DNA of 64,000 nt, taken from the NCBI RefSeq assembly GCF_034555935.1, contig NZ_JAYDCJ010000003.1, positions 868,001-932,000 of the forward strand, given 5' to 3'. This DNA comes from Marinobacter qingdaonensis. GTDB taxonomy: Bacteria > Pseudomonadota > Gammaproteobacteria > Pseudomonadales > Oleiphilaceae. The notes beneath the pieces are model-generated. The model searched no databases, was not told where the DNA came from, and saw only the letters and a list, made by a program, of their open reading frames with translations. Numbering within the stretch: the first letter of the stretch is position 1; each line of letters starts with the position of its first letter. Of this stretch, positions 1-64,000 are shown piece by piece. The translations under genes were made by a program, and so were the position numbers.

Positions 1-252
1 GCCGAGAATTGCCAGGTGCTGTTCGTGGGCAGTGCCAAGAGCCGGGATCTGCCGTCCATCACCCGCTACGCCGAAGAGCGTCGAATGCTCACCATCAGTG
101 AGATCCCCGAATTTGTCGACGAGGGCGGCATCATCGGTTACGTGAAGGAAGGCAACGTGATCCGGTTCGAGATCAATCTGCAGGCCGCCCAGCGCGCGGG
201 GCTGCAGATCAACTCCCGGTTGCTGGAGCTGGCCTTGAGGGTGATCCGATGA
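1..252 (+). CDS. YfiR family (DUF4154) protein, C-terminal part
   Basis: The reading frame is open from base 1 and ends at a TGA at 250-252, so only the last 83 residues of a gene that starts outside the window are present. The pattern (VLFVGSAK near the left edge, TISEIPEFVDEGGIIGYV, then RFEINLQAAQRAGLQINSRLLELA) is what I recognise as the C-terminal half of DUF4154/YfiR. YfiR proteins are periplasmic and in Pseudomonas repress the cyclase YfiN. Here the stop overlaps the start of a histidine kinase (ATGA at 249-252), so the two are translationally coupled and probably functionally paired. The N-terminal signal peptide cannot be seen. Confidence 0.85.
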   Translation, partial: AENCQVLFVGSAKSRDLPSITRYAEERRMLTISEIPEFVDEGGIIGYVKEGNVIRFEINLQAAQRAGLQINSRLLELALRVIR

Positions 253-1706
253 GCAATCGCTGGCGTTGGCAATACTGGCCACTGAAAGCCAAGCTCGTCT
301 TTTTGACCCTCTCAATCAGCACCCTGGGCATCCTGCTGGTGTGTACCAGTCTGATCGTGGTGGAAAACCGCACCTACGAGGAGCAGCTGGAATCGGAGCT
401 GATGGTGCTGTCGGGGATCCTGGCGGAACAGTCGGCCGCGGCGCTGCTGTTCGAAGACAGTCAGCAGCTTGCCACCATCATCTCGAGCCTGCGCAAGATC
501 GAAACCATCGAACAGGTCTGCGTGTACAACACGGCGGGCGATGTCATGGCGGAGCTGAACAGTGCCACCAGTGCCACCTGTCCCAATCTGGCAACCCCGC
601 CTGAAGTCGGGTTTGTCGGCGATTACTACCGCCTGCTGGAGCCGGTGACCCTGGACGGCGACACCGTGGGCCAGTTGTACCTCATGTCGCGACTGGAAGT
701 GCTGCGGGAGCACATCCGCACCTTCATTCTCATGGCCTTTACCATCGGCCTGACCATCCAGGTGGCCCTGGTCTGGGTGGCGTTCCGGCTCCAGCGCCTG
801 GTGTCCGAGCCGATTTCCGAACTGTCGTCCGCGGCCGAACAGATTGCCGTCAACCACGACTATTCCATCCGGGTGCCGGTCTATGGCAAGGACGAACTGG
901 GTCGACTGGGCAACGCCTTCAACGAAATGATCGGCACCATCGAGCACCAGAACCGGAAAATCCTGGCCAGTCGCGATGAGCTGGAACGCACCGTTGCGGA
1001 CCGAACCTCGGAGCTGAGCCTGGCCAACCGGGAGCTGGAAGCGTTCAGCTTTTCCGTCTCCCACGACCTGCGCCAGCCCCTTCGTGCCATCGAGGGCTTT
1101 GGTCAGGCCCTGGAGGAGGATTGCCGAGGCCAGCTGAACGACACCGGGCTGGATTACCTGTCGAGAATTCGCGCCGCCACCGTCCGGATGGGTGGCCTGA
1201 TTGACGGCCTGCTGGTGCTGTCCCGGGTCAGTCGTCAGGCCATGGAAATCCAGAAACACGACCTGAGCGCCATCCTTGAGGAAATTGTCGAGGAGCTCCA
1301 CGCCACCAGTGACGATCGGCCCACCGAGGTGACCATCCAGCCGGGTATTGAGGTGGTCGGCGATGGCCGGATGTTGCGCATTGCTTTCCAGAATTTGCTG
1401 GCCAATGCCTGGAAGTACTCCTCCAAGGCCGACATACGCAAGATTGATGTGTCAGCCTGTGAATCCCACGGCAGTATTACCGTGGCCATTCGCGACAATG
1501 GGGTGGGCTTCGACATGAAATATGTGGATAAGTTGTTCGTCGCCTTCAATCGTCTGCACACGCCCGCGGAGTTCAGTGGTACCGGGCTGGGGCTGGCGAC
1601 CGTGGACCGTGTGGTCCGCCGGCACTTCGGCGAGGTCTACGCCGAATCGTCAGTCGACAACGGAGCGTGCTTCTATGTAAAGTTCCCGGCCTCCGTGCAG
1701 AAGTAG
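249..1706 (+). CDS. Sensor histidine kinase with CHASE8-like periplasmic sensor and HAMP
   Basis: A 485-residue inner-membrane kinase. A first membrane segment lies at about residues 14-38, a periplasmic domain at 39-155 with the pattern typical of CHASE8 (SAAALLFEDSQQLATI), a second membrane segment at about 157-178, then HAMP, a coiled coil and HisKA with His272 (FSVSHDLRQPL). The ATPase domain shows an N-box near 382-390, DNGVGFD near 416 and GTGLGLA near 444. The DLRQPL form of the H-box resembles phytochrome-type kinases. It overlaps the YfiR-like gene by 4 bases and precedes two response regulators, which are its likely partners. YfiN proteins carry a similar periplasmic sensor, so this looks like a YfiR-controlled sensor wired to a kinase instead of directly to GGDEF; that link is inference. 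Confidence 0.93.
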   Translation: MSNRWRWQYWPLKAKLVFLTLSISTLGILLVCTSLIVVENRTYEEQLESELMVLSGILAEQSAAALLFEDSQQLATIISSLRKIETIEQVCVYNTAGDVMAELNSATSATCPNLATPPEVGFVGDYYRLLEPVTLDGDTVGQLYLMSRLEVLREHIRTFILMAFTIGLTIQVALVWVAFRLQRLVSEPISELSSAAEQIAVNHDYSIRVPVYGKDELGRLGNAFNEMIGTIEHQNRKILASRDELERTVADRTSELSLANRELEAFSFSVSHDLRQPLRAIEGFGQALEEDCRGQLNDTGLDYLSRIRAATVRMGGLIDGLLVLSRVSRQAMEIQKHDLSAILEEIVEELHATSDDRPTEVTIQPGIEVVGDGRMLRIAFQNLLANAWKYSSKADIRKIDVSACESHGSITVAIRDNGVGFDMKYVDKLFVAFNRLHTPAEFSGTGLGLATVDRVVRRHFGEVYAESSVDNGACFYVKFPASVQK

Positions 1707-1801
1707 AGGCCAGGGCTCTGGCGCGCTGCCGGCCAGTAAAATCAGGGCTATCCTGTGAAGGAAACCCCGCAATCGGGCAGTGAAAGGGAAGTGGAGCGTT
1801 T

Positions 1802-2263
1802 ATGGGAATGGAACACTATTCGATTCTGGTGGTTGAGGATAACCCGGACGATCAGATTCTGACGATGCGTGCGCTCCGGAACGCGAGCCCCGATAGCACC
1901 ATCATCCTGAAAGAGGATGGCCAGGCTGCACTGGACTTCCTGTTTGGCAATGACGCCAGCCCCCGCTCTGCGCAACTGGATTCCCTGGGTGTGATCCTCC
2001 TGGATTTCAAACTGCCGAAGGTGACCGGGCTCGAGGTCCTGCGCCGCATTCGGTCCTGCCCCGATACCGACTGGCTGCCGGTGGTGATGGTGACCTCCTC
2101 GGACGAACCCCAGGAATTGCGAGAGGCTTACCGGTTGGGGGCCAACAGCTTTGTTACCAAGCAGATTGACTATAGTAAGTTTAGCGAGCAAATGACTGTA
2201 CTCGCTCAATATTGGTTGACCGTGAATAAAGTTCCCATGGTCGGGGCTTCCCGGTCATTTTGA
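1802..2263 (+). CDS. Single-domain response regulator (Rcp1-like)
   Basis: A 153-residue CheY-type receiver with no output domain. The acidic pocket is VVEDNPDD near residues 10-17, the phosphoacceptor is Asp68 in ILLDFKLP, and the switch and lysine are in MVTSSDE and FVTKQID. The extended region between helix 2 and the phosphoacceptor strand and the LPVVMVTSS form are typical of Rcp1-type regulators that pair with phytochrome-like kinases, which fits the H-box of the kinase 95 bases upstream. A GGAAG lies just before the ATG. It probably takes phosphate from that kinase and may pass it on or act as a sink. Confidence 0.93.
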   Translation: MGMEHYSILVVEDNPDDQILTMRALRNASPDSTIILKEDGQAALDFLFGNDASPRSAQLDSLGVILLDFKLPKVTGLEVLRRIRSCPDTDWLPVVMVTSSDEPQELREAYRLGANSFVTKQIDYSKFSEQMTVLAQYWLTVNKVPMVGASRSF

Positions 2264-2270
2264 AAAGGTA

Positions 2271-3971
2271 GTGCTGGTGAGTAAAACGAATGGTCGCCTT
2301 CGATTGTTAATGGTAGAGGACTCAGAAGATGATGCCTTCTTCCTGCTGCGCGCGTTGAAGAAAGGTGGCATCGAACCTCATTACCAGATGGTGGCCAGCG
2401 AGAGCGCGATGGAGTCCGCGCTCATGGAAGAGACCTGGGATATTGTCATCACCGACCACAACCTGCCGGGGTTCACCTCGTTTCGGGTCCTGGAGCTGGC
2501 CCGCAAGCTGGCACCCGACCTGCCCGTGATCATCGTGTCCGGACTGATTGGTGAAGACGTCGCGGTAAGCGCCATGAAGGCGGGCGCCCAGGATTACATC
2601 ATGAAGGACAACCTGGCGCGCCTGATTCCCGCCATCCATCGGGAATTGCGGGAAGTGACCGTGCGACTGGCGAAAAAGCGGGCCGAATCCACCCTGGAGC
2701 ACATGGCGTACCACGACAGCCTGACCGATCTGGTCAACCGTCGTGAATTTGAGCGCCAGCTGAGCCAGGCCCTGCACGATTCCAGAAAGTCGGTCCGGGA
2801 GTGCGTCCTGCTGTACCTGGACCTGGACCAGTTCAAGATCATCAACGACACCTGCGGCCACATAGCCGGCGACGAGCTGTTGAAGCAACTGGCCAAGCTG
2901 CTGGGCCAGAACCTGCGTTCCGACGATACCCTGGCGCGCCTGGGGGGCGACGAATTCGGCATACTGCTGCGCGGCTGCGACGCCGCCGACGCCCGCAAGG
3001 TGGCCGAGTCCCTGTGCGAGGAGGTGCGCGAGTACCGCTTTGTCTGGGAAGACCGGCCCTTCGCGGTGTCCCTGAGCATCGGCATGGTCATTGTTGGCAG
3101 CGAGTACCAGACTGCCAGCGAACTGCTCAGCCACGCCGATCTGGCCTGTTACGCCGCCAAGGACCGGGGTCGTGACAATGTGCAGGTCTATGAAACCAGC
3201 GATCGGGACATGCAGCAGCGCCAGCGCGACATGCACTGGACCAGCCGTCTCCAGGGCGCGTTGCAGACCAACGACTTTTTCCTGTGCCACCAGGAGATGG
3301 TGGCGCTGCAGGAGTCCAGCGCCGACGGTTTCCGCACTGAATTTCTGGTCCGGCTGCGGGAGGGCGACGACGTTGTTCCGCCAGGCGCCTTCATTCCGGC
3401 CGCGGAACGCTTTGGCCTCATGCCCCGGATTGATCGCAAGGTCATCGAGCTGGCGTTTGACTACCTGGATCGCAGCGGCCTTGGCCGGGAGTCCTCGGGC
3501 ACCTTCTTCATCAACCTGTCCGGTGGTTCCCTGAGCGACGGCGAGCTGTTCAGTTTCATCCGGGCCAAGGTCAAGGAATTCTCGATCCTGCCTAATCGCA
3601 TCTGTTTCGAAATCACCGAGACCTCCGCCATTGCCAACCTGAGCGACACCATCGGATTCGTCGAGCGGGCGCGGAACGAGGGCTTCAAATTCGCCCTCGA
3701 TGATTTCGGCTCGGGCATGAGCTCGTTTTCGTACCTGAAAGCGCTGCCCATTGATTACCTGAAAGTCGACGGCGGGTTCATCCGGAATCTGCTCGAAGAC
3801 CCCATCGACATGGGAATTGTCGATGCCTGCAATCGCATCGGCCATGCGGCCGGCCTGAAAACCATTGCCGAGTTTGTGGAAAACGACGAGGTCAAAGAGT
3901 GCCTCCGGAAACTCGGTTTTGACTACGCCCAAGGTTATGGCATTGCCAAACCCGTCCCTTTGAACCAATAA
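2271..3971 (+). CDS. Response regulator with GGDEF and EAL domains (cyclic-di-GMP turnover)
   Basis: A 566-residue cytoplasmic protein that begins with GTG 7 bases after the preceding receiver gene. Receiver at residues 10-125 with Asp62 (VITDHNLPG). GGDEF domain with an intact GGDEF at 225-229 and an RxxD inhibitory site (RSDD) five residues before it. C-terminal EAL domain: the signature reads EFL instead of EAL, but the catalytic glutamate is kept, as are the FINLSG asparagine, the EITET acidic pair, DDFGSG, and the downstream lysine, glutamate and glutamine motifs. Both making and breaking cyclic-di-GMP are therefore possible. Phosphorylation by the upstream CHASE8 kinase is the likely control. 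Confidence 0.93.
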   Translation: MLVSKTNGRLRLLMVEDSEDDAFFLLRALKKGGIEPHYQMVASESAMESALMEETWDIVITDHNLPGFTSFRVLELARKLAPDLPVIIVSGLIGEDVAVSAMKAGAQDYIMKDNLARLIPAIHRELREVTVRLAKKRAESTLEHMAYHDSLTDLVNRREFERQLSQALHDSRKSVRECVLLYLDLDQFKIINDTCGHIAGDELLKQLAKLLGQNLRSDDTLARLGGDEFGILLRGCDAADARKVAESLCEEVREYRFVWEDRPFAVSLSIGMVIVGSEYQTASELLSHADLACYAAKDRGRDNVQVYETSDRDMQQRQRDMHWTSRLQGALQTNDFFLCHQEMVALQESSADGFRTEFLVRLREGDDVVPPGAFIPAAERFGLMPRIDRKVIELAFDYLDRSGLGRESSGTFFINLSGGSLSDGELFSFIRAKVKEFSILPNRICFEITETSAIANLSDTIGFVERARNEGFKFALDDFGSGMSSFSYLKALPIDYLKVDGGFIRNLLEDPIDMGIVDACNRIGHAAGLKTIAEFVENDEVKECLRKLGFDYAQGYGIAKPVPLNQ

Positions 3972-3989
3972 CGCAGACCGAACAGGTGA

Positions 3990-5750
3990 GTGTCGTCTGC
4001 AGCGACAACCGGTGGTACCTATCCAATGCTTGAGTGCGGTGATCTGATTCTGCGATACCTGGAGCGTATGGGGGTCCGTTATGTGTTCGGCGTGCCCGGC
4101 GGAAGCATTGAGCCCCTCTACAACGCGCTGGCCCGGAGCGAGCGCCGTGGCGGAATCCGCGCGGTCCTTGCCCGCCATGAGACCGGTGCCGCCTTCATGG
4201 CTGATGGCTACGCCCGCGAAACGGGCCTGATTGGCGTCTGTTGCGCCACCGCCGGGCCGGGAGCGACCAATCTGCTCACGGGGGTCGCCAACGCCTACGC
4301 TGACAATGTGCCTATGTTGGTCATTACGGCGCAGACCTCGCTCAACCGCTTCGGCCAGGGTGCGTTCCAGGAATCATCCTGCACCGGCGTCAACACCATG
4401 GACATGTTCGCCAGCTGCACCCGCTACAACACCTTCGTCTCGCACCCTGAACAACTGGAAACCAAGCTGCTGCACGCCTTCAGCCACGCGCTCGGCCAGC
4501 AGCCCGGCCCAGTGCATCTTTCCATTCCGCTCGACGTCATGCGCCACGAGGTCGAGGACTCCTCCTACAGCCCGTTCCGAAAGCCTTTTGTGCCCAATGA
4601 CGTGATACCCGACCCGGTCACGGTCCAGAGCGTGGTGGACGACCTTGCTGACATCAAGCAAGCGACTATCGTGCTGGGTGAAGACGCGGCAGACTCGGCC
4701 GATCAGTGGGTCCAGCTGGCCGAGCTCAGGGGCTGGAACCTGGTCACCACGCCCCGGGCCAAGGGACTGGTGAACAGCTTTCACCCGCAGAACCGGGGAG
4801 TGTTCGGGTTTGCCGGTCACCAATCGGCCACAGAGGCGGTAGGGCCCCAGGACGCGGAACGGGTCATCACGGTTGGTGCGGCCCTGGATGAGGTGTCCAC
4901 GGCCGGCTGGAGTCCCGATGGCCTGCTGTCCGAACGCCTGATTCACCTGTCGAGGAACCCGGGGCACCTGGTTCGCGCCATCATGGCCGGTCACGCGGTG
5001 TTGGGCGATCCTCGAAGTGTCGCCGACCAACTGCTGGCCGCCGCCCGGAAAACGGGGCTCCCGGCTCCGGCTCTCAAGGCGCATGGCAGTGATGGCGTGC
5101 CGGATTTCGTCGGCGGGAACTTCCGGGAGGGGTGTTTTGCGACGTCCGGGCCGATCAAGCCCCAGGCGCTGATGACCTACCTGAGCAGGGTCTGTCCCGA
5201 ACAGACGCGGGCCCTGTTTGATACCGGGAATAGCTTTTTGTGGGGCATTCACCACTGGAATGTCGGGCGACCCGAGCAGCCCCTGTGTTCGAAGAACCTG
5301 TTCAACATCGGCATCGGATTCGCCGCCATGGGCTGGGCCATCGGCGCCTCGGTGGGTATGGCCCTGGCCGACGACAGCGTGCCGGTGGTCTGCGTGACCG
5401 GCGATGGCAGCTACCTGATGTCCGGCCAGGAGTTGGCGACGGCGTCCCAGGAGAACTGCAACGTGCTCATGGTGGTGCTGAACGACTCGTCACTGGGCAT
5501 GATTCGGCACGGTCAGGCGCTTGGCGGCGCCGAACAGATTGCCAACGAACTGCCCTCGATCAATTACGCGATGATGGCGGAAGCCCTGGGTGTGGAGACC
5601 TACCGGGTCAGCACCCTGGAAGAACTCCATCGGCTTGATCTGGCCTCGATATTGGCCCGCCCGGGCCCCTGCCTGCTCGATATCCTGGTGGACGGGAATG
5701 AGGTGCCGCCAATGGGCGTCCGAATGAAAGTACTCAACGAAACAAAATAA
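3990..5750 (+). CDS. Thiamine-diphosphate-dependent enzyme, acetolactate-synthase-like
   Basis: A 586-residue protein with the three-domain layout of the acetolactate synthase/benzoylformate decarboxylase superfamily. The N-terminal pyrimidine-binding domain has FGVPGGSIEPL and the activating Glu64 (RHETGAAFMADGYAR). The C-terminal diphosphate-binding domain has GDGSYLMSGQE near residue 470 followed by the Asn at about the expected spacing (VVLNDSSLG). GTG at 3990 is used; ATG at 4026 is an alternative that keeps the whole fold. The gene is followed after 11 bases by two citrate-synthase-like genes, with no acetolactate synthase small subunit, so branched-chain amino acid synthesis is unlikely. 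Substrate unknown. It looks catalytically competent for thiamine-diphosphate chemistry. Confidence 0.85.
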   Translation: MSSAATTGGTYPMLECGDLILRYLERMGVRYVFGVPGGSIEPLYNALARSERRGGIRAVLARHETGAAFMADGYARETGLIGVCCATAGPGATNLLTGVANAYADNVPMLVITAQTSLNRFGQGAFQESSCTGVNTMDMFASCTRYNTFVSHPEQLETKLLHAFSHALGQQPGPVHLSIPLDVMRHEVEDSSYSPFRKPFVPNDVIPDPVTVQSVVDDLADIKQATIVLGEDAADSADQWVQLAELRGWNLVTTPRAKGLVNSFHPQNRGVFGFAGHQSATEAVGPQDAERVITVGAALDEVSTAGWSPDGLLSERLIHLSRNPGHLVRAIMAGHAVLGDPRSVADQLLAAARKTGLPAPALKAHGSDGVPDFVGGNFREGCFATSGPIKPQALMTYLSRVCPEQTRALFDTGNSFLWGIHHWNVGRPEQPLCSKNLFNIGIGFAAMGWAIGASVGMALADDSVPVVCVTGDGSYLMSGQELATASQENCNVLMVVLNDSSLGMIRHGQALGGAEQIANELPSINYAMMAEALGVETYRVSTLEELHRLDLASILARPGPCLLDILVDGNEVPPMGVRMKVLNETK

Positions 5751-5761
5751 GCGGACTCAAC

Positions 5762-6592
5762 ATGACGACCGAGTATCAGTATTACTCCTACATCTGGCAG
5801 GAAGAACCCGAGCCTGCCAACCCTTTCGCGGCCCGCGCCTGTTATTGCCGTGGCTACGACGTCTACGGCGACGTCATCCCGAACGCCGGCTGGTTCGACT
5901 ACCTGCTGCTGCTGTTCAAGGGCGAGCGACCTGCCAAGAGTGACACCGCCTTGCTGGAGAAGCTGGCCATGGTGCTGGCCAACGTCGGTCCGCGTGAGGC
6001 CAGTATTCGAGCCGCCATGAACGGCGGTGTTGCCGGGACCAACCACAGCTCGGCACTGATGGCCGCGCTGGCGGTGGGCGGCGGCCAGTACGGCGGGTCC
6101 CAGGAGCTTTCCATCTGCATCAAGCTCTGGGGCGAGTGCCGGTTTGATCTGGAGAGCTGGCGCAACCGGTTGCTGAATCCCGATGACGACGAGCGCGCGG
6201 ATATCTGGTTGCCGATGGAGCACGCTCCCGGCTTTGATCCAAACGGCGACGTAACCCCGACTCCGATCCTGCAGTCCCTCGATTTGCTTTCGGCCTTGGC
6301 GCCCGCTGACGGGGCGCTGGCCTGGCTCAAGCAGAACCGGGAGGCCCTGGAGCAGCATGTGGGCTACCCGCTGGCGATGAGTGGGCTGGCGGCAGCGGCC
6401 ATGGTTGACCTGGGCCTGAACGAAGACCAGGGCAACATGCTGTACTTGTTCCTGAGACTCCCGGGCGCGGCCGTGCACGCACTGGAGCAGAAGCAGATGG
6501 GTTGGAAGAAGTTTCCTTTTTACGGCCCGGCCATTGAACTCGACGAGAGCGCAACTGACAGCGGCAACGGCCAGGAGGCAACCAACCAATGA
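5762..6592 (+). CDS. Citrate-synthase-fold protein A, catalytic residues apparently missing
   Basis: A 276-residue protein whose pattern follows the second half of citrate synthases (Pfam Citrate_synt, often labelled citryl-CoA lyase): SSALMAALAVGGGQYGGSQE aligns with the GPxHGGANE loop and AMSGLAAAAMVDLGL with NVDFYSGIILKAMGI. In that hand alignment the first catalytic histidine is Tyr110, the GFGHR loop is not recognisable (nearest text is GFDPNGD), and the catalytic aspartate is absent. It is shorter than ordinary citrate synthases (about 370-430 residues). It starts 11 bases after the thiamine enzyme and overlaps protein B by ATGA, so the two probably form a hetero-oligomer. A CoA-thioester or acyl-binding role is possible but unproven. 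Confidence 0.75.
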   Translation: MTTEYQYYSYIWQEEPEPANPFAARACYCRGYDVYGDVIPNAGWFDYLLLLFKGERPAKSDTALLEKLAMVLANVGPREASIRAAMNGGVAGTNHSSALMAALAVGGGQYGGSQELSICIKLWGECRFDLESWRNRLLNPDDDERADIWLPMEHAPGFDPNGDVTPTPILQSLDLLSALAPADGALAWLKQNREALEQHVGYPLAMSGLAAAAMVDLGLNEDQGNMLYLFLRLPGAAVHALEQKQMGWKKFPFYGPAIELDESATDSGNGQEATNQ

Positions 6593-7386
6593 GCCACAAG
6601 CGACTGCTGGAAACCGAGAAACACTGGCTCACCCGTAAGGGCAAAGCCTACCTGACCGACCGGGTGGTCGTGCACGGCAAAGACCTGCACCACGAGCTTG
6701 GAGACTACGACTGGATCCACCTGTACCTCTACGTGATCCTGGGGCGTGACCCGGGGGTCAACGTGGCCAAGCTGCTTAATTCGTTCTGGGTGTCCACCAG
6801 CTATCCGGACGCCTCGATCTGGCCGAACCACGTCACGGCCCTGGCCGGCACGGTGCGCTCCACCGCGTCGCTGTCACTGATGGCGGGTATGAGTGTCTCC
6901 GAGGCCTCCATCTACGGTCGTCGGCCGGAAGTCCGGGCCCTGGATTTCTTCAGGCGCGCGGCCAAGCACTGCGACGCGGGTGGCGATCTGGTGGAATTCA
7001 TCGACGCGGAGAAGGCGGCCGGGCGCACCTTGTACGGCTATGGCCGCCCCCTGGCGCCAACCGACGAGCGCATTCCCTATACCCTGGCCAAGGCCAAGGA
7101 GTTTGGCCTGGACGGCGGCCGCCATCTGAAAATGGCGTTGGACATGCACGCCTACCTGAACGAGAAGTACGGCTATTCGATGAACGTGGCTGCAGTGCAT
7201 GCCGCGCTGGTGGCCGACATCGGGCTGAGCTGTCAGGATTACCAGACGTTCCTGACCCCGGTGTTCGTCACCGGCATGGCGCCCTGTTACCAGGATGCCC
7301 GGGACCGGCCCGTGGGCAGCTTTTTCCCGGTGCGCTGCACCAACATCGTCTACGATGGGCCGGCTAGGCGTAAGTGGGGCGACTAA
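6589..7386 (+). CDS. Citrate-synthase-fold protein B, catalytic residues apparently missing
   Basis: A 265-residue paralogue of the preceding protein. HVTALAGTVRSTASLSLMAG followed by SIYGRRPE aligns with the citrate synthase segment ending in GPLHGGANE, putting Tyr109 at the first catalytic histidine. GYGRPLAPTDER at about residues 150-161 aligns with GFGHRVYKNYDPR, putting Arg153 at the second histidine. MNVAAVHAAL at about 198-207 aligns with NVDFYSGIIL, putting Ala201 at the catalytic aspartate. The structural glycines and the C-terminal FTPVF...YDGP pattern are kept. It overlaps gene A by 4 bases and its stop overlaps the stop of the convergent TonB receptor gene. It ends the operon. Confidence 0.75.
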   Translation: MSHKRLLETEKHWLTRKGKAYLTDRVVVHGKDLHHELGDYDWIHLYLYVILGRDPGVNVAKLLNSFWVSTSYPDASIWPNHVTALAGTVRSTASLSLMAGMSVSEASIYGRRPEVRALDFFRRAAKHCDAGGDLVEFIDAEKAAGRTLYGYGRPLAPTDERIPYTLAKAKEFGLDGGRHLKMALDMHAYLNEKYGYSMNVAAVHAALVADIGLSCQDYQTFLTPVFVTGMAPCYQDARDRPVGSFFPVRCTNIVYDGPARRKWGD

Positions 7387-9506
7387 AACTGGTACTGGGC
7401 TTCCAGGTACGCTGAACGCCCCGGCATCGGGAAATCGCCGGGGATTTCCGGCCTTGGGTCGGAGTAGGGGCTGGGGCTGCGAACGTCCGCATTGAAGGCG
7501 TTTCGGACCGATAGGGCGATATCGAAACCACGCCATAGGCCAACGGTGCGGGCGGTGACATCCACCGTGGTGTAATCGTCCACCGGCTCCCGAGTGTCGT
7601 TCGGGCTTCGTTTTTGCTCGCCGACCCAGTTCACCTGGGTGTTCAGCGCCCACTGGCTGGCGACCTGCCACTCAACCCGGGCGTACGCCTGGTGATTGGG
7701 GGCATCACCCACCGACTCGTCGCTTTCCTCATCCGTCGCCCGCTGGTAGGCGTAGTTGGCGGTCAGGTTCAGGTTGTCCAGGGCCTGATAGCTGGCTTCC
7801 AGTTCGCCACCATGACCTTTTCGCTTGCCGGAGTTCTGGTATTGACTGGCATTGGAGCCGGCCACGGGCTCTGCGTTAATCAGGTCGTCAATTTCGTAGT
7901 AGAAGATGTTCACGCCGTAGAACAGCCGCGTGCTGGCCTGGTAACCGAGGGCCAGTTCGATGGTGTCGATGGTTTCCGGGTCCAGGTCGTCGTTACCCGC
8001 CAGTACCGGGTTGTTGGCGGCGTACTGCTCGTTCAGGGACGGTGCGCGGAAGGCGCGGCCATAGAGCAGCTTGGTGGTCAGGTTGTCGGTGGTGGCCCAC
8101 ACCAGCGCCGCCCGGGGGTTTACGGTCTCGCCAAAATCGGCGTAGTAGTCGTAGCGCAGCCCGCTCACCAATTGCCAGTTCTGGGCAAACTGCCATTCAT
8201 CCTGGACAAAGGCGTAATAGTTCTTCCGATCTTCCTCGGGCATCCAGACCTGGTCCGGGTCGTCAGAGACATCGACCACCTGCCCCTTGGGGCTGAAGTC
8301 GGTGTTGAAGTTCTTGCTCTCGGATACCTCGTAGAGGTCGGCCCAGAAGGCGCCGATGCCGAAATTGACGCGGTGGCTGTCGAAATTGCTGTAGATGGCA
8401 CTCAGGTCCACTCGGGCCTGGCGTTCCTTGTAACCCGGGCTGCCCAGAAAGCCGTCCGGGAAGGCGCCGCCAAAGGCCCCCGGCGGGTAGAGGAAGATGT
8501 CGTTCTCGGGTTCCTGGGTGATGTTGAAAAAGCTGATGCGCGATTCAACGTCCAGCCCGTCCGCCAGTTCCAGCCAGCGGTAGCTGTAATCCACATTGAT
8601 GCGCTGGGACTTGTAGCGGCCCTCGGGGTCCAGGGCCTGGGCGAGGCCCGGCCCGGTTCCCAGGTTTCGCCGGTCCTGAATGCCGGCCCTCAGATCCCAG
8701 TTCGAGCCATTCACTTCCAGCCGGGCGTCGAAACTGTCCGCAGAAGTGTTCACCGGCCCCGGTGCCAGTGACGCCGAGGTGTTGAAGGTTTCGTCGAAGT
8801 TGGTCTGGGCGTCGCGGTCGACGGTTTCGCGCCAGCCGTCGGTGGTCTGGTGTTCCAGCACCAGGCTGATGTCGGTGCTGTTGAGGGTGGTGGCGGCTTC
8901 AACCCAGGCCGCCTTGGTGTCAAAGCTGCCCACCCGTGCGCCGGTCACCACGCCATCAATGTCCTGGGCGTTTTTGGTGATGATATTGATCACCCCGGCG
9001 TAGGCGTCGGCTCCGTACAGGGCCGACCCCGGTCCGCGAATCACCTCGATGCGCTGAATCGCTTTCACCGGCATGCCGCCCCAGGTGTTGCCCCGGTTAC
9101 CGAACATGGCTGTCGTGGCTGGTACGCCGTTGATCAGCAGCAGCGCCTGGGGATTCGAGGTGGAGGTAATGCCGCGGAAGATGTACTTGGGGGCAAAGGC
9201 CTGGTCGGAGCGATTGACGTGCAGGCCGGGTACCGTTTCCAGCACCTCGTCCAGGTCAGTGGCGCCGATGGCTGCGATGTCCTCGGCGCTGATTACAGAC
9301 GTTACCGCGGCGGCCTTGTCGAGGGGCGTGGCGGTGCCGGAAGCAATTGAGACCACCCGAATCTGGCCCAGTTCCTCCAGCGAGATGTCCCAGAGCGTAT
9401 CGTCGGCGCTATTGGCCAGGGCCGGCGTAAGCCAGCAGAGGGCTGAGATCCCGAGCCAGTGCCTTGCTCTCATAAGGGCATTCAATGGGCCGTGTTGAAG
9501 GGGCAT
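7383..9506 (-). CDS. TonB-dependent outer-membrane receptor
   Basis: A 707-residue receptor. I place the start at the ATG at 9506 because it gives a classic signal peptide (hydrophobic GISALCWLTPALA ending near residue 31); the frame is open further upstream but that part has no signal-like character. The mature protein opens with DISLEELGQIRVVSIA, then the plug domain (AAVTSVISAEDI, VPGLHV, YIFRGI, IEVIRGPGSALYGADAYAGVINIITK) and a long beta-barrel ending in the terminal phenylalanine of outer-membrane proteins. Substrate is not readable; the plug resembles the generic colicin I/catecholate/cobalamin type. It is convergent with the thiamine enzyme operon, overlapping it by 4 bases, with no TonB-ExbBD or transporter genes nearby. 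Confidence 0.93.
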   Translation of the reverse strand: MPLQHGPLNALMRARHWLGISALCWLTPALANSADDTLWDISLEELGQIRVVSIASGTATPLDKAAAVTSVISAEDIAAIGATDLDEVLETVPGLHVNRSDQAFAPKYIFRGITSTSNPQALLLINGVPATTAMFGNRGNTWGGMPVKAIQRIEVIRGPGSALYGADAYAGVINIITKNAQDIDGVVTGARVGSFDTKAAWVEAATTLNSTDISLVLEHQTTDGWRETVDRDAQTNFDETFNTSASLAPGPVNTSADSFDARLEVNGSNWDLRAGIQDRRNLGTGPGLAQALDPEGRYKSQRINVDYSYRWLELADGLDVESRISFFNITQEPENDIFLYPPGAFGGAFPDGFLGSPGYKERQARVDLSAIYSNFDSHRVNFGIGAFWADLYEVSESKNFNTDFSPKGQVVDVSDDPDQVWMPEEDRKNYYAFVQDEWQFAQNWQLVSGLRYDYYADFGETVNPRAALVWATTDNLTTKLLYGRAFRAPSLNEQYAANNPVLAGNDDLDPETIDTIELALGYQASTRLFYGVNIFYYEIDDLINAEPVAGSNASQYQNSGKRKGHGGELEASYQALDNLNLTANYAYQRATDEESDESVGDAPNHQAYARVEWQVASQWALNTQVNWVGEQKRSPNDTREPVDDYTTVDVTARTVGLWRGFDIALSVRNAFNADVRSPSPYSDPRPEIPGDFPMPGRSAYLEAQYQF

Positions 9507-9864
9507 GGAGGGGCCTCTCAGCGATACTGCTCTGTTCTGTTGAGTCGGTGGTGCTGTTTTAGTTTTTCTCAGGCAACCGGTGCGCGAAACAATCGAGCGT
9601 TTGGCTATATTCGGCTGCTGGTTAGAGACTAACTTTCTAAACGGGAGTTTAGACTTATTTAATGTGTAAGCAAACCAAAGAGGCCGATTAGGCCAGATTC
9701 TGGCCCGGGAATTCTTATTCAGATGTTTCAACTGGTTAGGCCTTAGTGAAAAGCGTCACAGATTTGACGAGCGGAGGCGAAACCCGACTCGATTGGCGAT
9801 AGACTGATCAAAATTTGTCACATTGTGGTCATGGAGCAGGGGCAGCGGGCAGCCGCGTTTGGTG
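9507..9864. promoter_or_regulatory. Divergent promoter region with an 18-base palindrome
   Basis: No gene is supported in these 358 bases. The region separates the minus-strand TonB receptor from the plus-strand small secreted protein, so it should hold both promoters. It contains a perfect inverted repeat at 9636-9653 (TCTAAAC, four-base spacer, GTTTAGA), about 130 bases upstream of the receptor start and inside an AT-rich patch. An operator for a dimeric regulator is one reading; it does not obviously match a Fur box. Confidence 0.4.
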
Positions 9865-10317
9865 ATGGGTATGGAATCAGGCATTCGGAAAATCGGCTGT
9901 TTTTATGCAGTCTCTTGCGGCGTCCTGCTGGCGGTGGCCATGGGTGTCAGTGCCGAGGACCAGCGCCCGGTCGAGGGCAGCGCCTTCGAGTACCAGGAGC
10001 GCTCCACCATCGACAACATCCCGCTGAGCTCCATCGAGGAAGACGCCCTGGCCAACACCGTTATCGAGGGTGGCCTGGCGGCGCCGGCGGCCGGTGTGCC
10101 GGTCAAGCCGGCCACCAACGACGACTTCTACCTGGACCCCCTGGCCCTGGAGCCCCGCGACCGCCGGATCGACCTGGGGCGCTCCGAAATCCAGGTGGAG
10201 TTCCAGTTCAGCAATCCCAAGTCCATTCCGGGGCAGGTCCACAGCAACAACTACATGATCCGTCCGCCGGAAAACCGCACCTACGACACCCTGAACATCA
10301 ACATGAACGAGCGTTGA
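9865..10317 (+). CDS. Small secreted protein of unknown function
   Basis: About 150 residues, not recognised. I choose ATG at 9865 (9871 is as good) because translation there begins with a signal peptide: charged GIRK, hydrophobic core with VLLAVAMG, and a likely cleavage after VSA before EDQ. An upstream GTG at 9823 would only add an unsignal-like stretch. The mature part is acidic and low in predicted structure, with FEYQERSTIDNIPLSSIEEDALAN in the middle, a proline-rich linker, and a C-terminal part that may form strands (EIQVEFQFSNPKS). No cysteines remain in the mature protein. It probably resides in the periplasm. Confidence 0.6.
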   Translation: MGMESGIRKIGCFYAVSCGVLLAVAMGVSAEDQRPVEGSAFEYQERSTIDNIPLSSIEEDALANTVIEGGLAAPAAGVPVKPATNDDFYLDPLALEPRDRRIDLGRSEIQVEFQFSNPKSIPGQVHSNNYMIRPPENRTYDTLNINMNER

Positions 10318-10333
10318 CCTCCGGTCGGTGTTT

Positions 10334-10645
10334 TCAGGCCGCGGCCGGATCGGTCACCGTCGCCGAATCAAGCACTTCCTCGTAGAAAAACGCCAGGGCC
10401 TGGGTGGCCTGGTTCAGGCGTGCCCGGGACACATGAATCCGGTCCCGAAGGTAAGACAGAAACATCTGGCGGTCTTCGCTTTCCAGCATCTCCACTTCCT
10501 TCAGGTCGTGGAACAGCACAAAGCGGGAAATCCAGTGCAGGTAGGTCTGCTCGGCGCGCTGGTTCAGGTGTTGGTTGCGAAGGGCGTTTTTTACTCGGCC
10601 AATCAGGCCAGGCTGGGCTTGTTCCAGTGCCTCGATAATATCCAT
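10334..10645 (-). CDS. Stand-alone integrase-type SAM-like (core-binding) domain protein
   Basis: 103 residues, preceded by a GGAAG ribosome binding site. The protein matches the N-terminal core-binding domain of integron/phage tyrosine integrases: QHLNQRAEQTYLHWISRFVLFHD followed by a middle helix, DRQMFLSYLRDRIHVSRARLNQATQALAFFYEEVL. In complete integrases this domain clamps DNA and is followed by the catalytic domain with Arg, His and Tyr. Here the protein stops after a short Ala-rich tail and the flanking DNA encodes no catalytic domain. It could be a remnant of an integrase or a small DNA-binding protein with its own role; the clean start and stop favour a kept gene. Confidence 0.7.
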   Translation of the reverse strand: MDIIEALEQAQPGLIGRVKNALRNQHLNQRAEQTYLHWISRFVLFHDLKEVEMLESEDRQMFLSYLRDRIHVSRARLNQATQALAFFYEEVLDSATVTDPAAA

Positions 10646-10735
10646 GGTAATTCTTCCGGGGTAAGTTCTTTTTATTATGGTGCGCGCATCTTATGACAAT
10701 CATTTGAAGGTCGCAAAAGATTCGGCGGGAAGATT

Positions 10736-10760
10736 GATCCCGGTCACGCTGACCGGGATC
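10736..10760 (-). terminator. Hairpin downstream of the acyl-CoA-binding protein gene
   Basis: A perfect 11-base inverted repeat (10736-10746 with 10750-10760) around a 3-base loop lies 16 bases past the stop of the minus-strand acbP-like gene. The run of T expected after it on the minus strand is weak, so it may be a transcript-stabilising hairpin instead of a strong terminator. Confidence 0.5.
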
Positions 10761-10776
10761 GAACAGCCGGGTGGGC

Positions 10777-11037
10777 TTACTTCAGGCTATTGAGCTTGTC
10801 GATGTACTGTTGCATGGCCTCATCGCTGGACATGCCCTTCAGGTTGTCCCAGGCGTCGAACTTGGCGCGGCCGACAAAATCCATCATGCCCGGGCGCTTG
10901 CCGGACACATCGCCCTCGGTGGCCTGCTTGTACAGGGCGTAGAACTCCAGCTTCATCTCGTTGGACGGCTGGAAGTCACCTTCGGCGGTCTGGATGTAGT
11001 TAACCGCTTCATCGAATTGGGTTTTCAGGTCACTCAT
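10777..11037 (-). CDS. Acyl-CoA-binding protein
   Basis: 86 residues starting at the ATG at 11037, which has AAGGAG at good spacing; the extension upstream of it is not coding-like. The whole protein is an ACBP four-helix bundle: LKTQFDEAVNYI, then LEFYALYKQATEGDVSGKRPG, then AKFDAWDNLKGMSSDEAMQQYI, which contains the conserved YxLYKQAT and KWDAWxxLKG patterns. These proteins hold medium- and long-chain acyl-CoA in the cytoplasm. Bacterial copies are scattered and are common in lipid-rich marine bacteria. It is divergently placed from a DUF4442 hotdog protein, which may also handle acyl-CoA. Confidence 0.93.
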   Translation of the reverse strand: MSDLKTQFDEAVNYIQTAEGDFQPSNEMKLEFYALYKQATEGDVSGKRPGMMDFVGRAKFDAWDNLKGMSSDEAMQQYIDKLNSLK

Positions 11038-11188
11038 CGGTGGGCTCCTTGTTGGTATGGGTTGGTCCAAAGCTGTTGGGGCCGAGTATAGCCAGCGCCG
11101 GAGCGGGCGTCATTGGCCAAACGTTCCTTTCCTCCGACGAATGGGGTATTGTCCTCGTCCAAAAATTTCGTTAGGCGGAGATAAGCCC

Positions 11189-11677
11189 ATGGCAAATGCC
11201 AACAAGTTGTCTGGAATCGTTAATAAAATCAATAAACTGCCAGATTTTGCCCGGTCCCGGGCACTGACCCTGTTCTTTGGCAAAGTGGTGCCATTCACCG
11301 GCACCGCCGGCATTCGCATCGAGTCGCTCACCCACGACGGCTGCGTGATCAGCATCGCCAACAAGCGTCGGGTCCAGAACCACATCGGCGGCGTCCACGC
11401 TGTGGCGTCCCTCCTGCTGGCGGAATCCGCCACCGGCTTTCTGGTGGGCCTGAACGTACCAGACGACAAGGTGCCGGTGATCAAGACCGCCCACGCCGAG
11501 TACACCCGCCGCGCCAAGGGCGACATGACCGTCGAGGCCCGTCTGAGCGAAGAACAGCGTGAGCGCATGCGCACCGAGGACAAGGGCGATGTCTCTGTGC
11601 CGGTAATCATCCGCGACAGCGAGAACAAAGAGCCGATCGAGATCGAGATGATCTGGGCCTGGACGCCGAAGCGTTAA
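11189..11677 (+). CDS. DUF4442 hotdog-fold protein (thioesterase-like)
   Basis: 162 residues from the ATG at 11189, with GGCGGAG about 8 bases upstream; the frame upstream is open but has no other good start. VVPFTGTAGIRIESLTHDG, then NHIGGVHAVASLLLAESATG, is the DUF4442/PaaI-like hotdog pattern, with N-H-I-G at the usual active-site helix. Members are presumed acyl-CoA thioesterases, but substrates are mostly unknown. Cytoplasmic. The neighbouring acyl-CoA-binding protein gene is divergent, sharing the promoter region at 11038-11188, which supports a role in acyl-CoA handling. Confidence 0.8.
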   Translation: MANANKLSGIVNKINKLPDFARSRALTLFFGKVVPFTGTAGIRIESLTHDGCVISIANKRRVQNHIGGVHAVASLLLAESATGFLVGLNVPDDKVPVIKTAHAEYTRRAKGDMTVEARLSEEQRERMRTEDKGDVSVPVIIRDSENKEPIEIEMIWAWTPKR

Positions 11678-11904
11678 CCTCAACCCAATTGACTGTCAGT
11701 GCTATCAGTATTGAATGGGTCACGATTGTTAATGTGAATTTTGACTAAAGCAGCCCTCAGTGTAGAGGGCTACCTTCTCCTCAAAGCTGACAATTTCTGC
11801 ACCGGGCTAGCAAGCGTCCGGCAGTCCCGCCCCAAGGCGCTGTCTTCCTTGACTGATTTTTGATCGCTTACTACTTTGATCTTTACAAAAATAGGAGCGC
11901 TGAA

Positions 11905-12966
11905 ATGGAATTCAAAGACAAAGTAATGGCCTTGGTCGAAAAGATCGAAAAAATGGGTGGTAATCTGGAGACAGAGGAAGCAACGAAGAATGCCCTCGTC
12001 ATGCCGTTCATTCACTCTGTACTGGGCTACGACATTTTTAACCCAAGTGAAGTGGTCCCGGAATTCACTGCCGACACCCGGACAAAAAAAGGTGAAAAGG
12101 TAGACTATGCCATTTCCCACGACGGCACCATCCAGATCTTAATCGAGGCCAAGAAGCGGGGCGAACAGCTCACTATCAAACACGCCTCCCAGTTGTTCCG
12201 CTACTTTTCCTGCACCGATGCCCGAATCGCTGTACTCACTAACGGCACTGTCTACCAGTTCTTCAGCGATTTGGACGACGCCAACAAGATGGACGAACGT
12301 CCGTTTCTCGAATTAGACCTGGAAAATTTAGATGACGGCGCGATACCTGAATTGCAAAAGCTCTCGAAGGAACAGTTCGATTTAGACGACGTCCTTAGTT
12401 CTGCTGGAGAAATGAAGTTCTCCAACCAGATCAAAAAAATTATCCAGCAGCAGTTTCGCGAACCAGACGATGAATTGATCAAATTACTAGTAAGCCAAGT
12501 CTATGAGGGCAAGCTGACTCAAGCTGTAAAGAGCGACTTCAAGCCGATCGTGAAAAAGGCTTTGAAGCAGTTCTTAAATGACCAGATTAATAGTCGTCTC
12601 CAAAGCGCCATGAACGGTTACCAAGAGCCAGAATCCGTCACCGACGATGACCGGTCGGAGGATGAAGGAAACGGCATCTACACAACTGAAGAAGAAATCG
12701 AAGGCTACAATTTAGTCAAAGCCATGGTTCGCAAAATCCTCGATCCCGAGCGAGTGATTATGCGTGATACCAAAAGCTATTGTGGAATATTGATCGATGA
12801 TAACAATCGAAAGCCTCTGTGCCGGCTTCACTTCAATCGATCGCAAAAATACCTCGGTGTATTCGATAACGAGAAGAACGAGACCCGTCACCCGATCGGT
12901 ACGATAAATGACATTTTTGCCTTTGAAGAGCACCTGATGGCTACTGCATCGGCGTACGGTTATTAG
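11905..12966 (+). CDS. Orphan type I restriction HsdR-N-like PD-(D/E)xK nuclease
   Basis: 353 residues from ATG 11905, with AGGAG about 9 bases before it. The N-terminal half matches the HSDR_N-type domain found in predicted type I restriction enzyme R proteins (COG4748-like): Asp67 in EKVDYAI and Glu81/Lys83 in ILIEAKKRGE form the nuclease core, followed by LTIKHASQLFRYFS and AVLTNGTVYQFF. The C-terminal third contains an acidic linker and a possible substrate-binding fold (MRDTKSYCGILIDDNNRKPLCRLHF). No helicase motor, methylase or specificity subunit is encoded nearby. Codon use is visibly more AT-rich than the flanks, suggesting acquisition. Probable role in defence against foreign DNA, unproven. 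Confidence 0.8.
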   Translation: MEFKDKVMALVEKIEKMGGNLETEEATKNALVMPFIHSVLGYDIFNPSEVVPEFTADTRTKKGEKVDYAISHDGTIQILIEAKKRGEQLTIKHASQLFRYFSCTDARIAVLTNGTVYQFFSDLDDANKMDERPFLELDLENLDDGAIPELQKLSKEQFDLDDVLSSAGEMKFSNQIKKIIQQQFREPDDELIKLLVSQVYEGKLTQAVKSDFKPIVKKALKQFLNDQINSRLQSAMNGYQEPESVTDDDRSEDEGNGIYTTEEEIEGYNLVKAMVRKILDPERVIMRDTKSYCGILIDDNNRKPLCRLHFNRSQKYLGVFDNEKNETRHPIGTINDIFAFEEHLMATASAYGY

Positions 12967-13367
12967 TGGTTGAGGGGGGGTCACGTATCGCTGGGAGCTT
13001 TGGATTCACTCGGGTCGCAAAGCGAACATTCAGATTTGGCCGGAACGGAGCGTCGATTTGTAATTTGAGCAGCTACTCATCGCTAGGAAGGAAAACGCTG
13101 TAGACGATAAGCTGGGCGTCACTAGCGCCGGATTTGGCAATCTCGGTCAAAGGGCTTGTAGCTTTACGAGCATACACGGGGGCTTGGGCTCGCAATCGTT
13201 CTTGACATATTCGAATGCTACGGAGGAAACCCTCGATTCACGACCGTCAAGGAATGCGGTTCATCGGCGAAGATCAATATTCTATCGACGACATTGGCGA
13301 CCCATGATTAACCGGGCCGCCTCAGTCCCTTGCAGTAACTATGATAGATGAATTGGTCAGTTATTTA
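12967..13367. other. Gene-free stretch inside the AT-richer island
   Basis: I find no supported gene in these 400 bases. Short open segments occur on both strands, broken by stops, for example a 27-codon segment on the minus strand beginning VANVVDRILIF; this may be a decayed gene but I cannot name it. Confidence 0.4.
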
Positions 13368-13832
13368 TCAATTTTCGCTAAAATTTCGCTGATGTTGCAG
13401 CATCTGCTCCATCATCAGCTGCATTTGATCCATTCGCTCCTGCATCATTTGCAGTTTCTGGTCGATGCTCGGACCAGCACCTTTGCTTGATTCTTGGCCA
13501 TTCATCATGTGCTGTCCGCCCATCATACCGTGACGCCCCTGCATCTTGCCGGGCCCCATCATTCCATGGTGCATCAGATCCATTTGCTCTTGCATCGCTT
13601 TCCAGTGTTCATGCATCAGCTGCTGTCGCTCTTCTGGCGAAGTCTGATTAGGCATGCGCTGCATCAAATCATTCATTCGGGACCAGTTTTGGTGCATCTG
13701 TTGCATTTGCTCCTGATCCATCATCATCCCAGGACCATGTCCTTGCCAAGAACCTTGATCACCATGCGCTTGGACAAATAATGGCACAATCAACAACACA
13801 GCGGATGCCGCAATTCCTTTAGATGAAATCAT
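13368..13832 (-). CDS. Met/His/Gln-rich periplasmic protein, probably metal-related
   Basis: 154 residues from ATG 13832, with GGAGA at good spacing; an in-frame ATG ten codons upstream would put hydrophilic residues ahead of the signal. The signal peptide has core AASAVLLIVPLFVQA, cleaved before HGDQ. The mature protein is very rich in Met, His and Gln, with HGPGMMMDQEQMQQMH, HHGMMGPGKM and MMGGQHMM, and ends in a predicted amphipathic coiled helix (KLQMMQERMDQMQLMMEQML). Met/His clusters of this type bind Cu(I)/Ag(I) in periplasmic metal-handling proteins; the spacing also recalls Spy/CpxP-type helices. It is divergent from a metal-transporter-like gene, sharing 13833-13998. Confidence 0.65.
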   Translation of the reverse strand: MISSKGIAASAVLLIVPLFVQAHGDQGSWQGHGPGMMMDQEQMQQMHQNWSRMNDLMQRMPNQTSPEERQQLMHEHWKAMQEQMDLMHHGMMGPGKMQGRHGMMGGQHMMNGQESSKGAGPSIDQKLQMMQERMDQMQLMMEQMLQHQRNFSEN

Positions 13833-13998
13833 GAAATAAATCTCCGAAAAGGGGATATTCACACCGTCGCAGTTTCCAATTTAGATCCGTATCCAGACAG
13901 AGGCAAAAAATTAAGGAATGAAGCAAATCAGTTATTGACCCTGAAGTTACTACAGGGTTTTAAATTGCGTCATTTGAGAGAGAAGCGGAACTTAGAAA

Positions 13999-14895
13999 AT
14001 GAAAAAACCATGCAATGGACAGTGTGACAGTAAAGCCCCTGTCGTAGATGATGAGTTTCATGGCCCCGGTGACGTCAAAATACCCACCCGGCTAAGCACC
14101 TACAAAGTGCCAAGAATGGATTGTCCCTCGGAAGAGCGAATGATTCGAATAGCTCTGAATGACTATGAACACATTCATTCCCTGTCATTCGATTTATCGG
14201 GTCGGACGCTGGAAATCCTCCACCATGGAAGAGCCGAACCTATTACAAGCAAGCTGGAAACCCTGGGTCTGGGCGCTTCCTTACAAATGACAGAAGACGC
14301 TAGCACTGAATCCGTAAGGGCGTTTGAATCGTCTAAAGCCAACCAACAAGGAGAGTCCACGACTTTATGGATACTGCTGGCAATCAACGCTTTGATGTTT
14401 CTGATCGAGATGACGATGGGCCTAATCGCCCAGTCCGCTGGTCTGATTGCCGACTCGCTAGACATGCTTGCCGATGCCGCCGTTTACGGTCTCGCGTTAT
14501 ACGCAGTGGGGCATGGCACCAAAATGCAGGTTAGAGCGGCACACATTGCCGGAATCTTCCAGCTTATCCTTGCCGCCGGTGTATTGGTTGAAGTCATCAG
14601 GCGTTTTCTATTCGGCAGCGATCCTCAGTCGTCAATGATGATGGCAGTCGCCTCTGTTGCTCTCATTGCGAATATCAGCTGCCTTCTTCTGATCGCAAAA
14701 CACCGTGGAGGCGGTGCGCACATGAAGGCGAGCTGGATATTTTCGGCCAACGACGTAGTCATAAACCTGGGAGTGATACTTGCAGGTCTACTTGTTGCTT
14801 GGACCGGTACCAACTACCCAGACCTGATTGTTGGCGGAATTGTTGGCGTCATCGTATTGATAGGTGCAAAACGCATACTGGCACTGAAAGGCTGA
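13999..14895 (+). CDS. Cation-diffusion-facilitator-like transporter with N-terminal HMA-like region
   Basis: 298 residues. The N-terminus has CNGQC and then an HMA-like stretch (YKVPRMDCPSEERMIRIAL, about residues 35-75) as in proteins that bind soft metals. Six membrane segments follow from about residue 115 to 296. The first CDF metal site is recognisable as DSLDMLADAAVYG (DxxxD, as in FieF-type exporters); in the second, SANDVVIN, the usual histidine four residues before Asp is Phe. The protein stops right after the sixth membrane helix, so the cytoplasmic C-terminal domain of typical CDF proteins is absent. Likely inner-membrane metal efflux, metal uncertain. Neighbour of the Met/His-rich periplasmic protein. 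Confidence 0.8.
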   Translation: MKKPCNGQCDSKAPVVDDEFHGPGDVKIPTRLSTYKVPRMDCPSEERMIRIALNDYEHIHSLSFDLSGRTLEILHHGRAEPITSKLETLGLGASLQMTEDASTESVRAFESSKANQQGESTTLWILLAINALMFLIEMTMGLIAQSAGLIADSLDMLADAAVYGLALYAVGHGTKMQVRAAHIAGIFQLILAAGVLVEVIRRFLFGSDPQSSMMMAVASVALIANISCLLLIAKHRGGGAHMKASWIFSANDVVINLGVILAGLLVAWTGTNYPDLIVGGIVGVIVLIGAKRILALKG

Positions 14896-15493
14896 ATCCT
14901 TCGCGGCCAAGTGGTCGTTTATCGGTTTTCGTTGACAACTCATTGGGGGTGAACATAAACGCACAGTTTATTGAAAGCGCCCTTTCTTGCGGAGTTTGAA
15001 GCGGCGCACATTGCGGAATGAACGGGCGATTTCCAAGCGGACCTCATTCATCTTGAGTGAGCCCACATTCTCAGCCAGCGATCTGCTCTGGCGCACTCTG
15101 CAAATCATCTAAGAACGCTCAGTTAAGGTTGGCGGACAAAGGACATTCGTGAAGTGCTGGGACAATTTATTCTAACCATCGCCGCGCTAGTCTTTTCCGG
15201 GTTGGTTTCGAGTGGGAAGACTGGTCGCGCCAACATCGGCGCATTTGCCCTAAAGCCGGTGCCGGAGGATTTCTTTGGGGCGCTTTCGGGGGCGGCGGAG
15301 AGGAGGCCTGACTTAAATGTTCGCTTTTGTTTACGAGCGAAAAGAAAGAATTTAGTTTCGGTGGCAGCGTTTGGCAGAAAAACCCATACGGGATTTACAC
15401 CTCAACGGTTAAAGTGGGGGTATCGTTTTGGATCGCTGTGTAGAGGCCAAGTGAAGACGGAAAACTGAAAATATATGAGCAGTGGAGCGGTTT
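14896..15493. other. Intergenic stretch ending the island
   Basis: No gene is supported. A minus-strand ORF of 46 codons at 14968-15108 encodes an Arg/Lys-rich tail-like peptide (EVRLEIARSFRNVRRFKLRKK) and a plus-strand ORF occupies 15154-15468; neither has a good ribosome binding site or a family I recognise. They may be remnants of mobile-element genes. Confidence 0.4.
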
Positions 15494-15937
15494 GTGCTGG
15501 TAAAGATGCTTCTAGTATTACTGGGTCTGTTGTCTGTCTCTGCGAACGCTGGCGTTTATCGTTGGGTCGATGATAAGGGCCGTACCCATTTCGGCGATCG
15601 CCCACCCGCTGAGTCGAACTCGGAGCCTGTCAAAGTCACCCCGCCCCCTCCCGATGCTGACAATCTGGCTAATGAGCGTCGTCAGCGAATGAACGAATTT
15701 TTGGATTCACAGCAGGATGAGAGGCAGTCCCGGCAGGCGGCCAAGGCTGAAGCGGACCAGCAGGCCGCGAAAGAGGCTGAGCTTTGCCGAAAGCTTCAGG
15801 CCCGACTCAAGCACATGGCCAGCGTTTCCACGTTCTACAACCTGAATGAACAGGGCGAGCGGGTGTACGTGAGTGAGGAAGAGAACGACCGAATTCGCGA
15901 GCGGTTCCGCACCAAGGTTCAGGAAACATGCGGCTGA
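15494..15937 (+). CDS. DUF4124 domain secreted protein
   Basis: 147 residues from GTG 15494, chosen because GGAG lies 6 bases before it and the protein then opens directly with a signal peptide (KMLLVLLGLLSVSANA). GTG 15482 is the alternative. The mature N-terminus GVYRWVDDKGRTHFGDRPP is the DUF4124 signature, a small strand-rich domain found at the N-terminus of many envelope proteins. A charged, probably coiled region follows (DSQQDERQSRQAAKAEADQQAAKEAE), then a conserved-looking tail with two cysteines (ELCRKLQ and ETCG). Its last 10 bases overlap the glycerophosphodiesterase start, so they are likely co-transcribed. Function unknown. Confidence 0.85.
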   Translation: MLVKMLLVLLGLLSVSANAGVYRWVDDKGRTHFGDRPPAESNSEPVKVTPPPPDADNLANERRQRMNEFLDSQQDERQSRQAAKAEADQQAAKEAELCRKLQARLKHMASVSTFYNLNEQGERVYVSEEENDRIRERFRTKVQETCG

Positions 15938-17196
15938 GTGTGCTTCGCCTCCTAGTCGTGGGGGCGTTGTTCTGTTCAGCGCCCTGGCCGGCGGCGCAGG
16001 CAGCAATGCCGGGTTGGTCGTTCCTTTTGGATGGCTCAGTCGCCCAGCTCGGTGAGCGGCCCCGAGCGTTGGTTGCGGATATGGACCCGGGGCCACTGAA
16101 AGATCAATTACAAGCCTGTGAGGGGAGGCCGATGCATTGGGCCGAGTTCTCGATCGGCCACCGGGGCGCTCCGCTGCGCTTTCCAGAGCACACGCTGGAA
16201 TCCTACACGGCGGCGGCCCGAATGGGTGCGGGCATCGTGGAGTGCGACGTCACTTTCACCAAGGATCGGGAACTGGTGTGCCGCCATGCCCAGGACGATC
16301 TGCACACCACCACCAACGTCGTCACCATCCCCGAATTGAACGCCAAATGCACTCAGCCCTTTGTGCCGGCCGTCCCCAGCGAAGGCAAACCGGCCCAGGC
16401 CGAATGTCGGACCAGTGACTTTACCCTGGCGGAGTTGAAATCACTCCAAGGCAAGACCGACGACGTCAACCCGATGGCGACGACGCCCGAGGCCTATATC
16501 AATGCCGGCCCACGGCCGTTGGCCCGGGGTACTTTGTTGAGCCACCGCGAGAGCATCCGACTGTTGAAGGCGCTGGGTGTGGGCTTTGCACCGGAACTGA
16601 AAACCCCGGTGGTGGCCATGCCTTACGAGGGGGACTACACCCAGGAGGATTTTGCCCGACAGATGATCGCCGAGTACCGGGCCGAGGGCGTGCCGCCAGA
16701 AGCTGTGTGGCCGCAATCGTTTCGGCTGGCGGATATCCTTTTCTGGCTCGATCAGGCCAATGAGTTTGGCCAGCGGGCGGCCTTGCTGGATATGGACAAG
16801 CCCACGCCGCTGAACACCTCGCTGATCGCCATGGCCAAGCTGAAAGCCCTGGGAGTGAACGCCGTGGCTGCGCCTTTGTGGAAATTGCTGGCCCTGGACG
16901 ACCAGGGGCACATCGTGCCGTCGCGCTACGCCAGAAATGCTCGCATGGCCGGCCTGGCGCTGCTTGCCTGGACGGTGGAGCGTAGTGGCTCTCTGGCGGG
17001 CGGAGGCGGCTGGTATTACCAAAGCGTGGCCCAAGCCATTAATAATGATGGCGATATGTTCGCGGTGATTGATGCGCTGGCACGGGAAGTTGGGGTTGTT
17101 GGCATCTTCTCGGATTGGCCCGCCACCACCACGTTTTACGCGAATTGCACGGGGCGGGCAGGCCCCTCGCGGCGGCCCTTTCTGAACATCGAATGA
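15928..17196 (+). CDS. Periplasmic glycerophosphodiester phosphodiesterase
   Basis: 422 residues with a signal peptide (LLVVGALFCSAPWPAAQA). The catalytic domain starts at about residue 75: SIGHRGAPLRFPEHTLESY holds the HRG and PEHT motifs, VECDVTFTKD the metal-binding acidic residues, and CRHAQDDL the second histidine region. These enzymes hydrolyse glycerophosphodiesters to glycerol 3-phosphate and an alcohol, using a divalent metal. The length and an inserted segment (about residues 125-195) are like the longer GlpQ-related forms. It overlaps the DUF4124 gene by 10 bases. The C-terminal FSDWPATTTFYANC pattern closes the TIM barrel. Substrate range cannot be read. Confidence 0.9.
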   Translation: MRLSVLRLLVVGALFCSAPWPAAQAAMPGWSFLLDGSVAQLGERPRALVADMDPGPLKDQLQACEGRPMHWAEFSIGHRGAPLRFPEHTLESYTAAARMGAGIVECDVTFTKDRELVCRHAQDDLHTTTNVVTIPELNAKCTQPFVPAVPSEGKPAQAECRTSDFTLAELKSLQGKTDDVNPMATTPEAYINAGPRPLARGTLLSHRESIRLLKALGVGFAPELKTPVVAMPYEGDYTQEDFARQMIAEYRAEGVPPEAVWPQSFRLADILFWLDQANEFGQRAALLDMDKPTPLNTSLIAMAKLKALGVNAVAAPLWKLLALDDQGHIVPSRYARNARMAGLALLAWTVERSGSLAGGGGWYYQSVAQAINNDGDMFAVIDALAREVGVVGIFSDWPATTTFYANCTGRAGPSRRPFLNIE

Positions 17197-17323
17197 CAAA
17201 ACTGTAGTCCGGTTTTAACCCACAACAGGCGGGAATCCGGTTAGGGTGAGTTCACGTGATCGCAACGTAGGTTGATGATTGCAAAAGAGAAAGGACATCT
17301 GAACTCACTAGGAGGAATGCCTT

Positions 17324-17902
17324 ATGAATTCCACAACCCGTTTTGCCTGTGCCACTGTTCTGATGGCGACTGCAGCTGCCGCCCCCGCAGCCTGGGCACA
17401 GAGTGGTGTTGAGCGTGAACAGAGTGGCCCTTACATCAGCGGTAGCTACGGTGGCTACAAATCGCATGGTGGTGAATTCGAGGACGAGAATGACATGCTG
17501 GCCGCGGCCCTGGGTTACCAATTTAACCCGTTCTTCGCCCTGGAAGCGGAGTACATCGACTTCGGCAATTTCGGTGAAGACGATGTGGAAGGCAAGCTGA
17601 AGGGTGTTGGTCTGAGTGCCGTGGGCCGGATTCCGCTCACCGACAGCTTCGGTGTTTACGGCAAAGCGGGTGCGTTCGCCTCGGCGTTTGATGTGGACGC
17701 CTTCGATGAAGACGAAACCTACGACGAGGTGAGCCCATTTGTTGGCGCCGGTGTCGATTTCCGGGTGACCCAGCAGCTGACGGCATTCGCTGAGTATAAT
17801 CACTACAACGTCGATATCGACGAAGACGACTTCAATGGCCAGGTAACCAACGACGGTCCCGAATTTGATACCGGTCGGGTCGGCCTGAAGTACCAGTTTT
17901 AA
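17324..17902 (+). CDS. Outer-membrane beta-barrel protein (OmpA-like/OmpW-sized porin family)
   Basis: 192 residues. Signal peptide with cleavage after AWA, then an eight-strand-sized barrel with alternating patterns: GPYISGSYGGYKSHG, AAALGYQFNPFFALEAEYIDFG, GVGLSAVGRIPLTDSFGVYGKAG, SPFVGAGVDFRVTQQLTAFAEYNHY, ending in VGLKYQF with the terminal phenylalanine typical of BamA substrates. A strong AGGAGGA ribosome binding site precedes the start. Very acidic loops (DAFDEDETYDE, VDIDEDDF) suit a marine envelope. A terminator follows, so it is probably a single-gene transcript. Function beyond envelope structure is unknown. Confidence 0.88.
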   Translation: MNSTTRFACATVLMATAAAAPAAWAQSGVEREQSGPYISGSYGGYKSHGGEFEDENDMLAAALGYQFNPFFALEAEYIDFGNFGEDDVEGKLKGVGLSAVGRIPLTDSFGVYGKAGAFASAFDVDAFDEDETYDEVSPFVGAGVDFRVTQQLTAFAEYNHYNVDIDEDDFNGQVTNDGPEFDTGRVGLKYQF

Positions 17903-17915
17903 GTTCAGTTGTAAC

Positions 17916-17940
17916 AAGACGCGGCCTTTGGCCGCGTCTT
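17916..17940 (+). terminator. Rho-independent terminator after the barrel gene
   Basis: A perfect 11-base stem (17916-17926 with 17930-17940) with a TTT loop, GC-rich at its heart, lies 14 bases after the stop. The following bases are pyrimidine-rich (GCTCTCCCTCC). Confidence 0.8.
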
Positions 17941-18294
17941 GCTCTCCCTCCAGCCCCTTCTAGAAAATCTCGCCTAGATCAGTTCTGATCACCTTAATGT
18001 CTTAGGCCCCGTGCGACTGAGACGTATCAGAATTAATTGGTAGTGCACCAATAAAATAGCCGGTTATGTCTGGGATCTGGTGTCATCGATGTGAACTGTG
18101 ATACCAAGCTCTTAGACATAGCGAATATCCGCAGCACTTCAGATCGTTGACGTTCTTTGCTCGGGCAGAGCGCTAGGGACTTCTCAAGAACCCGGCAAAC
18201 GATCAAATGGACTAATTGTTCCAGCTCGTCGATCGCCAATAATGTGGGTGAAGATTTCAGTCGTCCGAATATCGCTGTGTGGGGCGTTATGTTT
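17941..18294. other. Gene-free stretch upstream of higBA
   Basis: About 350 bases of lower GC with no supported gene. It contains a short inverted repeat at 18036-18052 (ATTGGT, five-base spacer, ACCAAT). A minus-strand open frame across here continues antisense into higB and has no recognisable product. Confidence 0.4.
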
Positions 18295-18323
18295 TTGATA
18301 CCTGATACGTTACGGGGTACACT
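18295..18323 (+). promoter_or_regulatory. Sigma-70 promoter and probable operator of higBA
   Basis: TTGATA at 18295-18300 and TACACT at 18318-18323 are separated by 17 bases. Two GATAC direct repeats (18297-18301 overlap and 18304-18308) sit across the -35 and spacer, a suitable place for HigA autorepression. The predicted transcription start falls at or within a base or two of the higB ATG at 18330. Confidence 0.55.
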
Positions 18324-18329
18324 CAGGGA

Positions 18330-18608
18330 ATGATTCGAAGCTTCAAACACAAGGGCTTGGCAAGATTCTTCAAGTCCGGCAGCACAGCAGGGATTCAGGC
18401 CGCTCATGAAAAGAGGCTTCGGCTAATTCTAGGCAGACTAAATGCAGCGTCAGATGCCAAAGATATGGACTTACCTGGCCTGCGGTTGCACGAACTCTCA
18501 GGTAATCGCGTTGGAATCTGGTCAGTGACGGTCAGCGGTAACTGGCGGGTGACGTTCCGGTTCGTGGATGGAGATGCTGAGATAGTGAATTACGAAGATT
18601 ACCACTGA
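18330..18608 (+). CDS. higB: HigB-family toxin (RelE-like mRNA endonuclease)
   Basis: 92 residues. The start [22 protein letters not shown], the [15 protein letters not shown] helix, the [11 protein letters not shown] loop and [15 protein letters not shown] strand match HigB toxins of the RelE/ParE fold, with the C-terminal VNYEDYH containing the conserved Tyr/His end. HigB cleaves ribosome-bound mRNA. The antitoxin gene follows after 10 bases. No spaced ribosome binding site precedes the ATG (AGGGA abuts it), and the promoter lies immediately upstream. Toxin-first order is the norm for this family. Confidence 0.93.
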
Positions 18609-18618
18609 GGTGACCCCA

Positions 18619-18906
18619 ATGTTGATGCATAATCCCCCTCATCCCGGCGAAATACTCAGAGAGCTTTGCCTTGAGCCTTTGGGCCTCTCTGTTACAGCGG
18701 CTGCAGAGGCTCTGGGCGTTAGTCGAAAAACTCTGAGCGCTGTGCTGAACGGCAAGGCTGGCATTAGCCCTGAAATGGCTATCCGGCTTTCTATCGCTTT
18801 TGAAACCTCGGCAGAAAGCTGGCTGAATCAGCAGTCCCAGTATGAGCTCTGGCATGCGGAGCAACATCGCAAAGAGCTCAATGTTAAGAAGCTTGTTGCT
18901 GCCTGA
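18619..18906 (+). CDS. higA: HigA-family antitoxin
   Basis: 95 residues from ATG 18619, preferred over GTG 18610 because GAGGTG lies six bases before it. [58 protein letters not shown] is the XRE-type helix-turn-helix of HigA/VapI antitoxins (PHPGEIL start, helix-turn-helix at about residues 25-46). It should neutralise HigB and repress the shared promoter at 18295-18323. Confidence 0.93.
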
Positions 18907-19080
18907 AGCAGCACATAACCAAGCCAGTCATGGCATCGCCGTGCGCATGCCGGCTAGCGTTATCGCACCATCTACATGTCTGCTCTGCGACCGCAGTGTC
19001 AACAGAGATTAGGGAGCATTTGCTCACCGAAGTAAGCATAAAGCGACCAAAACAGCCAAGTGTTGGTTCGACAACAGGAA

Positions 19081-19118
19081 GTCAGAACGCGGCACGCCGC
19101 CACGTCCTGACTGACTTT
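19081..19118 (+). terminator. Possible plus-strand terminator between higA and cysK
   Basis: An imperfect stem (19081-19091 with 19101-19111) is followed by TTTTTT on the plus strand at 19116-19121. The T run is oriented for plus-strand transcripts from higBA, although it lies about 170 bases past the higA stop and touches the end of cysK. Confidence 0.4.
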
Positions 19119-19119
19119 T

Positions 19120-20091
<972 letters not shown>

Positions 20092-20128
20092 GGTGCGCTC
20101 CTTGTCGTTTTGGGCAGTCTAGCACCAC

Positions 20129-23053
20129 TCAGTCTTTTATGGCGCGAACCTCCAGCCGGTTCCGGCCATTTTGCTTGGCGGCGTAGAGGGCCTGGTCGGC
20201 CAGCCGCAGGAATTGGGCCGGGGAGTCGTTGGGGTCGGGCACGCCGGTGGCCAGGCCAATGCTGATGGTCAGGCTGATCTCCTGGCCGGCAAACACGGTG
20301 GAGCAGTCGGCGATGGCGTTGCGGAAGCGGTCCAGCCGATCAATGATTTCCTTGCGGTTCTGATAGGTGGTGAACACCACAAACTCCTCGCCGCCGAACC
20401 GCGCCAGGCGGTCGGTTTCGCGTCGGAAATGCCGTTTCATCATCTCGGCCAGGGTCTTCAGGCAATGGTCGCCGGCTTCGTGGCCGTAAGTGTCGTTGAT
20501 CGCCTTGAAGTGGTCGGCATCGACCATAGCCACGGCAAAGCCATCGTGATTGCGCTGGCACCACTGGAAGCTCTTGCGGAACTCCCGGTCGAAAAAGCTG
20601 CGGTTACCGAGTTTGGTCAGGTTGTCGGTCACGCTCAGGCGGGCCAGGGCGTCGTTGGCGTTGGCCAGTTCCCGGTTCAGGCGCTTGAGTTTGCGGTTCC
20701 AGTAGAACAACAGGGCGGCGCCAATCAGGCCAAGGGCCAGCACCTGCCAGACCAGGGTGTAGTCCACCGATTGCTCAATCTTGATGTTGCGCCAGTAGGC
20801 CCTGAGGCTGGCCCGCTCGTCGGCGGTCAGGGTTTCCACCAGCTTCTGCATAATGTCCAGCAGCATGGGTTCGTCGCTGCGGGTGGCAATGGCAAGGGCC
20901 CAGTCGGCCGGGATGCGGCCAATCACTTTCACGTCCGCCAGTCCCTGTTCCTGCATCTGGTAGCTGGCGGAGGCGAGGTTGGTGACAAACCCCGCCAGTT
21001 TTCGCTCCTGCAGCAGTTTCAGGCCGTCTTTCTCGGTGTCCACCTCGACGAATTGTAATTTGGGGTAGCGGTAGCGAAGCAGCTCCGTGAAGGCGTAGTT
21101 CTTGACCAGGCCAACCTGGCCACCGGCCAGATCACCGACGTTTTCGATGAAGGGCGCTTCGATGCGCCCCAGGACTATGTTGGGCACCCGAATGTAGGCG
21201 TCGGTGAAATTCAGGTATTGGGCACGCTCCGGCGTTTTCATGGCCATGGACAGGATGTCGCACTCACGCTCCTGGATGGCCTCAAGGCTTTCGGTCCAGG
21301 AGTCTGTGGGCACCCGTTTGAAGCGAATGTTGCCGCGCTCGCTCAGAACCCGTAGCACCTCGGCGGACACGCCCACGTGGGTGTCGGAATCGTCCAGCCC
21401 TTCCAGCGGCAGCCACTCGTTGTCAATGCAGTAGGGGATGGTTCGATTCCGGTCGCTGAGCCAGGCCTCTTCCTCTGGGGACAGCTTGGGCTTCGCCCGG
21501 CTGGGGCTGTCCTGAACCCCCGAGGCCCCCAGCCAGCGGTTCTCGATGGTGCGCTTTTCGGTGTCACTGATGGCCGCCAGGGCCTGATCCAGAATTTCGG
21601 CGACCGGCGCCAGGGATTTGCGAACGCCAAATCGCAGGTCCTCTCCGGGTTGGTTCTCAAACACCAGCTCGCCGGCAATGCGCACGCCGGGAATCCTCAA
21701 TTCCTGAATCCAAAAGTTGCCGTTGGGGAGCGCCGCCAGAACCGCATCCACCCGATCATGCTCCAAGGCTCGGAACATGGCCTCCTGGGAGCTGAAAACC
21801 TTGGCGGCTTCCCCCAGCTCTTCGACGACCCGGCGTTCGTAGTATATGTCGGCCGCTAATCCAACCTCGTAGCTGCGCAGGCTGCTGAGGCCCCGGTACT
21901 CCAGCCCGCCATCGCGGGTGAACACCACGTTGGGAATGATGTAGTAGGGCTCAGTAAACTGAGCAAATGTCTGTCGATCTTCGGTCTGTGACATGTTGGC
22001 GAGAACATCAATGGAGCCTTCCCGAAGCATGTGCAGCAGATCAGGCCACTCTCCGGCCACGGGCGTCACTTGCAGGCCGGTCAAATCGGTCAGGCGGTTG
22101 AGTACATCCACCGTTAGCCCCTGGAACTTGTCGCCATCGCGAAAGCTGAATGGGGCGTAGTCTTCCATGAGGCCAACCCGAACCGGGCCCAGTTCAGACA
22201 GGAAAATCCGTTGGCGGTCACTCAGGCGAAAGCTCTCGGGTTCGCTGATGCTGGCCCCGCCAAACTCCCGCCAGCGTTGCAATAACAAGTTTCGGCGGGA
22301 TTCGGGGATGGCGGCCAAGCCAATCTGGATGCGTCGGAACAGTTCCGGCTTGTCCCGTTTGACCCCGATTCGCAAATCCTCCTGAGCCTGGGGGCCAAGG
22401 GGGGCTGGCCCTGCGATCTCGAGAAAATAGAAGCCGGCGGCGTTGGCCTCATATTTCAGGCTCAGTCTGGGCCCCAGTACCATATCGACCCAGCCGAACG
22501 CCAGGGCGCGCACCAGGCTGGGAATGGAGTCGTACACGTTCACGGCGATGCCGTTCTGTTCCAGCACCTTGTGGTAATACGTGCCCTCAATGATACCGAC
22601 GGTCCGGCCTTGCAGGTCGGCGAGTCCGCCGATGTTTCCCAGGGGCCGATTGCTGTCCTGCATGAGGTAGGTTTGGCGGATGTGGTAGGGGTCGGTGAAC
22701 AGAATCTCTTCGGCCATGTCTTCCCGGTAGGAAATGGCATCGATGGCGTCCAGCTCGCCGCTCAGGAAGGCGGCGTAAAGCTCGGGCCAGTTCCCGGCCC
22801 GGAATTCGAACTCCAGGCCGCTGTTGATCGCCACTTCTTTTAGGATATCGGCGGAAAAACCGGAGGTGGCGCGGCCCTCGAAAAAGGAATAGGGCTTGTT
22901 GTCGGCGACCACACCAACCGACACCCTCTCGGAGGGCGCCGGGGGTTCTTCGCCGCTGGCGGTTTGCAGGTTGAACGCGACGATGAGGGCTAGAAAAGCA
23001 CGCCCCAGACAGGTGAGAAAGCAATGTGAACGGGGGGCGAACCTGTCTCTCAT
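20129..23053 (-). CDS. Diguanylate cyclase with three tandem periplasmic solute-binding domains
   Basis: 974 residues. Signal peptide, then three SBP_bac_3-type modules: residues about 43-270 (SVGVVADNKPYSFFEG...GYSADIL-like FSADILKE), about 290-515 (VRVGLMEDYAPFSFRDG), and about 550-770 (IPYCIDNEWLPLEGL). Each repeats the pattern WPELYAAFLSGELDAI/WPDLLHMLREGSIDVL/ESLEAIQERECDIL. A membrane helix at about 790-808 (VWQVLALGLIGAALLFYW) leads to a GGDEF domain with GGEEF and an RETD inhibitory site five residues before it. It should make cyclic-di-GMP in response to amino-acid-like periplasmic ligands. No transporter genes adjoin it. Confidence 0.93.
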   Translation of the reverse strand: MRDRFAPRSHCFLTCLGRAFLALIVAFNLQTASGEEPPAPSERVSVGVVADNKPYSFFEGRATSGFSADILKEVAINSGLEFEFRAGNWPELYAAFLSGELDAIDAISYREDMAEEILFTDPYHIRQTYLMQDSNRPLGNIGGLADLQGRTVGIIEGTYYHKVLEQNGIAVNVYDSIPSLVRALAFGWVDMVLGPRLSLKYEANAAGFYFLEIAGPAPLGPQAQEDLRIGVKRDKPELFRRIQIGLAAIPESRRNLLLQRWREFGGASISEPESFRLSDRQRIFLSELGPVRVGLMEDYAPFSFRDGDKFQGLTVDVLNRLTDLTGLQVTPVAGEWPDLLHMLREGSIDVLANMSQTEDRQTFAQFTEPYYIIPNVVFTRDGGLEYRGLSSLRSYEVGLAADIYYERRVVEELGEAAKVFSSQEAMFRALEHDRVDAVLAALPNGNFWIQELRIPGVRIAGELVFENQPGEDLRFGVRKSLAPVAEILDQALAAISDTEKRTIENRWLGASGVQDSPSRAKPKLSPEEEAWLSDRNRTIPYCIDNEWLPLEGLDDSDTHVGVSAEVLRVLSERGNIRFKRVPTDSWTESLEAIQERECDILSMAMKTPERAQYLNFTDAYIRVPNIVLGRIEAPFIENVGDLAGGQVGLVKNYAFTELLRYRYPKLQFVEVDTEKDGLKLLQERKLAGFVTNLASASYQMQEQGLADVKVIGRIPADWALAIATRSDEPMLLDIMQKLVETLTADERASLRAYWRNIKIEQSVDYTLVWQVLALGLIGAALLFYWNRKLKRLNRELANANDALARLSVTDNLTKLGNRSFFDREFRKSFQWCQRNHDGFAVAMVDADHFKAINDTYGHEAGDHCLKTLAEMMKRHFRRETDRLARFGGEEFVVFTTYQNRKEIIDRLDRFRNAIADCSTVFAGQEISLTISIGLATGVPDPNDSPAQFLRLADQALYAAKQNGRNRLEVRAIKD

Positions 23054-23127
23054 CGGGCTGCCGGCGATCAGTTGTTATTGTGAACTAAGTTTAGTCCCTG
23101 ATGCCGGCATTGCTAGAGTGTGGCGGT

Positions 23128-23571
23128 TTAATGACCAACCTCGCGGCCGGTGTAGTCGCTAAAGTCCGGTTTTTTCGACTGATGGCGATCGTCGGTCATG
23201 TACGCGGAGGTGAGAATAAATTCTGCGGTCGCCTTGTTGCAGGCCACCGGGATGTTCCACAGGGCAGCAATGCGCAGCAGCGCCTTGATGTCCGGGTCGT
23301 GGGGCTGAGGTTCCAGAGGGTCCCAGAAAAACACCAGCAGGTCGATTTCACCCTCGGCGATCTTGGCGCCGATTTGCTGGTCACCGCCCAGCGGGCCGCT
23401 CAGCAGGCAGTGGATGTCGTCCCGGCCCAGGTGGTCGCGCAACAGCCGACCGGTGGTGCCCGTGGCGTAGAGGGTCAGGGGCGCGAAGCGGGTCCGGTTC
23501 TCGGAGGCCCATTCGACGAGCTCCTTTTTCTTGTTGTCGTGCGCCACCAGCGCAACGGATTTCACGGCCAT
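23128..23571 (-). CDS. mgsA: Methylglyoxal synthase
   Basis: 147 residues from ATG 23571; the upstream extension is rejected because AAAGGAG lies between it and this ATG and family members start MAxxxxxxxVAHDxxK. Motifs: VALVAHDNKKKELVEW, LYATGTTGRLL, LLSGPLGGDQQIGAKIAEG with the catalytic Asp, DLLVFFWDPLEPQPHDPDIKALLR and NIPVACNKATAEFI. It turns dihydroxyacetone phosphate into methylglyoxal, a bypass of lower glycolysis that relieves sugar-phosphate stress. Standard length. Confidence 0.96.
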   Translation of the reverse strand: MAVKSVALVAHDNKKKELVEWASENRTRFAPLTLYATGTTGRLLRDHLGRDDIHCLLSGPLGGDQQIGAKIAEGEIDLLVFFWDPLEPQPHDPDIKALLRIAALWNIPVACNKATAEFILTSAYMTDDRHQSKKPDFSDYTGREVGH

Positions 23572-23655
23572 TTGAGGTAAAGTCTCCTTTTTACTGGATA
23601 AAGCCAAAGTCAGTGTTTCACATGCGGACACTGGACGGAATAGGGAGCCCGAGTT

Positions 23656-24441
23656 ATGTCAGTGAGCAGCACGGTGGACTGGACCACCACCCCAGCCGCC
23701 GTCTGGCGGCGTCACCGGTCGGGCCTGCGGGCCATTCGCCGGCTGGATCCGGTGCAGTGGGAGGCCCTGACCGGCATCGAACGCCAGCAGCAGGCCCTGG
23801 CCCGCAACACCGAGCGCTTTCTGGCGGGCGAACCTTCCAACAATGCCCTGCTTTGGGGTGCCCGGGGTACTGGCAAATCGTCGGTGATCAAGGCCCTGCT
23901 GAACCGCTACCGGGACCAGGGCCTGCGGATGATCGAGGTCGACAAGGACGATCTGGTGAACCTGCCGGAAATCGTCGACGACATCTGCGATCTCAGCTTC
24001 CGCTTTGTGATTTTCTGCGACGACCTGTCCTTCGACGCCGGCGAAACCGGCTACAAGGCCCTGAAAAGTGTTCTGGAAGGCTCGCTGGAATTGCCGCCGG
24101 ACAACGTCCGGGTGTACGCCACCTCCAACCGCCGGCACCTGATGCCGGAATTCATGGCCGACAATCTGGCCAGCGACATGCGCGGCGGGGAACTGCACCC
24201 GGCCGAGGCCATTGAGGAGCAGGTGTCTCTGGCGGACCGGTTCGGGCTGCAGCTCTCGTTTTACGCGTTCTCGCAGGAGGTTTACCTGCAGGCGGTGGAT
24301 GCCCTGTTTCCGGACGTCGCCGACCGGGAGGCGCTGCACCGTCAGGCCATCCGGTTTGCCACCGGCAAGGGCGTGCGCAATGGCCGCACGGCGCAGCAGT
24401 TCTATCGCCAGTATGCCGGCAGCGAACTGCCGGACCGGTAA
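23656..24441 (+). CDS. DUF815 family AAA+ ATPase
   Basis: 261 residues. Walker A GARGTGKSS at about 69-77, Walker B FVIFCDDLSFD at about 115-125, and sensor YATSNRRHLMPEF. The N-terminal WRRHRSGLRAIRRLDPVQWEALTGIERQQQALARNT and C-terminal ARFATGKGVRNGRTAQQFYRQY patterns are those of DUF815, a widespread clamp-loader-like ATPase of unknown function. Cytoplasmic. It is divergent from mgsA (84 bases) and convergent with the DUF3422 gene. Confidence 0.9.
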   Translation: MSVSSTVDWTTTPAAVWRRHRSGLRAIRRLDPVQWEALTGIERQQQALARNTERFLAGEPSNNALLWGARGTGKSSVIKALLNRYRDQGLRMIEVDKDDLVNLPEIVDDICDLSFRFVIFCDDLSFDAGETGYKALKSVLEGSLELPPDNVRVYATSNRRHLMPEFMADNLASDMRGGELHPAEAIEEQVSLADRFGLQLSFYAFSQEVYLQAVDALFPDVADREALHRQAIRFATGKGVRNGRTAQQFYRQYAGSELPDR

Positions 24442-24466
24442 GAGTTAATGAAGGGCGACTGACGGG

Positions 24467-25774
24467 CTACTGGCGCTTGGCGAGCCGGATAAAGCGGTGG
24501 TGGATGGCCCGCACGCCCAGGAACACCAGCAGCAGGGTGACCGGTATGGCCACGCCCAGCACCAGGGACTTGTCGAACTCGATCCCGGCGTCGTGGATCG
24601 TGTCCAGGGCCACCTTCAACAGCCCGATCAGGTAGTAGGAGATGGCCACCACCGAGAAGTTTTCCACAGTGTGCTGCATCATCAGCTGAATCTTCGAGCG
24701 CCGGTCCATGGAGCTGAGCAGCTGCTGGTTCTGGTTCTGGATCGCCAGCTCCACCCGGGTGCGCATCATCTCCGAGGCCCGGTCGATGCGCCTGGACAGG
24801 TCCTCCAGGCGATCGCTCACCGCTTCGCAGGTTTTCACCGCCGGGGTCAGTCGCCGGGTCATGAACTCGGTGATGGTCAGATGGCCGGACAGTTCGTCTT
24901 CCCGCAGTTCCTCCAGGCGGGTCAGCACCAATCGGTGGTAGGCCCGGGTGGCAGAGAACCGGAAGGTGGAATGGGCCCGGAAGGCCTCGATGCGGGAGGC
25001 GATGTTGGTCAACTGGGCCAGCAGCTGGTGCTCGTCCACATCCTGGTTGTCGGCCAGGGCCTGGGTGATCACCGCCAGCTTCTGGTCCATGTCGTTCAGG
25101 GCCGGGGTGATCTCCCGGGCCACCGGCAAAGCCAGCAGCGACATCAGCCGATAGGTTTCGATCTCCATTAGGCGCTGGGTCAATCGGCCCAGCTGGCTGT
25201 CGGACATGTGCTGGTTCATCACCATGAACCGGCCGAAACCGTCGCTGTGCAGCTGGAAGGTGCCCCAGACCCGGGCCGCGCCCTCCTGGGGCCGGCTGCC
25301 AACCAGGCGCATGCCTTCAAAGTGCTGGCGCACGTAGGCCAGGTCGCCTTCGGTGTCGGCGCTGGCCGGGCGGATGTCCAGGTGGAAGGCGGCCACCACG
25401 GTACCGGTCAGCTGTTCCAACCAGCCCTCGGGCAGCAGGGAAATGCCGGTCTCGGAGAAGGGCGTGTCATCACCGGCGGCCAGGTTGGTGAAGGTGTAAC
25501 TGGCAAACTCCATGTGCATTTCCCGCCGCACCCGGAGGCTGCCAAAGGTCTCCTCAAAACACCCCACTTCCTGCTCCGGCACCGGCTGGCCCAGCAGCCG
25601 ATGCAATTCCTGCAAATGCTCAAACTGCTGCTGCCGCTGCTCCGGGGTGGTCAGCACCGCCATCTGGGTGACTCGGGCCGGTGTGGGCAGCACCTGGAAC
25701 GGGCGCGAGTGCAGCTCGTTGTAGAGGTCGTCCCGTAACGGGTGAATGTCGAGCAATTCCAGTCGCACGCTCAC
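24467..25774 (-). CDS. DUF3422 family membrane protein
   Basis: 435 residues. The start HPLRDDLYNELHSRPFQVLPTPARVTQMAVL is diagnostic of DUF3422. The middle is helical and charged (EAVSDRLEDLSRRIDRASEMMRTRVELAIQNQNQQLLSSMDRRSK). Two membrane helices near residues 355-378 and 400-420 anchor it, with most of the protein on the cytoplasmic side. It resembles in plan the CorA-like and RmuC-like coiled membrane proteins but its function is unknown. It shares strand and short spacing (15 bases) with pdsS, so read-through is possible. Confidence 0.9.
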   Translation of the reverse strand: MSVRLELLDIHPLRDDLYNELHSRPFQVLPTPARVTQMAVLTTPEQRQQQFEHLQELHRLLGQPVPEQEVGCFEETFGSLRVRREMHMEFASYTFTNLAAGDDTPFSETGISLLPEGWLEQLTGTVVAAFHLDIRPASADTEGDLAYVRQHFEGMRLVGSRPQEGAARVWGTFQLHSDGFGRFMVMNQHMSDSQLGRLTQRLMEIETYRLMSLLALPVAREITPALNDMDQKLAVITQALADNQDVDEHQLLAQLTNIASRIEAFRAHSTFRFSATRAYHRLVLTRLEELREDELSGHLTITEFMTRRLTPAVKTCEAVSDRLEDLSRRIDRASEMMRTRVELAIQNQNQQLLSSMDRRSKIQLMMQHTVENFSVVAISYYLIGLLKVALDTIHDAGIEFDKSLVLGVAIPVTLLLVFLGVRAIHHRFIRLAKRQ

Positions 25775-25789
25775 AGCAGGGTCCTGTGG

Positions 25790-27817
25790 TCAAGAATGGG
25801 CTGTCGGGATGATAACGCTGAAACGAACCCCGTCAATGCTGCTTTCGGCCCCGTTGGCCGCTTCCACCCGGGCGCCGTGGAAGTCGGCAATGAGCCGGAC
25901 AATCAGCAGGCCCTGGCCCAGGTGGCCTTCCTCCCGGCCTTCCCGCAGGGATACGAAGGGGTCAAAGATGTCGGTGCCGGCGGTATTGGGCAGGGAACTG
26001 CCCTCGTTGAACACGGCCAGGCACAGGGTGTCTGCCCGTGGTTCCAGCTCGACCCGAATCAGGCCTTGCTCGGGGGTGAAATCCCGGGCGTTGTCCACCA
26101 GCTTGTCGAGCAACTGCACCATGAGCTCCGGCGAACCGGTCATGGCACAGCCCTGCTCGGGCCCGGCGTATTCGATGCGGTAGCCCGGGGCCAGTGCCTG
26201 ATAAGCGGCGGTGGCTTGGGAGGCCACCTCGGCCAGGTCGAAGCGTTCCTTGTCGGCGTGGTCGAAGCTCTGCTCCAGGCGCGCGGCTTCGCTCATGCCG
26301 TTGAGAATCTGCCGCAGCCGGTCAGTGGCGCCGGAGGCCCGTTCCAGGTACTGCTGGCGTTCGGTCTCCGAGCTGCTGTGACTGAGATTTTCCAGGGACG
26401 AGCGGACCACCGCGACCGGGGTTTTCAGCTCGTGAGACAGGCGCCGGGAAAAGCTCTCCAGGTAGCGGTTGTAGCCGTGCAGGCGCTCCACCATCTGGCT
26501 GAAGTGCTGCTGCAGCTGGCCCAGCTCGTCGTTGGTCCGGGCGGCGGGCAGGGTGCCGGTAATCCGGCCGTCCTCATCGACGCTGCCACTGACCGCCCGC
26601 TGCAACCGGGTGATGCGCCAGGATAACCAGCTGGCGTAGCCCAGCAGGACCAGGGTCAGGCCGATGATGATCAACGTGCTGCGGGCAATGACCGAGCCCA
26701 GGGTGGAGCCGGACAGCGTCAGCAGCTGGTCCAGGGACTGCTCCAGGACCAGGGCGCGGCCGCCGAACACCGGCTCGGTGGTGCGCAGCCAGATGCTGCC
26801 GTCGTCATAGCGCACCAGCCCTTCCGCTGCCTCCAGATCGAGTCGGTGCATTGCCTGGCCGGCCGGTGCCGGGTCCGGCTGATAGAAACGCACCAGGGCC
26901 CGCAGGGCATTGAGGCTGATCTGCTCGGCCACCTGCAACGGGCTCAGCTGGTCAAATTCCGGGGTCGGTTTCCGGGCGGCCAGCGTCTGCTGTGCGGTGA
27001 TCCAGCCCGCCGGCTCCCGCACCCAGACGTTCTGGCCCGGATTGAGCCGGGTCTCCAGTTGCCGCTCCAGGGCGGCGTCGGGCTGCACCAGCACTGGCAT
27101 CGGGTCCTGGGGCGTGCTCAGGCTGTGCTCGCCGCCATCGGCCCAGAAGGCGCCAAATCCCAGACGGCTGCCGGTGGGCGGTGCCGGCATCTGGAGCTCC
27201 ACTTGCCAGCCATTGCGCGTCGACTGCCAACTGCCGGTGACCCGGTAGTCCTGGGTCTCGAAGTCTTTTCCGGTCAGCGCGTAGAACTGGCCCGGTGCCG
27301 TGGCCCGGATCAGCCAGGACTGTCTGGCCGTAGGGGCGCCGAGGGCGTCGTCACCGGGTTGCAGCCAGAGCTGCAGGCGATCATGGGGGGCGTCGGTGTT
27401 CCCGGGGTCGTACAGGGCGGGTTCCCGATTGGCGATGCGGATCAGCAGATACAGGTGACGGCCATCGGCGGCGGCCTGCCAGCTCAGGGCCGGCGCGTCC
27501 GGGGTGGGGCTGGTGCTGGTCTGCCAGGGCTGGAACGGCTCGCCTTCCTCGTAGTTGGGCCAGTCGTCCGGGTAGCCGTCCAGGTTGAGGGCCCGGTTCA
27601 GGGGCTCCACGTAAATGGCCGGCTGGTCGTCGGTGACCGGAGCACGGCCGATGAGCGCATCACCGACCGCATCCGCCAGCCGTTCGGCCTGCAGGCTCAA
27701 CTGCTCCCGGGCCTGCTGACGAAGAGCATCGTCCAGTTCCAGCACGAACTGGAGGCCGGCCCAGGGAATCAACAGCATGAGCAGGCTGGCGATCAGCAGC
27801 TGGCGCTTGAGCGTCAA
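25790..27817 (-). CDS. pdsS: Proteobacterial dedicated sortase system histidine kinase
   Basis: 675 residues starting at TTG 27817; GAGGTG, overlapping the pdsR stop region, is its ribosome binding site. Membrane helix near residues 8-24, a large periplasmic sensor (about 30-365) with a carbohydrate-binding-like stretch (LDGYPDDWPNYEEGEPF), a second helix near 370-395, HAMP, HisKA (FSRRLSHELKTPVAVVRSSLENL) and an ATPase domain (LLDKLVDNARDFTP, FDPFVSLREG, GHLGQGLLIVRLIAD). The ATPase glycine motifs are somewhat divergent. This layout and the neighbourhood identify the kinase of the marine proteobacterial sortase locus. It probably senses envelope state and phosphorylates PdsR. Confidence 0.92.
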   Translation of the reverse strand: MTLKRQLLIASLLMLLIPWAGLQFVLELDDALRQQAREQLSLQAERLADAVGDALIGRAPVTDDQPAIYVEPLNRALNLDGYPDDWPNYEEGEPFQPWQTSTSPTPDAPALSWQAAADGRHLYLLIRIANREPALYDPGNTDAPHDRLQLWLQPGDDALGAPTARQSWLIRATAPGQFYALTGKDFETQDYRVTGSWQSTRNGWQVELQMPAPPTGSRLGFGAFWADGGEHSLSTPQDPMPVLVQPDAALERQLETRLNPGQNVWVREPAGWITAQQTLAARKPTPEFDQLSPLQVAEQISLNALRALVRFYQPDPAPAGQAMHRLDLEAAEGLVRYDDGSIWLRTTEPVFGGRALVLEQSLDQLLTLSGSTLGSVIARSTLIIIGLTLVLLGYASWLSWRITRLQRAVSGSVDEDGRITGTLPAARTNDELGQLQQHFSQMVERLHGYNRYLESFSRRLSHELKTPVAVVRSSLENLSHSSSETERQQYLERASGATDRLRQILNGMSEAARLEQSFDHADKERFDLAEVASQATAAYQALAPGYRIEYAGPEQGCAMTGSPELMVQLLDKLVDNARDFTPEQGLIRVELEPRADTLCLAVFNEGSSLPNTAGTDIFDPFVSLREGREEGHLGQGLLIVRLIADFHGARVEAANGAESSIDGVRFSVIIPTAHS

Positions 27818-27820
27818 GGG

Positions 27821-28522
27821 TCACACCTCATGGGCGTTCCAGCGGTAGCCCATGCCGTAGGCGGTCTGGATGCCGTCGAACTGGCCGTCCACCTGAATGA
27901 ATTTGCGGCGAATGCGCTTGATGTGGGAGGTCACCGTGTTGTCGTCGAGCACCGTGCTCGCGGCGTCCATTAACTGGTCGCGGCTGCGCACATGACCGGG
28001 GTGCTGTACCAGGGCGTGCAGCATCCAGAACTCGGTCACGGTCAGGTCCAGCGGTTGGCCGTCCCAGGCCACGGTCATCCGGTCCACGTTCAGCACCAGT
28101 CGGCCCCGTTCCAGCACCTCGTCAGGTTTCTGCAGGGCTTCGGCCCAGGCCTCGGCGCGACGCAGCAGGGCGGTGACCCGGGCCTGCAGGTGCTCCATGC
28201 TCATGTCCTTGGTGACGTAGTCGTCGGCACCCAGGCGCAGGCCGTGGACCGAATCTATGTCGCTGTCCCGGGCGGTCAGGAAAATGATCGGCAGGGTCTG
28301 GGACAGGCCCCGCAAGTCCTGGCACAGGGCGAACCCGCCTTCAGGCTCCTCCCCCAGCCCGACGTCGATGATGGCCAGGTCCGGCAGCGCCTGGCGCAGC
28401 ACCTGCCAGGCCGAGGGCCGGTCGCCAAAGGCCGATACCCGGTAGCCCCGGCGTTCGAAAGCAACCCGGTAGTTGTCGCGGATGCCCGGTTCATCTTCGA
28501 TCAGAACAATGTGCTTTTTCAT
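27821..28522 (-). CDS. pdsR: Proteobacterial dedicated sortase system response regulator
   Basis: 233 residues from ATG 28522 (MKKHIVLIEDEPGIRDNY). The frame is open for another 2.4 kb upstream, but that part is antisense to the sortase-substrate gene. Receiver with phosphoacceptor in LAIIDVGLGEEPEGG, switch LTARDSD and Lys in VTKDM; winged-helix output of the OmpR type with LDLTVTEFWMLHALVQHPGHVRSRDQLMD and TVTSHIKRIRRKF. Three bases separate it from pdsS. Divergent from the sortase substrate; the 192-base gap between them is its most likely binding region. Confidence 0.93.
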   Translation of the reverse strand: MKKHIVLIEDEPGIRDNYRVAFERRGYRVSAFGDRPSAWQVLRQALPDLAIIDVGLGEEPEGGFALCQDLRGLSQTLPIIFLTARDSDIDSVHGLRLGADDYVTKDMSMEHLQARVTALLRRAEAWAEALQKPDEVLERGRLVLNVDRMTVAWDGQPLDLTVTEFWMLHALVQHPGHVRSRDQLMDAASTVLDDNTVTSHIKRIRRKFIQVDGQFDGIQTAYGMGYRWNAHEV

Positions 28523-28714
28523 GGTGACGTCGGTTCGGCGTTCGAATGTGCCTCTATTTAAACACGGGAGCCCGGGAGCACAAGCCGGCGGCCGAGGCTT
28601 GCCACAATTGATCATTTTTTGCGGGCGGAATGTCCGGTTTTGCCACTGGGAGCACCCATCGGCTTGCTGAAATGGCGGCACAACGATCAACCAGGCCGCC
28701 ACAAGGATACCGTT
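28523..28714. promoter_or_regulatory. Divergent regulatory region of the sortase locus
   Basis: 192 bases between pdsR (minus) and the sortase substrate gene (plus). It holds an AT-rich patch (CTCTATTTAAACA near 28550) suited to a pdsR promoter and another (ACAATTGATCATTTTTT near 28606) suited to the plus-strand operon. AAGGAT precedes the substrate ATG. Probable PdsR control is inferred from position. Confidence 0.4.
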
Positions 28715-30877
28715 ATGATGCTCTCGACCGGACTGCTCAAACTCAGGCCCACGATTTCCACCCGCCAGCACCGCAGGGCCCGACGCTTCGCCGAGGGCGT
28801 CAGCCTCTGGCTGGCGGTGCTGCTGATGCTGTTCGTGCACCCGCTCTACGCCGAGGCCGCTTCGGGCGAACGGGCGCCGGTTGACTCGCAGCCGGGTGAC
28901 ACCCGGATGGTCAGTGAAACGGCCGGAGTGCTGCATTTTGTCGACCCCTCCGGCAACTGGCGGGAGCCGGCTATCGTGCTCGACAGCGAGTTTGATATCC
29001 GGGTCAGCGGCCTGATTGCCGACAGCCGGCTGACCCGCCGCTTCCAGAACACCAGCGGCGACTGGCGCGAGGGCGTGTTCGTGTTCCCGCTGCCGGACAA
29101 CGCCAGCGTCTACGGCCTGACCATGACCATCGGCGAGCGCACGATCGTCGGCAAGGTGCGGCCGAAAGCCGAGGCCCGGAAAACCTACGACCAGGCCAAA
29201 CGTGCCGGAAAACACGCCGCCCGGCTGGATCAGCAGCGGCCCAACCTGTTCACCGCGCGGGTGGCCAACATACCGCCCGGTGAAACCATCAGCGTGGATC
29301 TTCGCTACCAGCAGCCGGTGGCGTATCAGGCCGGGGTGTTCGAGCTTCGCCTGCCGACCACCCTCACGCCTCGCTACATGCCGGGCAGGCCCCTGGCGGA
29401 GCGGCCCCACCAATGGCAGGGAGGCTGGGCGCTGCCCACCACCGAGGTGCTTGATGCCGACGCCATCAGCCCGTTCACCGTGCGCCAACATGAGGTGGCG
29501 GCCAACAGCCATCGGGCCAAGGTCCGGATGACCATCGACGCGGGCCTGCCCCTGGTCCGGGTGGTGAGCCCGTCCCACCGGCTGCAGACCCGGCTGGATG
29601 GCCAGACCGTGCAGGTTCAGCCGGACCAGGACCGGATCCCCATGGACCGGGATTTTGTGGTGCGCTGGCAGCCACTGGCCGGGCAGGAACCCAGCGCCGC
29701 CGTGTTTCACCAGCGCTGGCAGGAAGAGGATTACCTGATGACCCTGATCGTGCCGGGCGCGGCCGAGAGCCGGGCGCTGGCCCGGGAGCTGATTTTTGTC
29801 ATCGATACCTCCGGGTCCATGGCCGGGGAATCCATCCGCCAGGCCAGGGCCGCCCTGCAACGGGGCCTGGATACCCTGGGGCCGGATGACCGGTTCAATG
29901 TCATCCAGTTCAACAACCAGGCCCATGCCCTGTTCATGCAGCCGGTGCCGGCCAATGGCAACAACCTGGCCCGGGCCCGGCGCTATGTCGACGGCTTGCA
30001 GGCCGACGGCGGCACCGAGATGGCGTCGGCCCTGAATCTGGCGCTGACCGGTGCCAACGGGGCCGGCGAATCCGCGGCCGGCCGGGTGCGTCAGGTGGTG
30101 TTCATCACCGACGGCGCGGTCGGCAACGAAGCGGCCCTGTTCGCCCAGATTCGCCGGCAGCTGGCGGACCAGCGGCTGTTCACCGTGGGCATTGGTTCGG
30201 CGCCGAACCTGCATTTCATGCGCGAGGCCGCCCGCTGGGGGCGGGGCAGTTACACCGCGATCCAGGATCCGTCCGACGTCGGTGGCCCGCTGGAGCGACT
30301 GTTCGCCGCCATGGAGGCCCCGGTCCTGACCAATGTCCAGGTGCAGTGGCCGGAGCAGAACGGAAGCCCGGACGCCCTGCCCAATCGACCCGGGGATCTG
30401 TTCCAGGGTGAGCCTCTGGTGCAGGTGGTACGCGGTCAGGCACCGGCGGGCCTGGTGCGGGTGTCCGGCACGCGCTCGGACGGCCAGCAATGGCAGCAGA
30501 ACCTGGACCTGCAGCAGGCCGCGCCCGGCCAGGGCCTGAATCGGCAATGGGGTCGGCAGAAGATCGACGGTCTGCTGGACGCCGCCCGATTGGATGGCCG
30601 TGAGCCGGACAAGGCGGAGGTGACCCGGCTGGCGGTGGCGCACGGGCTGGTGTCGCCTTACACCAGCTTTGTTGCAGTGGATGAAACCCCGGTGCGCCCG
30701 GCGTCGACACCGCTGCAGACCGAGCAGCTGCCGACGCTGCTGCCGGCGGGCAGTCAGGCCGGCATGTTGCGCTACCCGCAGACCGCGACCCTGGCGCCGC
30801 TGTTTACCGCCCTGGGCCTGATCGGCCTGATGTTCGCCCTGGCCATTGGCCTGCTGCACCGGAGGGCCCGGGTATGA
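28715..30877 (+). CDS. Marine proteobacterial sortase target protein (VIT and VWA domains)
   Basis: 720 residues from ATG 28715. Long, basic-started signal peptide (hydrophobic SLWLAVLLMLFVHPLYAEA). VIT domain at about residues 80-210 (VSGLIADSRLTRRFQNTSGDWREGVFVFPLPDNASVYG); VWA domain at about 360-530 with the MIDAS residues in FVIDTSGSMAG, the GGTEMAS threonine and FITDGAVG. The C-terminus is a sorting signal: RYPQTATLAP, a hydrophobic helix, then HRRARV. The motif is YPQTA where Gram-positive signals have LPxTG. Its stop overlaps the sortase start (ATGA). The protein should be cleaved and attached by the adjacent sortase; the attachment partner in a Gram-negative envelope is not known to me. 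Confidence 0.93.
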   Translation: MMLSTGLLKLRPTISTRQHRRARRFAEGVSLWLAVLLMLFVHPLYAEAASGERAPVDSQPGDTRMVSETAGVLHFVDPSGNWREPAIVLDSEFDIRVSGLIADSRLTRRFQNTSGDWREGVFVFPLPDNASVYGLTMTIGERTIVGKVRPKAEARKTYDQAKRAGKHAARLDQQRPNLFTARVANIPPGETISVDLRYQQPVAYQAGVFELRLPTTLTPRYMPGRPLAERPHQWQGGWALPTTEVLDADAISPFTVRQHEVAANSHRAKVRMTIDAGLPLVRVVSPSHRLQTRLDGQTVQVQPDQDRIPMDRDFVVRWQPLAGQEPSAAVFHQRWQEEDYLMTLIVPGAAESRALARELIFVIDTSGSMAGESIRQARAALQRGLDTLGPDDRFNVIQFNNQAHALFMQPVPANGNNLARARRYVDGLQADGGTEMASALNLALTGANGAGESAAGRVRQVVFITDGAVGNEAALFAQIRRQLADQRLFTVGIGSAPNLHFMREAARWGRGSYTAIQDPSDVGGPLERLFAAMEAPVLTNVQVQWPEQNGSPDALPNRPGDLFQGEPLVQVVRGQAPAGLVRVSGTRSDGQQWQQNLDLQQAAPGQGLNRQWGRQKIDGLLDAARLDGREPDKAEVTRLAVAHGLVSPYTSFVAVDETPVRPASTPLQTEQLPTLLPAGSQAGMLRYPQTATLAPLFTALGLIGLMFALAIGLLHRRARV

Positions 30878-31473
30878 GCCGTTTGTTCCTGCTGTTGCTG
30901 ACCTGTTCCGCCACCCTGCTGGTGTTCGGGCTCTGGATTCCACTCAAGGCCGTGCTGGCCCAGGAACTGCTGGAGCTGGCCTGGGCCGAGAGTCAGGCCC
31001 GGCAGGCCGAAACCCGGCCCTGGCCCTGGGCCGACACCTGGCCGGTGGCGCGGTTGACGGTGCCGGAGCTGGGCGACTCGATGATTGTCCTGGCCGGCGG
31101 CCATGGCGAGAGCCTGGCGTTCGGTCCGGGCCAGGTGCTGGGCGGGGACAATGGCCAGGGTCCGGTGGTGATCGCCGGCCACCGGGACACCCACTTTGAA
31201 CCGCTCCGGTATCTGCAGGCCGGCAGTGAGTTGCGTCTGCAGGGGCGGGACGGGCGCTGGCGCCGGTATCACGTGGCAAGCACCCGTGTGGTCGACAGCC
31301 GCTCGGAACTCATCGACACCGGCCGGCTGGCCGAGGACACCCTGCTGCTGGTGACCTGCTACCCGTTCGACAGCCTGGATGCCGGTGGCCCGCTGCGCTA
31401 CGTGGTGGAAGCCCGAACCTTGCCCCAGGGAGGCAACCAACTGGAACATTTTGATACTGTTGCCGGCACCTGA
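30874..31473 (+). CDS. Class GN sortase
   Basis: 199 residues. N-terminal membrane anchor (LFLLLLTCSATLLVFGLWIPL), then the sortase barrel with catalytic His in VIAGHRDTHFEPLRYL, Cys in LLLVTCYPFDSL and the downstream Arg in GPLRYVVEA. The family is the transpeptidase of the Gram-negative dedicated sortase system. It overlaps its substrate gene by 4 bases, so the two are made together. Acts at the periplasmic face of the inner membrane. Confidence 0.95.
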   Translation: MSRLFLLLLTCSATLLVFGLWIPLKAVLAQELLELAWAESQARQAETRPWPWADTWPVARLTVPELGDSMIVLAGGHGESLAFGPGQVLGGDNGQGPVVIAGHRDTHFEPLRYLQAGSELRLQGRDGRWRRYHVASTRVVDSRSELIDTGRLAEDTLLLVTCYPFDSLDAGGPLRYVVEARTLPQGGNQLEHFDTVAGT

Positions 31474-31537
31474 GGTTGGCGTACACTTGTGCGCCAAATT
31501 TGGTGACACAGTCGTACGACATGGGTTCGGTGAGAAA

Positions 31538-32236
31538 ATGGGTGCTTTGAGAAAACTGTTGGCCTGGCTGAGTGTGCCGGTGATCTGCCTGTTTGCGTTG
31601 GCGTTCTACCTGGCTCGCCCGTTCAATCCGGACAACAACCGCCTGCTGGGCGCAGCCGTAGCCCGTATTGGCCGGGCCCTGCTGGGTATGGACCGTCCGC
31701 TGGAGGGGCGCGAGCACATGCCCACCGACCGCCCCACCGTGGTGATCGCCAACCACCAGCACAACGACGACCTGTTCGTGATGGGCGACCTGCTGCCTCC
31801 ACGCACGGTCACCGTGGGCAAGTCCTCCCTGGTGTGGGTGCCGTTCTTCGGCCAGGTGTTCTGGCTCGGTGGCAACGTCATCCTCAACCGCGCCCGCTCG
31901 CACAAGGCCATCGCCGTCATGCAGGCCACCAGCGAGGCCATCAGTCGCGACCACAAGAGTCTGTGGGTGTTTCCCGAAGGGACCCGCAGCCGGGGCCGGG
32001 GCCTGCAGAAATTCAAGAAGGGCGCCTTCCACGCCGCCATTGCCGCCGGTGCGCCGATCACCATGGTGTGTGCCCGCCAATACCAGGACCGGACCCTGGG
32101 CTGGACCGGTCGCCGCGAGCCGGTGGCCATCCGTATCCTGCCCCCCATTGAGACCGCCGGGCTCACCACCGACGACATTCCCGAGCTCATGAGCCGGTGT
32201 CGCCAGCAGATGGCCGAGGCCATCGCCGCTCTCTAG
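31538..32236 (+). CDS. 1-acyl-sn-glycerol-3-phosphate acyltransferase (PlsC family)
   Basis: 232 residues from ATG 31538, with GGTGAG close before it. An N-terminal membrane helix (WLSVPVICLFALAFYLA) precedes the acyltransferase domain: block I VVIANHQHNDDLF (His and Asp four residues apart), block II GGNVILNRARS, block III FPEGTRSRGRGLQKFKKGAF, block IV APITMV. It adds an acyl chain to lysophosphatidate at the inner membrane. It lies 64 bases after the sortase on the same strand and may share its transcript, though a functional link is not evident. The C-terminal DDIPELMSRCRQQM is the common end of this family. Confidence 0.92.
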   Translation: MGALRKLLAWLSVPVICLFALAFYLARPFNPDNNRLLGAAVARIGRALLGMDRPLEGREHMPTDRPTVVIANHQHNDDLFVMGDLLPPRTVTVGKSSLVWVPFFGQVFWLGGNVILNRARSHKAIAVMQATSEAISRDHKSLWVFPEGTRSRGRGLQKFKKGAFHAAIAAGAPITMVCARQYQDRTLGWTGRREPVAIRILPPIETAGLTTDDIPELMSRCRQQMAEAIAAL

Positions 32237-32341
32237 GCCAAAACCCGGCATTGGCGCGAAGTTCTTGAAGCACCACGGAAAACAGGGCAGTCTTGGCGGG
32301 TCTGATCACGTTGTTCGATGACCTTCTGGGAGAGGCAAACG

Positions 32342-32584
32342 ATGAATCTGATTCTGTTTCTGATTATCGGTGGTGTGGCCGGCTGGCTGGCCGGACTGAT
32401 CATGAAGGGCCGCGGCTTTGGCGTACTGGCCAACATCGGGGTTGGTATTGTCGGCTCGTTCATCGGCGGGTTTGTGTTCCGCCTGCTGGGGCTGGCGGCC
32501 CAGGGCGCCGTGGGCGAACTGGTCACGGCCACCGTCGGGGCGGTGCTGTTGCTGGCCATTGTCAGTAAGATCAAAAAGGCCTGA
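32342..32584 (+). CDS. GlsB/YeaQ/YmgE family stress-response membrane protein
   Basis: 80 residues with GGGAGAGG at good spacing. Three membrane helices; NLILFLIIGGVAGWLAGLIMKGRGFGVLANIGVGIVGSFIGGFVF is the family signature of transglycosylase-associated-gene-like small membrane proteins, whose exact role is unknown but which are often stress-induced. The next gene starts 2 bases after its stop, so the two are one transcript. Confidence 0.92.
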   Translation: MNLILFLIIGGVAGWLAGLIMKGRGFGVLANIGVGIVGSFIGGFVFRLLGLAAQGAVGELVTATVGAVLLLAIVSKIKKA

Positions 32585-32586
32585 CC

Positions 32587-32988
32587 ATGATCGTACCCGT
32601 CACTGGAGTCTTTGCCGCGGTTATTGGCCTGCTGTTGCTTGTGCTGTCGGCCCACGTCGTCAGGTTTCGCCTGAAGTACAAAAAAGGCATGGGGGTGACC
32701 GACGACCGCGATTTTGAAGCGGCGGTCCGGGCCCAGGCCAACCTGGTGGAGTACGCGCCCACTGCCCTGATCATGCTGGCCATCGCCGAGCTCAACGGTG
32801 TCGCCAGCGGCTGGGTGTACTGGATCGGCATGGTGCTGGTGGTCGGCCGCATCCTGCACGCCTGGGGCATGATCAACAGCAGTGGCGGCACCCACTGGGG
32901 GCGCTTTTTTGGCATTATCCTGACCTGGCTGGCAATCCTGGTAACGGCGTTACTGCTGTTCTGGAACGTCTGGTCGGTGTACGGCTGA
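32587..32988 (+). CDS. MAPEG family membrane protein
   Basis: 133 residues, four membrane helices. FEAAVRAQANLVEYAPTALIM is the MAPEG (membrane-associated eicosanoid and glutathione metabolism) signature, with the conserved RAQxNxxEY core that in eukaryotic members binds glutathione. Bacterial YecN-like members have unknown substrates. Starts 2 bases after the GlsB-like gene and ends before a hairpin shared with the convergent neighbour. Confidence 0.92.
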   Translation: MIVPVTGVFAAVIGLLLLVLSAHVVRFRLKYKKGMGVTDDRDFEAAVRAQANLVEYAPTALIMLAIAELNGVASGWVYWIGMVLVVGRILHAWGMINSSGGTHWGRFFGIILTWLAILVTALLLFWNVWSVYG

Positions 32989-32992
32989 TTCC

Positions 32993-33022
32993 GGCCTGGG
33001 TAGCCCAAGCGCTATCCAGGCC
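32993..33022. terminator. Bidirectional hairpin between convergent genes
   Basis: An 11-base stem (32993-33003 with 33012-33022, one G-T pair) around an 8-base loop lies between the stops of the MAPEG gene and the minus-strand secreted protein gene. T runs are poor on both sides. Confidence 0.5.
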
Positions 33023-33045
33023 ACGCTTTCCTCGGTTAACACCGA

Positions 33046-33882
33046 TTACTCTTCTTCCCCCGGGCACAGATCCTGGTCCGGGTTGTTGCAAAAACCATCC
33101 TCCTCCGTGAACGTCTGATTGCCGAAGGAACCGTTCGGACGCCGCTCAATGGCCCCGACCTCAACCTTCAGCGGTGCGTCGGCCGGCAGGCTGGCCAGAT
33201 AGCTTGATGGCACCGCCACGCTGTTCACACTCGCCGGCACCCGCACGGTGTAACTGAACGGTGACAGCTCGTCGTCGTCGGGGGTCAGCACCACCTCGTA
33301 GGCAACGATGTCTGCCTCGCCCGCAAGCACAAAGCCATCGGGCTGGGTCACACATTCGCCCAGGTCATCGCCATAGGCCCAAGTAATGTCGGTGCCGTCG
33401 AACTCCGCGTCCGCCGGCGCCGCCGGTATGAAATGGGACAGCAGGGTGGTGCCGGCAATCACCCCTTCGTTCTGGATGGTGAGACGAAACTCGTAGAAGC
33501 CCTCGGGGAACCGGGCCAGAAACTCGGGCAGGGTCACCACCCGGTCGTCCGGATCCTCGGCCAACTCCGGCTCACAGAGCGGCTCTGCGCTTTCGAAGAA
33601 GTTTTCCGTCAGACGCTGGTCTTTCAATGCTTTTCTCGCATGTTCGGAGAAGATCTGCTTGCCGTCTGGCCCGACTATCCGGGCTTTGCGCCAGCCCTCG
33701 GCATCGAACAGTACGTGAAAGCCGATGTCGCCATCCGAGGCGTTGATTTCAATCAGCACCCGGCACTCGTCCAGCTCGTTGCAGGGTTCGTCGCCATGGC
33801 TCAGGCTGGGCCAGGTTGTGGCGACGAGCGCGGCTGTTAAAAAGCCCGACAGTCCGGCCAGGGATGTTCGTTGGGTAACCAT
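33046..33882 (-). CDS. Secreted acidic protein of unknown function
   Basis: 278 residues from ATG 33882, which has GGAGGA at good spacing. Signal peptide (LSGFLTAALVATTWPSLSHG, cleaved before DEPC). The mature protein is acidic and strand-rich with two plausible beta-sandwich halves (EINASDGDIGFHVLFDAEGW; ADIVAYEVVLTPDDDELSPFSYTVRVPASVNSVAVP, which resembles a fibronectin-III-type strand order). Cysteines occur in pairs (CNELDEC, LCEPE, GECV, FCNNPDQDLC) and may form disulfides. The C-terminus is short and acidic (CPGEEE) with no anchor. Family not recognised. Confidence 0.75.
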   Translation of the reverse strand: MVTQRTSLAGLSGFLTAALVATTWPSLSHGDEPCNELDECRVLIEINASDGDIGFHVLFDAEGWRKARIVGPDGKQIFSEHARKALKDQRLTENFFESAEPLCEPELAEDPDDRVVTLPEFLARFPEGFYEFRLTIQNEGVIAGTTLLSHFIPAAPADAEFDGTDITWAYGDDLGECVTQPDGFVLAGEADIVAYEVVLTPDDDELSPFSYTVRVPASVNSVAVPSSYLASLPADAPLKVEVGAIERRPNGSFGNQTFTEEDGFCNNPDQDLCPGEEE

Positions 33883-34235
33883 GATGATTCCTCCGTTTTG
33901 CCGGTTGACCGTCTTCACTGGGCGGCTTGGAGGATGTCTTCCAACAGCGCGAAGGCATCTCCCTGGGGTTCAGGAGCAGACACTTCGGCCAAGAACAGCG
34001 GAATTGAGAGTGTTTGGCCACGGAACCTACAGGACGGTGGCCCCCAGGGATGGAACGCAAGAATCGCTCCACCGGAGTAAGTTGGTGTTTTTGCTTGGCG
34101 CTCTGGGTGGGACGCGGTGAGGCTGTAAACGATGCTGACGATTTTTTCGCCTGTTTTCCCGAATCCCTGCCAGGGCAGCTTGGGAATCTATTGGAAAACA
34201 GGCGGTTGGATCCTGGTGCCGACGTTACCCGGGCG
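33883..34235. other. Intergenic stretch
   Basis: About 350 bases between two minus-strand genes. Open frames here lack ribosome binding sites and known motifs. It should hold the promoter of the secreted protein gene; nothing else is evident. Confidence 0.4.
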
Positions 34236-34682
34236 TTACCCCTGCAACGCCTGGGGTACCTGGTGCGACAGGTATTCCAGCTCAACCCGCCGGTTGGCGG
34301 CGTGGTCGTCCAGGGTGGCCAGGGGCCGGGTTGAACCCCAGGCGCTCAGCATCAGTCGGGACGCCGGCACGCCCTCCTGTTCCAGTAACCGGGCCACGGC
34401 GTTGGCCCGCAGGCGGGACAGGAACTGGTTGTAGTCTTCGGCGCCGAAGTTGTCCGAGTGGCCGTGGATACGAACGCTGGCGGTGGGATGCTGGCGCAGA
34501 TAGGCGGCGTGCTGTTTGAGCATGGCGACATCGGCGGCGTCCAGCGCATGCTTGTTGAAGCCGTAATGAAATTTCATCCGGTGCGGTCGGCGGATGTCGT
34601 CGGCCAGGGCTGCGGCGGTGAAGCCGGATGCCAGGGCGGCCTTGGCAATGAGTTCCGGGTTGTCCAAAACGAGTACGGTCAT
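34236..34682 (-). CDS. OmpA-like (peptidoglycan-binding) domain protein without visible signal peptide
   Basis: 148 residues from ATG 34682, with AAGGATC at good spacing. MKFHYGFNKHALDAADVAMLKQHAAYLRQHPTASVRIHGHSDNFGAEDYNQFLSRLRANAVARLLEQEGVPASRLMLSAWGSTRPL follows the OmpA C-terminal fold (YNxxLSxxRAxxV motif, with the GHxD loop). The first 45 residues (TVLVLDNPELIAKAALASGF) are mildly hydrophobic but have no clear signal peptide, barrel, or lipobox. Frame extension upstream gives nothing better. If it binds peptidoglycan it needs another way out of the cytoplasm. Dedicated sortase loci often carry an OmpA-like partner, but this gene is about 2.8 kb away and of different build. Confidence 0.8.
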   Translation of the reverse strand: MTVLVLDNPELIAKAALASGFTAAALADDIRRPHRMKFHYGFNKHALDAADVAMLKQHAAYLRQHPTASVRIHGHSDNFGAEDYNQFLSRLRANAVARLLEQEGVPASRLMLSAWGSTRPLATLDDHAANRRVELEYLSHQVPQALQG

Positions 34683-34985
34683 TGTTGAGATCCTTGATTC
34701 CAGTATCCGGTTCTTCTTGTTATTCCCGCTCACTATTGGTGGGCGTGGGAATAACGGCAATTGGCGAAAAGTCGATACGGCGTTGGCCCGTTCCCTGATG
34801 GCCCGATTTAATGGCATTTCTGTGACCCTGACATGACAATGGCGTCCAAATCCTGCATTGGCGCACATTTGTGGGGTCGAAACGGTTTCGCCTTTCCAAC
34901 GACTCCTATTTGAGCGCGAAAAGCGGGCGTTACTGTGGTAAAAAACAGGTTTTCAGGGACAGATTGTGATGAATTGTGACCGCCC
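34683..34985. promoter_or_regulatory. Divergent intergenic region
   Basis: 303 bases between the OmpA-like gene and the rhomboid gene. No gene seen. The rhomboid start at 34986 has only a weak upstream Shine-Dalgarno (GTGACC), so its translation signal may be elsewhere or the start poor. Confidence 0.35.
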
Positions 34986-36434
34986 ATGCTGATTATCCCC
35001 GCTGAGAACGCCGTCAACTGGAAGCGCCCGCCGTGGGTCACGCTCGGACTGATGTTCACCTGTCTGATGGTGTTCCTGTTTTACCAGGGCAGCGACAGCC
35101 GCAAGCTGGAGCAGGCGGTGTCCGAGTACCTGGCGTCGGACCTGCAGTCGCTGGAAGCGCCGGCCTACGAAACCTACCTTGAACGCGAGATTTCCATTCA
35201 GGGCGACGAGAGCCGGATCCACGAGCTCCAGCGGTTCCAGGAACTCCAGCGGGACAACGACGAGTTCTGGCTGGCCCTGAGCCTGCTTATGGATCGGGAG
35301 TTCTACCGTTACCTGGAGTCCAATCAGGACGTGCTCTGGTCGGTGCGCGACCGCGCCCGCTGGAACGAGCAGCGCAGTCCCATCGAAGCCAATTACATCG
35401 AACGGCTCAGTGCGTTCCAGCTTGGTCTGGTGCCGGCGGAGCTGTCGCTCTACACCCTGGTCACCTACCAGTTCCTGCACGGTGGCTGGGGCCACATCAT
35501 CGGCAACCTGGTGTTTCTGTTCCTGCTCGGCTTCACGGTGGAGAAAGCCCTGGGCCCCGGCCGCTTCCTGATTGCCTACCTGGTATGTGGTGCCCTGTCC
35601 GGGTTGGTGTTCACCGCCTTTTCCCTGGGCAGCCCGGTGCCGCTGGTTGGCGCCTCCGGGTCCATTTCCGGCTTGATGGGCATGTACGTGGCCATCTATG
35701 GCCTGCAGCGCATCCGCTTCTTCTATTTTCTCGGGGTCTACTTCAACTACATCAAGGCCCCGGCCATCGCCATGCTGCCGGTGTGGCTGGGCAAGGAAAT
35801 CTACGATTACTGGTTTGCCGGCGCCACCGGCATTGCCTACATGGCCCACGCCGGCGGTCTGCTTGCCGGGGCCGGACTGGTGTGGCTGCTCGGGCGCAGC
35901 TGGCTGCAGGTGCGCGAGGAATTCTTCGAGCCCGAGGCGGACGAGCAGGACGCCCGCTTCACCTCCGGCTACGGCCAGGCCATGGCCAGCCTGGGGCGGA
36001 TGGAGTTTGACCTGGCCCGCCACCAGTTCGAGGCCTTGCGTGGTCACTACCCGGACCGGCCCATCCTGCTCGAGCACCTGTACCAGCTGGCCAAGCTGCG
36101 CCCGGACCTGCCGGAGTACCGCGCTCGCACCATCGAGCTGATGAACGACGCCCTGGCGCGGCGGCAACCGGAGCAGATGATCGAAGTGTGGAAGGAATAC
36201 CTGGCCAAGGGCGAGGCCCACCAGCCGCTCGGGGCCGAGGACCACAACCGGGTGCTGTTCACCAGCCTGAAGCAGCACGACACCAAGGCCGCCGAAAAAG
36301 CGTTTGAGCGCCTGCGTGGTACCGGCGACCAGCTCCTGACCGTGGAAGCCTGCCGGTTGCTGGTGGAGGAATTCGAGAAACTGCGGATGGAGCCCAAGGC
36401 CCGGCATTATCGGCAGTTGTTGCAAGCCAACTGA
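34986..36434 (+). CDS. Rhomboid family intramembrane serine protease with C-terminal repeat region
   Basis: 482 residues. A first membrane helix (about 18-34), a long charged insert (about 36-150), then the rhomboid core: FLHGGWGHIIGNLVFLFLLG, catalytic Ser in VGASGSISGLMG (about residue 222) and His in YMAHAGGLLAG (about 285). The C-terminal 180 residues are helical and TPR-like (GYGQAMASLGRMEFDLARHQFEALRGHYPDRP; AAEKAFERLRGTGDQLLTVEACRLLV), lying in the cytoplasm. It cleaves membrane proteins within the bilayer; substrates unknown. Convergent with the zinc-finger membrane protein gene, separated by a large inverted repeat. Confidence 0.92.
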   Translation: MLIIPAENAVNWKRPPWVTLGLMFTCLMVFLFYQGSDSRKLEQAVSEYLASDLQSLEAPAYETYLEREISIQGDESRIHELQRFQELQRDNDEFWLALSLLMDREFYRYLESNQDVLWSVRDRARWNEQRSPIEANYIERLSAFQLGLVPAELSLYTLVTYQFLHGGWGHIIGNLVFLFLLGFTVEKALGPGRFLIAYLVCGALSGLVFTAFSLGSPVPLVGASGSISGLMGMYVAIYGLQRIRFFYFLGVYFNYIKAPAIAMLPVWLGKEIYDYWFAGATGIAYMAHAGGLLAGAGLVWLLGRSWLQVREEFFEPEADEQDARFTSGYGQAMASLGRMEFDLARHQFEALRGHYPDRPILLEHLYQLAKLRPDLPEYRARTIELMNDALARRQPEQMIEVWKEYLAKGEAHQPLGAEDHNRVLFTSLKQHDTKAAEKAFERLRGTGDQLLTVEACRLLVEEFEKLRMEPKARHYRQLLQAN

Positions 36435-36452
36435 CAGAATGCGGGGTCGGGG

Positions 36453-36543
36453 ATAGGTGCCCTTCCGAAACCGTGCGGAGCCATGGATGGCGGAGCCGAG
36501 CGTACAGGGATGTATTCACAGCGTGTTTCGGAAGGGCACCTAT
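36453..36543. repeat. Large inverted repeat with inner palindrome, between convergent genes
   Basis: Two perfect 19-base arms (36453-36471 and 36525-36543) flank a 53-base centre that itself contains the palindrome GCCATGGATGGC at 36479-36490 and the stretch ACAGGGATGTATTCACAGC. It lies between the stops of two convergent genes. The regular structure suggests an interspersed repetitive element that can fold into a long hairpin and may act as a bidirectional terminator. Other copies cannot be seen within this window. Confidence 0.8.
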
Positions 36544-36551
36544 TCCCGGCC

Positions 36552-38066
36552 TTACTCCTGCACCGCGAAGCTCGCCTTCGGCCCCTTCAGCGGCTCCCGC
36601 TTCTGGGCCTGCTCCAAGTAGGTGCCAATCTGCTTGTGTAACGGGTCCTGCTGGCAGCGTTTCTGGATGAAGGTCAGGAACGCCGTCGCTTTTTCCCACT
36701 GATTCAGACCGTTCGCCAGGGTCTGGGCCACCAGCAGGTAGGCCTGGGCCAGTTGCTTGCTGTCCGGGAAGCGCTTGTGGAAATCCTGAAGCAGGCGCAG
36801 CGCCAGCTTGAAGTGGCCCCGGTGGTACAGGGTCCGGGCGCAGCGTACCGCCAGTTCCGGGTCATCGAGGCGGAACTGGGGCTCGGCGTTTTGCAGGCTG
36901 TGCAGCAACGCCGCCATGCCGTCGCCGTCGTTGTGGTCGGCCAGCCAGGTGAGCAGGCGGGGATGGTACCGGTAGAGTTCCGGGACGTCGTTCCGGGCGG
37001 TCAGCAGCTGGTACAGCTGGCCGATGCGCTGGCCGTTGTCGCGGTCGCGCTTCAGGGCCTCTTTCAGCATCGACTGGACCCGGTCGTAGTTGCCGTCCTT
37101 CAGGTTCATGTCGAGGTCGGCGTCAAAGCGGGCGCTGCGATCTCGCTGGTGGTTGTCCTGTCCGTCCGAGCGGTCCTGCAGGTCCGAGGCAAAGCCCAGC
37201 TCCTCCTGGTACTGGAACAGCAGGTAGCCGAGCATGTGGAACAGGATCAGGGTGAAGGTACTGTTCAGGAAACCGGCCAGGGGCTGCGACACCCACAGCG
37301 GGAAATGAGTCATGGCAAAGTCCTGGGCCGCGCCGGAGGCCAGGGTCAGCAGGATCAGATAGCCGTACAGCAGGAAATAGGGCGCGCCGATGCGGGAGAT
37401 GAGCATGGCCAGGTTCATCGGGTTGACCGCGGCCCCCACCGAGCGCTCCATGGCCAGCACCATGATGCTGGCGGGCAGGGCCAGCACCACGAACGCCAGG
37501 GCCAGCATCATCAGCAGCGGCCCGCCGATCATGCCGGCGGTGAACACCAGCCCGCCCATCAGCACGAATACCAGAAATTGCAGGGCAACGATATCAAAAC
37601 CAGTGCCGGTAAAGGCCACCGACACCGCGGGCGGTTTCAGGTGGCCCTCGGCGGTGTGGTTGATCACGGCGTAGGTGTACTTGAACAGGGCCAGGGCCAG
37701 CACCAGCCAGATCAGGATGCCAATCAGGTTGGCGGGCGCCAGTATAGGCACCAGGGTGCAGATGGCGATCACAATCAGCGGGTCGGTGTGGAAGGGGTAG
37801 CGGAAAAACGCCCCGACCCGATGCCAGAACGGCACCACTTCGGTGGCGGCGCCCAGATAGCGCATGGCCTTGCTGCACTGGGGGCAGAGCCCACGGCGCT
37901 GGCGGGTGTCGGCGTCGGGCATACAGCGGCTGCAATAGTGCATCTGGCATTCGCCGCAATGCCATTTGGCCGGGTCCCCGGGGTGGTAATGGCAGTCGTT
38001 TTTCACAGCGGGTGGTGGTCCTGGTCCGTCAGAAAAAGCAGGCTCAATCATGACAGAAGTCAGCAT
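36552..38066 (-). CDS. Membrane protein with N-terminal B-box-type zinc finger and C-terminal TPR-like region
   Basis: 504 residues. N-terminal zinc-binding pattern about residues 25-65 (CHYHPGDPAKWHCGECQMHYCSRCM, later LCPQCSKAM) like the B-box/'putative zinc finger' found on bacterial membrane proteins. Six or so membrane helices at about 95-290 (DUF4013/Yip1-like in feel: PVSVAFTGTGFDIVALQFLVFVLMGG). The C-terminal 200 residues are helical with TPR-like repeats (GNYDRVQSMLKEALKRDRDNGQRIGQLYQLL). Alternative start is ATG 38051. Function unknown; the similar membrane-plus-repeat layout to the convergent rhomboid is notable. Confidence 0.8.
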   Translation of the reverse strand: MLTSVMIEPAFSDGPGPPPAVKNDCHYHPGDPAKWHCGECQMHYCSRCMPDADTRQRRGLCPQCSKAMRYLGAATEVVPFWHRVGAFFRYPFHTDPLIVIAICTLVPILAPANLIGILIWLVLALALFKYTYAVINHTAEGHLKPPAVSVAFTGTGFDIVALQFLVFVLMGGLVFTAGMIGGPLLMMLALAFVVLALPASIMVLAMERSVGAAVNPMNLAMLISRIGAPYFLLYGYLILLTLASGAAQDFAMTHFPLWVSQPLAGFLNSTFTLILFHMLGYLLFQYQEELGFASDLQDRSDGQDNHQRDRSARFDADLDMNLKDGNYDRVQSMLKEALKRDRDNGQRIGQLYQLLTARNDVPELYRYHPRLLTWLADHNDGDGMAALLHSLQNAEPQFRLDDPELAVRCARTLYHRGHFKLALRLLQDFHKRFPDSKQLAQAYLLVAQTLANGLNQWEKATAFLTFIQKRCQQDPLHKQIGTYLEQAQKREPLKGPKASFAVQE

Positions 38067-38180
38067 GGTTCGCAGCTACCCACTCCGCAACCTTTGTGCA
38101 TCCCTGCACCAAACCTGCACCAACTTTTCACCAACCTTTCGCCGACTTTTCGTCAAATCCGCAGCAACCCGGTTTGCGGG

Positions 38181-38191
38181 TAGACTATAAC
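38181..38191 (+). promoter_or_regulatory. Possible -10 region of the ABC exporter gene
   Basis: TAGACTATAAC contains TATAAC, one base from the consensus, 49 bases before the chosen TTG start. No convincing -35 element is seen at the standard distance. Confidence 0.3.
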
Positions 38192-38239
38192 GTGAACCCT
38201 GACGTATCGGTCAGGAGTGCCCAGTCATCCGGAGGATTC

Positions 38240-40063
38240 TTGAACCAGTATTACCGCCCGAATTCGAGCACCGAGTGCGACGCCGGTCAGCGCCAATACC
38301 AGTGGCGGGACATCTTTGCGCTCGCCCTCAAGCACAAACCCAGGCTGGTCAAGGCCAACCTGCTGGCCATTCTGGCCACGGTGATGAGTGTGCCGGTGCC
38401 GCTGCTTCTGCCGGTGCTGGTGGACGAGGTGTTGCTGGACGAGGCCGGGCCGGTGCTGCCGATCATGAATCGGCTGTTGCCGGATGGCTGGCAGGTGCCG
38501 CTGGTGTACATTGGCATGATGGTGCTGGCGGCCTTTGCCTTGCGCCTGGCGGCGCTGTCGTTCAACGTGCTGCAGTCGCGGGAATTTTCCAAGGTGTCGA
38601 AAGACGTGGTCTTCCGCATCCGGTCGCGCCTGCTCGGGCGCTTGCAGCGGGTCGCCATGTCCGAGTATGAAACCCGGGGTTCCGGCGGCATCAGCAGCCA
38701 CTTCATCACCGATCTGGACACCATTGACCAGTTTCTGGGCACCACCATCAGCCGTTTCCTGGTGGCCAGCCTGACCGTGGTCGGCACCGCCCTGGTGCTG
38801 CTCTGGGTGCACTGGCAATTGGCGCTGCTGATTCTATTGTTCAACCCCCTGGTGATCTTCGCCACCATCCTCATCGGCAAGCGGGTCAAGGAACTCAAGC
38901 GTCGCGAGAACGCCGCCTACGAGGAGTTCCAGGGCGATCTCAGCGAAACCCTGGACGCCATCCATCAGTTGCGGGCCGCCAACCGCGAGAAACACTACCT
39001 GCGCCAGCTGATTGACCGGGCCCGGACCGTGCGCGACCACGCCATCCAGTTCGAGTGGCGCAGCGACGCCGCCTCGCGGGCCAGCTTTGCCCTGTTCCAG
39101 TTCGGCGTGGACGTGTTCCGGGGCGCGGCCATGATCACGGTGCTGCTGAGCGATCTGAGCATCGGCATGATGTTCGCCATCTTCGGCTACCTCTGGTTCA
39201 TGCTCACGCCGGTGCAGGAAATGCTCAATATGCAGTACGCCTGGTTTGCTGCCAACGCGGCCCTGGGCCGGATCAACCGGCTGTTGGAGCTGAAAGAGGA
39301 GCCCCGGTACCCGGCGCTGGAAAATCCGTTCAAGGGCCGGCATACCGTGGGCCTGAGCCTGCGCGACGTGCATTTCAGCTACGACGACGAACCGGTGCTG
39401 CGCGGCATCAACTTGGAGCTCAAGCCCGGTGAGAAGGTGGCGGTGGTGGGTGCCAGTGGGGGCGGCAAGTCCACCCTGGTGCAGGTGATTCTGGGCATGT
39501 ATACGCCGCAGCAGGGCGAGGTGCTGATCGACGGCGTACCGGTCCAGCGCATTGGCCTGCCGTGCCTGCGCGAGCACGTGGCCACGGTGCTCCAGCACCC
39601 GGCGCTGTTCAACGACACCGTGCGCCAGAACCTGACGCTGGGACGGGACCAGGCGGACGCCGAACTCTGGCGGGCGTTGCGCATTGCCCAGCTGGACAAA
39701 ACCGTGGCCGACATGCCGGCACAACTGGATACCGTCATTGGCCGCCAGGGTGTCCGGCTTTCCGGGGGGCAGCGTCAGCGCCTGGCCATCGCCCGGATGA
39801 TCCTGTCCAATCCCTCGGTGGTCATTCTCGATGAAGCCACCTCGGCGCTCGATGCCGAAACCGAACACCAGCTGCACCGGGATCTGGAGGATTTCCTGCG
39901 CCAGCGTACCACCCTGATCATTGCCCACCGTCTCAGCGCCGTGAAGCAGGCCGACCGGGCCTGTGTGTTTGAAGACGGACGCATCATCGAGGAGGGCCAT
40001 CACGATGAACTTATTGCCCGGGAGGGCACCTACGCCCAGCTCTATGGTGAACGACAGCTGTGA
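38240..40063 (+). CDS. ABC exporter, fused membrane and ATPase domains
   Basis: 607 residues starting at TTG 38240, where GGAGGA lies just ahead (4-base gap); in-frame GTGs at 38192 and 38096 lack ribosome binding sites. Six membrane helices from about residue 40 to 290 (type 1 exporter fold) and an ATPase domain from about 330: Walker A GASGGGKSTL, Q-loop VLQHP, signature LSGGQRQRL, Walker B VVILDEATSALD, H-loop AHRLS. Single-polypeptide half-transporter, working as a homodimer. Substrate unknown; no accessory periplasmic or outer-membrane partner genes nearby. It is divergent from the zinc-finger membrane protein. Confidence 0.9.
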   Translation: MNQYYRPNSSTECDAGQRQYQWRDIFALALKHKPRLVKANLLAILATVMSVPVPLLLPVLVDEVLLDEAGPVLPIMNRLLPDGWQVPLVYIGMMVLAAFALRLAALSFNVLQSREFSKVSKDVVFRIRSRLLGRLQRVAMSEYETRGSGGISSHFITDLDTIDQFLGTTISRFLVASLTVVGTALVLLWVHWQLALLILLFNPLVIFATILIGKRVKELKRRENAAYEEFQGDLSETLDAIHQLRAANREKHYLRQLIDRARTVRDHAIQFEWRSDAASRASFALFQFGVDVFRGAAMITVLLSDLSIGMMFAIFGYLWFMLTPVQEMLNMQYAWFAANAALGRINRLLELKEEPRYPALENPFKGRHTVGLSLRDVHFSYDDEPVLRGINLELKPGEKVAVVGASGGGKSTLVQVILGMYTPQQGEVLIDGVPVQRIGLPCLREHVATVLQHPALFNDTVRQNLTLGRDQADAELWRALRIAQLDKTVADMPAQLDTVIGRQGVRLSGGQRQRLAIARMILSNPSVVILDEATSALDAETEHQLHRDLEDFLRQRTTLIIAHRLSAVKQADRACVFEDGRIIEEGHHDELIAREGTYAQLYGERQL

Positions 40064-40115
40064 GGGCCGGGGTGTGCATTTAGCCGGCGAATGTCGAACA
40101 TTCACCCGTGTTCGG

Positions 40116-40148
40116 TTGAAGTGCGGCCAATCGGTGCAATAGTTATAA
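40116..40148 (+). promoter_or_regulatory. Possible acnA promoter
   Basis: TTGAAG at 40116-40121 is followed after about 18 bases by TAGTTATAA (40140-40148), which offers several near-consensus -10 hexamers. The acnA start is about 36 bases further on, with AAGGAGG in between. Confidence 0.4.
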
Positions 40149-40183
40149 GAGACTCCCCATCACCACGGAAAAGGAGGCATCCG

Positions 40184-42943
<2,760 letters not shown>

Positions 42944-42951
42944 ATGGAGAC

Positions 42952-42973
42952 GCCCGGCGCACCAGCGCCGGGC
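42952..42973. terminator. Hairpin between convergent acnA and histidine kinase genes
   Basis: A perfect 9-base GC-only stem (42952-42960 with 42965-42973) and 4-base loop fill the 31-base gap between the acnA stop and the stop of the minus-strand kinase. No T run, so function as a terminator is likely but not certain. Confidence 0.6.
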
Positions 42974-42974
42974 C

Positions 42975-44918
42975 TCAACCGGTGTGCTGCTCGGCCGCCT
43001 CGGCCACGATGGGCAGTTCCAGCCAGAAGGTGGCGCCCTGTCCGGGCACCGAGTGGTAGTCCACCCCGCCGTTCATTCGAACCATCAACTCCCGGGTAAT
43101 GGCCAGCCCCAGCCCGGTTCCCCCCTTGGAGCGCTGGTCCGAGCCGTCCGCCTGGGAGAACTTCTGGAAGATGCGATCCCGAAAACTCACCGGAATGCCC
43201 GGGCCGCTGTCCTGAACGCACAGCCGCACCGAACCCAGGGTCTGTTGCGTGAACATTTCCACGGTACCACCGGCCGGTGAGAACTTGATGGCGTTGGACA
43301 GCAGGTTGTTGAGGGCCTGGTGGAAGCGCTGCTTGTCGGCATGAACGGTGACCGGCGCCAGATCCGCCAGATGCAGGCTGACCTGCCGGCCCCGGGCAAA
43401 TGGCTGGATGTTCTCCACGCTCTCCCGAACCATCGCCTCCAGGGCCTGATTTTCCATCTTGAAGCTCATCTTGCCGGCAATCAGGCTTTCGATGTCCAGC
43501 AGGTCGTTGATCAGGAAGGTCAGCTGCTGGCTGTTCCGGTAGGCAATGCCGGCCAGTTTCGAGGCCTTCTCGGGCAGTGTGCCGACGGCGTTGTTGGCCA
43601 GCAGGCCGAGGGAGCCCGAAATGGAGGTGAGCGGCGTACGCAGCTCGTGGCTGACCGTGGAGATGAACTCGCTCTTCATCTGGTCAATGTATTTTCGCTC
43701 GGCAATGTCCTGGGTGATCAGCCAGACCACCGGTTCGTTGTCGACGTCATCCAGCTGCAGGCCCTGCATCAGGAACGGGGTCAGGGCGCCGCTGGCGGTC
43801 TGGTAATAGGCTTCGATGCCGGCAAAGCGCCCGTTCTTGGCCAGTTCCTTGCGAATGCCGATGGCGCCCGTCAAAGGCCGGCCCGACCGGTCAAAGCTGC
43901 GGTCGAAGAAGGCCAGGGAGCGGGCGGCGGCGCCAAAGCTGTGCTCGAAGGCGTGGTTGGCCCGGATCAGATCGCCGGTTGTGGCGCTGAACAGACCGAT
44001 GCCGAAGGGTGCCAGCTCGAACAGACCGGAGAATCGACGCCGGGCCTGATCCTCCCGGACCAGCAGGCTGGTCAGCCAGAACGCCGCTCCGGTGAACAGC
44101 ATTATCAACATCACCAAGGCCGAACGGAACACCCAGGGGTTGGCCGGGTGCGAAGGCCAGCCGCCCCTGGGTTGGTACAGTAGGGTCCAATTGGCGCCGG
44201 GCATGGCAATGGTGCTGGTGATCGGGTTGTCCCAACGGGCGGAACGCGAGCCGTAGAACACCGCTTCCCGATTGCCGGGATCGGCCGATTTCGACAGTGC
44301 AAACTCGGCATTGGCCGGTGCCTGACTGATGCCGGCGGCCTGGTACAGTTTGTCCATGTCCAGGATCACCGACACCACGCCCCACAAGCGGTCGCTGGCG
44401 CGCTCGAAGATGGGCAGGCGGGCGGCCAACCCCTGACCGCCCTGAACCAGATTGATCGGGCCGGTGAATCGGACCTGGCGGCTGTCCAGCAGGGCCTCGA
44501 CTTCCCGCGGAGGTAGGCTCTGTTTGGTCAGGTCCAGGCCCAGGGCGGCTTCGTTGCCCTCCATCGGGTACATGAAGCGAATGACGAAATCGGGGGCCAG
44601 GCCGATGTTCCGCAGCTCCGGCGCCAGGGTGAAGATGGTCGACGCCAGATTGGCGAACCGTTCGTCATCGATGGTCGGCTCCACCGCCACGTTGGCGGCC
44701 AGGCCCCAGACCGCTTGCACATTTTGCAGGATCTGGCCCCTGAGCTTCAGGCTGATGTCGTCCGCCTCGGCTTGCCAGCGTTGGCGCACGTCATTGAGGT
44801 GGCTGGAGGTGCTGGCGGCATCCAGGGCCACGGCGACCGCAATCATCAGGGCCAGGACGCTGAGCCTTGCGGCCCAGATCAGCCTGAGTAGCGAATTGCT
44901 TCGGGACGTGTCCGACAT
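42975..44918 (-). CDS. Sensor histidine kinase with CHASE-type periplasmic domain and PAS domain
   Basis: 647 residues. Membrane helix about 13-33, a periplasmic CHASE domain about 60-255 (NVQAVWGLAANVAVEPTIDDERFANLA; LGLDLTKQSLPPREVEALL; RLPIFERASDRLWGVVSVILDMDKLYQ), a second helix about 268-290, a PAS domain about 305-415, HisKA with FISTVSHELRTPLTSISGSLGLL and ATPase motifs NLLSNAIKFSP, DSGPGIP, GTGLGLAI. No receiver is attached. The kinase core is closely similar to those of the next two genes. It ends facing acnA and begins 20 bases after the 940-residue kinase, so the three kinase genes likely form one transcript. Confidence 0.93.
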   Translation of the reverse strand: MSDTSRSNSLLRLIWAARLSVLALMIAVAVALDAASTSSHLNDVRQRWQAEADDISLKLRGQILQNVQAVWGLAANVAVEPTIDDERFANLASTIFTLAPELRNIGLAPDFVIRFMYPMEGNEAALGLDLTKQSLPPREVEALLDSRQVRFTGPINLVQGGQGLAARLPIFERASDRLWGVVSVILDMDKLYQAAGISQAPANAEFALSKSADPGNREAVFYGSRSARWDNPITSTIAMPGANWTLLYQPRGGWPSHPANPWVFRSALVMLIMLFTGAAFWLTSLLVREDQARRRFSGLFELAPFGIGLFSATTGDLIRANHAFEHSFGAAARSLAFFDRSFDRSGRPLTGAIGIRKELAKNGRFAGIEAYYQTASGALTPFLMQGLQLDDVDNEPVVWLITQDIAERKYIDQMKSEFISTVSHELRTPLTSISGSLGLLANNAVGTLPEKASKLAGIAYRNSQQLTFLINDLLDIESLIAGKMSFKMENQALEAMVRESVENIQPFARGRQVSLHLADLAPVTVHADKQRFHQALNNLLSNAIKFSPAGGTVEMFTQQTLGSVRLCVQDSGPGIPVSFRDRIFQKFSQADGSDQRSKGGTGLGLAITRELMVRMNGGVDYHSVPGQGATFWLELPIVAEAAEQHTG

Positions 44919-44938
44919 GCCTTACTGCCTTTTTGCTG

Positions 44939-47761
44939 TTATGCGTATGGAAGCTTGAGCCAGAATTCGGAGCCCTGGCCCTCGACCGAGTCGAACCCGA
45001 CATCCCCGCCCATCTGGGTCATGATCTCGCGGGTGATGGCCAAACCCAGGCCCGTGCCGCGGCGGCCTCGGGTGTCGGAGCTGTCGGCCTGGGCAAACTT
45101 CTCGAATATGCGTGAGCGGAAGATTTGCGGAATGCCCGGGCCCCGATCCTTCACGCGGATTTCCAGATGGTCGGTTTTGGGCGACGCCGTCACCGTGACC
45201 TCGCTCCCTTTGGGCGAGAATTTGATGGCGTTGGAGAGCAGGTTGGTCAGCGCCTGCTCCAGCCGTTGTGCGTCCACCACCACCTGGTGCTGGCAGTCCG
45301 GATCCCGGAATTGCACGTTGATGTGCTGGTCCAGGGCGTAGGTACGCAGGCGGTGGATGGTGTCTTCCACCAGCGGACCCACGGTCTCGGGCTGGAGATT
45401 CATGACCATGTTGCCGGACACCAGTTTTTCCATGTCCAGCAGGTCGTTGATCAGCAGCTTGAGCTGTTCGCTGTTGCGAGCCGCGATGGAAATCATCCGA
45501 TCCACCTGGTCCGACAGCGGGCCCAGCGCGCCCCCGGCCACCAGACCCAGGGAGCCGGCCAGGGAGGTCAGCGGCGTGCGCAATTCGTGGCTTACCGTGG
45601 AGATGAACTCGTTCTTCATCCGGTCCACCTTCTTGCGCTCGGAAATGTCCTCGATCAGCGACCACACCAGCGCCCGGCCGGAGGAGTTGGTGATGCGCAT
45701 GCCCTGGGTGACCGCCGGGTAGGTGGTACCGTCACGGCGCAGGATCTCATGCTCGTAAGGGCCAAAACGACCGGTTTTTTTCAGGTCGGAGAGTATCTGG
45801 GCGCGGACCTGCTCGGTGGCGTCGCCAAACAGCAGGTTGACGTTGGACGCCATCATTTCCTCCCGGGTAAAGCCCATGGGTTCGAGCAGCGCCTCGTTTA
45901 CGTCGAGGAATTCCCCGGTGTAGTAGTCGTTCAGGGCGATGCCAATGGGAGAAAGTTCGAACATCCGGCGCAGCTGGTCCTCGCTTTCCTGCAGCGCCAG
46001 CTGGATCTGTTTCTTGTCGTCGATGTCGACGATGTAGCCGTGCCACATGGTGCTGTGGTCGGCGAGCGGCTCCGGGGTTGCCCGGCCCTCGATCCAGCGC
46101 CAGTGGTCGTCCCGCCGAACCCGGTATTGATGCTGCCACCCGGTGAGGTCGCGGGCCGAATGCTGAATGCTGTCGATCACCGCGTTCAGGTCGTCGGGAT
46201 GGATGCGTTCGAAGCACACCGAGGCGTCTTTCTCCACGTCTTCGCTGTTGACCTGGAAGATATCCCGAATGCCGGGGCTGGAAAAGGGGAAGGCCGACGA
46301 GCCGTCCGGCCAGAGCCGGTACTGGTACAGCATGCCGGGGGTCTGTTCGACCAGCTTCTTCAGGGTCTGCACGCTGACCTGGCGTTCCAGCACACCCGCG
46401 ATCCAGCGCGCCAGCAGCGTGACGAATTTGACCTCGGTATCGGAGAAGCCGTCCGGCCGGGGGCTTGGCGAGGAAAAGTTCAGGGTACCGAAGAGCTTGT
46501 CCTGCACGTAGATGGGCGCCGCCACATAGCTCTCCAGACCAAACTGGTCGTAGCAGGGCCGGTCGCAGTACTGGGAGCGGGCCATGTGGCTGATGGAAAG
46601 GCTCTCGTCCCGGGTGACCGTGATCGCGCAGTAGGTGTCGGCCAGGTCGAAGGTGAGCCCCCGGGACAGCCCAGAGTCCGGGGGCGCGTCGAACCAGCGT
46701 ACGGTGTACACATTGCTGGTGATTTCACTGACGATGGCCAGGGGCAGGTCCAGGTACTCGGCCCCCAGGCGCAGCGCCCGGGTGATTCGAACGTCGTCGT
46801 CGGTTTCCGGGTCGATGGCCAGGTCGTTCAGGATGCTGAGCGCCGTGTTCTGTTGCTGCATGCGTTCCAGATTCGCCATTTCCGCGGTGATGTCGGCGTG
46901 GGTACCGTACATCAACAGCGGTCGGCCGTCGTCGGTCCACTCGAACACCTTGCCCCGGTCATGCACCCAGACCCAGTGGCCGTCCTTGTGCTGCATCCGG
47001 CAGCGATAGTCGTACTCATCCAGCTCGCCGGCAAAGTGGGCGTTCAGCAACCGCTCGGACTCCACCAGATCCTCGGGATGGGCGAGGTTAAGCCAGGTCT
47101 GGATGTTGACCGGCTCCAGCTCTTCAAGTTGATAGCCGCAGATATTCGCCCAGCGTTCATTGAACACCGTTTCACCGGTTTGCACGTTCCACTCCCAGGT
47201 ACCCACCCGAGTACCCTCAATCACCGAGCGGGCCCGGCGTTCACTCTGCTTGAGATCGGAGTAGAAGGCGGAGGTGGCCTGAAGCCGGATTTCCCGTTCA
47301 ACGCAATCGGCCAGATCTCGTAGCAGAGCTTCGTCTTCGTAGCTGAATTTCCTCGGACTGCGGTCAATCAGGCACAGGGTGCCAAGCCGGAAGCCGTCCA
47401 TGTCGTGCAGTGGCGCGCCAGCGTAGAAACGGATGAAAGGCGCCTCTGTGACCAACGGATTATCGCTGAATCGATCGTCGTTCAGCGCGTCTTCGATGAC
47501 AAACGTGTCCGAGTGCAGGATGGCGTGCCCGCAGAAGGAAATATCCCTTGGGGTTTCTGGCGTCGTCAATCCCTGACAGGATTTGAACCACTGCCGGTTA
47601 TGGTCCACCAAAGTGACCAGGGCAATGGGCACCCGAAAAATGCGGCAGGCCATGCGGGTGTATCGGTCGAAGCGTTCTTCCGGGACGGTATCAAGCAGGG
47701 CCGAGCGATTCAGCGCCGCCAGGCGCTCCTGTTCATTGCGAGGCAATTCTGGCGCTTTCAT
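44939..47761 (-). CDS. Soluble multi-sensor histidine kinase (GAF-PAS-GAF-PAS-PAS)
   Basis: 940 residues, no membrane helix. Domains in order: GAF (about 15-160; IALVTLVDHNRQWFKSCQGL), PAS with PAC (about 180-300; GTWEWNVQTGETVFNERWANICGY), GAF (about 310-455), PAS (about 465-590; PGMLYQYRLWPDGSSAF), PAS (about 600-715; PIGIALNDYYTGEFLDVNEALLEPMGF), HisKA (FISTVSHELRTPLTSLAGSLGLV) and ATPase (NLLSNAIKFSP, DRGPGIP, GTGLGLAI). The long sensor suggests several cytoplasmic inputs such as redox or small ligands, not identifiable here. Its start overlaps the end of the next upstream kinase gene by 29 bases. Confidence 0.93.
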   Translation of the reverse strand: MKAPELPRNEQERLAALNRSALLDTVPEERFDRYTRMACRIFRVPIALVTLVDHNRQWFKSCQGLTTPETPRDISFCGHAILHSDTFVIEDALNDDRFSDNPLVTEAPFIRFYAGAPLHDMDGFRLGTLCLIDRSPRKFSYEDEALLRDLADCVEREIRLQATSAFYSDLKQSERRARSVIEGTRVGTWEWNVQTGETVFNERWANICGYQLEELEPVNIQTWLNLAHPEDLVESERLLNAHFAGELDEYDYRCRMQHKDGHWVWVHDRGKVFEWTDDGRPLLMYGTHADITAEMANLERMQQQNTALSILNDLAIDPETDDDVRITRALRLGAEYLDLPLAIVSEITSNVYTVRWFDAPPDSGLSRGLTFDLADTYCAITVTRDESLSISHMARSQYCDRPCYDQFGLESYVAAPIYVQDKLFGTLNFSSPSPRPDGFSDTEVKFVTLLARWIAGVLERQVSVQTLKKLVEQTPGMLYQYRLWPDGSSAFPFSSPGIRDIFQVNSEDVEKDASVCFERIHPDDLNAVIDSIQHSARDLTGWQHQYRVRRDDHWRWIEGRATPEPLADHSTMWHGYIVDIDDKKQIQLALQESEDQLRRMFELSPIGIALNDYYTGEFLDVNEALLEPMGFTREEMMASNVNLLFGDATEQVRAQILSDLKKTGRFGPYEHEILRRDGTTYPAVTQGMRITNSSGRALVWSLIEDISERKKVDRMKNEFISTVSHELRTPLTSLAGSLGLVAGGALGPLSDQVDRMISIAARNSEQLKLLINDLLDMEKLVSGNMVMNLQPETVGPLVEDTIHRLRTYALDQHINVQFRDPDCQHQVVVDAQRLEQALTNLLSNAIKFSPKGSEVTVTASPKTDHLEIRVKDRGPGIPQIFRSRIFEKFAQADSSDTRGRRGTGLGLAITREIMTQMGGDVGFDSVEGQGSEFWLKLPYA

Positions 47762-49607
47762 GGTCCGCTAGACTCTCGTGTTCGGTTGACGGAAGTTCAA
47801 TCCAGAAATGGGCACCCTGCTTGTACTCGTAGCCAATGTGGCCATGCATCAGCAGCGTCAGTTCCCGACAGATCGAGAGGCCCAGGCCGGTGCCTTTGAT
47901 TGATCGCGTGGTGCCGGCCTCGGCCTGGGAGAAGCGTTCGAACAGGTACGGCACGAACGATTTGGGAACGCCATCGCCCTGGTCGCGAACACTGATTCTG
48001 ATGAATCCTTCGTCACCCGACGTAGCAGCCAGGGTGACGGTTCCACCGGAAGGAGAGAACTTGACGGCATTGCTGATGAAATTGTCGAGGATTTGTCGCA
48101 GCCGGTGATCATCGGCGACCACCGTCGCCTTGGGCGGGCAGACGCTTTCCAGGGTGACCTCATGCTCGTCGGCCAGGGTTTGATTGCCGTCAATGGCCGA
48201 CTCGAAGATGGGCGCCAGGCGCTGGGGTTCGAGCGATACGTTCATTTGCCCCGCCGCCAGTTTGTTGAAATCCAGTAGGTCGGAAATCAACAGCTGGAGC
48301 CGCTCGCCGTTACGCAGGGCCAGGCGGTTCATCTCCAGGGCTTTCTCCGGCAACGCACCCGCGACACCGGAATTGACCAGCCGAAGTGCGCCATTCAGGG
48401 AGGTCAACGGCGTGCGCAGCTCGTGACTAACATTGGAGACGAATTGCTCCTTCATCTGGCTGATGGCCTCGCGTTCGTCCATAAGCCGGTTGAAGGCGTG
48501 GGCCAGGTTTCGTACCTCCCTCGGGCCTGCGGGGTCCAGACGGCCAAATTCCGTTGGGTTCTGCACCATCCGACGAATCTTGCGAGTCATCCGTTCCAGG
48601 GGCATGGTGGCGTTTCGGCTCAGCAGGAAGCTGATCCCACCGATGACCACGGCAATCAAGGAGCTGATGCCCAGGAAGCGGAGGAAGGATTGCCAGGCCG
48701 GTGCCGTGGCCCGCTCGTAAGGTACGGCACGGAAAAACATCCAGCCCAGGCGCTGCAGACGGTTGGTGGCGAAGATCCAGTCCTCGCCATCGGGGGCTTG
48801 GGTGATTCCGAAGCCAAGGGCAGACAGCGCCGCATCCACAAACGGGTCTACCCCTGGTGCGGGCAGTTCCTGTATCTGGTTACTGGGTGCCGGGCCGCCC
48901 TCAATGTACAGTGAGTTGGCCACGTCGATGACTTTGAAGGTGGCGCCGTCTTTGGCAATCTCTCGTAGCATGTTTTCGGGAATGATGCTGGTTTTGCCCA
49001 GGTTAATGGTGCCGCCCAGGAATCCGAGTATGTCACCACCATCTGAGAGAATTGGCCCTACAAAGGACAGCAGGGGAACTCCGGTCGTCCGCCCCATAAC
49101 GGGTTGGCTGATGACCGGTTCTCCGGTTTCCAGCGCCCGTTGGAAGTGGGCACGATCCGCGTAGTTGGTACCGATTCGATTCGGAACAAAGGTATCTTCG
49201 ACTATCGCCGTCGCTTTCTCATCGAAGACCAATACGCCGTCAGGAAACAGCGACCTAAGCAGTTTCTGCCGGTCTAACTGAACCGCCAGCTGGTCCGCTG
49301 GAAGGAGCTGATCACCGTCGGTTAGGGTGGCAGCAGACTCGGCCAGGACATCAAGTTTCAGCTGCAGGCGCTGGTCGACCTCCTCTGAAATACGCCGGGT
49401 TTCGAAGAGTTGCTGGTCGGTGAGGATGGTTTCGAAATCTTCGACCAGGGCGCCGTAGGCAATCAAGAGCACGGATCCAACGGTGGTGAAGGTCCCAAGC
49501 AGAATGATGAGGGTGATGCGGGTTCCGAGCGAAAATGAACGCAAACCGACTTCCTTCTGGTACTTTGTTGAAATTCTTGCTTTGATGTCAGTCAGAGTCT
49601 GGCACAT
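47733..49607 (-). CDS. Sensor histidine kinase with periplasmic double-Cache-like domain and HAMP
   Basis: 624 residues from ATG 49607. An internal TTG 13-20 codons on, with AAGGAAG ahead, is an alternative; an upstream extension is unlikely because it would run into the divergent gene. Membrane helix (ITLIILLGTFTTVGSVLLIAYGAL), periplasmic Cache-like sensor of about 280 residues (NYADRAHFQRALETGEPVISQPVMGRTTGVPLLSFVGPIL is typical), second helix, HAMP (MPLERMTRKIRRMVQNP), HisKA (FVSNVSHELRTPLTSLNGALRL) and ATPase (NFISNAVKFSPSGG, DQGDGVP, GTGLGLSI). First gene of a likely three-kinase operon. Its start is 32 bases from the start of the divergent cyclase. Confidence 0.9.
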   Translation of the reverse strand: MCQTLTDIKARISTKYQKEVGLRSFSLGTRITLIILLGTFTTVGSVLLIAYGALVEDFETILTDQQLFETRRISEEVDQRLQLKLDVLAESAATLTDGDQLLPADQLAVQLDRQKLLRSLFPDGVLVFDEKATAIVEDTFVPNRIGTNYADRAHFQRALETGEPVISQPVMGRTTGVPLLSFVGPILSDGGDILGFLGGTINLGKTSIIPENMLREIAKDGATFKVIDVANSLYIEGGPAPSNQIQELPAPGVDPFVDAALSALGFGITQAPDGEDWIFATNRLQRLGWMFFRAVPYERATAPAWQSFLRFLGISSLIAVVIGGISFLLSRNATMPLERMTRKIRRMVQNPTEFGRLDPAGPREVRNLAHAFNRLMDEREAISQMKEQFVSNVSHELRTPLTSLNGALRLVNSGVAGALPEKALEMNRLALRNGERLQLLISDLLDFNKLAAGQMNVSLEPQRLAPIFESAIDGNQTLADEHEVTLESVCPPKATVVADDHRLRQILDNFISNAVKFSPSGGTVTLAATSGDEGFIRISVRDQGDGVPKSFVPYLFERFSQAEAGTTRSIKGTGLGLSICRELTLLMHGHIGYEYKQGAHFWIELPSTEHESLADHESARIASQ

Positions 49608-49639
49608 TCCAATAGTGGAGCAGATTACACTGAAGGGCC

Positions 49640-51328
49640 ATGTCTGATAACAAAAATTCTGAAGTTGCACGGAAGCTGGAACTTCTCAAGCTGCGGTTCA
49701 AGGAAAAAGCAACCCAGGATATTGCCCTCCTCGAGGATGTCGTCGACCGGTTCAACTCGGGTCGTCTGCGCGCCGACGACATCTCCACGGTGTACCACTC
49801 GCTGCATCGCCTCGCCGGTTCCGCCGGCACCTTCGGTTACGGCGCCCTGGGCGAAGAAGCCCGCTCCCTGGAGAATCTGATCAAGCCGCTGGCGGCCATG
49901 GGGGAAGATCAACTCAATGACACCCTGGTGGTCGAGCGGATTCGGGCTCGCCTCGATCAGGTCCTGATCGCCCGGGTTGCCCGCCTGTCCCAGCTCCTGT
50001 CTCTGGAAGCCGCCGCCGCAGACCGGGTCCAGCCCGTGGAGACTCGGGTCACCCGGGAGCAGGCCGACGACACCGAAATTCTGATTGTAGACCCGGACCT
50101 GGACTGGGCCAGGGGCCTCGCCCGCAACCTGGAGTCCCACGGTCTGTCGGCCGATGTCTTCTCCAGTCTGAAAGCGGCGATCGAGCACGGGTTGGACAAG
50201 GTCTCGGGCCTGGTGGTCCGTGATTCGCTGATGCTCGGCGAGGGGCATTTGTTGCACTCGCTGCCGGTCCGGCCACCGTTGATCAGCATTGGGGCCGAAG
50301 ATTCCTTTGATGCGCGCTACCGATTGGCCGAGCGCGGCGTGGACGGTTTCCTGAGTGAGCCCCTGGACATCCCAGTGCTGGCCGACTACCTCGAACGCCT
50401 GATCATGGAGCGAGCCGAGGGCGCCGCCGGCCGTGTGATGATTGTCGACGACGATCCCGAGCTGCTGGAACATTACGGCCTGGTCCTGGAAGAGAGTGGC
50501 CTGGAGGTTCGTCGGGTCAACAACCCCGCCATCATTCTCAGCGTGCTGTCGGAGTTCCGGCCGGATATTGTCCTGATGGATGTTCAGATGGGCGCGCACA
50601 GCGGCCCCAACCTGGCGCGCATGCTGCGCTACGATCCGGAATGGCTGGGGCTTCCTATCATTTTCCTGTCCTCGGAAGAAGATCGCGAATTCCAGGTGGA
50701 TGCCCTGGCCGAGGGCGGCGATGACTTCCTGACCAAGCCCATTTCCGATTCCCTGCTGCTGCGGGCGGTGACGGTGCGGTGCTATCGCGCCCGACAACTG
50801 GACAAGCTGGTGTCCCGGGACAGCCTGACCGGCCTGCTCAAGCACTCGGTGATCAAATCGGAAGTTGGCAAGGAACTGGCCCGCTGCCAGCGCCTGGGCC
50901 AGCAATCGGTGGTGGCGATGCTGGATCTGGACCATTTCAAGCAGGTCAACGATTGCTACGGCCATCGTACCGGTGATCTGGTGATCAAGGGCCTGGCCCA
51001 CCTGCTGCGTCATCGGTTGCGAAAATCCGATGTGATTGGCCGCTACGGTGGCGAAGAATTCATGGTCGCCCTGCCGGACTGTTCGGTTGAGCAGGCCCGC
51101 GTGGTGTTCCAGTCGGTGTGTGACCTGATGTCGAGAATCAGCTTCACCGGAGGCAACAAGGAATTTCATGTCACCCTGAGTGTGGGGATTGCTCCACTTG
51201 AGGATTACGTGTCCGTCGACGACGCCATCGAAGCGGCGGATAAGGCGTTATACTCGCGGAAGCTGTCAGGGCGTAACGGTGTCACAGCAACGTCGGATGA
51301 ATCGCAATCGGGGAAGGTGGGTAACTGA
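49640..51328 (+). CDS. Hpt-REC-REC-GGDEF protein (phosphorelay diguanylate cyclase)
   Basis: 562 residues. N-terminal histidine phosphotransfer domain with the phosphorylatable His in YHSLHRLAGSAGTFGYG (about 55-70). First receiver about 135-255 is degenerate: Asp is kept in VVRDSLMLG but the conserved Lys is Glu (FLSEPLD). Second receiver about 270-385 is complete (IVDDDPELL, LMDVQMGAHSG, FLSSEED, LTKPI). C-terminal GGDEF domain with GGEEF and RxxD (RKSD) five residues before it. An unusual all-in-one relay feeding cyclic-di-GMP synthesis. Divergent from the three kinases and followed after 2 bases by the REC-HDOD gene. Confidence 0.92.
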   Translation: MSDNKNSEVARKLELLKLRFKEKATQDIALLEDVVDRFNSGRLRADDISTVYHSLHRLAGSAGTFGYGALGEEARSLENLIKPLAAMGEDQLNDTLVVERIRARLDQVLIARVARLSQLLSLEAAAADRVQPVETRVTREQADDTEILIVDPDLDWARGLARNLESHGLSADVFSSLKAAIEHGLDKVSGLVVRDSLMLGEGHLLHSLPVRPPLISIGAEDSFDARYRLAERGVDGFLSEPLDIPVLADYLERLIMERAEGAAGRVMIVDDDPELLEHYGLVLEESGLEVRRVNNPAIILSVLSEFRPDIVLMDVQMGAHSGPNLARMLRYDPEWLGLPIIFLSSEEDREFQVDALAEGGDDFLTKPISDSLLLRAVTVRCYRARQLDKLVSRDSLTGLLKHSVIKSEVGKELARCQRLGQQSVVAMLDLDHFKQVNDCYGHRTGDLVIKGLAHLLRHRLRKSDVIGRYGGEEFMVALPDCSVEQARVVFQSVCDLMSRISFTGGNKEFHVTLSVGIAPLEDYVSVDDAIEAADKALYSRKLSGRNGVTATSDESQSGKVGN

Positions 51329-51330
51329 GA

Positions 51331-52572
51331 ATGGATGCTCTGATCATCGATGATGATGACCTGATGGCCGATCTGCTGGAAACGGTGGTGGCGGGCCTTC
51401 ATCCGGACATGCAGGTGGCCAAGGCCTCGGGCTATCAGGAAGCCATGGCGGCCTGGAAGCGGAAACCGGCGGACCTGCTGATCGTCGACTGGAACCTGCC
51501 GGACGGTTCCGGACTGGAGATCATCCGCCAGGTTCGTGCCATCAACAAGACGGTCACCATCGTGATGATCACCGGTCGCGCCGATCGGGACTCCATTCTC
51601 AAAGCTGCCCATTACCACATCAGTGGTTACATCAGTAAACCCTTCAAAGTGGACATGCTGCACGATCGCTTATTGGCGGTGCTGGACAAGGTAGCGCCAG
51701 AGGCCCAAGCGGAGCCGCCGCCGGCGTTGGAAAGCCTGCTGGCCGAAGGCCTGGATACGGTCATCCAGTTGCCAGCCAGAACCGATGCCGCCAGTGTGCT
51801 GGAACTGATGGCCCGTGCAGAAAGTCTCTCGGCCGCGCATCTGGCGGAGCGTTGGCAGACCGACGCGGCCCTGTGTTCGCGCCTGCTGGATGTGGCCAAC
51901 CGGGCGTCGTTTCGGAAAACGGGCAAGCCGGTCAGCACCATCCGGGATGCCATCTCCACCATGGGCGTGCCGATGGCGCTCAACCAGGCTCTGGGCCTGG
52001 CCATGGATGTCGGCGCGACACTGTCCCATGACTTGCTGAAAACCCCAGCTATCCAGTATCAGCAGCAGGCGGAAAAGGTGGCTCGGGAGGCTCAGCGCGT
52101 CGCCCTGGCCCTGGGCAAGCGTTCCACCGAGTTCTTTACAGCGGGCCTGCTGAGCCGAGTGGGGGAACTGGCGGTTTTGAAGGTCATGGACCATTTCCTG
52201 AGACGAGGTGGTGAACTGACCGAAGACGAGGTGCATGATGCCCTGCGTGACTGGGCCCAGCCCTATGGCAACCGGCTCAAGGTGCAATGGCTGATGCCCC
52301 TGGAATTGCGCCAGCTGATCGGCGCGGTGCATTTCCTGACCCGGGAAAACGTGACCCAGGAGCGGGTAATCATGCGGGTGGCGGCGCTGATGACCAGCGA
52401 CGACGCCCCGGAAGCGGAAATTGGCCGGCTGCTGCGGCATCTGGGCCTGGAAAACTGGAACAAGAAAGCGGCCGGGCCGACACCGGACGAAGTGGAATCT
52501 GAAAAACCGGCGCCCGATGGCGCGGAACCGGCCGGTCCGGAACAAGACGGGGAGAAGCGTTCGGATGACTGA
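51331..52572 (+). CDS. Response regulator with HDOD domain
   Basis: 413 residues. Receiver about 1-118 (IIDDDDLMAD; LLIVDWNLPDGSG; MITGRAD; ISKPF). Then an HDOD domain about 140-360 (VIQLPARTDAASVLELM; DAALCSRLLDVANRASF; VSTIRDAISTMGVPMALNQAL), a helical fold related to HD but lacking its metal ligands, used in signalling. The C-terminal tail of about 40 residues is acidic and proline-rich. It sits 2 bases after the Hpt-cyclase gene and overlaps the next receiver gene by 8 bases, so the three make one operon. Confidence 0.92.
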   Translation: MDALIIDDDDLMADLLETVVAGLHPDMQVAKASGYQEAMAAWKRKPADLLIVDWNLPDGSGLEIIRQVRAINKTVTIVMITGRADRDSILKAAHYHISGYISKPFKVDMLHDRLLAVLDKVAPEAQAEPPPALESLLAEGLDTVIQLPARTDAASVLELMARAESLSAAHLAERWQTDAALCSRLLDVANRASFRKTGKPVSTIRDAISTMGVPMALNQALGLAMDVGATLSHDLLKTPAIQYQQQAEKVAREAQRVALALGKRSTEFFTAGLLSRVGELAVLKVMDHFLRRGGELTEDEVHDALRDWAQPYGNRLKVQWLMPLELRQLIGAVHFLTRENVTQERVIMRVAALMTSDDAPEAEIGRLLRHLGLENWNKKAAGPTPDEVESEKPAPDGAEPAGPEQDGEKRSDD

Positions 52573-52969
52573 AGCAGGCATCGAATTAGAAAGAATCATG
52601 TTGGTCGAGGACGAGGAGGACATCCGCGCCGTGGCCGAGTTGGCGCTCGAGGCGGTGGGTGGCTTCACCCTCACCACCTGCGAGTCCGGGCAGAAGGCCT
52701 TGGAAACCATTTCAGAGTTTGACCCCCAGTTGATCGTGCTGGACGTCATGATGCCGGGAATGGATGGCCCTTCCACCCTGAAAGCCATTCGCCGGCATCC
52801 GGACTTCTCCGATACCCCGGCCATTTTCATGACCGCGAAAGTGCAGCCGGACGAAGTCGACGGCTATCTGTCCCAGGGCGCTGTGGCAGTCATCCCCAAG
52901 CCGTTTGATCCCATGGCGCTGTCGGACCGGATCCGGGAAATCTGGGACAACCTCGACCAGGAGGGATAG
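52565..52969 (+). CDS. Single-domain response regulator
   Basis: 134 residues from ATG 52565, overlapping the HDOD gene by 8 bases. A CheY-type receiver: MLVEDEEDIR, phosphoacceptor in LIVLDVMMPGMDGP, switch FMTAKVQP, Lys in VIPKPFDP. No output domain. It may receive phosphate from one of the divergent kinases and return it to the Hpt domain of the first gene; this is inference from the operon content. Confidence 0.93.
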   Translation: MTEAGIELERIMLVEDEEDIRAVAELALEAVGGFTLTTCESGQKALETISEFDPQLIVLDVMMPGMDGPSTLKAIRRHPDFSDTPAIFMTAKVQPDEVDGYLSQGAVAVIPKPFDPMALSDRIREIWDNLDQEG

Positions 52970-53070
52970 GTCGGCGAATGTCGTCGATCTGCCGGCTCAG
53001 GCTGGTGCCCCGGCCAACGATTCGGTTAACCTGTGGCCTTGGATTCAACTGGTAACATCGAGGCCCCACC

Positions 53071-53391
53071 ATGTCGTCTGACCCCTCCCGGGATGAGCTC
53101 AAAGCAAAGCTGAATCTGGAAACTTCCCGCATTCACTGGCACGACCTGCAAACCTATTTTGCCCGTGGTCAGGTGGTTCGGGTGGCCCCGGAGCTCGACT
53201 TGCTGGAGGTGGCGACGGAGCTGGCGGCGGACAACAAGTCGCGGTTCGAGGCCTGGATGACTGCCGGCAAGGTCGGGGAGATCCCGGCCGATCTGGCCCA
53301 GGCCTGGTACGACAGCAACACCGAACTCTGGGCGGTGGTGATCGCGCCCTGGGTGCTGGTGCAGGACCGCTCCAACCATGTCCTGCAGTGA
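53071..53391 (+). CDS. DUF2288 family protein
   Basis: 106 residues. KLNLETSRIHWHDLQTYFARGQVVRVAPELDLLEVATELAADN and AWYDSNTELWAVVIAPWVLVQ are the DUF2288 signature. Small cytoplasmic protein of unknown function found throughout gammaproteobacteria. Followed after 18 bases by another small gene on the same strand. Confidence 0.88.
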   Translation: MSSDPSRDELKAKLNLETSRIHWHDLQTYFARGQVVRVAPELDLLEVATELAADNKSRFEAWMTAGKVGEIPADLAQAWYDSNTELWAVVIAPWVLVQDRSNHVLQ

Positions 53392-53409
53392 TGGCGCGGT
53401 GAACCGGCC

Positions 53410-53778
53410 ATGAAGCTGCATTACTTTCACGGTCGCAGCGCCCTGAAAGCCCTGGTGATGGTGCGCGAGCAACATCGCCTTGAGCTGTTCATCAAGCCGG
53501 TCGCCGGTGCCTGGGTGTTGGTGGCGTTGGCGGGACCCAACCAGGGTCAGCCCGAACGCCAGCACTGCCAGGGGCCCTGGACGACCCAGAGCCGGGCCGA
53601 GTCTGCGCTTCGGGCCACCGCAGGTGCCCTGATGGGCGAGGGCTTCGAGCCCCGGCCCGAGGACTATGTGGTCTGGTCCGTGACCGCCCAGCGCCTGGCC
53701 CGCACCCTCAGTTTTGACCCGAACCAGCGTACCCCGAACACCACACTGGACCCAGACCAGTTCGAACCGATCGGCTGA
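53410..53778 (+). CDS. Conserved hypothetical cytoplasmic protein
   Basis: 122 residues, not assigned to a family with confidence. No signal or membrane segment. A single mixed alpha/beta domain is suggested (LHYFHGRSALKALVMVREQHRLELFIKPVAGAWVLVALAG, then RAESALRATAGALMGEGFEP). One cysteine only. It sits 18 bases after the DUF2288 gene and 43 bases before the LysO-like gene on the same strand, so it is probably part of the same transcript. Confidence 0.75.
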   Translation: MKLHYFHGRSALKALVMVREQHRLELFIKPVAGAWVLVALAGPNQGQPERQHCQGPWTTQSRAESALRATAGALMGEGFEPRPEDYVVWSVTAQRLARTLSFDPNQRTPNTTLDPDQFEPIG

Positions 53779-53821
53779 TCGGCCCCTTTCCCCGTACCCC
53801 ACTTTGCTTGTTGAGGAGTCT

Positions 53822-54730
53822 ATGCTGACCGGCGCGCTGCTGATTCTTGCCCCCCTGTTTCTGGGCTTTGCCCTGCCACTGCACAGTCGGCGGGCCATGA
53901 CCATCATCCATTACACGGTTGAAGGCCTGGTCTATTTTATTCTCGCGCTGCTGGGCCTGGGCCTGGGCCAGATGGAAGGCCTGGCCAGCCAACTGGGGGG
54001 CATGGCGGTTCAGGTCTTGATGCTGGTGCTGGCGCTGTTCCTGGCCAACATGGTCGGGCTCTGGCTGTTCCATCGTTGGCAGCCGATGACGCTCCAAGTT
54101 GGCCCGGTGGAGGGCAGTACCGGCTACCGGCGCCTGTTTCTGGCCGGCCTGAAGCCTTTGCTGGCCGTGCTGGTCGGTCTGCTGGCCGGTTATTTTCTGC
54201 TGCCCAAATTGGCGTTCGTGGAGGACGTTGCTACCGGGGCGCTGATGCTGCTGCTGTTCCTGATCGGTCTGCAATTGCGCAACGCCGGACTGTCCCTGCG
54301 CAAGCTGCTGATGAATCGCCAGGGCCTGGGTATCGCCCTGGCGCTGACCCTCAGCTCGCTGGTGGCCGGTGTCCTGCTGATTCCGGTGCTGGCGTTGCCC
54401 TGGCACGACGTGCTGGCGCTGGCGTCCGGGTTTGGCTGGTACTCGTTGTCCGGTATTGTCATCGGCGATGCCCTGGGGCCAGCCTGGGGTGGGGTGGCGT
54501 TCCTGAACGACGTGCTGCGGGAGATCATCGCCCTGGCCCTCATTCCGGTGTTGATCAGCGCCCGTCCCGCCATGGCCATAGGCTATGGCGGAGCCACCGC
54601 CATGGACTTCACCCTGCCGGTGATCCGCAGCAGCGGCGGCCTCGGCTGCGTGCCGGTGGCCATCGCCTCGGGCTTCCTGCTGTCGTTCCTGTCACCGGTG
54701 CTGATGGGGGTGTTCCTGTCCCTCGGCTGA
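53822..54730 (+). CDS. LysO-family (DUF340) lysine exporter-like membrane protein
   Basis: 302 residues from ATG 53822, with GAGGAG seven bases ahead. About eight to ten membrane helices. FGWYSLSGIVIGDALGPAWGGVAFLNDVLREIIALALIPVL and GGATAMDFTLPVIRSSGG are the LysO/YbjE hallmark, including the GWYS and NDVLRE segments and the acidic residues in the membrane that are implicated in lysine export in E. coli. Inner membrane. Substrate assumed by family. Confidence 0.92.
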   Translation: MLTGALLILAPLFLGFALPLHSRRAMTIIHYTVEGLVYFILALLGLGLGQMEGLASQLGGMAVQVLMLVLALFLANMVGLWLFHRWQPMTLQVGPVEGSTGYRRLFLAGLKPLLAVLVGLLAGYFLLPKLAFVEDVATGALMLLLFLIGLQLRNAGLSLRKLLMNRQGLGIALALTLSSLVAGVLLIPVLALPWHDVLALASGFGWYSLSGIVIGDALGPAWGGVAFLNDVLREIIALALIPVLISARPAMAIGYGGATAMDFTLPVIRSSGGLGCVPVAIASGFLLSFLSPVLMGVFLSLG

Positions 54731-54828
54731 TGTCGTTGAAGACCAGTTACTTGCTCTTTTTCCCGCCCGGTGGGGTTTCGTCATCTAGACTGTAAAGAAC
54801 CGGAAGGACCAGAGCACAAGGTTAAACC

Positions 54829-55788
54829 ATGCGTCGTCGCCATTTCATTGGGTTATCCGTTGCTGCGGGGCTTGCGGCGATCGGCCCGTGGGGATGCAGT
54901 TCCGGTCGGCCACTGCGCCTTGGGGTTCACCCATGGATTGGGTATGAGCCTCTGTATCTGGCGGAGGAGTTTGACTGGCTGCCAGAGTCGGTGACGCTGC
55001 TCAAAGGTGAGGCCGCGGCCGACTCCCTGGCGCGATTGCAGGCCGGCGAGCTGGATGGGGCCGCTCTGACCCTGGATGAAGTATTGCGGGCCAAGGACGC
55101 AGGGACCGATCTGGTCGTCGTGGGCGTTACCGATGTTTCAGCGGGCGCGGATGTCCTGGTGGTGCGGCCTCCCATTGACAGTCTGGAGGGGCTCCGCGGG
55201 CAGCGCGTGGCGGTGGAGCTGTCTGGAGTGTCCGGTGTAATGCTGCTCAAAATTCTGGAACGAGCCGGATTGGAACGAGCTGATGTTACTGAGGTGAATT
55301 TGCCTGTGAGCGAGCATGAGTCGGCGTGGCAGCGGGGTGAAGTGGCGGCCTCGGTTTGCTACGAACCGGTGGCATCGGCCCTGGAGGATCAGGGTGGTGT
55401 GCGCATGTTCGACAGTGGCGACCTGCCGGAAACCATCTTCGATGTGCTAGCAGTCACCCGCCGAATGGCGGATGGCCGACCACAGGCCGTGCGTGGAATG
55501 CTGGCAGGCCACTTTGCCGGCCTTCAACACCTGGTGCGAAGCCGCCATGATGCCATCTACCGGATCGCGGGTCGGCAGAACACCTCCCCCGACGCTATTC
55601 GAAGGGCGTTGGCCACGGTGATGCTGCCTGACCTCGCAGCGAATCAGCGCTACCTAGCCACAACGGGAAGGGTGGAAGTGGTTGCTCGCAATCTCGCACA
55701 CCTGATGATACGCGCTGGCCTACTCGGCAAGATGCCGGATTCACGTCCGATCAGTAATCCTGCCTTTTTGCCTCGGAGTAACACTTGA
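54829..55788 (+). CDS. NMT1/SsuA-like periplasmic substrate-binding protein without transporter
   Basis: 319 residues. The N-terminus MRRRHFIGLSVAAGL has a twin-arginine-like pattern, and WGCSS near residue 22 could be a weak lipidation site. The body matches NMT1/SsuA-type binding proteins: RLGVHPWIGYEPLYLAEEFDWLPESV, RLQAGELDGAALTLDEVL, GLRGQRVAVELSGVSGVML. No ABC permease or ATPase is encoded nearby. Its stop codon overlaps the TTG start of a diguanylate cyclase gene (TTGA), so translation is coupled and it likely delivers its ligand state to that protein. Ligand unknown. Confidence 0.88.
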   Translation: MRRRHFIGLSVAAGLAAIGPWGCSSGRPLRLGVHPWIGYEPLYLAEEFDWLPESVTLLKGEAAADSLARLQAGELDGAALTLDEVLRAKDAGTDLVVVGVTDVSAGADVLVVRPPIDSLEGLRGQRVAVELSGVSGVMLLKILERAGLERADVTEVNLPVSEHESAWQRGEVAASVCYEPVASALEDQGGVRMFDSGDLPETIFDVLAVTRRMADGRPQAVRGMLAGHFAGLQHLVRSRHDAIYRIAGRQNTSPDAIRRALATVMLPDLAANQRYLATTGRVEVVARNLAHLMIRAGLLGKMPDSRPISNPAFLPRSNT

Positions 55789-58067
55789 TCGCGCCTCTCT
55801 GGGCGCGGTGTCTGCTTGGTTGGTTGCTGTTGGTGGCAACGATTCCACTCCCGGCCTGGGCCACTTCGCCGGTGACACTGGGTATCTACAATTCACGGTC
55901 TGAAGCCATTATGCGTCTGCGCTTCGAGCCTCTTGCCGATTACCTGTCCCGAGCCATTGGTGAGCCTGTGGAGTTGTTGTTGTTGAGTGAAGCCGAGCTG
56001 GATCAGGCACTTGCTGCTAACCGATTGGATTTCGTTCTGACCAATCCCAGTCATTTCCTGATCATCCGTAGCGAGCGTAGTCTTTCTGGGGTCTTGGCGA
56101 CGCTGAATCGACGTTGGCAAGGGGTGGCCACGGCGAGTCTCGGCGGAGTGATTATAGCTGCGTCAGACCGGGCCGGGGTTGAGGATCTGGCCAGTATCCG
56201 GGATAAAACACTGGTCGCACCGAGTGTGAACTCTCTGGGTGGCTATCTTGCCCAGGCGCTGGAGTTGCAGCAGATTGGTGTGGATATTCGGCGCAGCAAT
56301 CGCATCAAGTTGGTGGGCAGCCATGATCGTGTGATTCGAGCGGTCCTTGCCGGTGATGCGGATGTGGGATTTATTCGCACAGGCATTCTCGAGCAGTTGG
56401 CGCTGACTCAGCCGGAATTGATGTTCAAGCTTGATGTCGTCAACTCTCAGAGGCTTGCTGGATTTCCGTTCATGGCTTCTACGCGCCTCTACCCGGAATG
56501 GCCTTTGGTGGCACTTCCCCATGTGGACGACGACATCGTACGACGCACCGCCTCGGCGTTATTCGCGCTGGAGCCGGATGATCCGGCCGCCCAGGCTGCC
56601 GATATTGCAGGCTTTTTGCCGCCCGCTGATTACCAAGCGGTGGAATATCTGTCCCGGTCACTGAAGGTGCCCCCTTTTGATCAAGCCCCAGAGCTGACCT
56701 GGATCGACGCCTTGCATCAGTATCGTCTGTGGGTGTTTACCATCATGGTGTTGCTCTTGATGCTGGTCGCCAGTTCACTGTGGCTTGCAAAGCGCCGGCG
56801 CCAGCTTCTGAATGAACAACGGCGAACCCGGCGATTGATGATGAGCTGGCCGCAGCCAATGTTGGTAATCCGGCGCGGCGTGTTTGTGGACTGCAACCAC
56901 GCGGCGATAGAAATGCTGGGAGTGGCCAGCCGGGAGGCTCTGATTGGCGGCGAAGTGGCGAGTTTTTCGCCTGAATACCAGCCAGACGGTCAGGACTCGG
57001 AGGCCAAAATGCGGGCCATCATGGCGATGGCGGATGGTGGGCTGGTCTGTCAGCAGGAATGGCTTTTTCGACACTCGGATGGTTCGGACATCTGGGTGGT
57101 CATGACTATCGCACCGGCGCATGAACCCGGTGCAACAAACTCACTATTGCTGTGTTCTTGGCACGATATCACCGATCGGCGACAAACTGAGCAAAGGCAG
57201 AGGTTAGCTGCCAGCGTGTTCGACACAGCGCGAGAAGCGATATTCATTTCTGACCGATACGGCAGGGTAGTCGACGTCAATGAGGGTTACGCCAACATCA
57301 CCCGACAGCCCAAACATCAGGCGCTGGGGAAGTTGCCGCCCTTACCCCTCGGGGAGGGTAGTGGGGTATTCCAGAACGCACGGATCAGTGGCTTCTGGCG
57401 AGGTGAGGTTGTATTTAATAGGACCGATGGAGAGCAGCTGGATCTGGTCCTGACCCTCAGTCGCGTTTGTGACGACACAGGCTCCGTCACGCATTTCATC
57501 GGCATATACAACGATGTCACCGACAGCAAAGCCAAGGAACACGAGCTGCGCACCCTCGCTCACTACGATGCGCTGACGGGCTTGCCCAATCGGGTTCTGT
57601 TTGCCGACCGACTGCAGCAGGGGATGGCGCAGGCTCGGCGCCATAACCTTCGCCTCGCGGTGGTCTATATCGATCTGGACGAGTTAAAACCAGTCAACGA
57701 TACATTCGGGCATGAAGCGGGGGACATGCTGTTGATTGAAACGGCGGAGCGGCTGCAACAGTCCCTACGGGAGGAGGACACCCTGGCTAGAATGGGCGGC
57801 GATGAGTTCACCGCGATTATTCTGAACATCGACAATGAAGCGGACCTGGAACGGCTGTTGTCCCGCATGCTAGTGGCCGTTGCCGAGCCAGTATGGGCCG
57901 GAGATCATCAGGTCGAGATTTCGGCCAGTATCGGCTACACCGTATTTCCCCAGCAGACTGAGATCGACGGGGATCAGTTGCTGTGTCAGGCCGATCAGGC
58001 CATGTACCAGGCCAAGCGGCAGGGGAAAGGCTGTTTTCGCCGGTTTTTTCCGGACATTAGCGCCTAG
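55785..58067 (+). CDS. Diguanylate cyclase with PhnD-like periplasmic domain and PAS domains
   Basis: 760 residues from TTG 55785, with GGAG about 7 bases ahead. Signal/anchor (LLGWLLLVATIPLPAWA), a PhnD-type binding domain about 30-285 (TLGIYNSRSEAIMRLRFEPLADYLSRAIG; LDFVLTNPSHFLIIRS; RIKLVGSHDRVIRAVLAGDADVGFIRTGIL), a membrane helix about 313-333, two PAS domains about 345-575, and GGDEF with MGGDEF and REED as inhibitory site. The second PAS holds an unusual PPLPLGEGSGV insertion near residue 520. Its stop overlaps that of the convergent HD-GYP gene by 4 bases. Cyclic-di-GMP synthesis under periplasmic control is expected. Confidence 0.93.
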   Translation: MIAPLWARCLLGWLLLVATIPLPAWATSPVTLGIYNSRSEAIMRLRFEPLADYLSRAIGEPVELLLLSEAELDQALAANRLDFVLTNPSHFLIIRSERSLSGVLATLNRRWQGVATASLGGVIIAASDRAGVEDLASIRDKTLVAPSVNSLGGYLAQALELQQIGVDIRRSNRIKLVGSHDRVIRAVLAGDADVGFIRTGILEQLALTQPELMFKLDVVNSQRLAGFPFMASTRLYPEWPLVALPHVDDDIVRRTASALFALEPDDPAAQAADIAGFLPPADYQAVEYLSRSLKVPPFDQAPELTWIDALHQYRLWVFTIMVLLLMLVASSLWLAKRRRQLLNEQRRTRRLMMSWPQPMLVIRRGVFVDCNHAAIEMLGVASREALIGGEVASFSPEYQPDGQDSEAKMRAIMAMADGGLVCQQEWLFRHSDGSDIWVVMTIAPAHEPGATNSLLLCSWHDITDRRQTEQRQRLAASVFDTAREAIFISDRYGRVVDVNEGYANITRQPKHQALGKLPPLPLGEGSGVFQNARISGFWRGEVVFNRTDGEQLDLVLTLSRVCDDTGSVTHFIGIYNDVTDSKAKEHELRTLAHYDALTGLPNRVLFADRLQQGMAQARRHNLRLAVVYIDLDELKPVNDTFGHEAGDMLLIETAERLQQSLREEDTLARMGGDEFTAIILNIDNEADLERLLSRMLVAVAEPVWAGDHQVEISASIGYTVFPQQTEIDGDQLLCQADQAMYQAKRQGKGCFRRFFPDISA

Positions 58068-59272
58068 ATCATGAACTTCCGGATATCGATCCGGTACTCG
58101 CCCGGGTCGACGGCGCGCACAATCCGGTCCTGGGTGCCGGGTCGGCTCAGATCAATGGTGTCCACCGGGATCTGCATCCGGAACCGGGTGTGGTACATCA
58201 CCCGCACCACCGGTAGCCGCTGATCCTGGTCGTTGGTTTCCACCACCGCGCCCAGTCGGCCGCTTTCCAGCAACACCATCGACCCCACCGGATACAGGCC
58301 AATGCACCGGATGAACTGTTTCACCAGCTCGGGGTCGAGGTGATCGCCGCTCCACTCCAGCAGCTTTTTCAGGCCCTGGGTCGGGGTCAGGCCCTTGTGG
58401 TAGACCCGGTCGGCGGTGATGGCGTCGTAGACATCGGTGATCGCGACCATGCGGCCATATTCAGAAATCTCGTCGCCCTTCAGGCCTTCCGGGTAACCGG
58501 TGCCGTCCAGGCGCTCATGGTGCTGGGCGGCGGTGATGACGGTCAGCTCGCCAATGCCCTCGGTCGACGCCAGGATGTCCCGGGAATGGCGGGCATGGAG
58601 TTTCATCACCTCGAACTCCTCCGCCGACAGTCGGCCGGGTTTGTGCAGGACCTCGTCCGGGGTCAGGATCTTGCCCAGGTCGTGCAGCAGGGCGCCGACG
58701 ATGGTCTGGTGCAGGACGTCGGCCGGCAGTTTCCGGTAGTTGCCGAACAACGACATCAGCACACTCAGGTTGACCGAGTGCTCCAGCAGGTAATTGTCCT
58801 TCTCGCGAATGCGCCCCAGGCAGCTCAGGGCATTGGCGTTGCGCAACACCGAACTCTGCAGTTCGTCCGCCAGCTGGTGGATCGGGGCGATGTCGATGGC
58901 GCCGCCGATCTTGACGTTGTTCATGAACTCGCCCACCAGGCCCTGGGCCTGGCTGTGGACCTTTTGCGCCACCACCAGTTCTTCTTCCATGGGCACGTGG
59001 GGGCGCAGTCCCGGTGACTGTTCACCGGCCCGCTGCAGCGCCGCTTCGTTGCGGCGATCCACCTCGCCGGCGGTCTCCGAATCCTGGGTGTCCAGGCCCT
59101 TCGAGGCGTCGATATAGACGAACGCCACCCCCATCTGGCGGATCTTCTCGATGGTTTCCTCTTTTTTGATGACACCGCGCTTGCGCTGGCTGTTGTGAGG
59201 AATCCAGTCGTTGTTGAGGTCGGTGATGTACATGCCGACCTTCAATGCCGAAATAGGGATGCGCTTGATCAT
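58064..59272 (-). CDS. HD-GYP domain cyclic-di-GMP phosphodiesterase
   Basis: 402 residues. N-terminal DUF3391-type domain (RIPISALKVGMYITDL) about 1-140, then HD-GYP about 150-330: EHSVNLSVLMSLFGNY, ALLHDLGKI (HD pair), LHARHSRDIL, ITAAQHHERLDGTGYPEGL (GYP motif), ITDVYDAITADR. All metal ligands I can recognise are present, so it should hydrolyse cyclic-di-GMP to GMP via pGpG. Its ATG overlaps the stop of tatD (ATGA), so they are coupled. Convergent with the diguanylate cyclase, overlapping by 4 bases. Confidence 0.94.
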   Translation of the reverse strand: MIKRIPISALKVGMYITDLNNDWIPHNSQRKRGVIKKEETIEKIRQMGVAFVYIDASKGLDTQDSETAGEVDRRNEAALQRAGEQSPGLRPHVPMEEELVVAQKVHSQAQGLVGEFMNNVKIGGAIDIAPIHQLADELQSSVLRNANALSCLGRIREKDNYLLEHSVNLSVLMSLFGNYRKLPADVLHQTIVGALLHDLGKILTPDEVLHKPGRLSAEEFEVMKLHARHSRDILASTEGIGELTVITAAQHHERLDGTGYPEGLKGDEISEYGRMVAITDVYDAITADRVYHKGLTPTQGLKKLLEWSGDHLDPELVKQFIRCIGLYPVGSMVLLESGRLGAVVETNDQDQRLPVVRVMYHTRFRMQIPVDTIDLSRPGTQDRIVRAVDPGEYRIDIRKFMI

Positions 59273-60078
59273 CGCTGCGGGAAGAACGTCCTCAGGCTGT
59301 TCTGGTAGGTGGTGCTCAGTACGTGGTCCAGAGGTAGGTCCTTTACCTCGGCAATTTTCTCCGCCACGAAGGGCAGGTAGAAGGGCGCGTTCTCGCGACC
59401 GCGGTAGGGCACCGGGGTCAGGAAGGGCGCGTCGGTCTCCAGCAGGATCTGCTCGATGGGCGCCATGCGCACGATGTCACGTACGTTTTCCGCCTTGTTG
59501 AAGGTGGTAATGCCATTGAAGCCGAGACACCAGCCCTGATCGAGGGCGTACTGGGCCAGGCCCGGACCCGAAGTGAAACTGTGGATCACACCCCGGCGGG
59601 TCAGCGATTGCTCGAACTCCTCGAGGATGGCGATGGTGTCCTCGTCGGCTTCCCGGCTGTGGATAACCACGGGCCGGTCCAGATCGCTGGCGATCTGCAG
59701 CTGACGCCGGAACACCTGGCGCTGTACCTCGCGGTCGGCGTTGTCATAGAAGTAATCCAGGCCGATTTCACCCACGGCAACAATCTTGTCGTCGCCGGCA
59801 TGGGCCCGAATCTCCTCCTCGACGGCGTCGGAGTAACTTTCCGCCTCGTGCGGATGGATGCCCTGGGTGCCATAGACCCAGGGCGCCACCTGGCTCAGCT
59901 CGCGTACCTTGGCGAGGTTGTCGGGCGCGACCGCGATGGTGATGACCTTTTCAATGTTCACCCGCTCGCTCTGCGCCAGGGTTTCGTCCAGGGGACGATC
60001 CTTGAGGTAGTCGAGATGGCAGTGGGTTTCGATGATCGGGTGATCGAACACGGGGATGTCGCGGCGTTTCTTACTCAT
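59269..60078 (-). CDS. TatD family metal-dependent hydrolase
   Basis: 269 residues from ATG 60078. Motifs of the TatD TIM barrel: IIETHCHLDYL (HxH, here with Cys between), YGTQGIHPHEAE, VAVGEIGLDYFYDN, RPVVIHSREADEDT, GVIHSFTSG, LLETDAPFLTP. Members are DNA exonucleases or deoxyribonucleases. The coupling with an HD-GYP gene downstream is not the usual holB-pilZ-tatD arrangement. The start has only a distant GGAG. Confidence 0.93.
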   Translation of the reverse strand: MSKKRRDIPVFDHPIIETHCHLDYLKDRPLDETLAQSERVNIEKVITIAVAPDNLAKVRELSQVAPWVYGTQGIHPHEAESYSDAVEEEIRAHAGDDKIVAVGEIGLDYFYDNADREVQRQVFRRQLQIASDLDRPVVIHSREADEDTIAILEEFEQSLTRRGVIHSFTSGPGLAQYALDQGWCLGFNGITTFNKAENVRDIVRMAPIEQILLETDAPFLTPVPYRGRENAPFYLPFVAEKIAEVKDLPLDHVLSTTYQNSLRTFFPQR

Positions 60079-60196
60079 CGCGCTTTGGTCTACTCCATGG
60101 CAGCGACTTGAGGCTGCTATCCTGAAAAATTGACCACGTGAGTTTATCACCTTGTTGGATTGTTGACCCGATTTAACCCGATACGGAGTTTCCGGA

Positions 60197-61027
60197 ATGC
60201 AGGTAACGGACTTTGCCCGGGCTTGGTTTTTCGACGCGGGAAAACCCCATCTCGCAAATTACCCGTCGGTTCTGGACGATGAGGCGGAGATTCCGAAGCT
60301 GGAGGCCAGCCTGGAGGATATTGGCGAGTACCAGCGCCGACTGTGGGCCAATCGAAGCGAGGCGGTGTTGCTGGTGGTTCATGGCCCCGATGCCAGCGGC
60401 AAGGACAGTCTGATCCGGACCCTGGCGACTTTCGTTGATCCAGCCGGTTTCCACGCCTGGTCGTTTGGGCGTCCGGACGGCGCGGAAACCCGCCACGACT
60501 TTCTCTGGCGAGTGGCCAGGAAGGTGCCCGAGCTGGGTGAGATGGTGGCCTTTAATCGCAGTCACCATGAGGCGGTCATTGGCGAGCGACTCTGGCCCGT
60601 ACACCCGCCGGAGCGGTACAGTTGGCCCAACCGTTACCGGTCTATTCGTGATTTTGAGCGGCATCTGGTGAATGAAGGCACCACCATCGTCAAGGTCTGG
60701 CTCAATCTCTCCGAGGACGAGCATCGGCGCCGGCTTCTGGCACGGCTCGACAAGCCGCGCAAGCGCTGGAAATTTGACCAGTCCGATGTCTCGGGATGGA
60801 AAAAGCGGGCGGAGTACGCAGCCTTTGCCGAGCAAGCCCTGGCCAATACCCATACCGAGTTCGCGCCCTGGTTCATTGTGCCGGCGGATCGTAAACCTCA
60901 GGCCCGGGCCATCGTGGCGAAACTGCTGGCCGAGCAGTTGCAGCGGCTGGCGCCGGACTATCCGGAGGACGACAAGGCGGTATTGCGGGAGTATCGACGG
61001 CTGCTGGCCGACGAGGGTGTGAAGTAA
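60197..61027 (+). CDS. Polyphosphate kinase 2 (PPK2) family protein
   Basis: 276 residues. Walker A LVVHGPDASGKDSLIRTL at about 57-74, Walker B region MVAFNRSHHEAVIGERLW at about 115-132, and lid/arginine motif EDEHRRRLLARLDKPRKRWKFDQSD. W-K-F-D-x-S-D followed by A-E-Q-A-L is characteristic of PPK2 proteins that phosphorylate nucleoside mono- or diphosphates with polyphosphate. Class cannot be fixed by eye. GGAG-type signal (CGGAGTTTCCGGA) precedes the ATG. Divergent from tatD. Confidence 0.9.
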   Translation: MQVTDFARAWFFDAGKPHLANYPSVLDDEAEIPKLEASLEDIGEYQRRLWANRSEAVLLVVHGPDASGKDSLIRTLATFVDPAGFHAWSFGRPDGAETRHDFLWRVARKVPELGEMVAFNRSHHEAVIGERLWPVHPPERYSWPNRYRSIRDFERHLVNEGTTIVKVWLNLSEDEHRRRLLARLDKPRKRWKFDQSDVSGWKKRAEYAAFAEQALANTHTEFAPWFIVPADRKPQARAIVAKLLAEQLQRLAPDYPEDDKAVLREYRRLLADEGVK

Positions 61028-61047
61028 ACAGACACAGGGAGGCGCGA

Positions 61048-62319
61048 ATGCGCATAGTAGTTGTGGGAGCCGGCGTAGTCGGGGTTACCACCGCGTACGA
61101 ATTGAGCAGCCGGGGGCATGAGGTAACGGTGCTGGAACGCCAGGCCATCGCCGGCAACGAGACCAGCAAGGGCAATGCGGCCCAGCGCTCCTATGGCGTG
61201 GTGTATCCCTGGGCCGATCCGAAAATGGTGCTCAAGGCGCTACCCTGGCTGCTGAAGCAGGACGGTCCCCTGAAGATGCGCATGCCGCCGTCGGTGGAGG
61301 CCGTGCGCTTTTTGTTCAGTACCCTGCGCTTTGCCCGGGCGCCCGGCGTGTTCGGACTCAATCGTCGGGCCATGCTGCGCCTGGGCATCCACAGTCGGGA
61401 GCGGTTTCTGGCCCTGGAGCAGGCCCTGGCGCTGGATTTTGACGGTGGCCATCGGGGCCTGCTGCATCTGGCCAGTGCCCCCGAGGCGCTGGTTGGCTAC
61501 CATGAAATCCACCGGCTGCTGCAGGAACTGGGTATTGCCTCCCGGCTGCTGACCCCGGACGAGGTCCGCGAGGTCGAGCCGGGCATGCTGGGGGATGGCC
61601 CCCTGTGCGGTGCGCTCAGTTACGACAGTGACGGCACCGGCGACTGCCACCAGTTCACCCGTGCCCTGGCCGAGGCCTGTGCCCGGCAGGGCGTGACCTT
61701 TCGCTACCAGGTGGAGGCCGAGGAGCTGGTGGGCGACCATCACCGGATCGGGGCCATCGACTTCACCACCGAGGACGGCGAACGGGAACGGCTGGAGGCG
61801 GACGCCTTTGTCATCTGTGCCGGGGCCTGGTCCGATTACCTGGTGCGGCCGCTGGGCCTGCCGTTGCCCATCTACCCGGTCAAGGGCTACAGCCTGACGG
61901 CGCCGCTTACCGATCCCGATCGGGCGCCGGTGTCCACCGTGCACGACGATAACTACAAGGTGGTCTCGACCCGGCTGGGCGATCGCCTGCGGGCCACCGG
62001 CTTTGTCGAGTTGGCGGATTTCAACCGGGACATTCCGGAGGCGCGACTGGCGACCATCCGCAAATCGGTGACCTCCCGGTTCCCGGGCTGCGCCGACCTG
62101 ATGGCGGCGGAGACCTGGACCGGTTTCCGGCCCATGACCCCGGACGGCCCGGCCATCATCGGCCGCGGGCCCCGGGACAATCTGTTTCTGAATACCGGTC
62201 ACGGCACTTTCGGCTGGACCCTGTCCGCCGGCAGCGCCAGCGTGATTGCCCAGGTGATCGACGGCGAGGCACCGGCGGTGGAGCTGGACGCCTTCCGCCC
62301 CGGCCGCTTCCAGGAGTAG
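61048..62319 (+). CDS. D-amino acid dehydrogenase-like FAD enzyme
   Basis: 423 residues. FAD-binding start RIVVVGAGVVGVTTAYELSSRGHEVTVLER, then GNAAQRSYGVVYPWADPKMV close to the DadA pattern, and a C-terminal RPMTPDGPAIIGRGPRDNLFLNTGHGTFGWTLSAGSA that is diagnostic of DadA. Cytoplasmic or peripheral membrane; oxidises D-amino acids to keto acids, passing electrons to the quinone pool. The usual partner alanine racemase dadX is not next to it. GGAGG lies 9 bases ahead. It could instead serve another D-amino acid or imino acid. Confidence 0.88.
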   Translation: MRIVVVGAGVVGVTTAYELSSRGHEVTVLERQAIAGNETSKGNAAQRSYGVVYPWADPKMVLKALPWLLKQDGPLKMRMPPSVEAVRFLFSTLRFARAPGVFGLNRRAMLRLGIHSRERFLALEQALALDFDGGHRGLLHLASAPEALVGYHEIHRLLQELGIASRLLTPDEVREVEPGMLGDGPLCGALSYDSDGTGDCHQFTRALAEACARQGVTFRYQVEAEELVGDHHRIGAIDFTTEDGERERLEADAFVICAGAWSDYLVRPLGLPLPIYPVKGYSLTAPLTDPDRAPVSTVHDDNYKVVSTRLGDRLRATGFVELADFNRDIPEARLATIRKSVTSRFPGCADLMAAETWTGFRPMTPDGPAIIGRGPRDNLFLNTGHGTFGWTLSAGSASVIAQVIDGEAPAVELDAFRPGRFQE

Positions 62320-62334
62320 CGACGGGCGCCGGCG

Positions 62335-63024
62335 TTACTTGCGCTTCAGGCGCCGCTCCAGGTTGCCGCACAGGGTGTGGACAAAGCCGATGTCCCGGTC
62401 GCTGAGCAGTGGCAGTCGCTCGAACAGCCACTGCGACAGTTTGCCGTCTGCGGGGGCGTCCAGCGTCGGCAGCAACTGTTCAAGCCGGCTGCGCAGGGCG
62501 CCCAGGCGGGCCGGGTTGGCGGTGGCCGGGGCGGTCTCGTCGGATTCCGACAGCCCTGACAGCTCCCAGGCGTAGAGCATGACCGACTGGGCCAGGTTCA
62601 GGGACGGGTAGGTGACCTTCATGGGGATGCCGGTCAGGACATCGCACAGGGCCAACTCCTCGTTGGCCAGGCCCCGATCCTCCCGACCGAACACCAGTGC
62701 CGCGGTGGCCACGGATTCGCCCTTGCTGGCCATCATCCGGCGCAGCTCGGACGGCGGGTGCCAGTGCTGGCGGTTGTGGCGGGGCTTGGCCGAGGTCCCC
62801 ATCAGCAGGTCTACGGAGTTTCGCACCGCCGCCAGATCGGGGAAAATGCGCGCATTATCGAGGATGTGATCGCTGCCGTGGGCCAGCCAGTGGGCTTCCG
62901 GCCGGCTGTGCAGGTCGGAATTGACCAGCCAGAGTTCGCCGAAGCCCATGGTGCACAGGGCACGGGCGGCGGCGCCGACGTTTTCAGGAACCTTGGGTTC
63001 AACGAGTACAAAGGCCAGTTGCAT
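62335..63024 (-). CDS. TrmH-family RNA methyltransferase (LasT/YjtD-like, SPOUT)
   Basis: 229 residues. AFVLVEPKVPENVGAAARALCTMGF, ALVFGREDRGLANEELALCD and SLNLAQSVMLYAWEL are motifs 1-3 of the SPOUT class with the trefoil knot, as in TrmJ and LasT/YjtD. The length equals that of E. coli YjtD. It methylates RNA ribose using S-adenosylmethionine; exact target unknown. GGAGG lies 7 bases before the start. Its start codon overlaps the start of the divergent methyltransferase gene. Confidence 0.92.
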   Translation of the reverse strand: MQLAFVLVEPKVPENVGAAARALCTMGFGELWLVNSDLHSRPEAHWLAHGSDHILDNARIFPDLAAVRNSVDLLMGTSAKPRHNRQHWHPPSELRRMMASKGESVATAALVFGREDRGLANEELALCDVLTGIPMKVTYPSLNLAQSVMLYAWELSGLSESDETAPATANPARLGALRSRLEQLLPTLDAPADGKLSQWLFERLPLLSDRDIGFVHTLCGNLERRLKRK

Positions 63025-64000
63025 GACATTACCTCCGGCCGGGAGTTTACACGAGCCCGCCGAATCTTTTTATAGCCGGTGGCGGGCGCTGAACGACTGG
63101 CTGCGCCAGCACCGCTCACTCTGGCAGTCGGCGCCATTCATGGAGCCGGTACCGGCCTGGACCCGCCAGTACCCGGACCTGGCCCGATCGGTCGCGGACC
63201 TGTCCGACCCGGATTGCCAGGCACTGGATGAACACCCGGACCGGCTGGCCACCCTGGCGGCACAACAGCTGCCGTCCCTGGCCGCCTACGCCGATCTGGT
63301 GGCCCTGCCGACCCTCGCCCCCGCCGCACAGGACATCGACCGGGCGACCCTGCCGGAAGTCCGCGCGGTGGACATGCCCGGGCGCAAGCGGCTGCAGTCC
63401 GGGGCGTTCGCCGCCTCGGTCCGGCCCCTGGAGCAGCCGGTGCTGGACTGGTGCTGTGGCAAGGGTCATCTGTCCCGAACCCTGGCGGCGGCGGGTGCAC
63501 CTTCGGTGCTGGGGCTGGAATGGGATGCCAGCCTGGTGCAGGACGGCAACCGCCTGGCCGCCCGGCTCGGGGACCCGGTCTCGGTGCGGGAGCAGGACGT
63601 GATGGCCGGCGACCTGGAACTGCCCGCGCAGGTCCACGGGGTCGCGTTGCACGCCTGCGGGGACCTGCACCGGCAGTTGCTGCGCCGGGCCGGCAGTGCC
63701 GGTCTGCCGCGCATCAGCCTGTCGCCTTGCTGTTACCACCTGACCGACACCGAGCGGTACCGGCCCCTGTCCTTGACCGCCGCCGGCCACCACCAGGCCC
63801 TGACCCTGAGCCGCAACGAGTTGCGCCTGGCGGTGCAGGAAACCGTGACCGCCCCGGCCCGGGTGCGCGAACAGACCCGCCTGGTGAGCCAGTGGCGGCT
63901 GGGATTCGATGGCCTGCAGCGGGAGTTGCGGGGGTGCGATGACTACCTGCCGGTGCCATCCCACCCGGCCCGGCTGGTGCATGAGGGGTTTGCGGCGTTC
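63023..64000 (+). CDS. Class I SAM-dependent methyltransferase, runs off the window
   Basis: 326 codons from ATG 63023 with no stop before base 64000, so the 3' end is missing. SAM-binding motif VLDWCCGKGHLSRTLAAAG and acidic GLEWDASLVQDG at about 141-170, motif HGVALHACGDLHRQLLRRA, and ISLSPCCYHLTDTERY with the SPCCYH signature seen in TRM13/RlmN-unrelated 'methyltransferase domain' (Methyltransf_32-like) proteins. The N-terminal FYSRWRALNDWLRQHRSLWQSAPF is retained coding sequence, which is why the early ATG is preferred over 63140. Ribosome binding site is weak (AAAGG). Substrate possibly RNA, unproven. Confidence 0.8.
   Translation, partial: MTLPPAGSLHEPAESFYSRWRALNDWLRQHRSLWQSAPFMEPVPAWTRQYPDLARSVADLSDPDCQALDEHPDRLATLAAQQLPSLAAYADLVALPTLAPAAQDIDRATLPEVRAVDMPGRKRLQSGAFAASVRPLEQPVLDWCCGKGHLSRTLAAAGAPSVLGLEWDASLVQDGNRLAARLGDPVSVREQDVMAGDLELPAQVHGVALHACGDLHRQLLRRAGSAGLPRISLSPCCYHLTDTERYRPLSLTAAGHHQALTLSRNELRLAVQETVTAPARVREQTRLVSQWRLGFDGLQRELRGCDDYLPVPSHPARLVHEGFAAF

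Follow-up and report, generated by a model that had tools for sequence, protein, structure and literature searches.

The citrate-synthase fold is the textbook home of His/His/Asp chemistry, and the best solved relatives of two of the proteins described here, by profile and by model, are the citryl-CoA lyase 6hxp and the ATP-citrate-lyase module, with which they share fold and length. Among sensing systems, the YfiBNR (YfiR-YfiN) type offers a likeness, a YfiR-like periplasmic protein lying beside a CHASE8 sensor and c-di-GMP enzymes; in the locus studied here the sensor is a histidine kinase, and a receptor and three enzyme-like genes are added. The ScrABC locus of Vibrio parahaemolyticus encodes an enzyme for synthesis together with a binding protein of the periplasm and a GGDEF-EAL output, the synthesis enzyme ScrA being an aminotransferase whose S-signal is still unidentified (PMC11315295). 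Published work on thiamine-diphosphate (ThDP) enzymes describes CybE (furanolides) and NzsH/CqsB3 (carbazoles) as coupling two 2-oxo acids, with the products received by acyl-using partners, namely the 3-oxoacyl-ACP-synthase-like CybF and the KASIII-like CqsB1 (PMC12395478, PMC7466098, PMC8777810). A keyword search of the open-licence literature recognised no published description of the locus reported below.

We analysed a window of 64,000 nt from Marinobacter qingdaonensis (GCF_034555935.1, contig NZ_JAYDCJ010000003.1, positions 868,001-932,000 of the forward strand), in which a gene for a ThDP enzyme (T) and genes for two citrate-synthase-fold partners (A and B; together the trio, T-A-B) close a gene run in the order YfiR, CHASE8 histidine kinase, response regulator, GGDEF-EAL, T, A and B (Table 1). 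The tight packing of the trio reported by an earlier, sequence-only reading was confirmed, with a gap of 11 nt between T and A and an overlap of 4 nt between A and B; 18 nt separate the end of the GGDEF-EAL gene from the annotated start of T. That start is a GTG, relatives start near residue 13, and the ATG at 4026 may be the true start. The same reading had presented the trio alone, an incomplete picture which overlooked a dedicated TonB-dependent receptor as well as the histidine kinase/GGDEF genes and their accompanying sensor, either YfiR or ABC_sub_bind. The full YfiR-like gene (L165:4735-5253) starts 267 nt ahead of the window and shares 4 nt with the kinase gene; a Marinobacter relative (L023, 1169-1714), scanned in its place, matches PF13689 (YfiR/HmsC-like) at 5.9e-42.

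Table 1. Genes of the locus, with positions counted from the first letter of the window.
Feature	Position	Strand	Remarks
YfiR/DUF4154-like periplasmic sensor gene, 3' part	1..252	+	Basis: PF13689 match of Marinobacter relative
Histidine kinase carrying a CHASE8 periplasmic sensor domain and a HAMP domain	249..1706	+	
Single-domain response regulator	1802..2263	+	
GGDEF-EAL response regulator for c-di-GMP turnover	2271..3971	+	
T: ThDP-dependent enzyme, BbmA/CsmA-related, 586 aa	3990..5750	+	Retains Glu64; has Gly508 and Val302 where acetohydroxyacid synthase (AHAS) has its pocket Trp and Arg
A: citrate-synthase/citryl-CoA-lyase fold without His/His/Asp, 276 aa	5762..6592	+	His239 and Glu242 conserved
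B: second citrate-synthase-fold protein, 265 aa	6589..7386	+	Triad replaced by conserved Tyr109, Gly110, Arg153, Arg161, Asn199, Cys233, Cys250
Dedicated TonB-dependent receptor, convergent to B	7383..9731	-	Annotated from TTG; start near 9506 per relatives

T matches the Pfam TPP_enzyme N, M and C domains, and the activating Glu and GDGS...N motif noted earlier proved to be kept in nearly all of the 60 T sequences, the window's included (Glu64 in 60/60, Asp472 and Asn498 each in 59/60). Its best solved relatives are BbmA (1.2e-95) and CsmA (3e-82), with AHAS-I at 2.9e-64, and by sequence T resembles alpha-hydroxy-beta-keto acid synthases; CybE and CqsB3 are likened to T by their published description and not by sequence. 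The AHAS carboxylate Arg is present in none of the 60 T rows and the AHAS Trp464 position holds Gly in 58, the two AHAS residues belonging to its second-substrate pocket; in the alignment this Gly508 (58/60) falls on the residue that is mutated in the BbmA entry G484F. Two ThDP relatives in the same genome (L154, L155) have the Arg, plus Gln or Trp. Ordinary AHAS was thus rejected as the identity of T, since, for all its ThDP domains and Glu, it lacks the pocket Arg and Trp and scores 311.6 bits against NCBIfam TIGR00118 (AHAS), below the cut-off of 538.35.

Family profiles and AlphaFold models show that both proteins, A and B, share the fold of citryl-CoA lyase and citrate synthase. The A and B family profiles match 6hxp at 2.9e-24 and 1.9e-17, respectively, and 6hxp is the top Foldseek match of both models (pLDDT 89.6 for A and 91.6 for B), with TM-scores by query of 0.66 and 0.77. 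Their length of about 270 residues, which had been read as shorter than that of true citrate synthases, is in fact that of the stand-alone citryl-CoA lyase and the ATP-citrate-lyase module (256-279 residues). The profile check proposed earlier gave no Pfam match for the single A and B sequences at E <= 1; in NCBIfam both match citryl-CoA lyase PRK06224 below cut-off, and the best curated scores obtained with the window sequences are 42 bits for A (cut-off 261) and 53 bits for B (cut-off 245). An ordinary citrate synthase was rejected as the identity of either protein, given the missing triad, the scores below the NCBIfam cut-offs and the lack of a Pfam match; the two citrate-synthase genes of the genome that exceed the Pfam cut-off sit elsewhere.

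Unlike citryl-CoA lyases, A and B lack the His/His/Asp set and carry other invariant residues instead, and they come as two diverged partners, mostly encoded by adjacent genes. The claim that the catalytic triad is absent was borne out across the family, more than one of the three residues being kept in 0 of 59 A rows and 0 of 63 B rows, while a true lyase included as positive control (L140) retains all three. Tyr at the first catalytic His holds for the window proteins (Tyr110 in A; Tyr109 in B, where the column is ambiguous by one residue among HMMER, hhalign and MAFFT and reads Ile or Gly in the two other registers), but not for the whole family, the first His being present in 14 of the 59 A rows. 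The motif and the helix starts in the models (113 in A, 112 in B) favour Tyr109 as the first-His position of B, and none of the registers considered places a catalytic His or Asp in window A or B. Because the ATP-citrate lyase aligned here has Phe at this position, loss of the first His alone is not diagnostic. At the second and third sites A, which had been described as having no recognisable equivalents, does align, with PGFDP in place of GYGHR (His to Pro, or deleted, depending on register) and LAMSG in place of LNVDG (Asp to Ser); the changes proposed for B stand as described: GYGHR reads GYGRP (Arg at the His position, or the His deleted) and LNVDG reads MNVAA, with Ala replacing Asp. Because the MAFFT alignment shifts the second-His column by one residue in L140, the second site is given as Pro/Arg or deleted.

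The replacements in B are near-invariant, with Tyr109 in 62 of 63 rows and Arg153, Arg161, Asn199 and Cys233 in all 63, so that the active site of B looks altered and not decayed. For the family, pseudogene decay was rejected on this ground; a single locus (L110) is decayed. Since the new residues replace the triad of B so consistently, a different chemistry carried out by A and B is plausible. An old duplicated pair has swapped His/His/Asp for other near-invariant residues and been retained in loci of 36 families and, should the pair be catalytic, the citrate-synthase fold would gain a second kind of chemistry.

A survey of 64 distinct loci from these 36 families, a count that includes the decayed locus, found T nearby in 55, the receptor in 54, a YfiR or ABC_sub_bind protein in 46 and histidine kinase/GGDEF genes in 50. 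Additionally, at the other loci all 53 receptor ORFs above 500 residues in length (two belong to duplicate loci) best-match the window receptor among the seven of its genome, by wide margins. Among 58 genomes, B was found in 16, T in the same 16 and the receptor in 15 of those, T and receptor being absent from the other 42 at E <= 1e-90. Synthesis-type enzymes, a periplasmic binder and a c-di-GMP output were found together in the window and in most, though not all, loci. Together with the coupled distances of A and B, the T-A fusion and the second context in L133 (all below), and with the kinship of T to synthases that feed acyl-using partners, these results lead us to favour, tentatively and at somewhat less than even confidence, the reading that the locus is a self-contained sensing system in which T-A-B make a product perceived by the co-encoded receptor and sensors. 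A and B would form an obligate heteromer of citryl-CoA-lyase fold in which Tyr109, Arg153, Arg161, Asn199, Cys233 and Cys250 of B, with partner residues of A, stand in for His/His/Asp, and which would convert the product of T, probably with an acyl thioester, into a small molecule. The TonB-dependent receptor would capture this molecule, and the YfiR or ABC_sub_bind protein would sense it in the periplasm and then drive the histidine kinase and c-di-GMP enzymes. Counting against this reading are the genomes that lack T, the loci with no receptor close by and the modest correlations with T, all described below; nor did any neighbour family found in at least 10 of 62 loci look like an exporter, the rarer families being mostly unannotated. 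The likeness to ScrABC is an architectural analogy and not homology: here the putative synthesis enzymes are a ThDP enzyme and a citrate-synthase-fold pair, and the locus also has a TonB-dependent receptor plus sensors of the YfiR/CHASE8 or ABC_sub_bind kind. The link to a dedicated receptor and c-di-GMP sensors makes the role of the product as a self-made cue a testable claim; if it is true, receptors usually viewed as nutrient importers would act as signal receivers.

TonB-dependent receptors usually import, and the locus could instead serve uptake and use, the receptor bringing in an environmental compound which the sensors report and which T-A-B break down or convert inside the cell, running ThDP- and citryl-CoA-lyase-like chemistry in the lyase direction. 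Both enzyme folds include lyases, and the patchy presence of the locus fits this reading, with 16 of the 58 relatives having it and two weak single-protein matches besides. We nevertheless consider it unlikely, as T is closest to synthases, the regulators are of the histidine kinase and GGDEF-EAL kind and not of the one-component catabolic type, and the neighbour families found in at least 10 of 62 loci yielded no recognisable inner-membrane permease. One ABC family does occur among the neighbours (10 loci); of the eight members scanned most are ABC-F-type two-domain ATPases, but those of L075 and L096 have a single domain and might work with transporters.

The data support A and B behaving as one unit. 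In the tree the 59 A rows and 63 B rows are each confined to one side of a branch (support 92 and 100), A precedes B in all 60 loci where each is represented by a single ORF, counting a few duplicates, and pairwise distances of A and B correlate at r = 0.89 (40 loci); A lies apart from B in two genomes (G253, G193) and was not found in a third (G235). Correlations with T are modest (0.48 for A, 0.44 for B) and T rows of two A/B subclades are intermixed in the T tree, and for these reasons T may be exchangeable. The earlier proposal that the three genes work together therefore stands in part: T is nearby in most loci, one genome (locus L077) fuses T and A in a single 886-residue frame and A is linked to B, but T can be dispensed with: in three genomes (G128, G257, G185) A and B persist alongside the receptor although T gave no match at E <= 1e-80. 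These observations also bear on whether A and B are a non-catalytic pseudoenzyme pair which binds T or its product and regulates or channels, like the AHAS small subunit. The absent triad, the fusion and the T, A, B order in many loci agree with such a role; the persistence of A-B without T, the loose match of their distances to those of T and the near-invariant B residues at the old active-site motifs, which suggest chemistry or tight ligand binding, speak against it, and we regard it as unlikely.

In contrast to a self-made cue, T-A-B might make a small hydroxy-acid chelator whose metal complex the receptor takes up, which we judge quite improbable even though, among receptors of solved structure, the colicin I receptor and ferric enterobactin receptors come closest: no conserved permease or exporter was recognised in the neighbour families surveyed and, as weaker evidence, a Fur-box scan that scored only the best match to one consensus per upstream region was negative. 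Mean best matches were 11.11 of 19 for 65 receptor ORFs and 11.20 for 66 T ORFs, hardly above the shuffles (10.95 and 10.95), and neither the window receptor (11) nor its gene run (12) exceeded the 95% level of its shuffles (12), whereas three of the six other receptors of the genome exceeded theirs.

A tblastn search of a plasmid collection with B gave no match at E <= 1e-5. A receptor is missing from the surroundings of ten of the 64 loci (L083, L094, L095, L131-L134, L067, L077, L091); L067, L077 and L091 lie at contig ends or are split, and in L083 and L094 none of the searched sensor types was nearby either. In L133 the trio occurs in a second context, where the genes after it encode a Ser/Thr-kinase/histidine-kinase and a regulator of the LuxR type.

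The three open reading frames of the sequence-only reading were confirmed, with a gap of 11 nt between T, the gene for a thiamine diphosphate (ThDP)-dependent enzyme, and A, and an overlap of 4 nt between A and B; all three TPP domains are present in T. As single sequences A and B had no Pfam match, and their NCBIfam citryl-CoA lyase matches were all below cut-off. Family profiles, made from 48 of 50 distinct pairs (two near-copies were omitted), matched the solved citryl-CoA lyase 6hxp at 2.9e-24 (A) and 1.9e-17 (B), and 43 of 48 A members and 23 of 48 B members matched Pfam Citrate_synt at E <= 0.1. The predicted AlphaFold structures are confident (A, pLDDT 89.6; B, pLDDT 91.6; pTM 0.86 for each), with 6hxp top-ranked by Foldseek for both models and rows 1-39 for A all citryl-CoA lyase or ATP-citrate lyase. 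Relatives of B at eight named loci, Marinobacter in 8/8, share 73-88% identity.

Features and their coordinates (L077 positions refer to that mapped locus, all others to the window)
Feature	Sequence	Position	Strand
T	window	3990-5750	+
A	window	5762-6592	+
B	window	6589-7386	+
TonB-dependent receptor	window	7383-9731	-
Phage-integrase N-terminal frame	window	10334-10645	
Solute-binding-domain/GGDEF fusion, first	window	20129-23053	
Solute-binding-domain/GGDEF fusion, second	window	55785-58067	
T-A fused frame	L077	7276-9936	

The proposed loss of the catalytic His/His/Asp triad proved real and, at the family level, stronger than it first appeared, as no protein (59 A rows, 63 B rows) keeps more than one of the three residues. 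The first-site motif of B carries Tyr in 62 of 63 rows and Phe in one, with Gly in 63/63; Arg153 of GYGRP is invariant (63/63), and the Asp column holds Ala (39), Gly (8), Asn (7), Ser (4), Thr (3) or Leu (2). Also conserved in B are Asn199, Cys233 and Arg161 (63/63 each), Arg261 (62/63) and Cys250 (60/63; Val in 3). Arg161 belongs to a DPR motif whose Arg binds oxaloacetate in citrate synthase. The first site of A is variable (59 rows: Tyr 16, Leu 16, His 14, Ala 5, Asn 3, Val 2, and Ser, Gln and Phe 1 each), and the claim that both proteins lack the first His thus fails for A as a family, 14 of 59 A proteins retaining it; His239 of A is present in 58/59.

Comparison of the A and B profiles by hhalign gave a probability of 98.9, and in a tree of 129 rows (quick method) one branch set off all 59 A rows (support 92) and another all 63 B rows (100). 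Gene order was A then B in 60/60 loci with a single ORF of each, duplicate loci included, and across 40 loci (one Marinobacter retained) distances correlated at 0.89 for A-B, 0.48 for A-T and 0.44 for B-T. Taken together, these sequence comparisons support an old duplication maintained as a pair.

The solved enzymes nearest to T are BbmA and CsmA, and a 100/100 branch separates 60 T rows from two in-genome relatives. The catalytic Glu is present in 60/60; at the position of the acetohydroxyacid synthase (AHAS) Trp, Gly stands in 58/60, aligning with the residue altered in the solved BbmA G484F entry, and the carboxylate-binding Arg of AHAS occurs in 0/60. In L077, T and A share one 886-residue open frame with both domains full, and B comes next, overlapping it by 4 nt; this is one draft genome, and a stop may have been lost through sequencing error. 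PMC12395478 names CsmA and "BpmA" (the paper's spelling) as homologues of CybE, which carries out acyloin condensation of two 2-oxo acids, the product then being used by CybF with an acyl-CoA; for carbazole pathways, PMC7466098 gives the KASIII-like CqsB1 as partner.

In the window, T, A and B follow genes for YfiR (4-nt overlap), a CHASE8-HAMP histidine kinase (HK), a response regulator starting 95 nt after it, and a REC-GGDEF-EAL protein, and the receptor gene is convergent with B. No sigma-70-like promoter was seen in 3600-7800, which carries little weight because shuffles yielded just 0.8 on average. Sixty-seven mapped loci, minus three duplicates, gave 64 loci in 36 families; already excluded were a 60-residue fragment at a contig end (L111), single proteins outside the A and B clades (L072, L073, L139-L141) and second loci in genomes counted once already (L142-L146). 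Of these single citrate-synthase-like proteins, L140 retains the full triad, and the in-between L072, L073, L139 and L141 keep the middle His alone, with first His and Asp replaced and neither T nor such a receptor in the mapped stretch. The tallies include the decayed locus L110, where T, A, B and the receptor are all fragmented.

Counting genes no further than 8.5 kb from B, the 64 loci had A in 60, or in 61 if the L077 fusion is included, T in 55, the receptor in 54, YfiR or ABC_sub_bind in 46 and HK or GGDEF in 50; among the 53 loci flanked on each side by at least 4.5 kb, the counts were 52, 49, 46, 40 and 43. Six neighbour families occurred in at least 10 of 62 loci: T/A/B, receptor, signalling domains, ABC_sub_bind, YfiR and an ABC-ATPase (10/62; the eight members scanned were mostly ABC-F-like, two being single-domain ATPases). 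For the nine loci without T nearby, a T match lay elsewhere in six genomes (G047, G193, G235, G253, G402, G363), and G128, G257 and G185 had none genome-wide at E <= 1e-80. A was located elsewhere in G253 and G193 and was not found in G235. In G193 (L145, L091), B is split into a 72-residue piece beside A and a 250-residue frame ~0.5 Mb away.

Among 58 genomes, not independent since 36 of the 57 others share one genus, B was found in 16 (E up to 5.5e-30), T in exactly the same 16 and the receptor in 15 (E <= 1e-90), the exception being G047 (81% complete); T and receptor were absent from the remaining 42 at E <= 1e-90. Two weaker B matches (2.4e-4, 6.9e-4) were single citrate-synthase-like proteins. 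In wider samples, own genome counted, B occurred in 43 of the 369 genomes sampled from the class (E <= 1e-10) and in 13 of the 398 from the phylum; three of the 13 were single citrate-synthase-like proteins. Eight of the 13 lay outside the class, and each of these had T, A and B. The M. qingdaonensis genome has seven TonB_dep_Rec matches, among which the window receptor was the best match for 54/54 receptor ORFs above 500 residues (its own plus 53 others, two from duplicate loci), by wide margins (240 vs 77 bits for the most distant group).

The receptor was missing within 8.5 kb of B in 10 of 64 loci: L083, L094, L095, the split or contig-end L067, L077 and L091, and L131-L134, which belong to another class and have T-A-B. 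In L133, the genes after T-A-B encode a kinase of 1727 codons, with Ser/Thr-kinase, AAA, GAF and histidine-kinase domains, plus a regulator of the LuxR type; long genes in the equivalent place of L131 and L134 resemble this kinase, as judged by eye. L133 also has a weak FkbH-like match below its own cut-off, L134 a MaoC-SDR protein gene and L132 an AMP-ligase gene. Here the T-A-B enzymes are once more beside a sensor and a regulator. Overall, the functional frame of T-A-B is probably sensing rather than core metabolism.

A and B would act together on the product of T with an acyl thioester, Arg161 and Arg153 of B holding a carboxylate and Cys233 or Tyr109 taking part in catalysis, and their product would be perceived by the receptor and periplasmic sensor. 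The closest published architecture found, by analogy, is ScrABC (PMC11315295): ScrA produces the S-signal, a molecule of unidentified nature, which ScrB in the periplasm and ScrC, a GGDEF-EAL protein, then read. Rival explanations are that the locus, with its receptor, serves uptake and use, and that A and B, with their altered triads, are pseudoenzyme subunits; a metallophore is a further rival, to which a Fur-box scan was mildly contrary. Elsewhere, the first solute-binding-domain/GGDEF fusion gene has three SBP_bac_3 stretches and the second Phosphonate-bd with PAS, and a short frame (103 aa) with a phage-integrase N-terminal domain only has a related frame near the locus in other Marinobacter.
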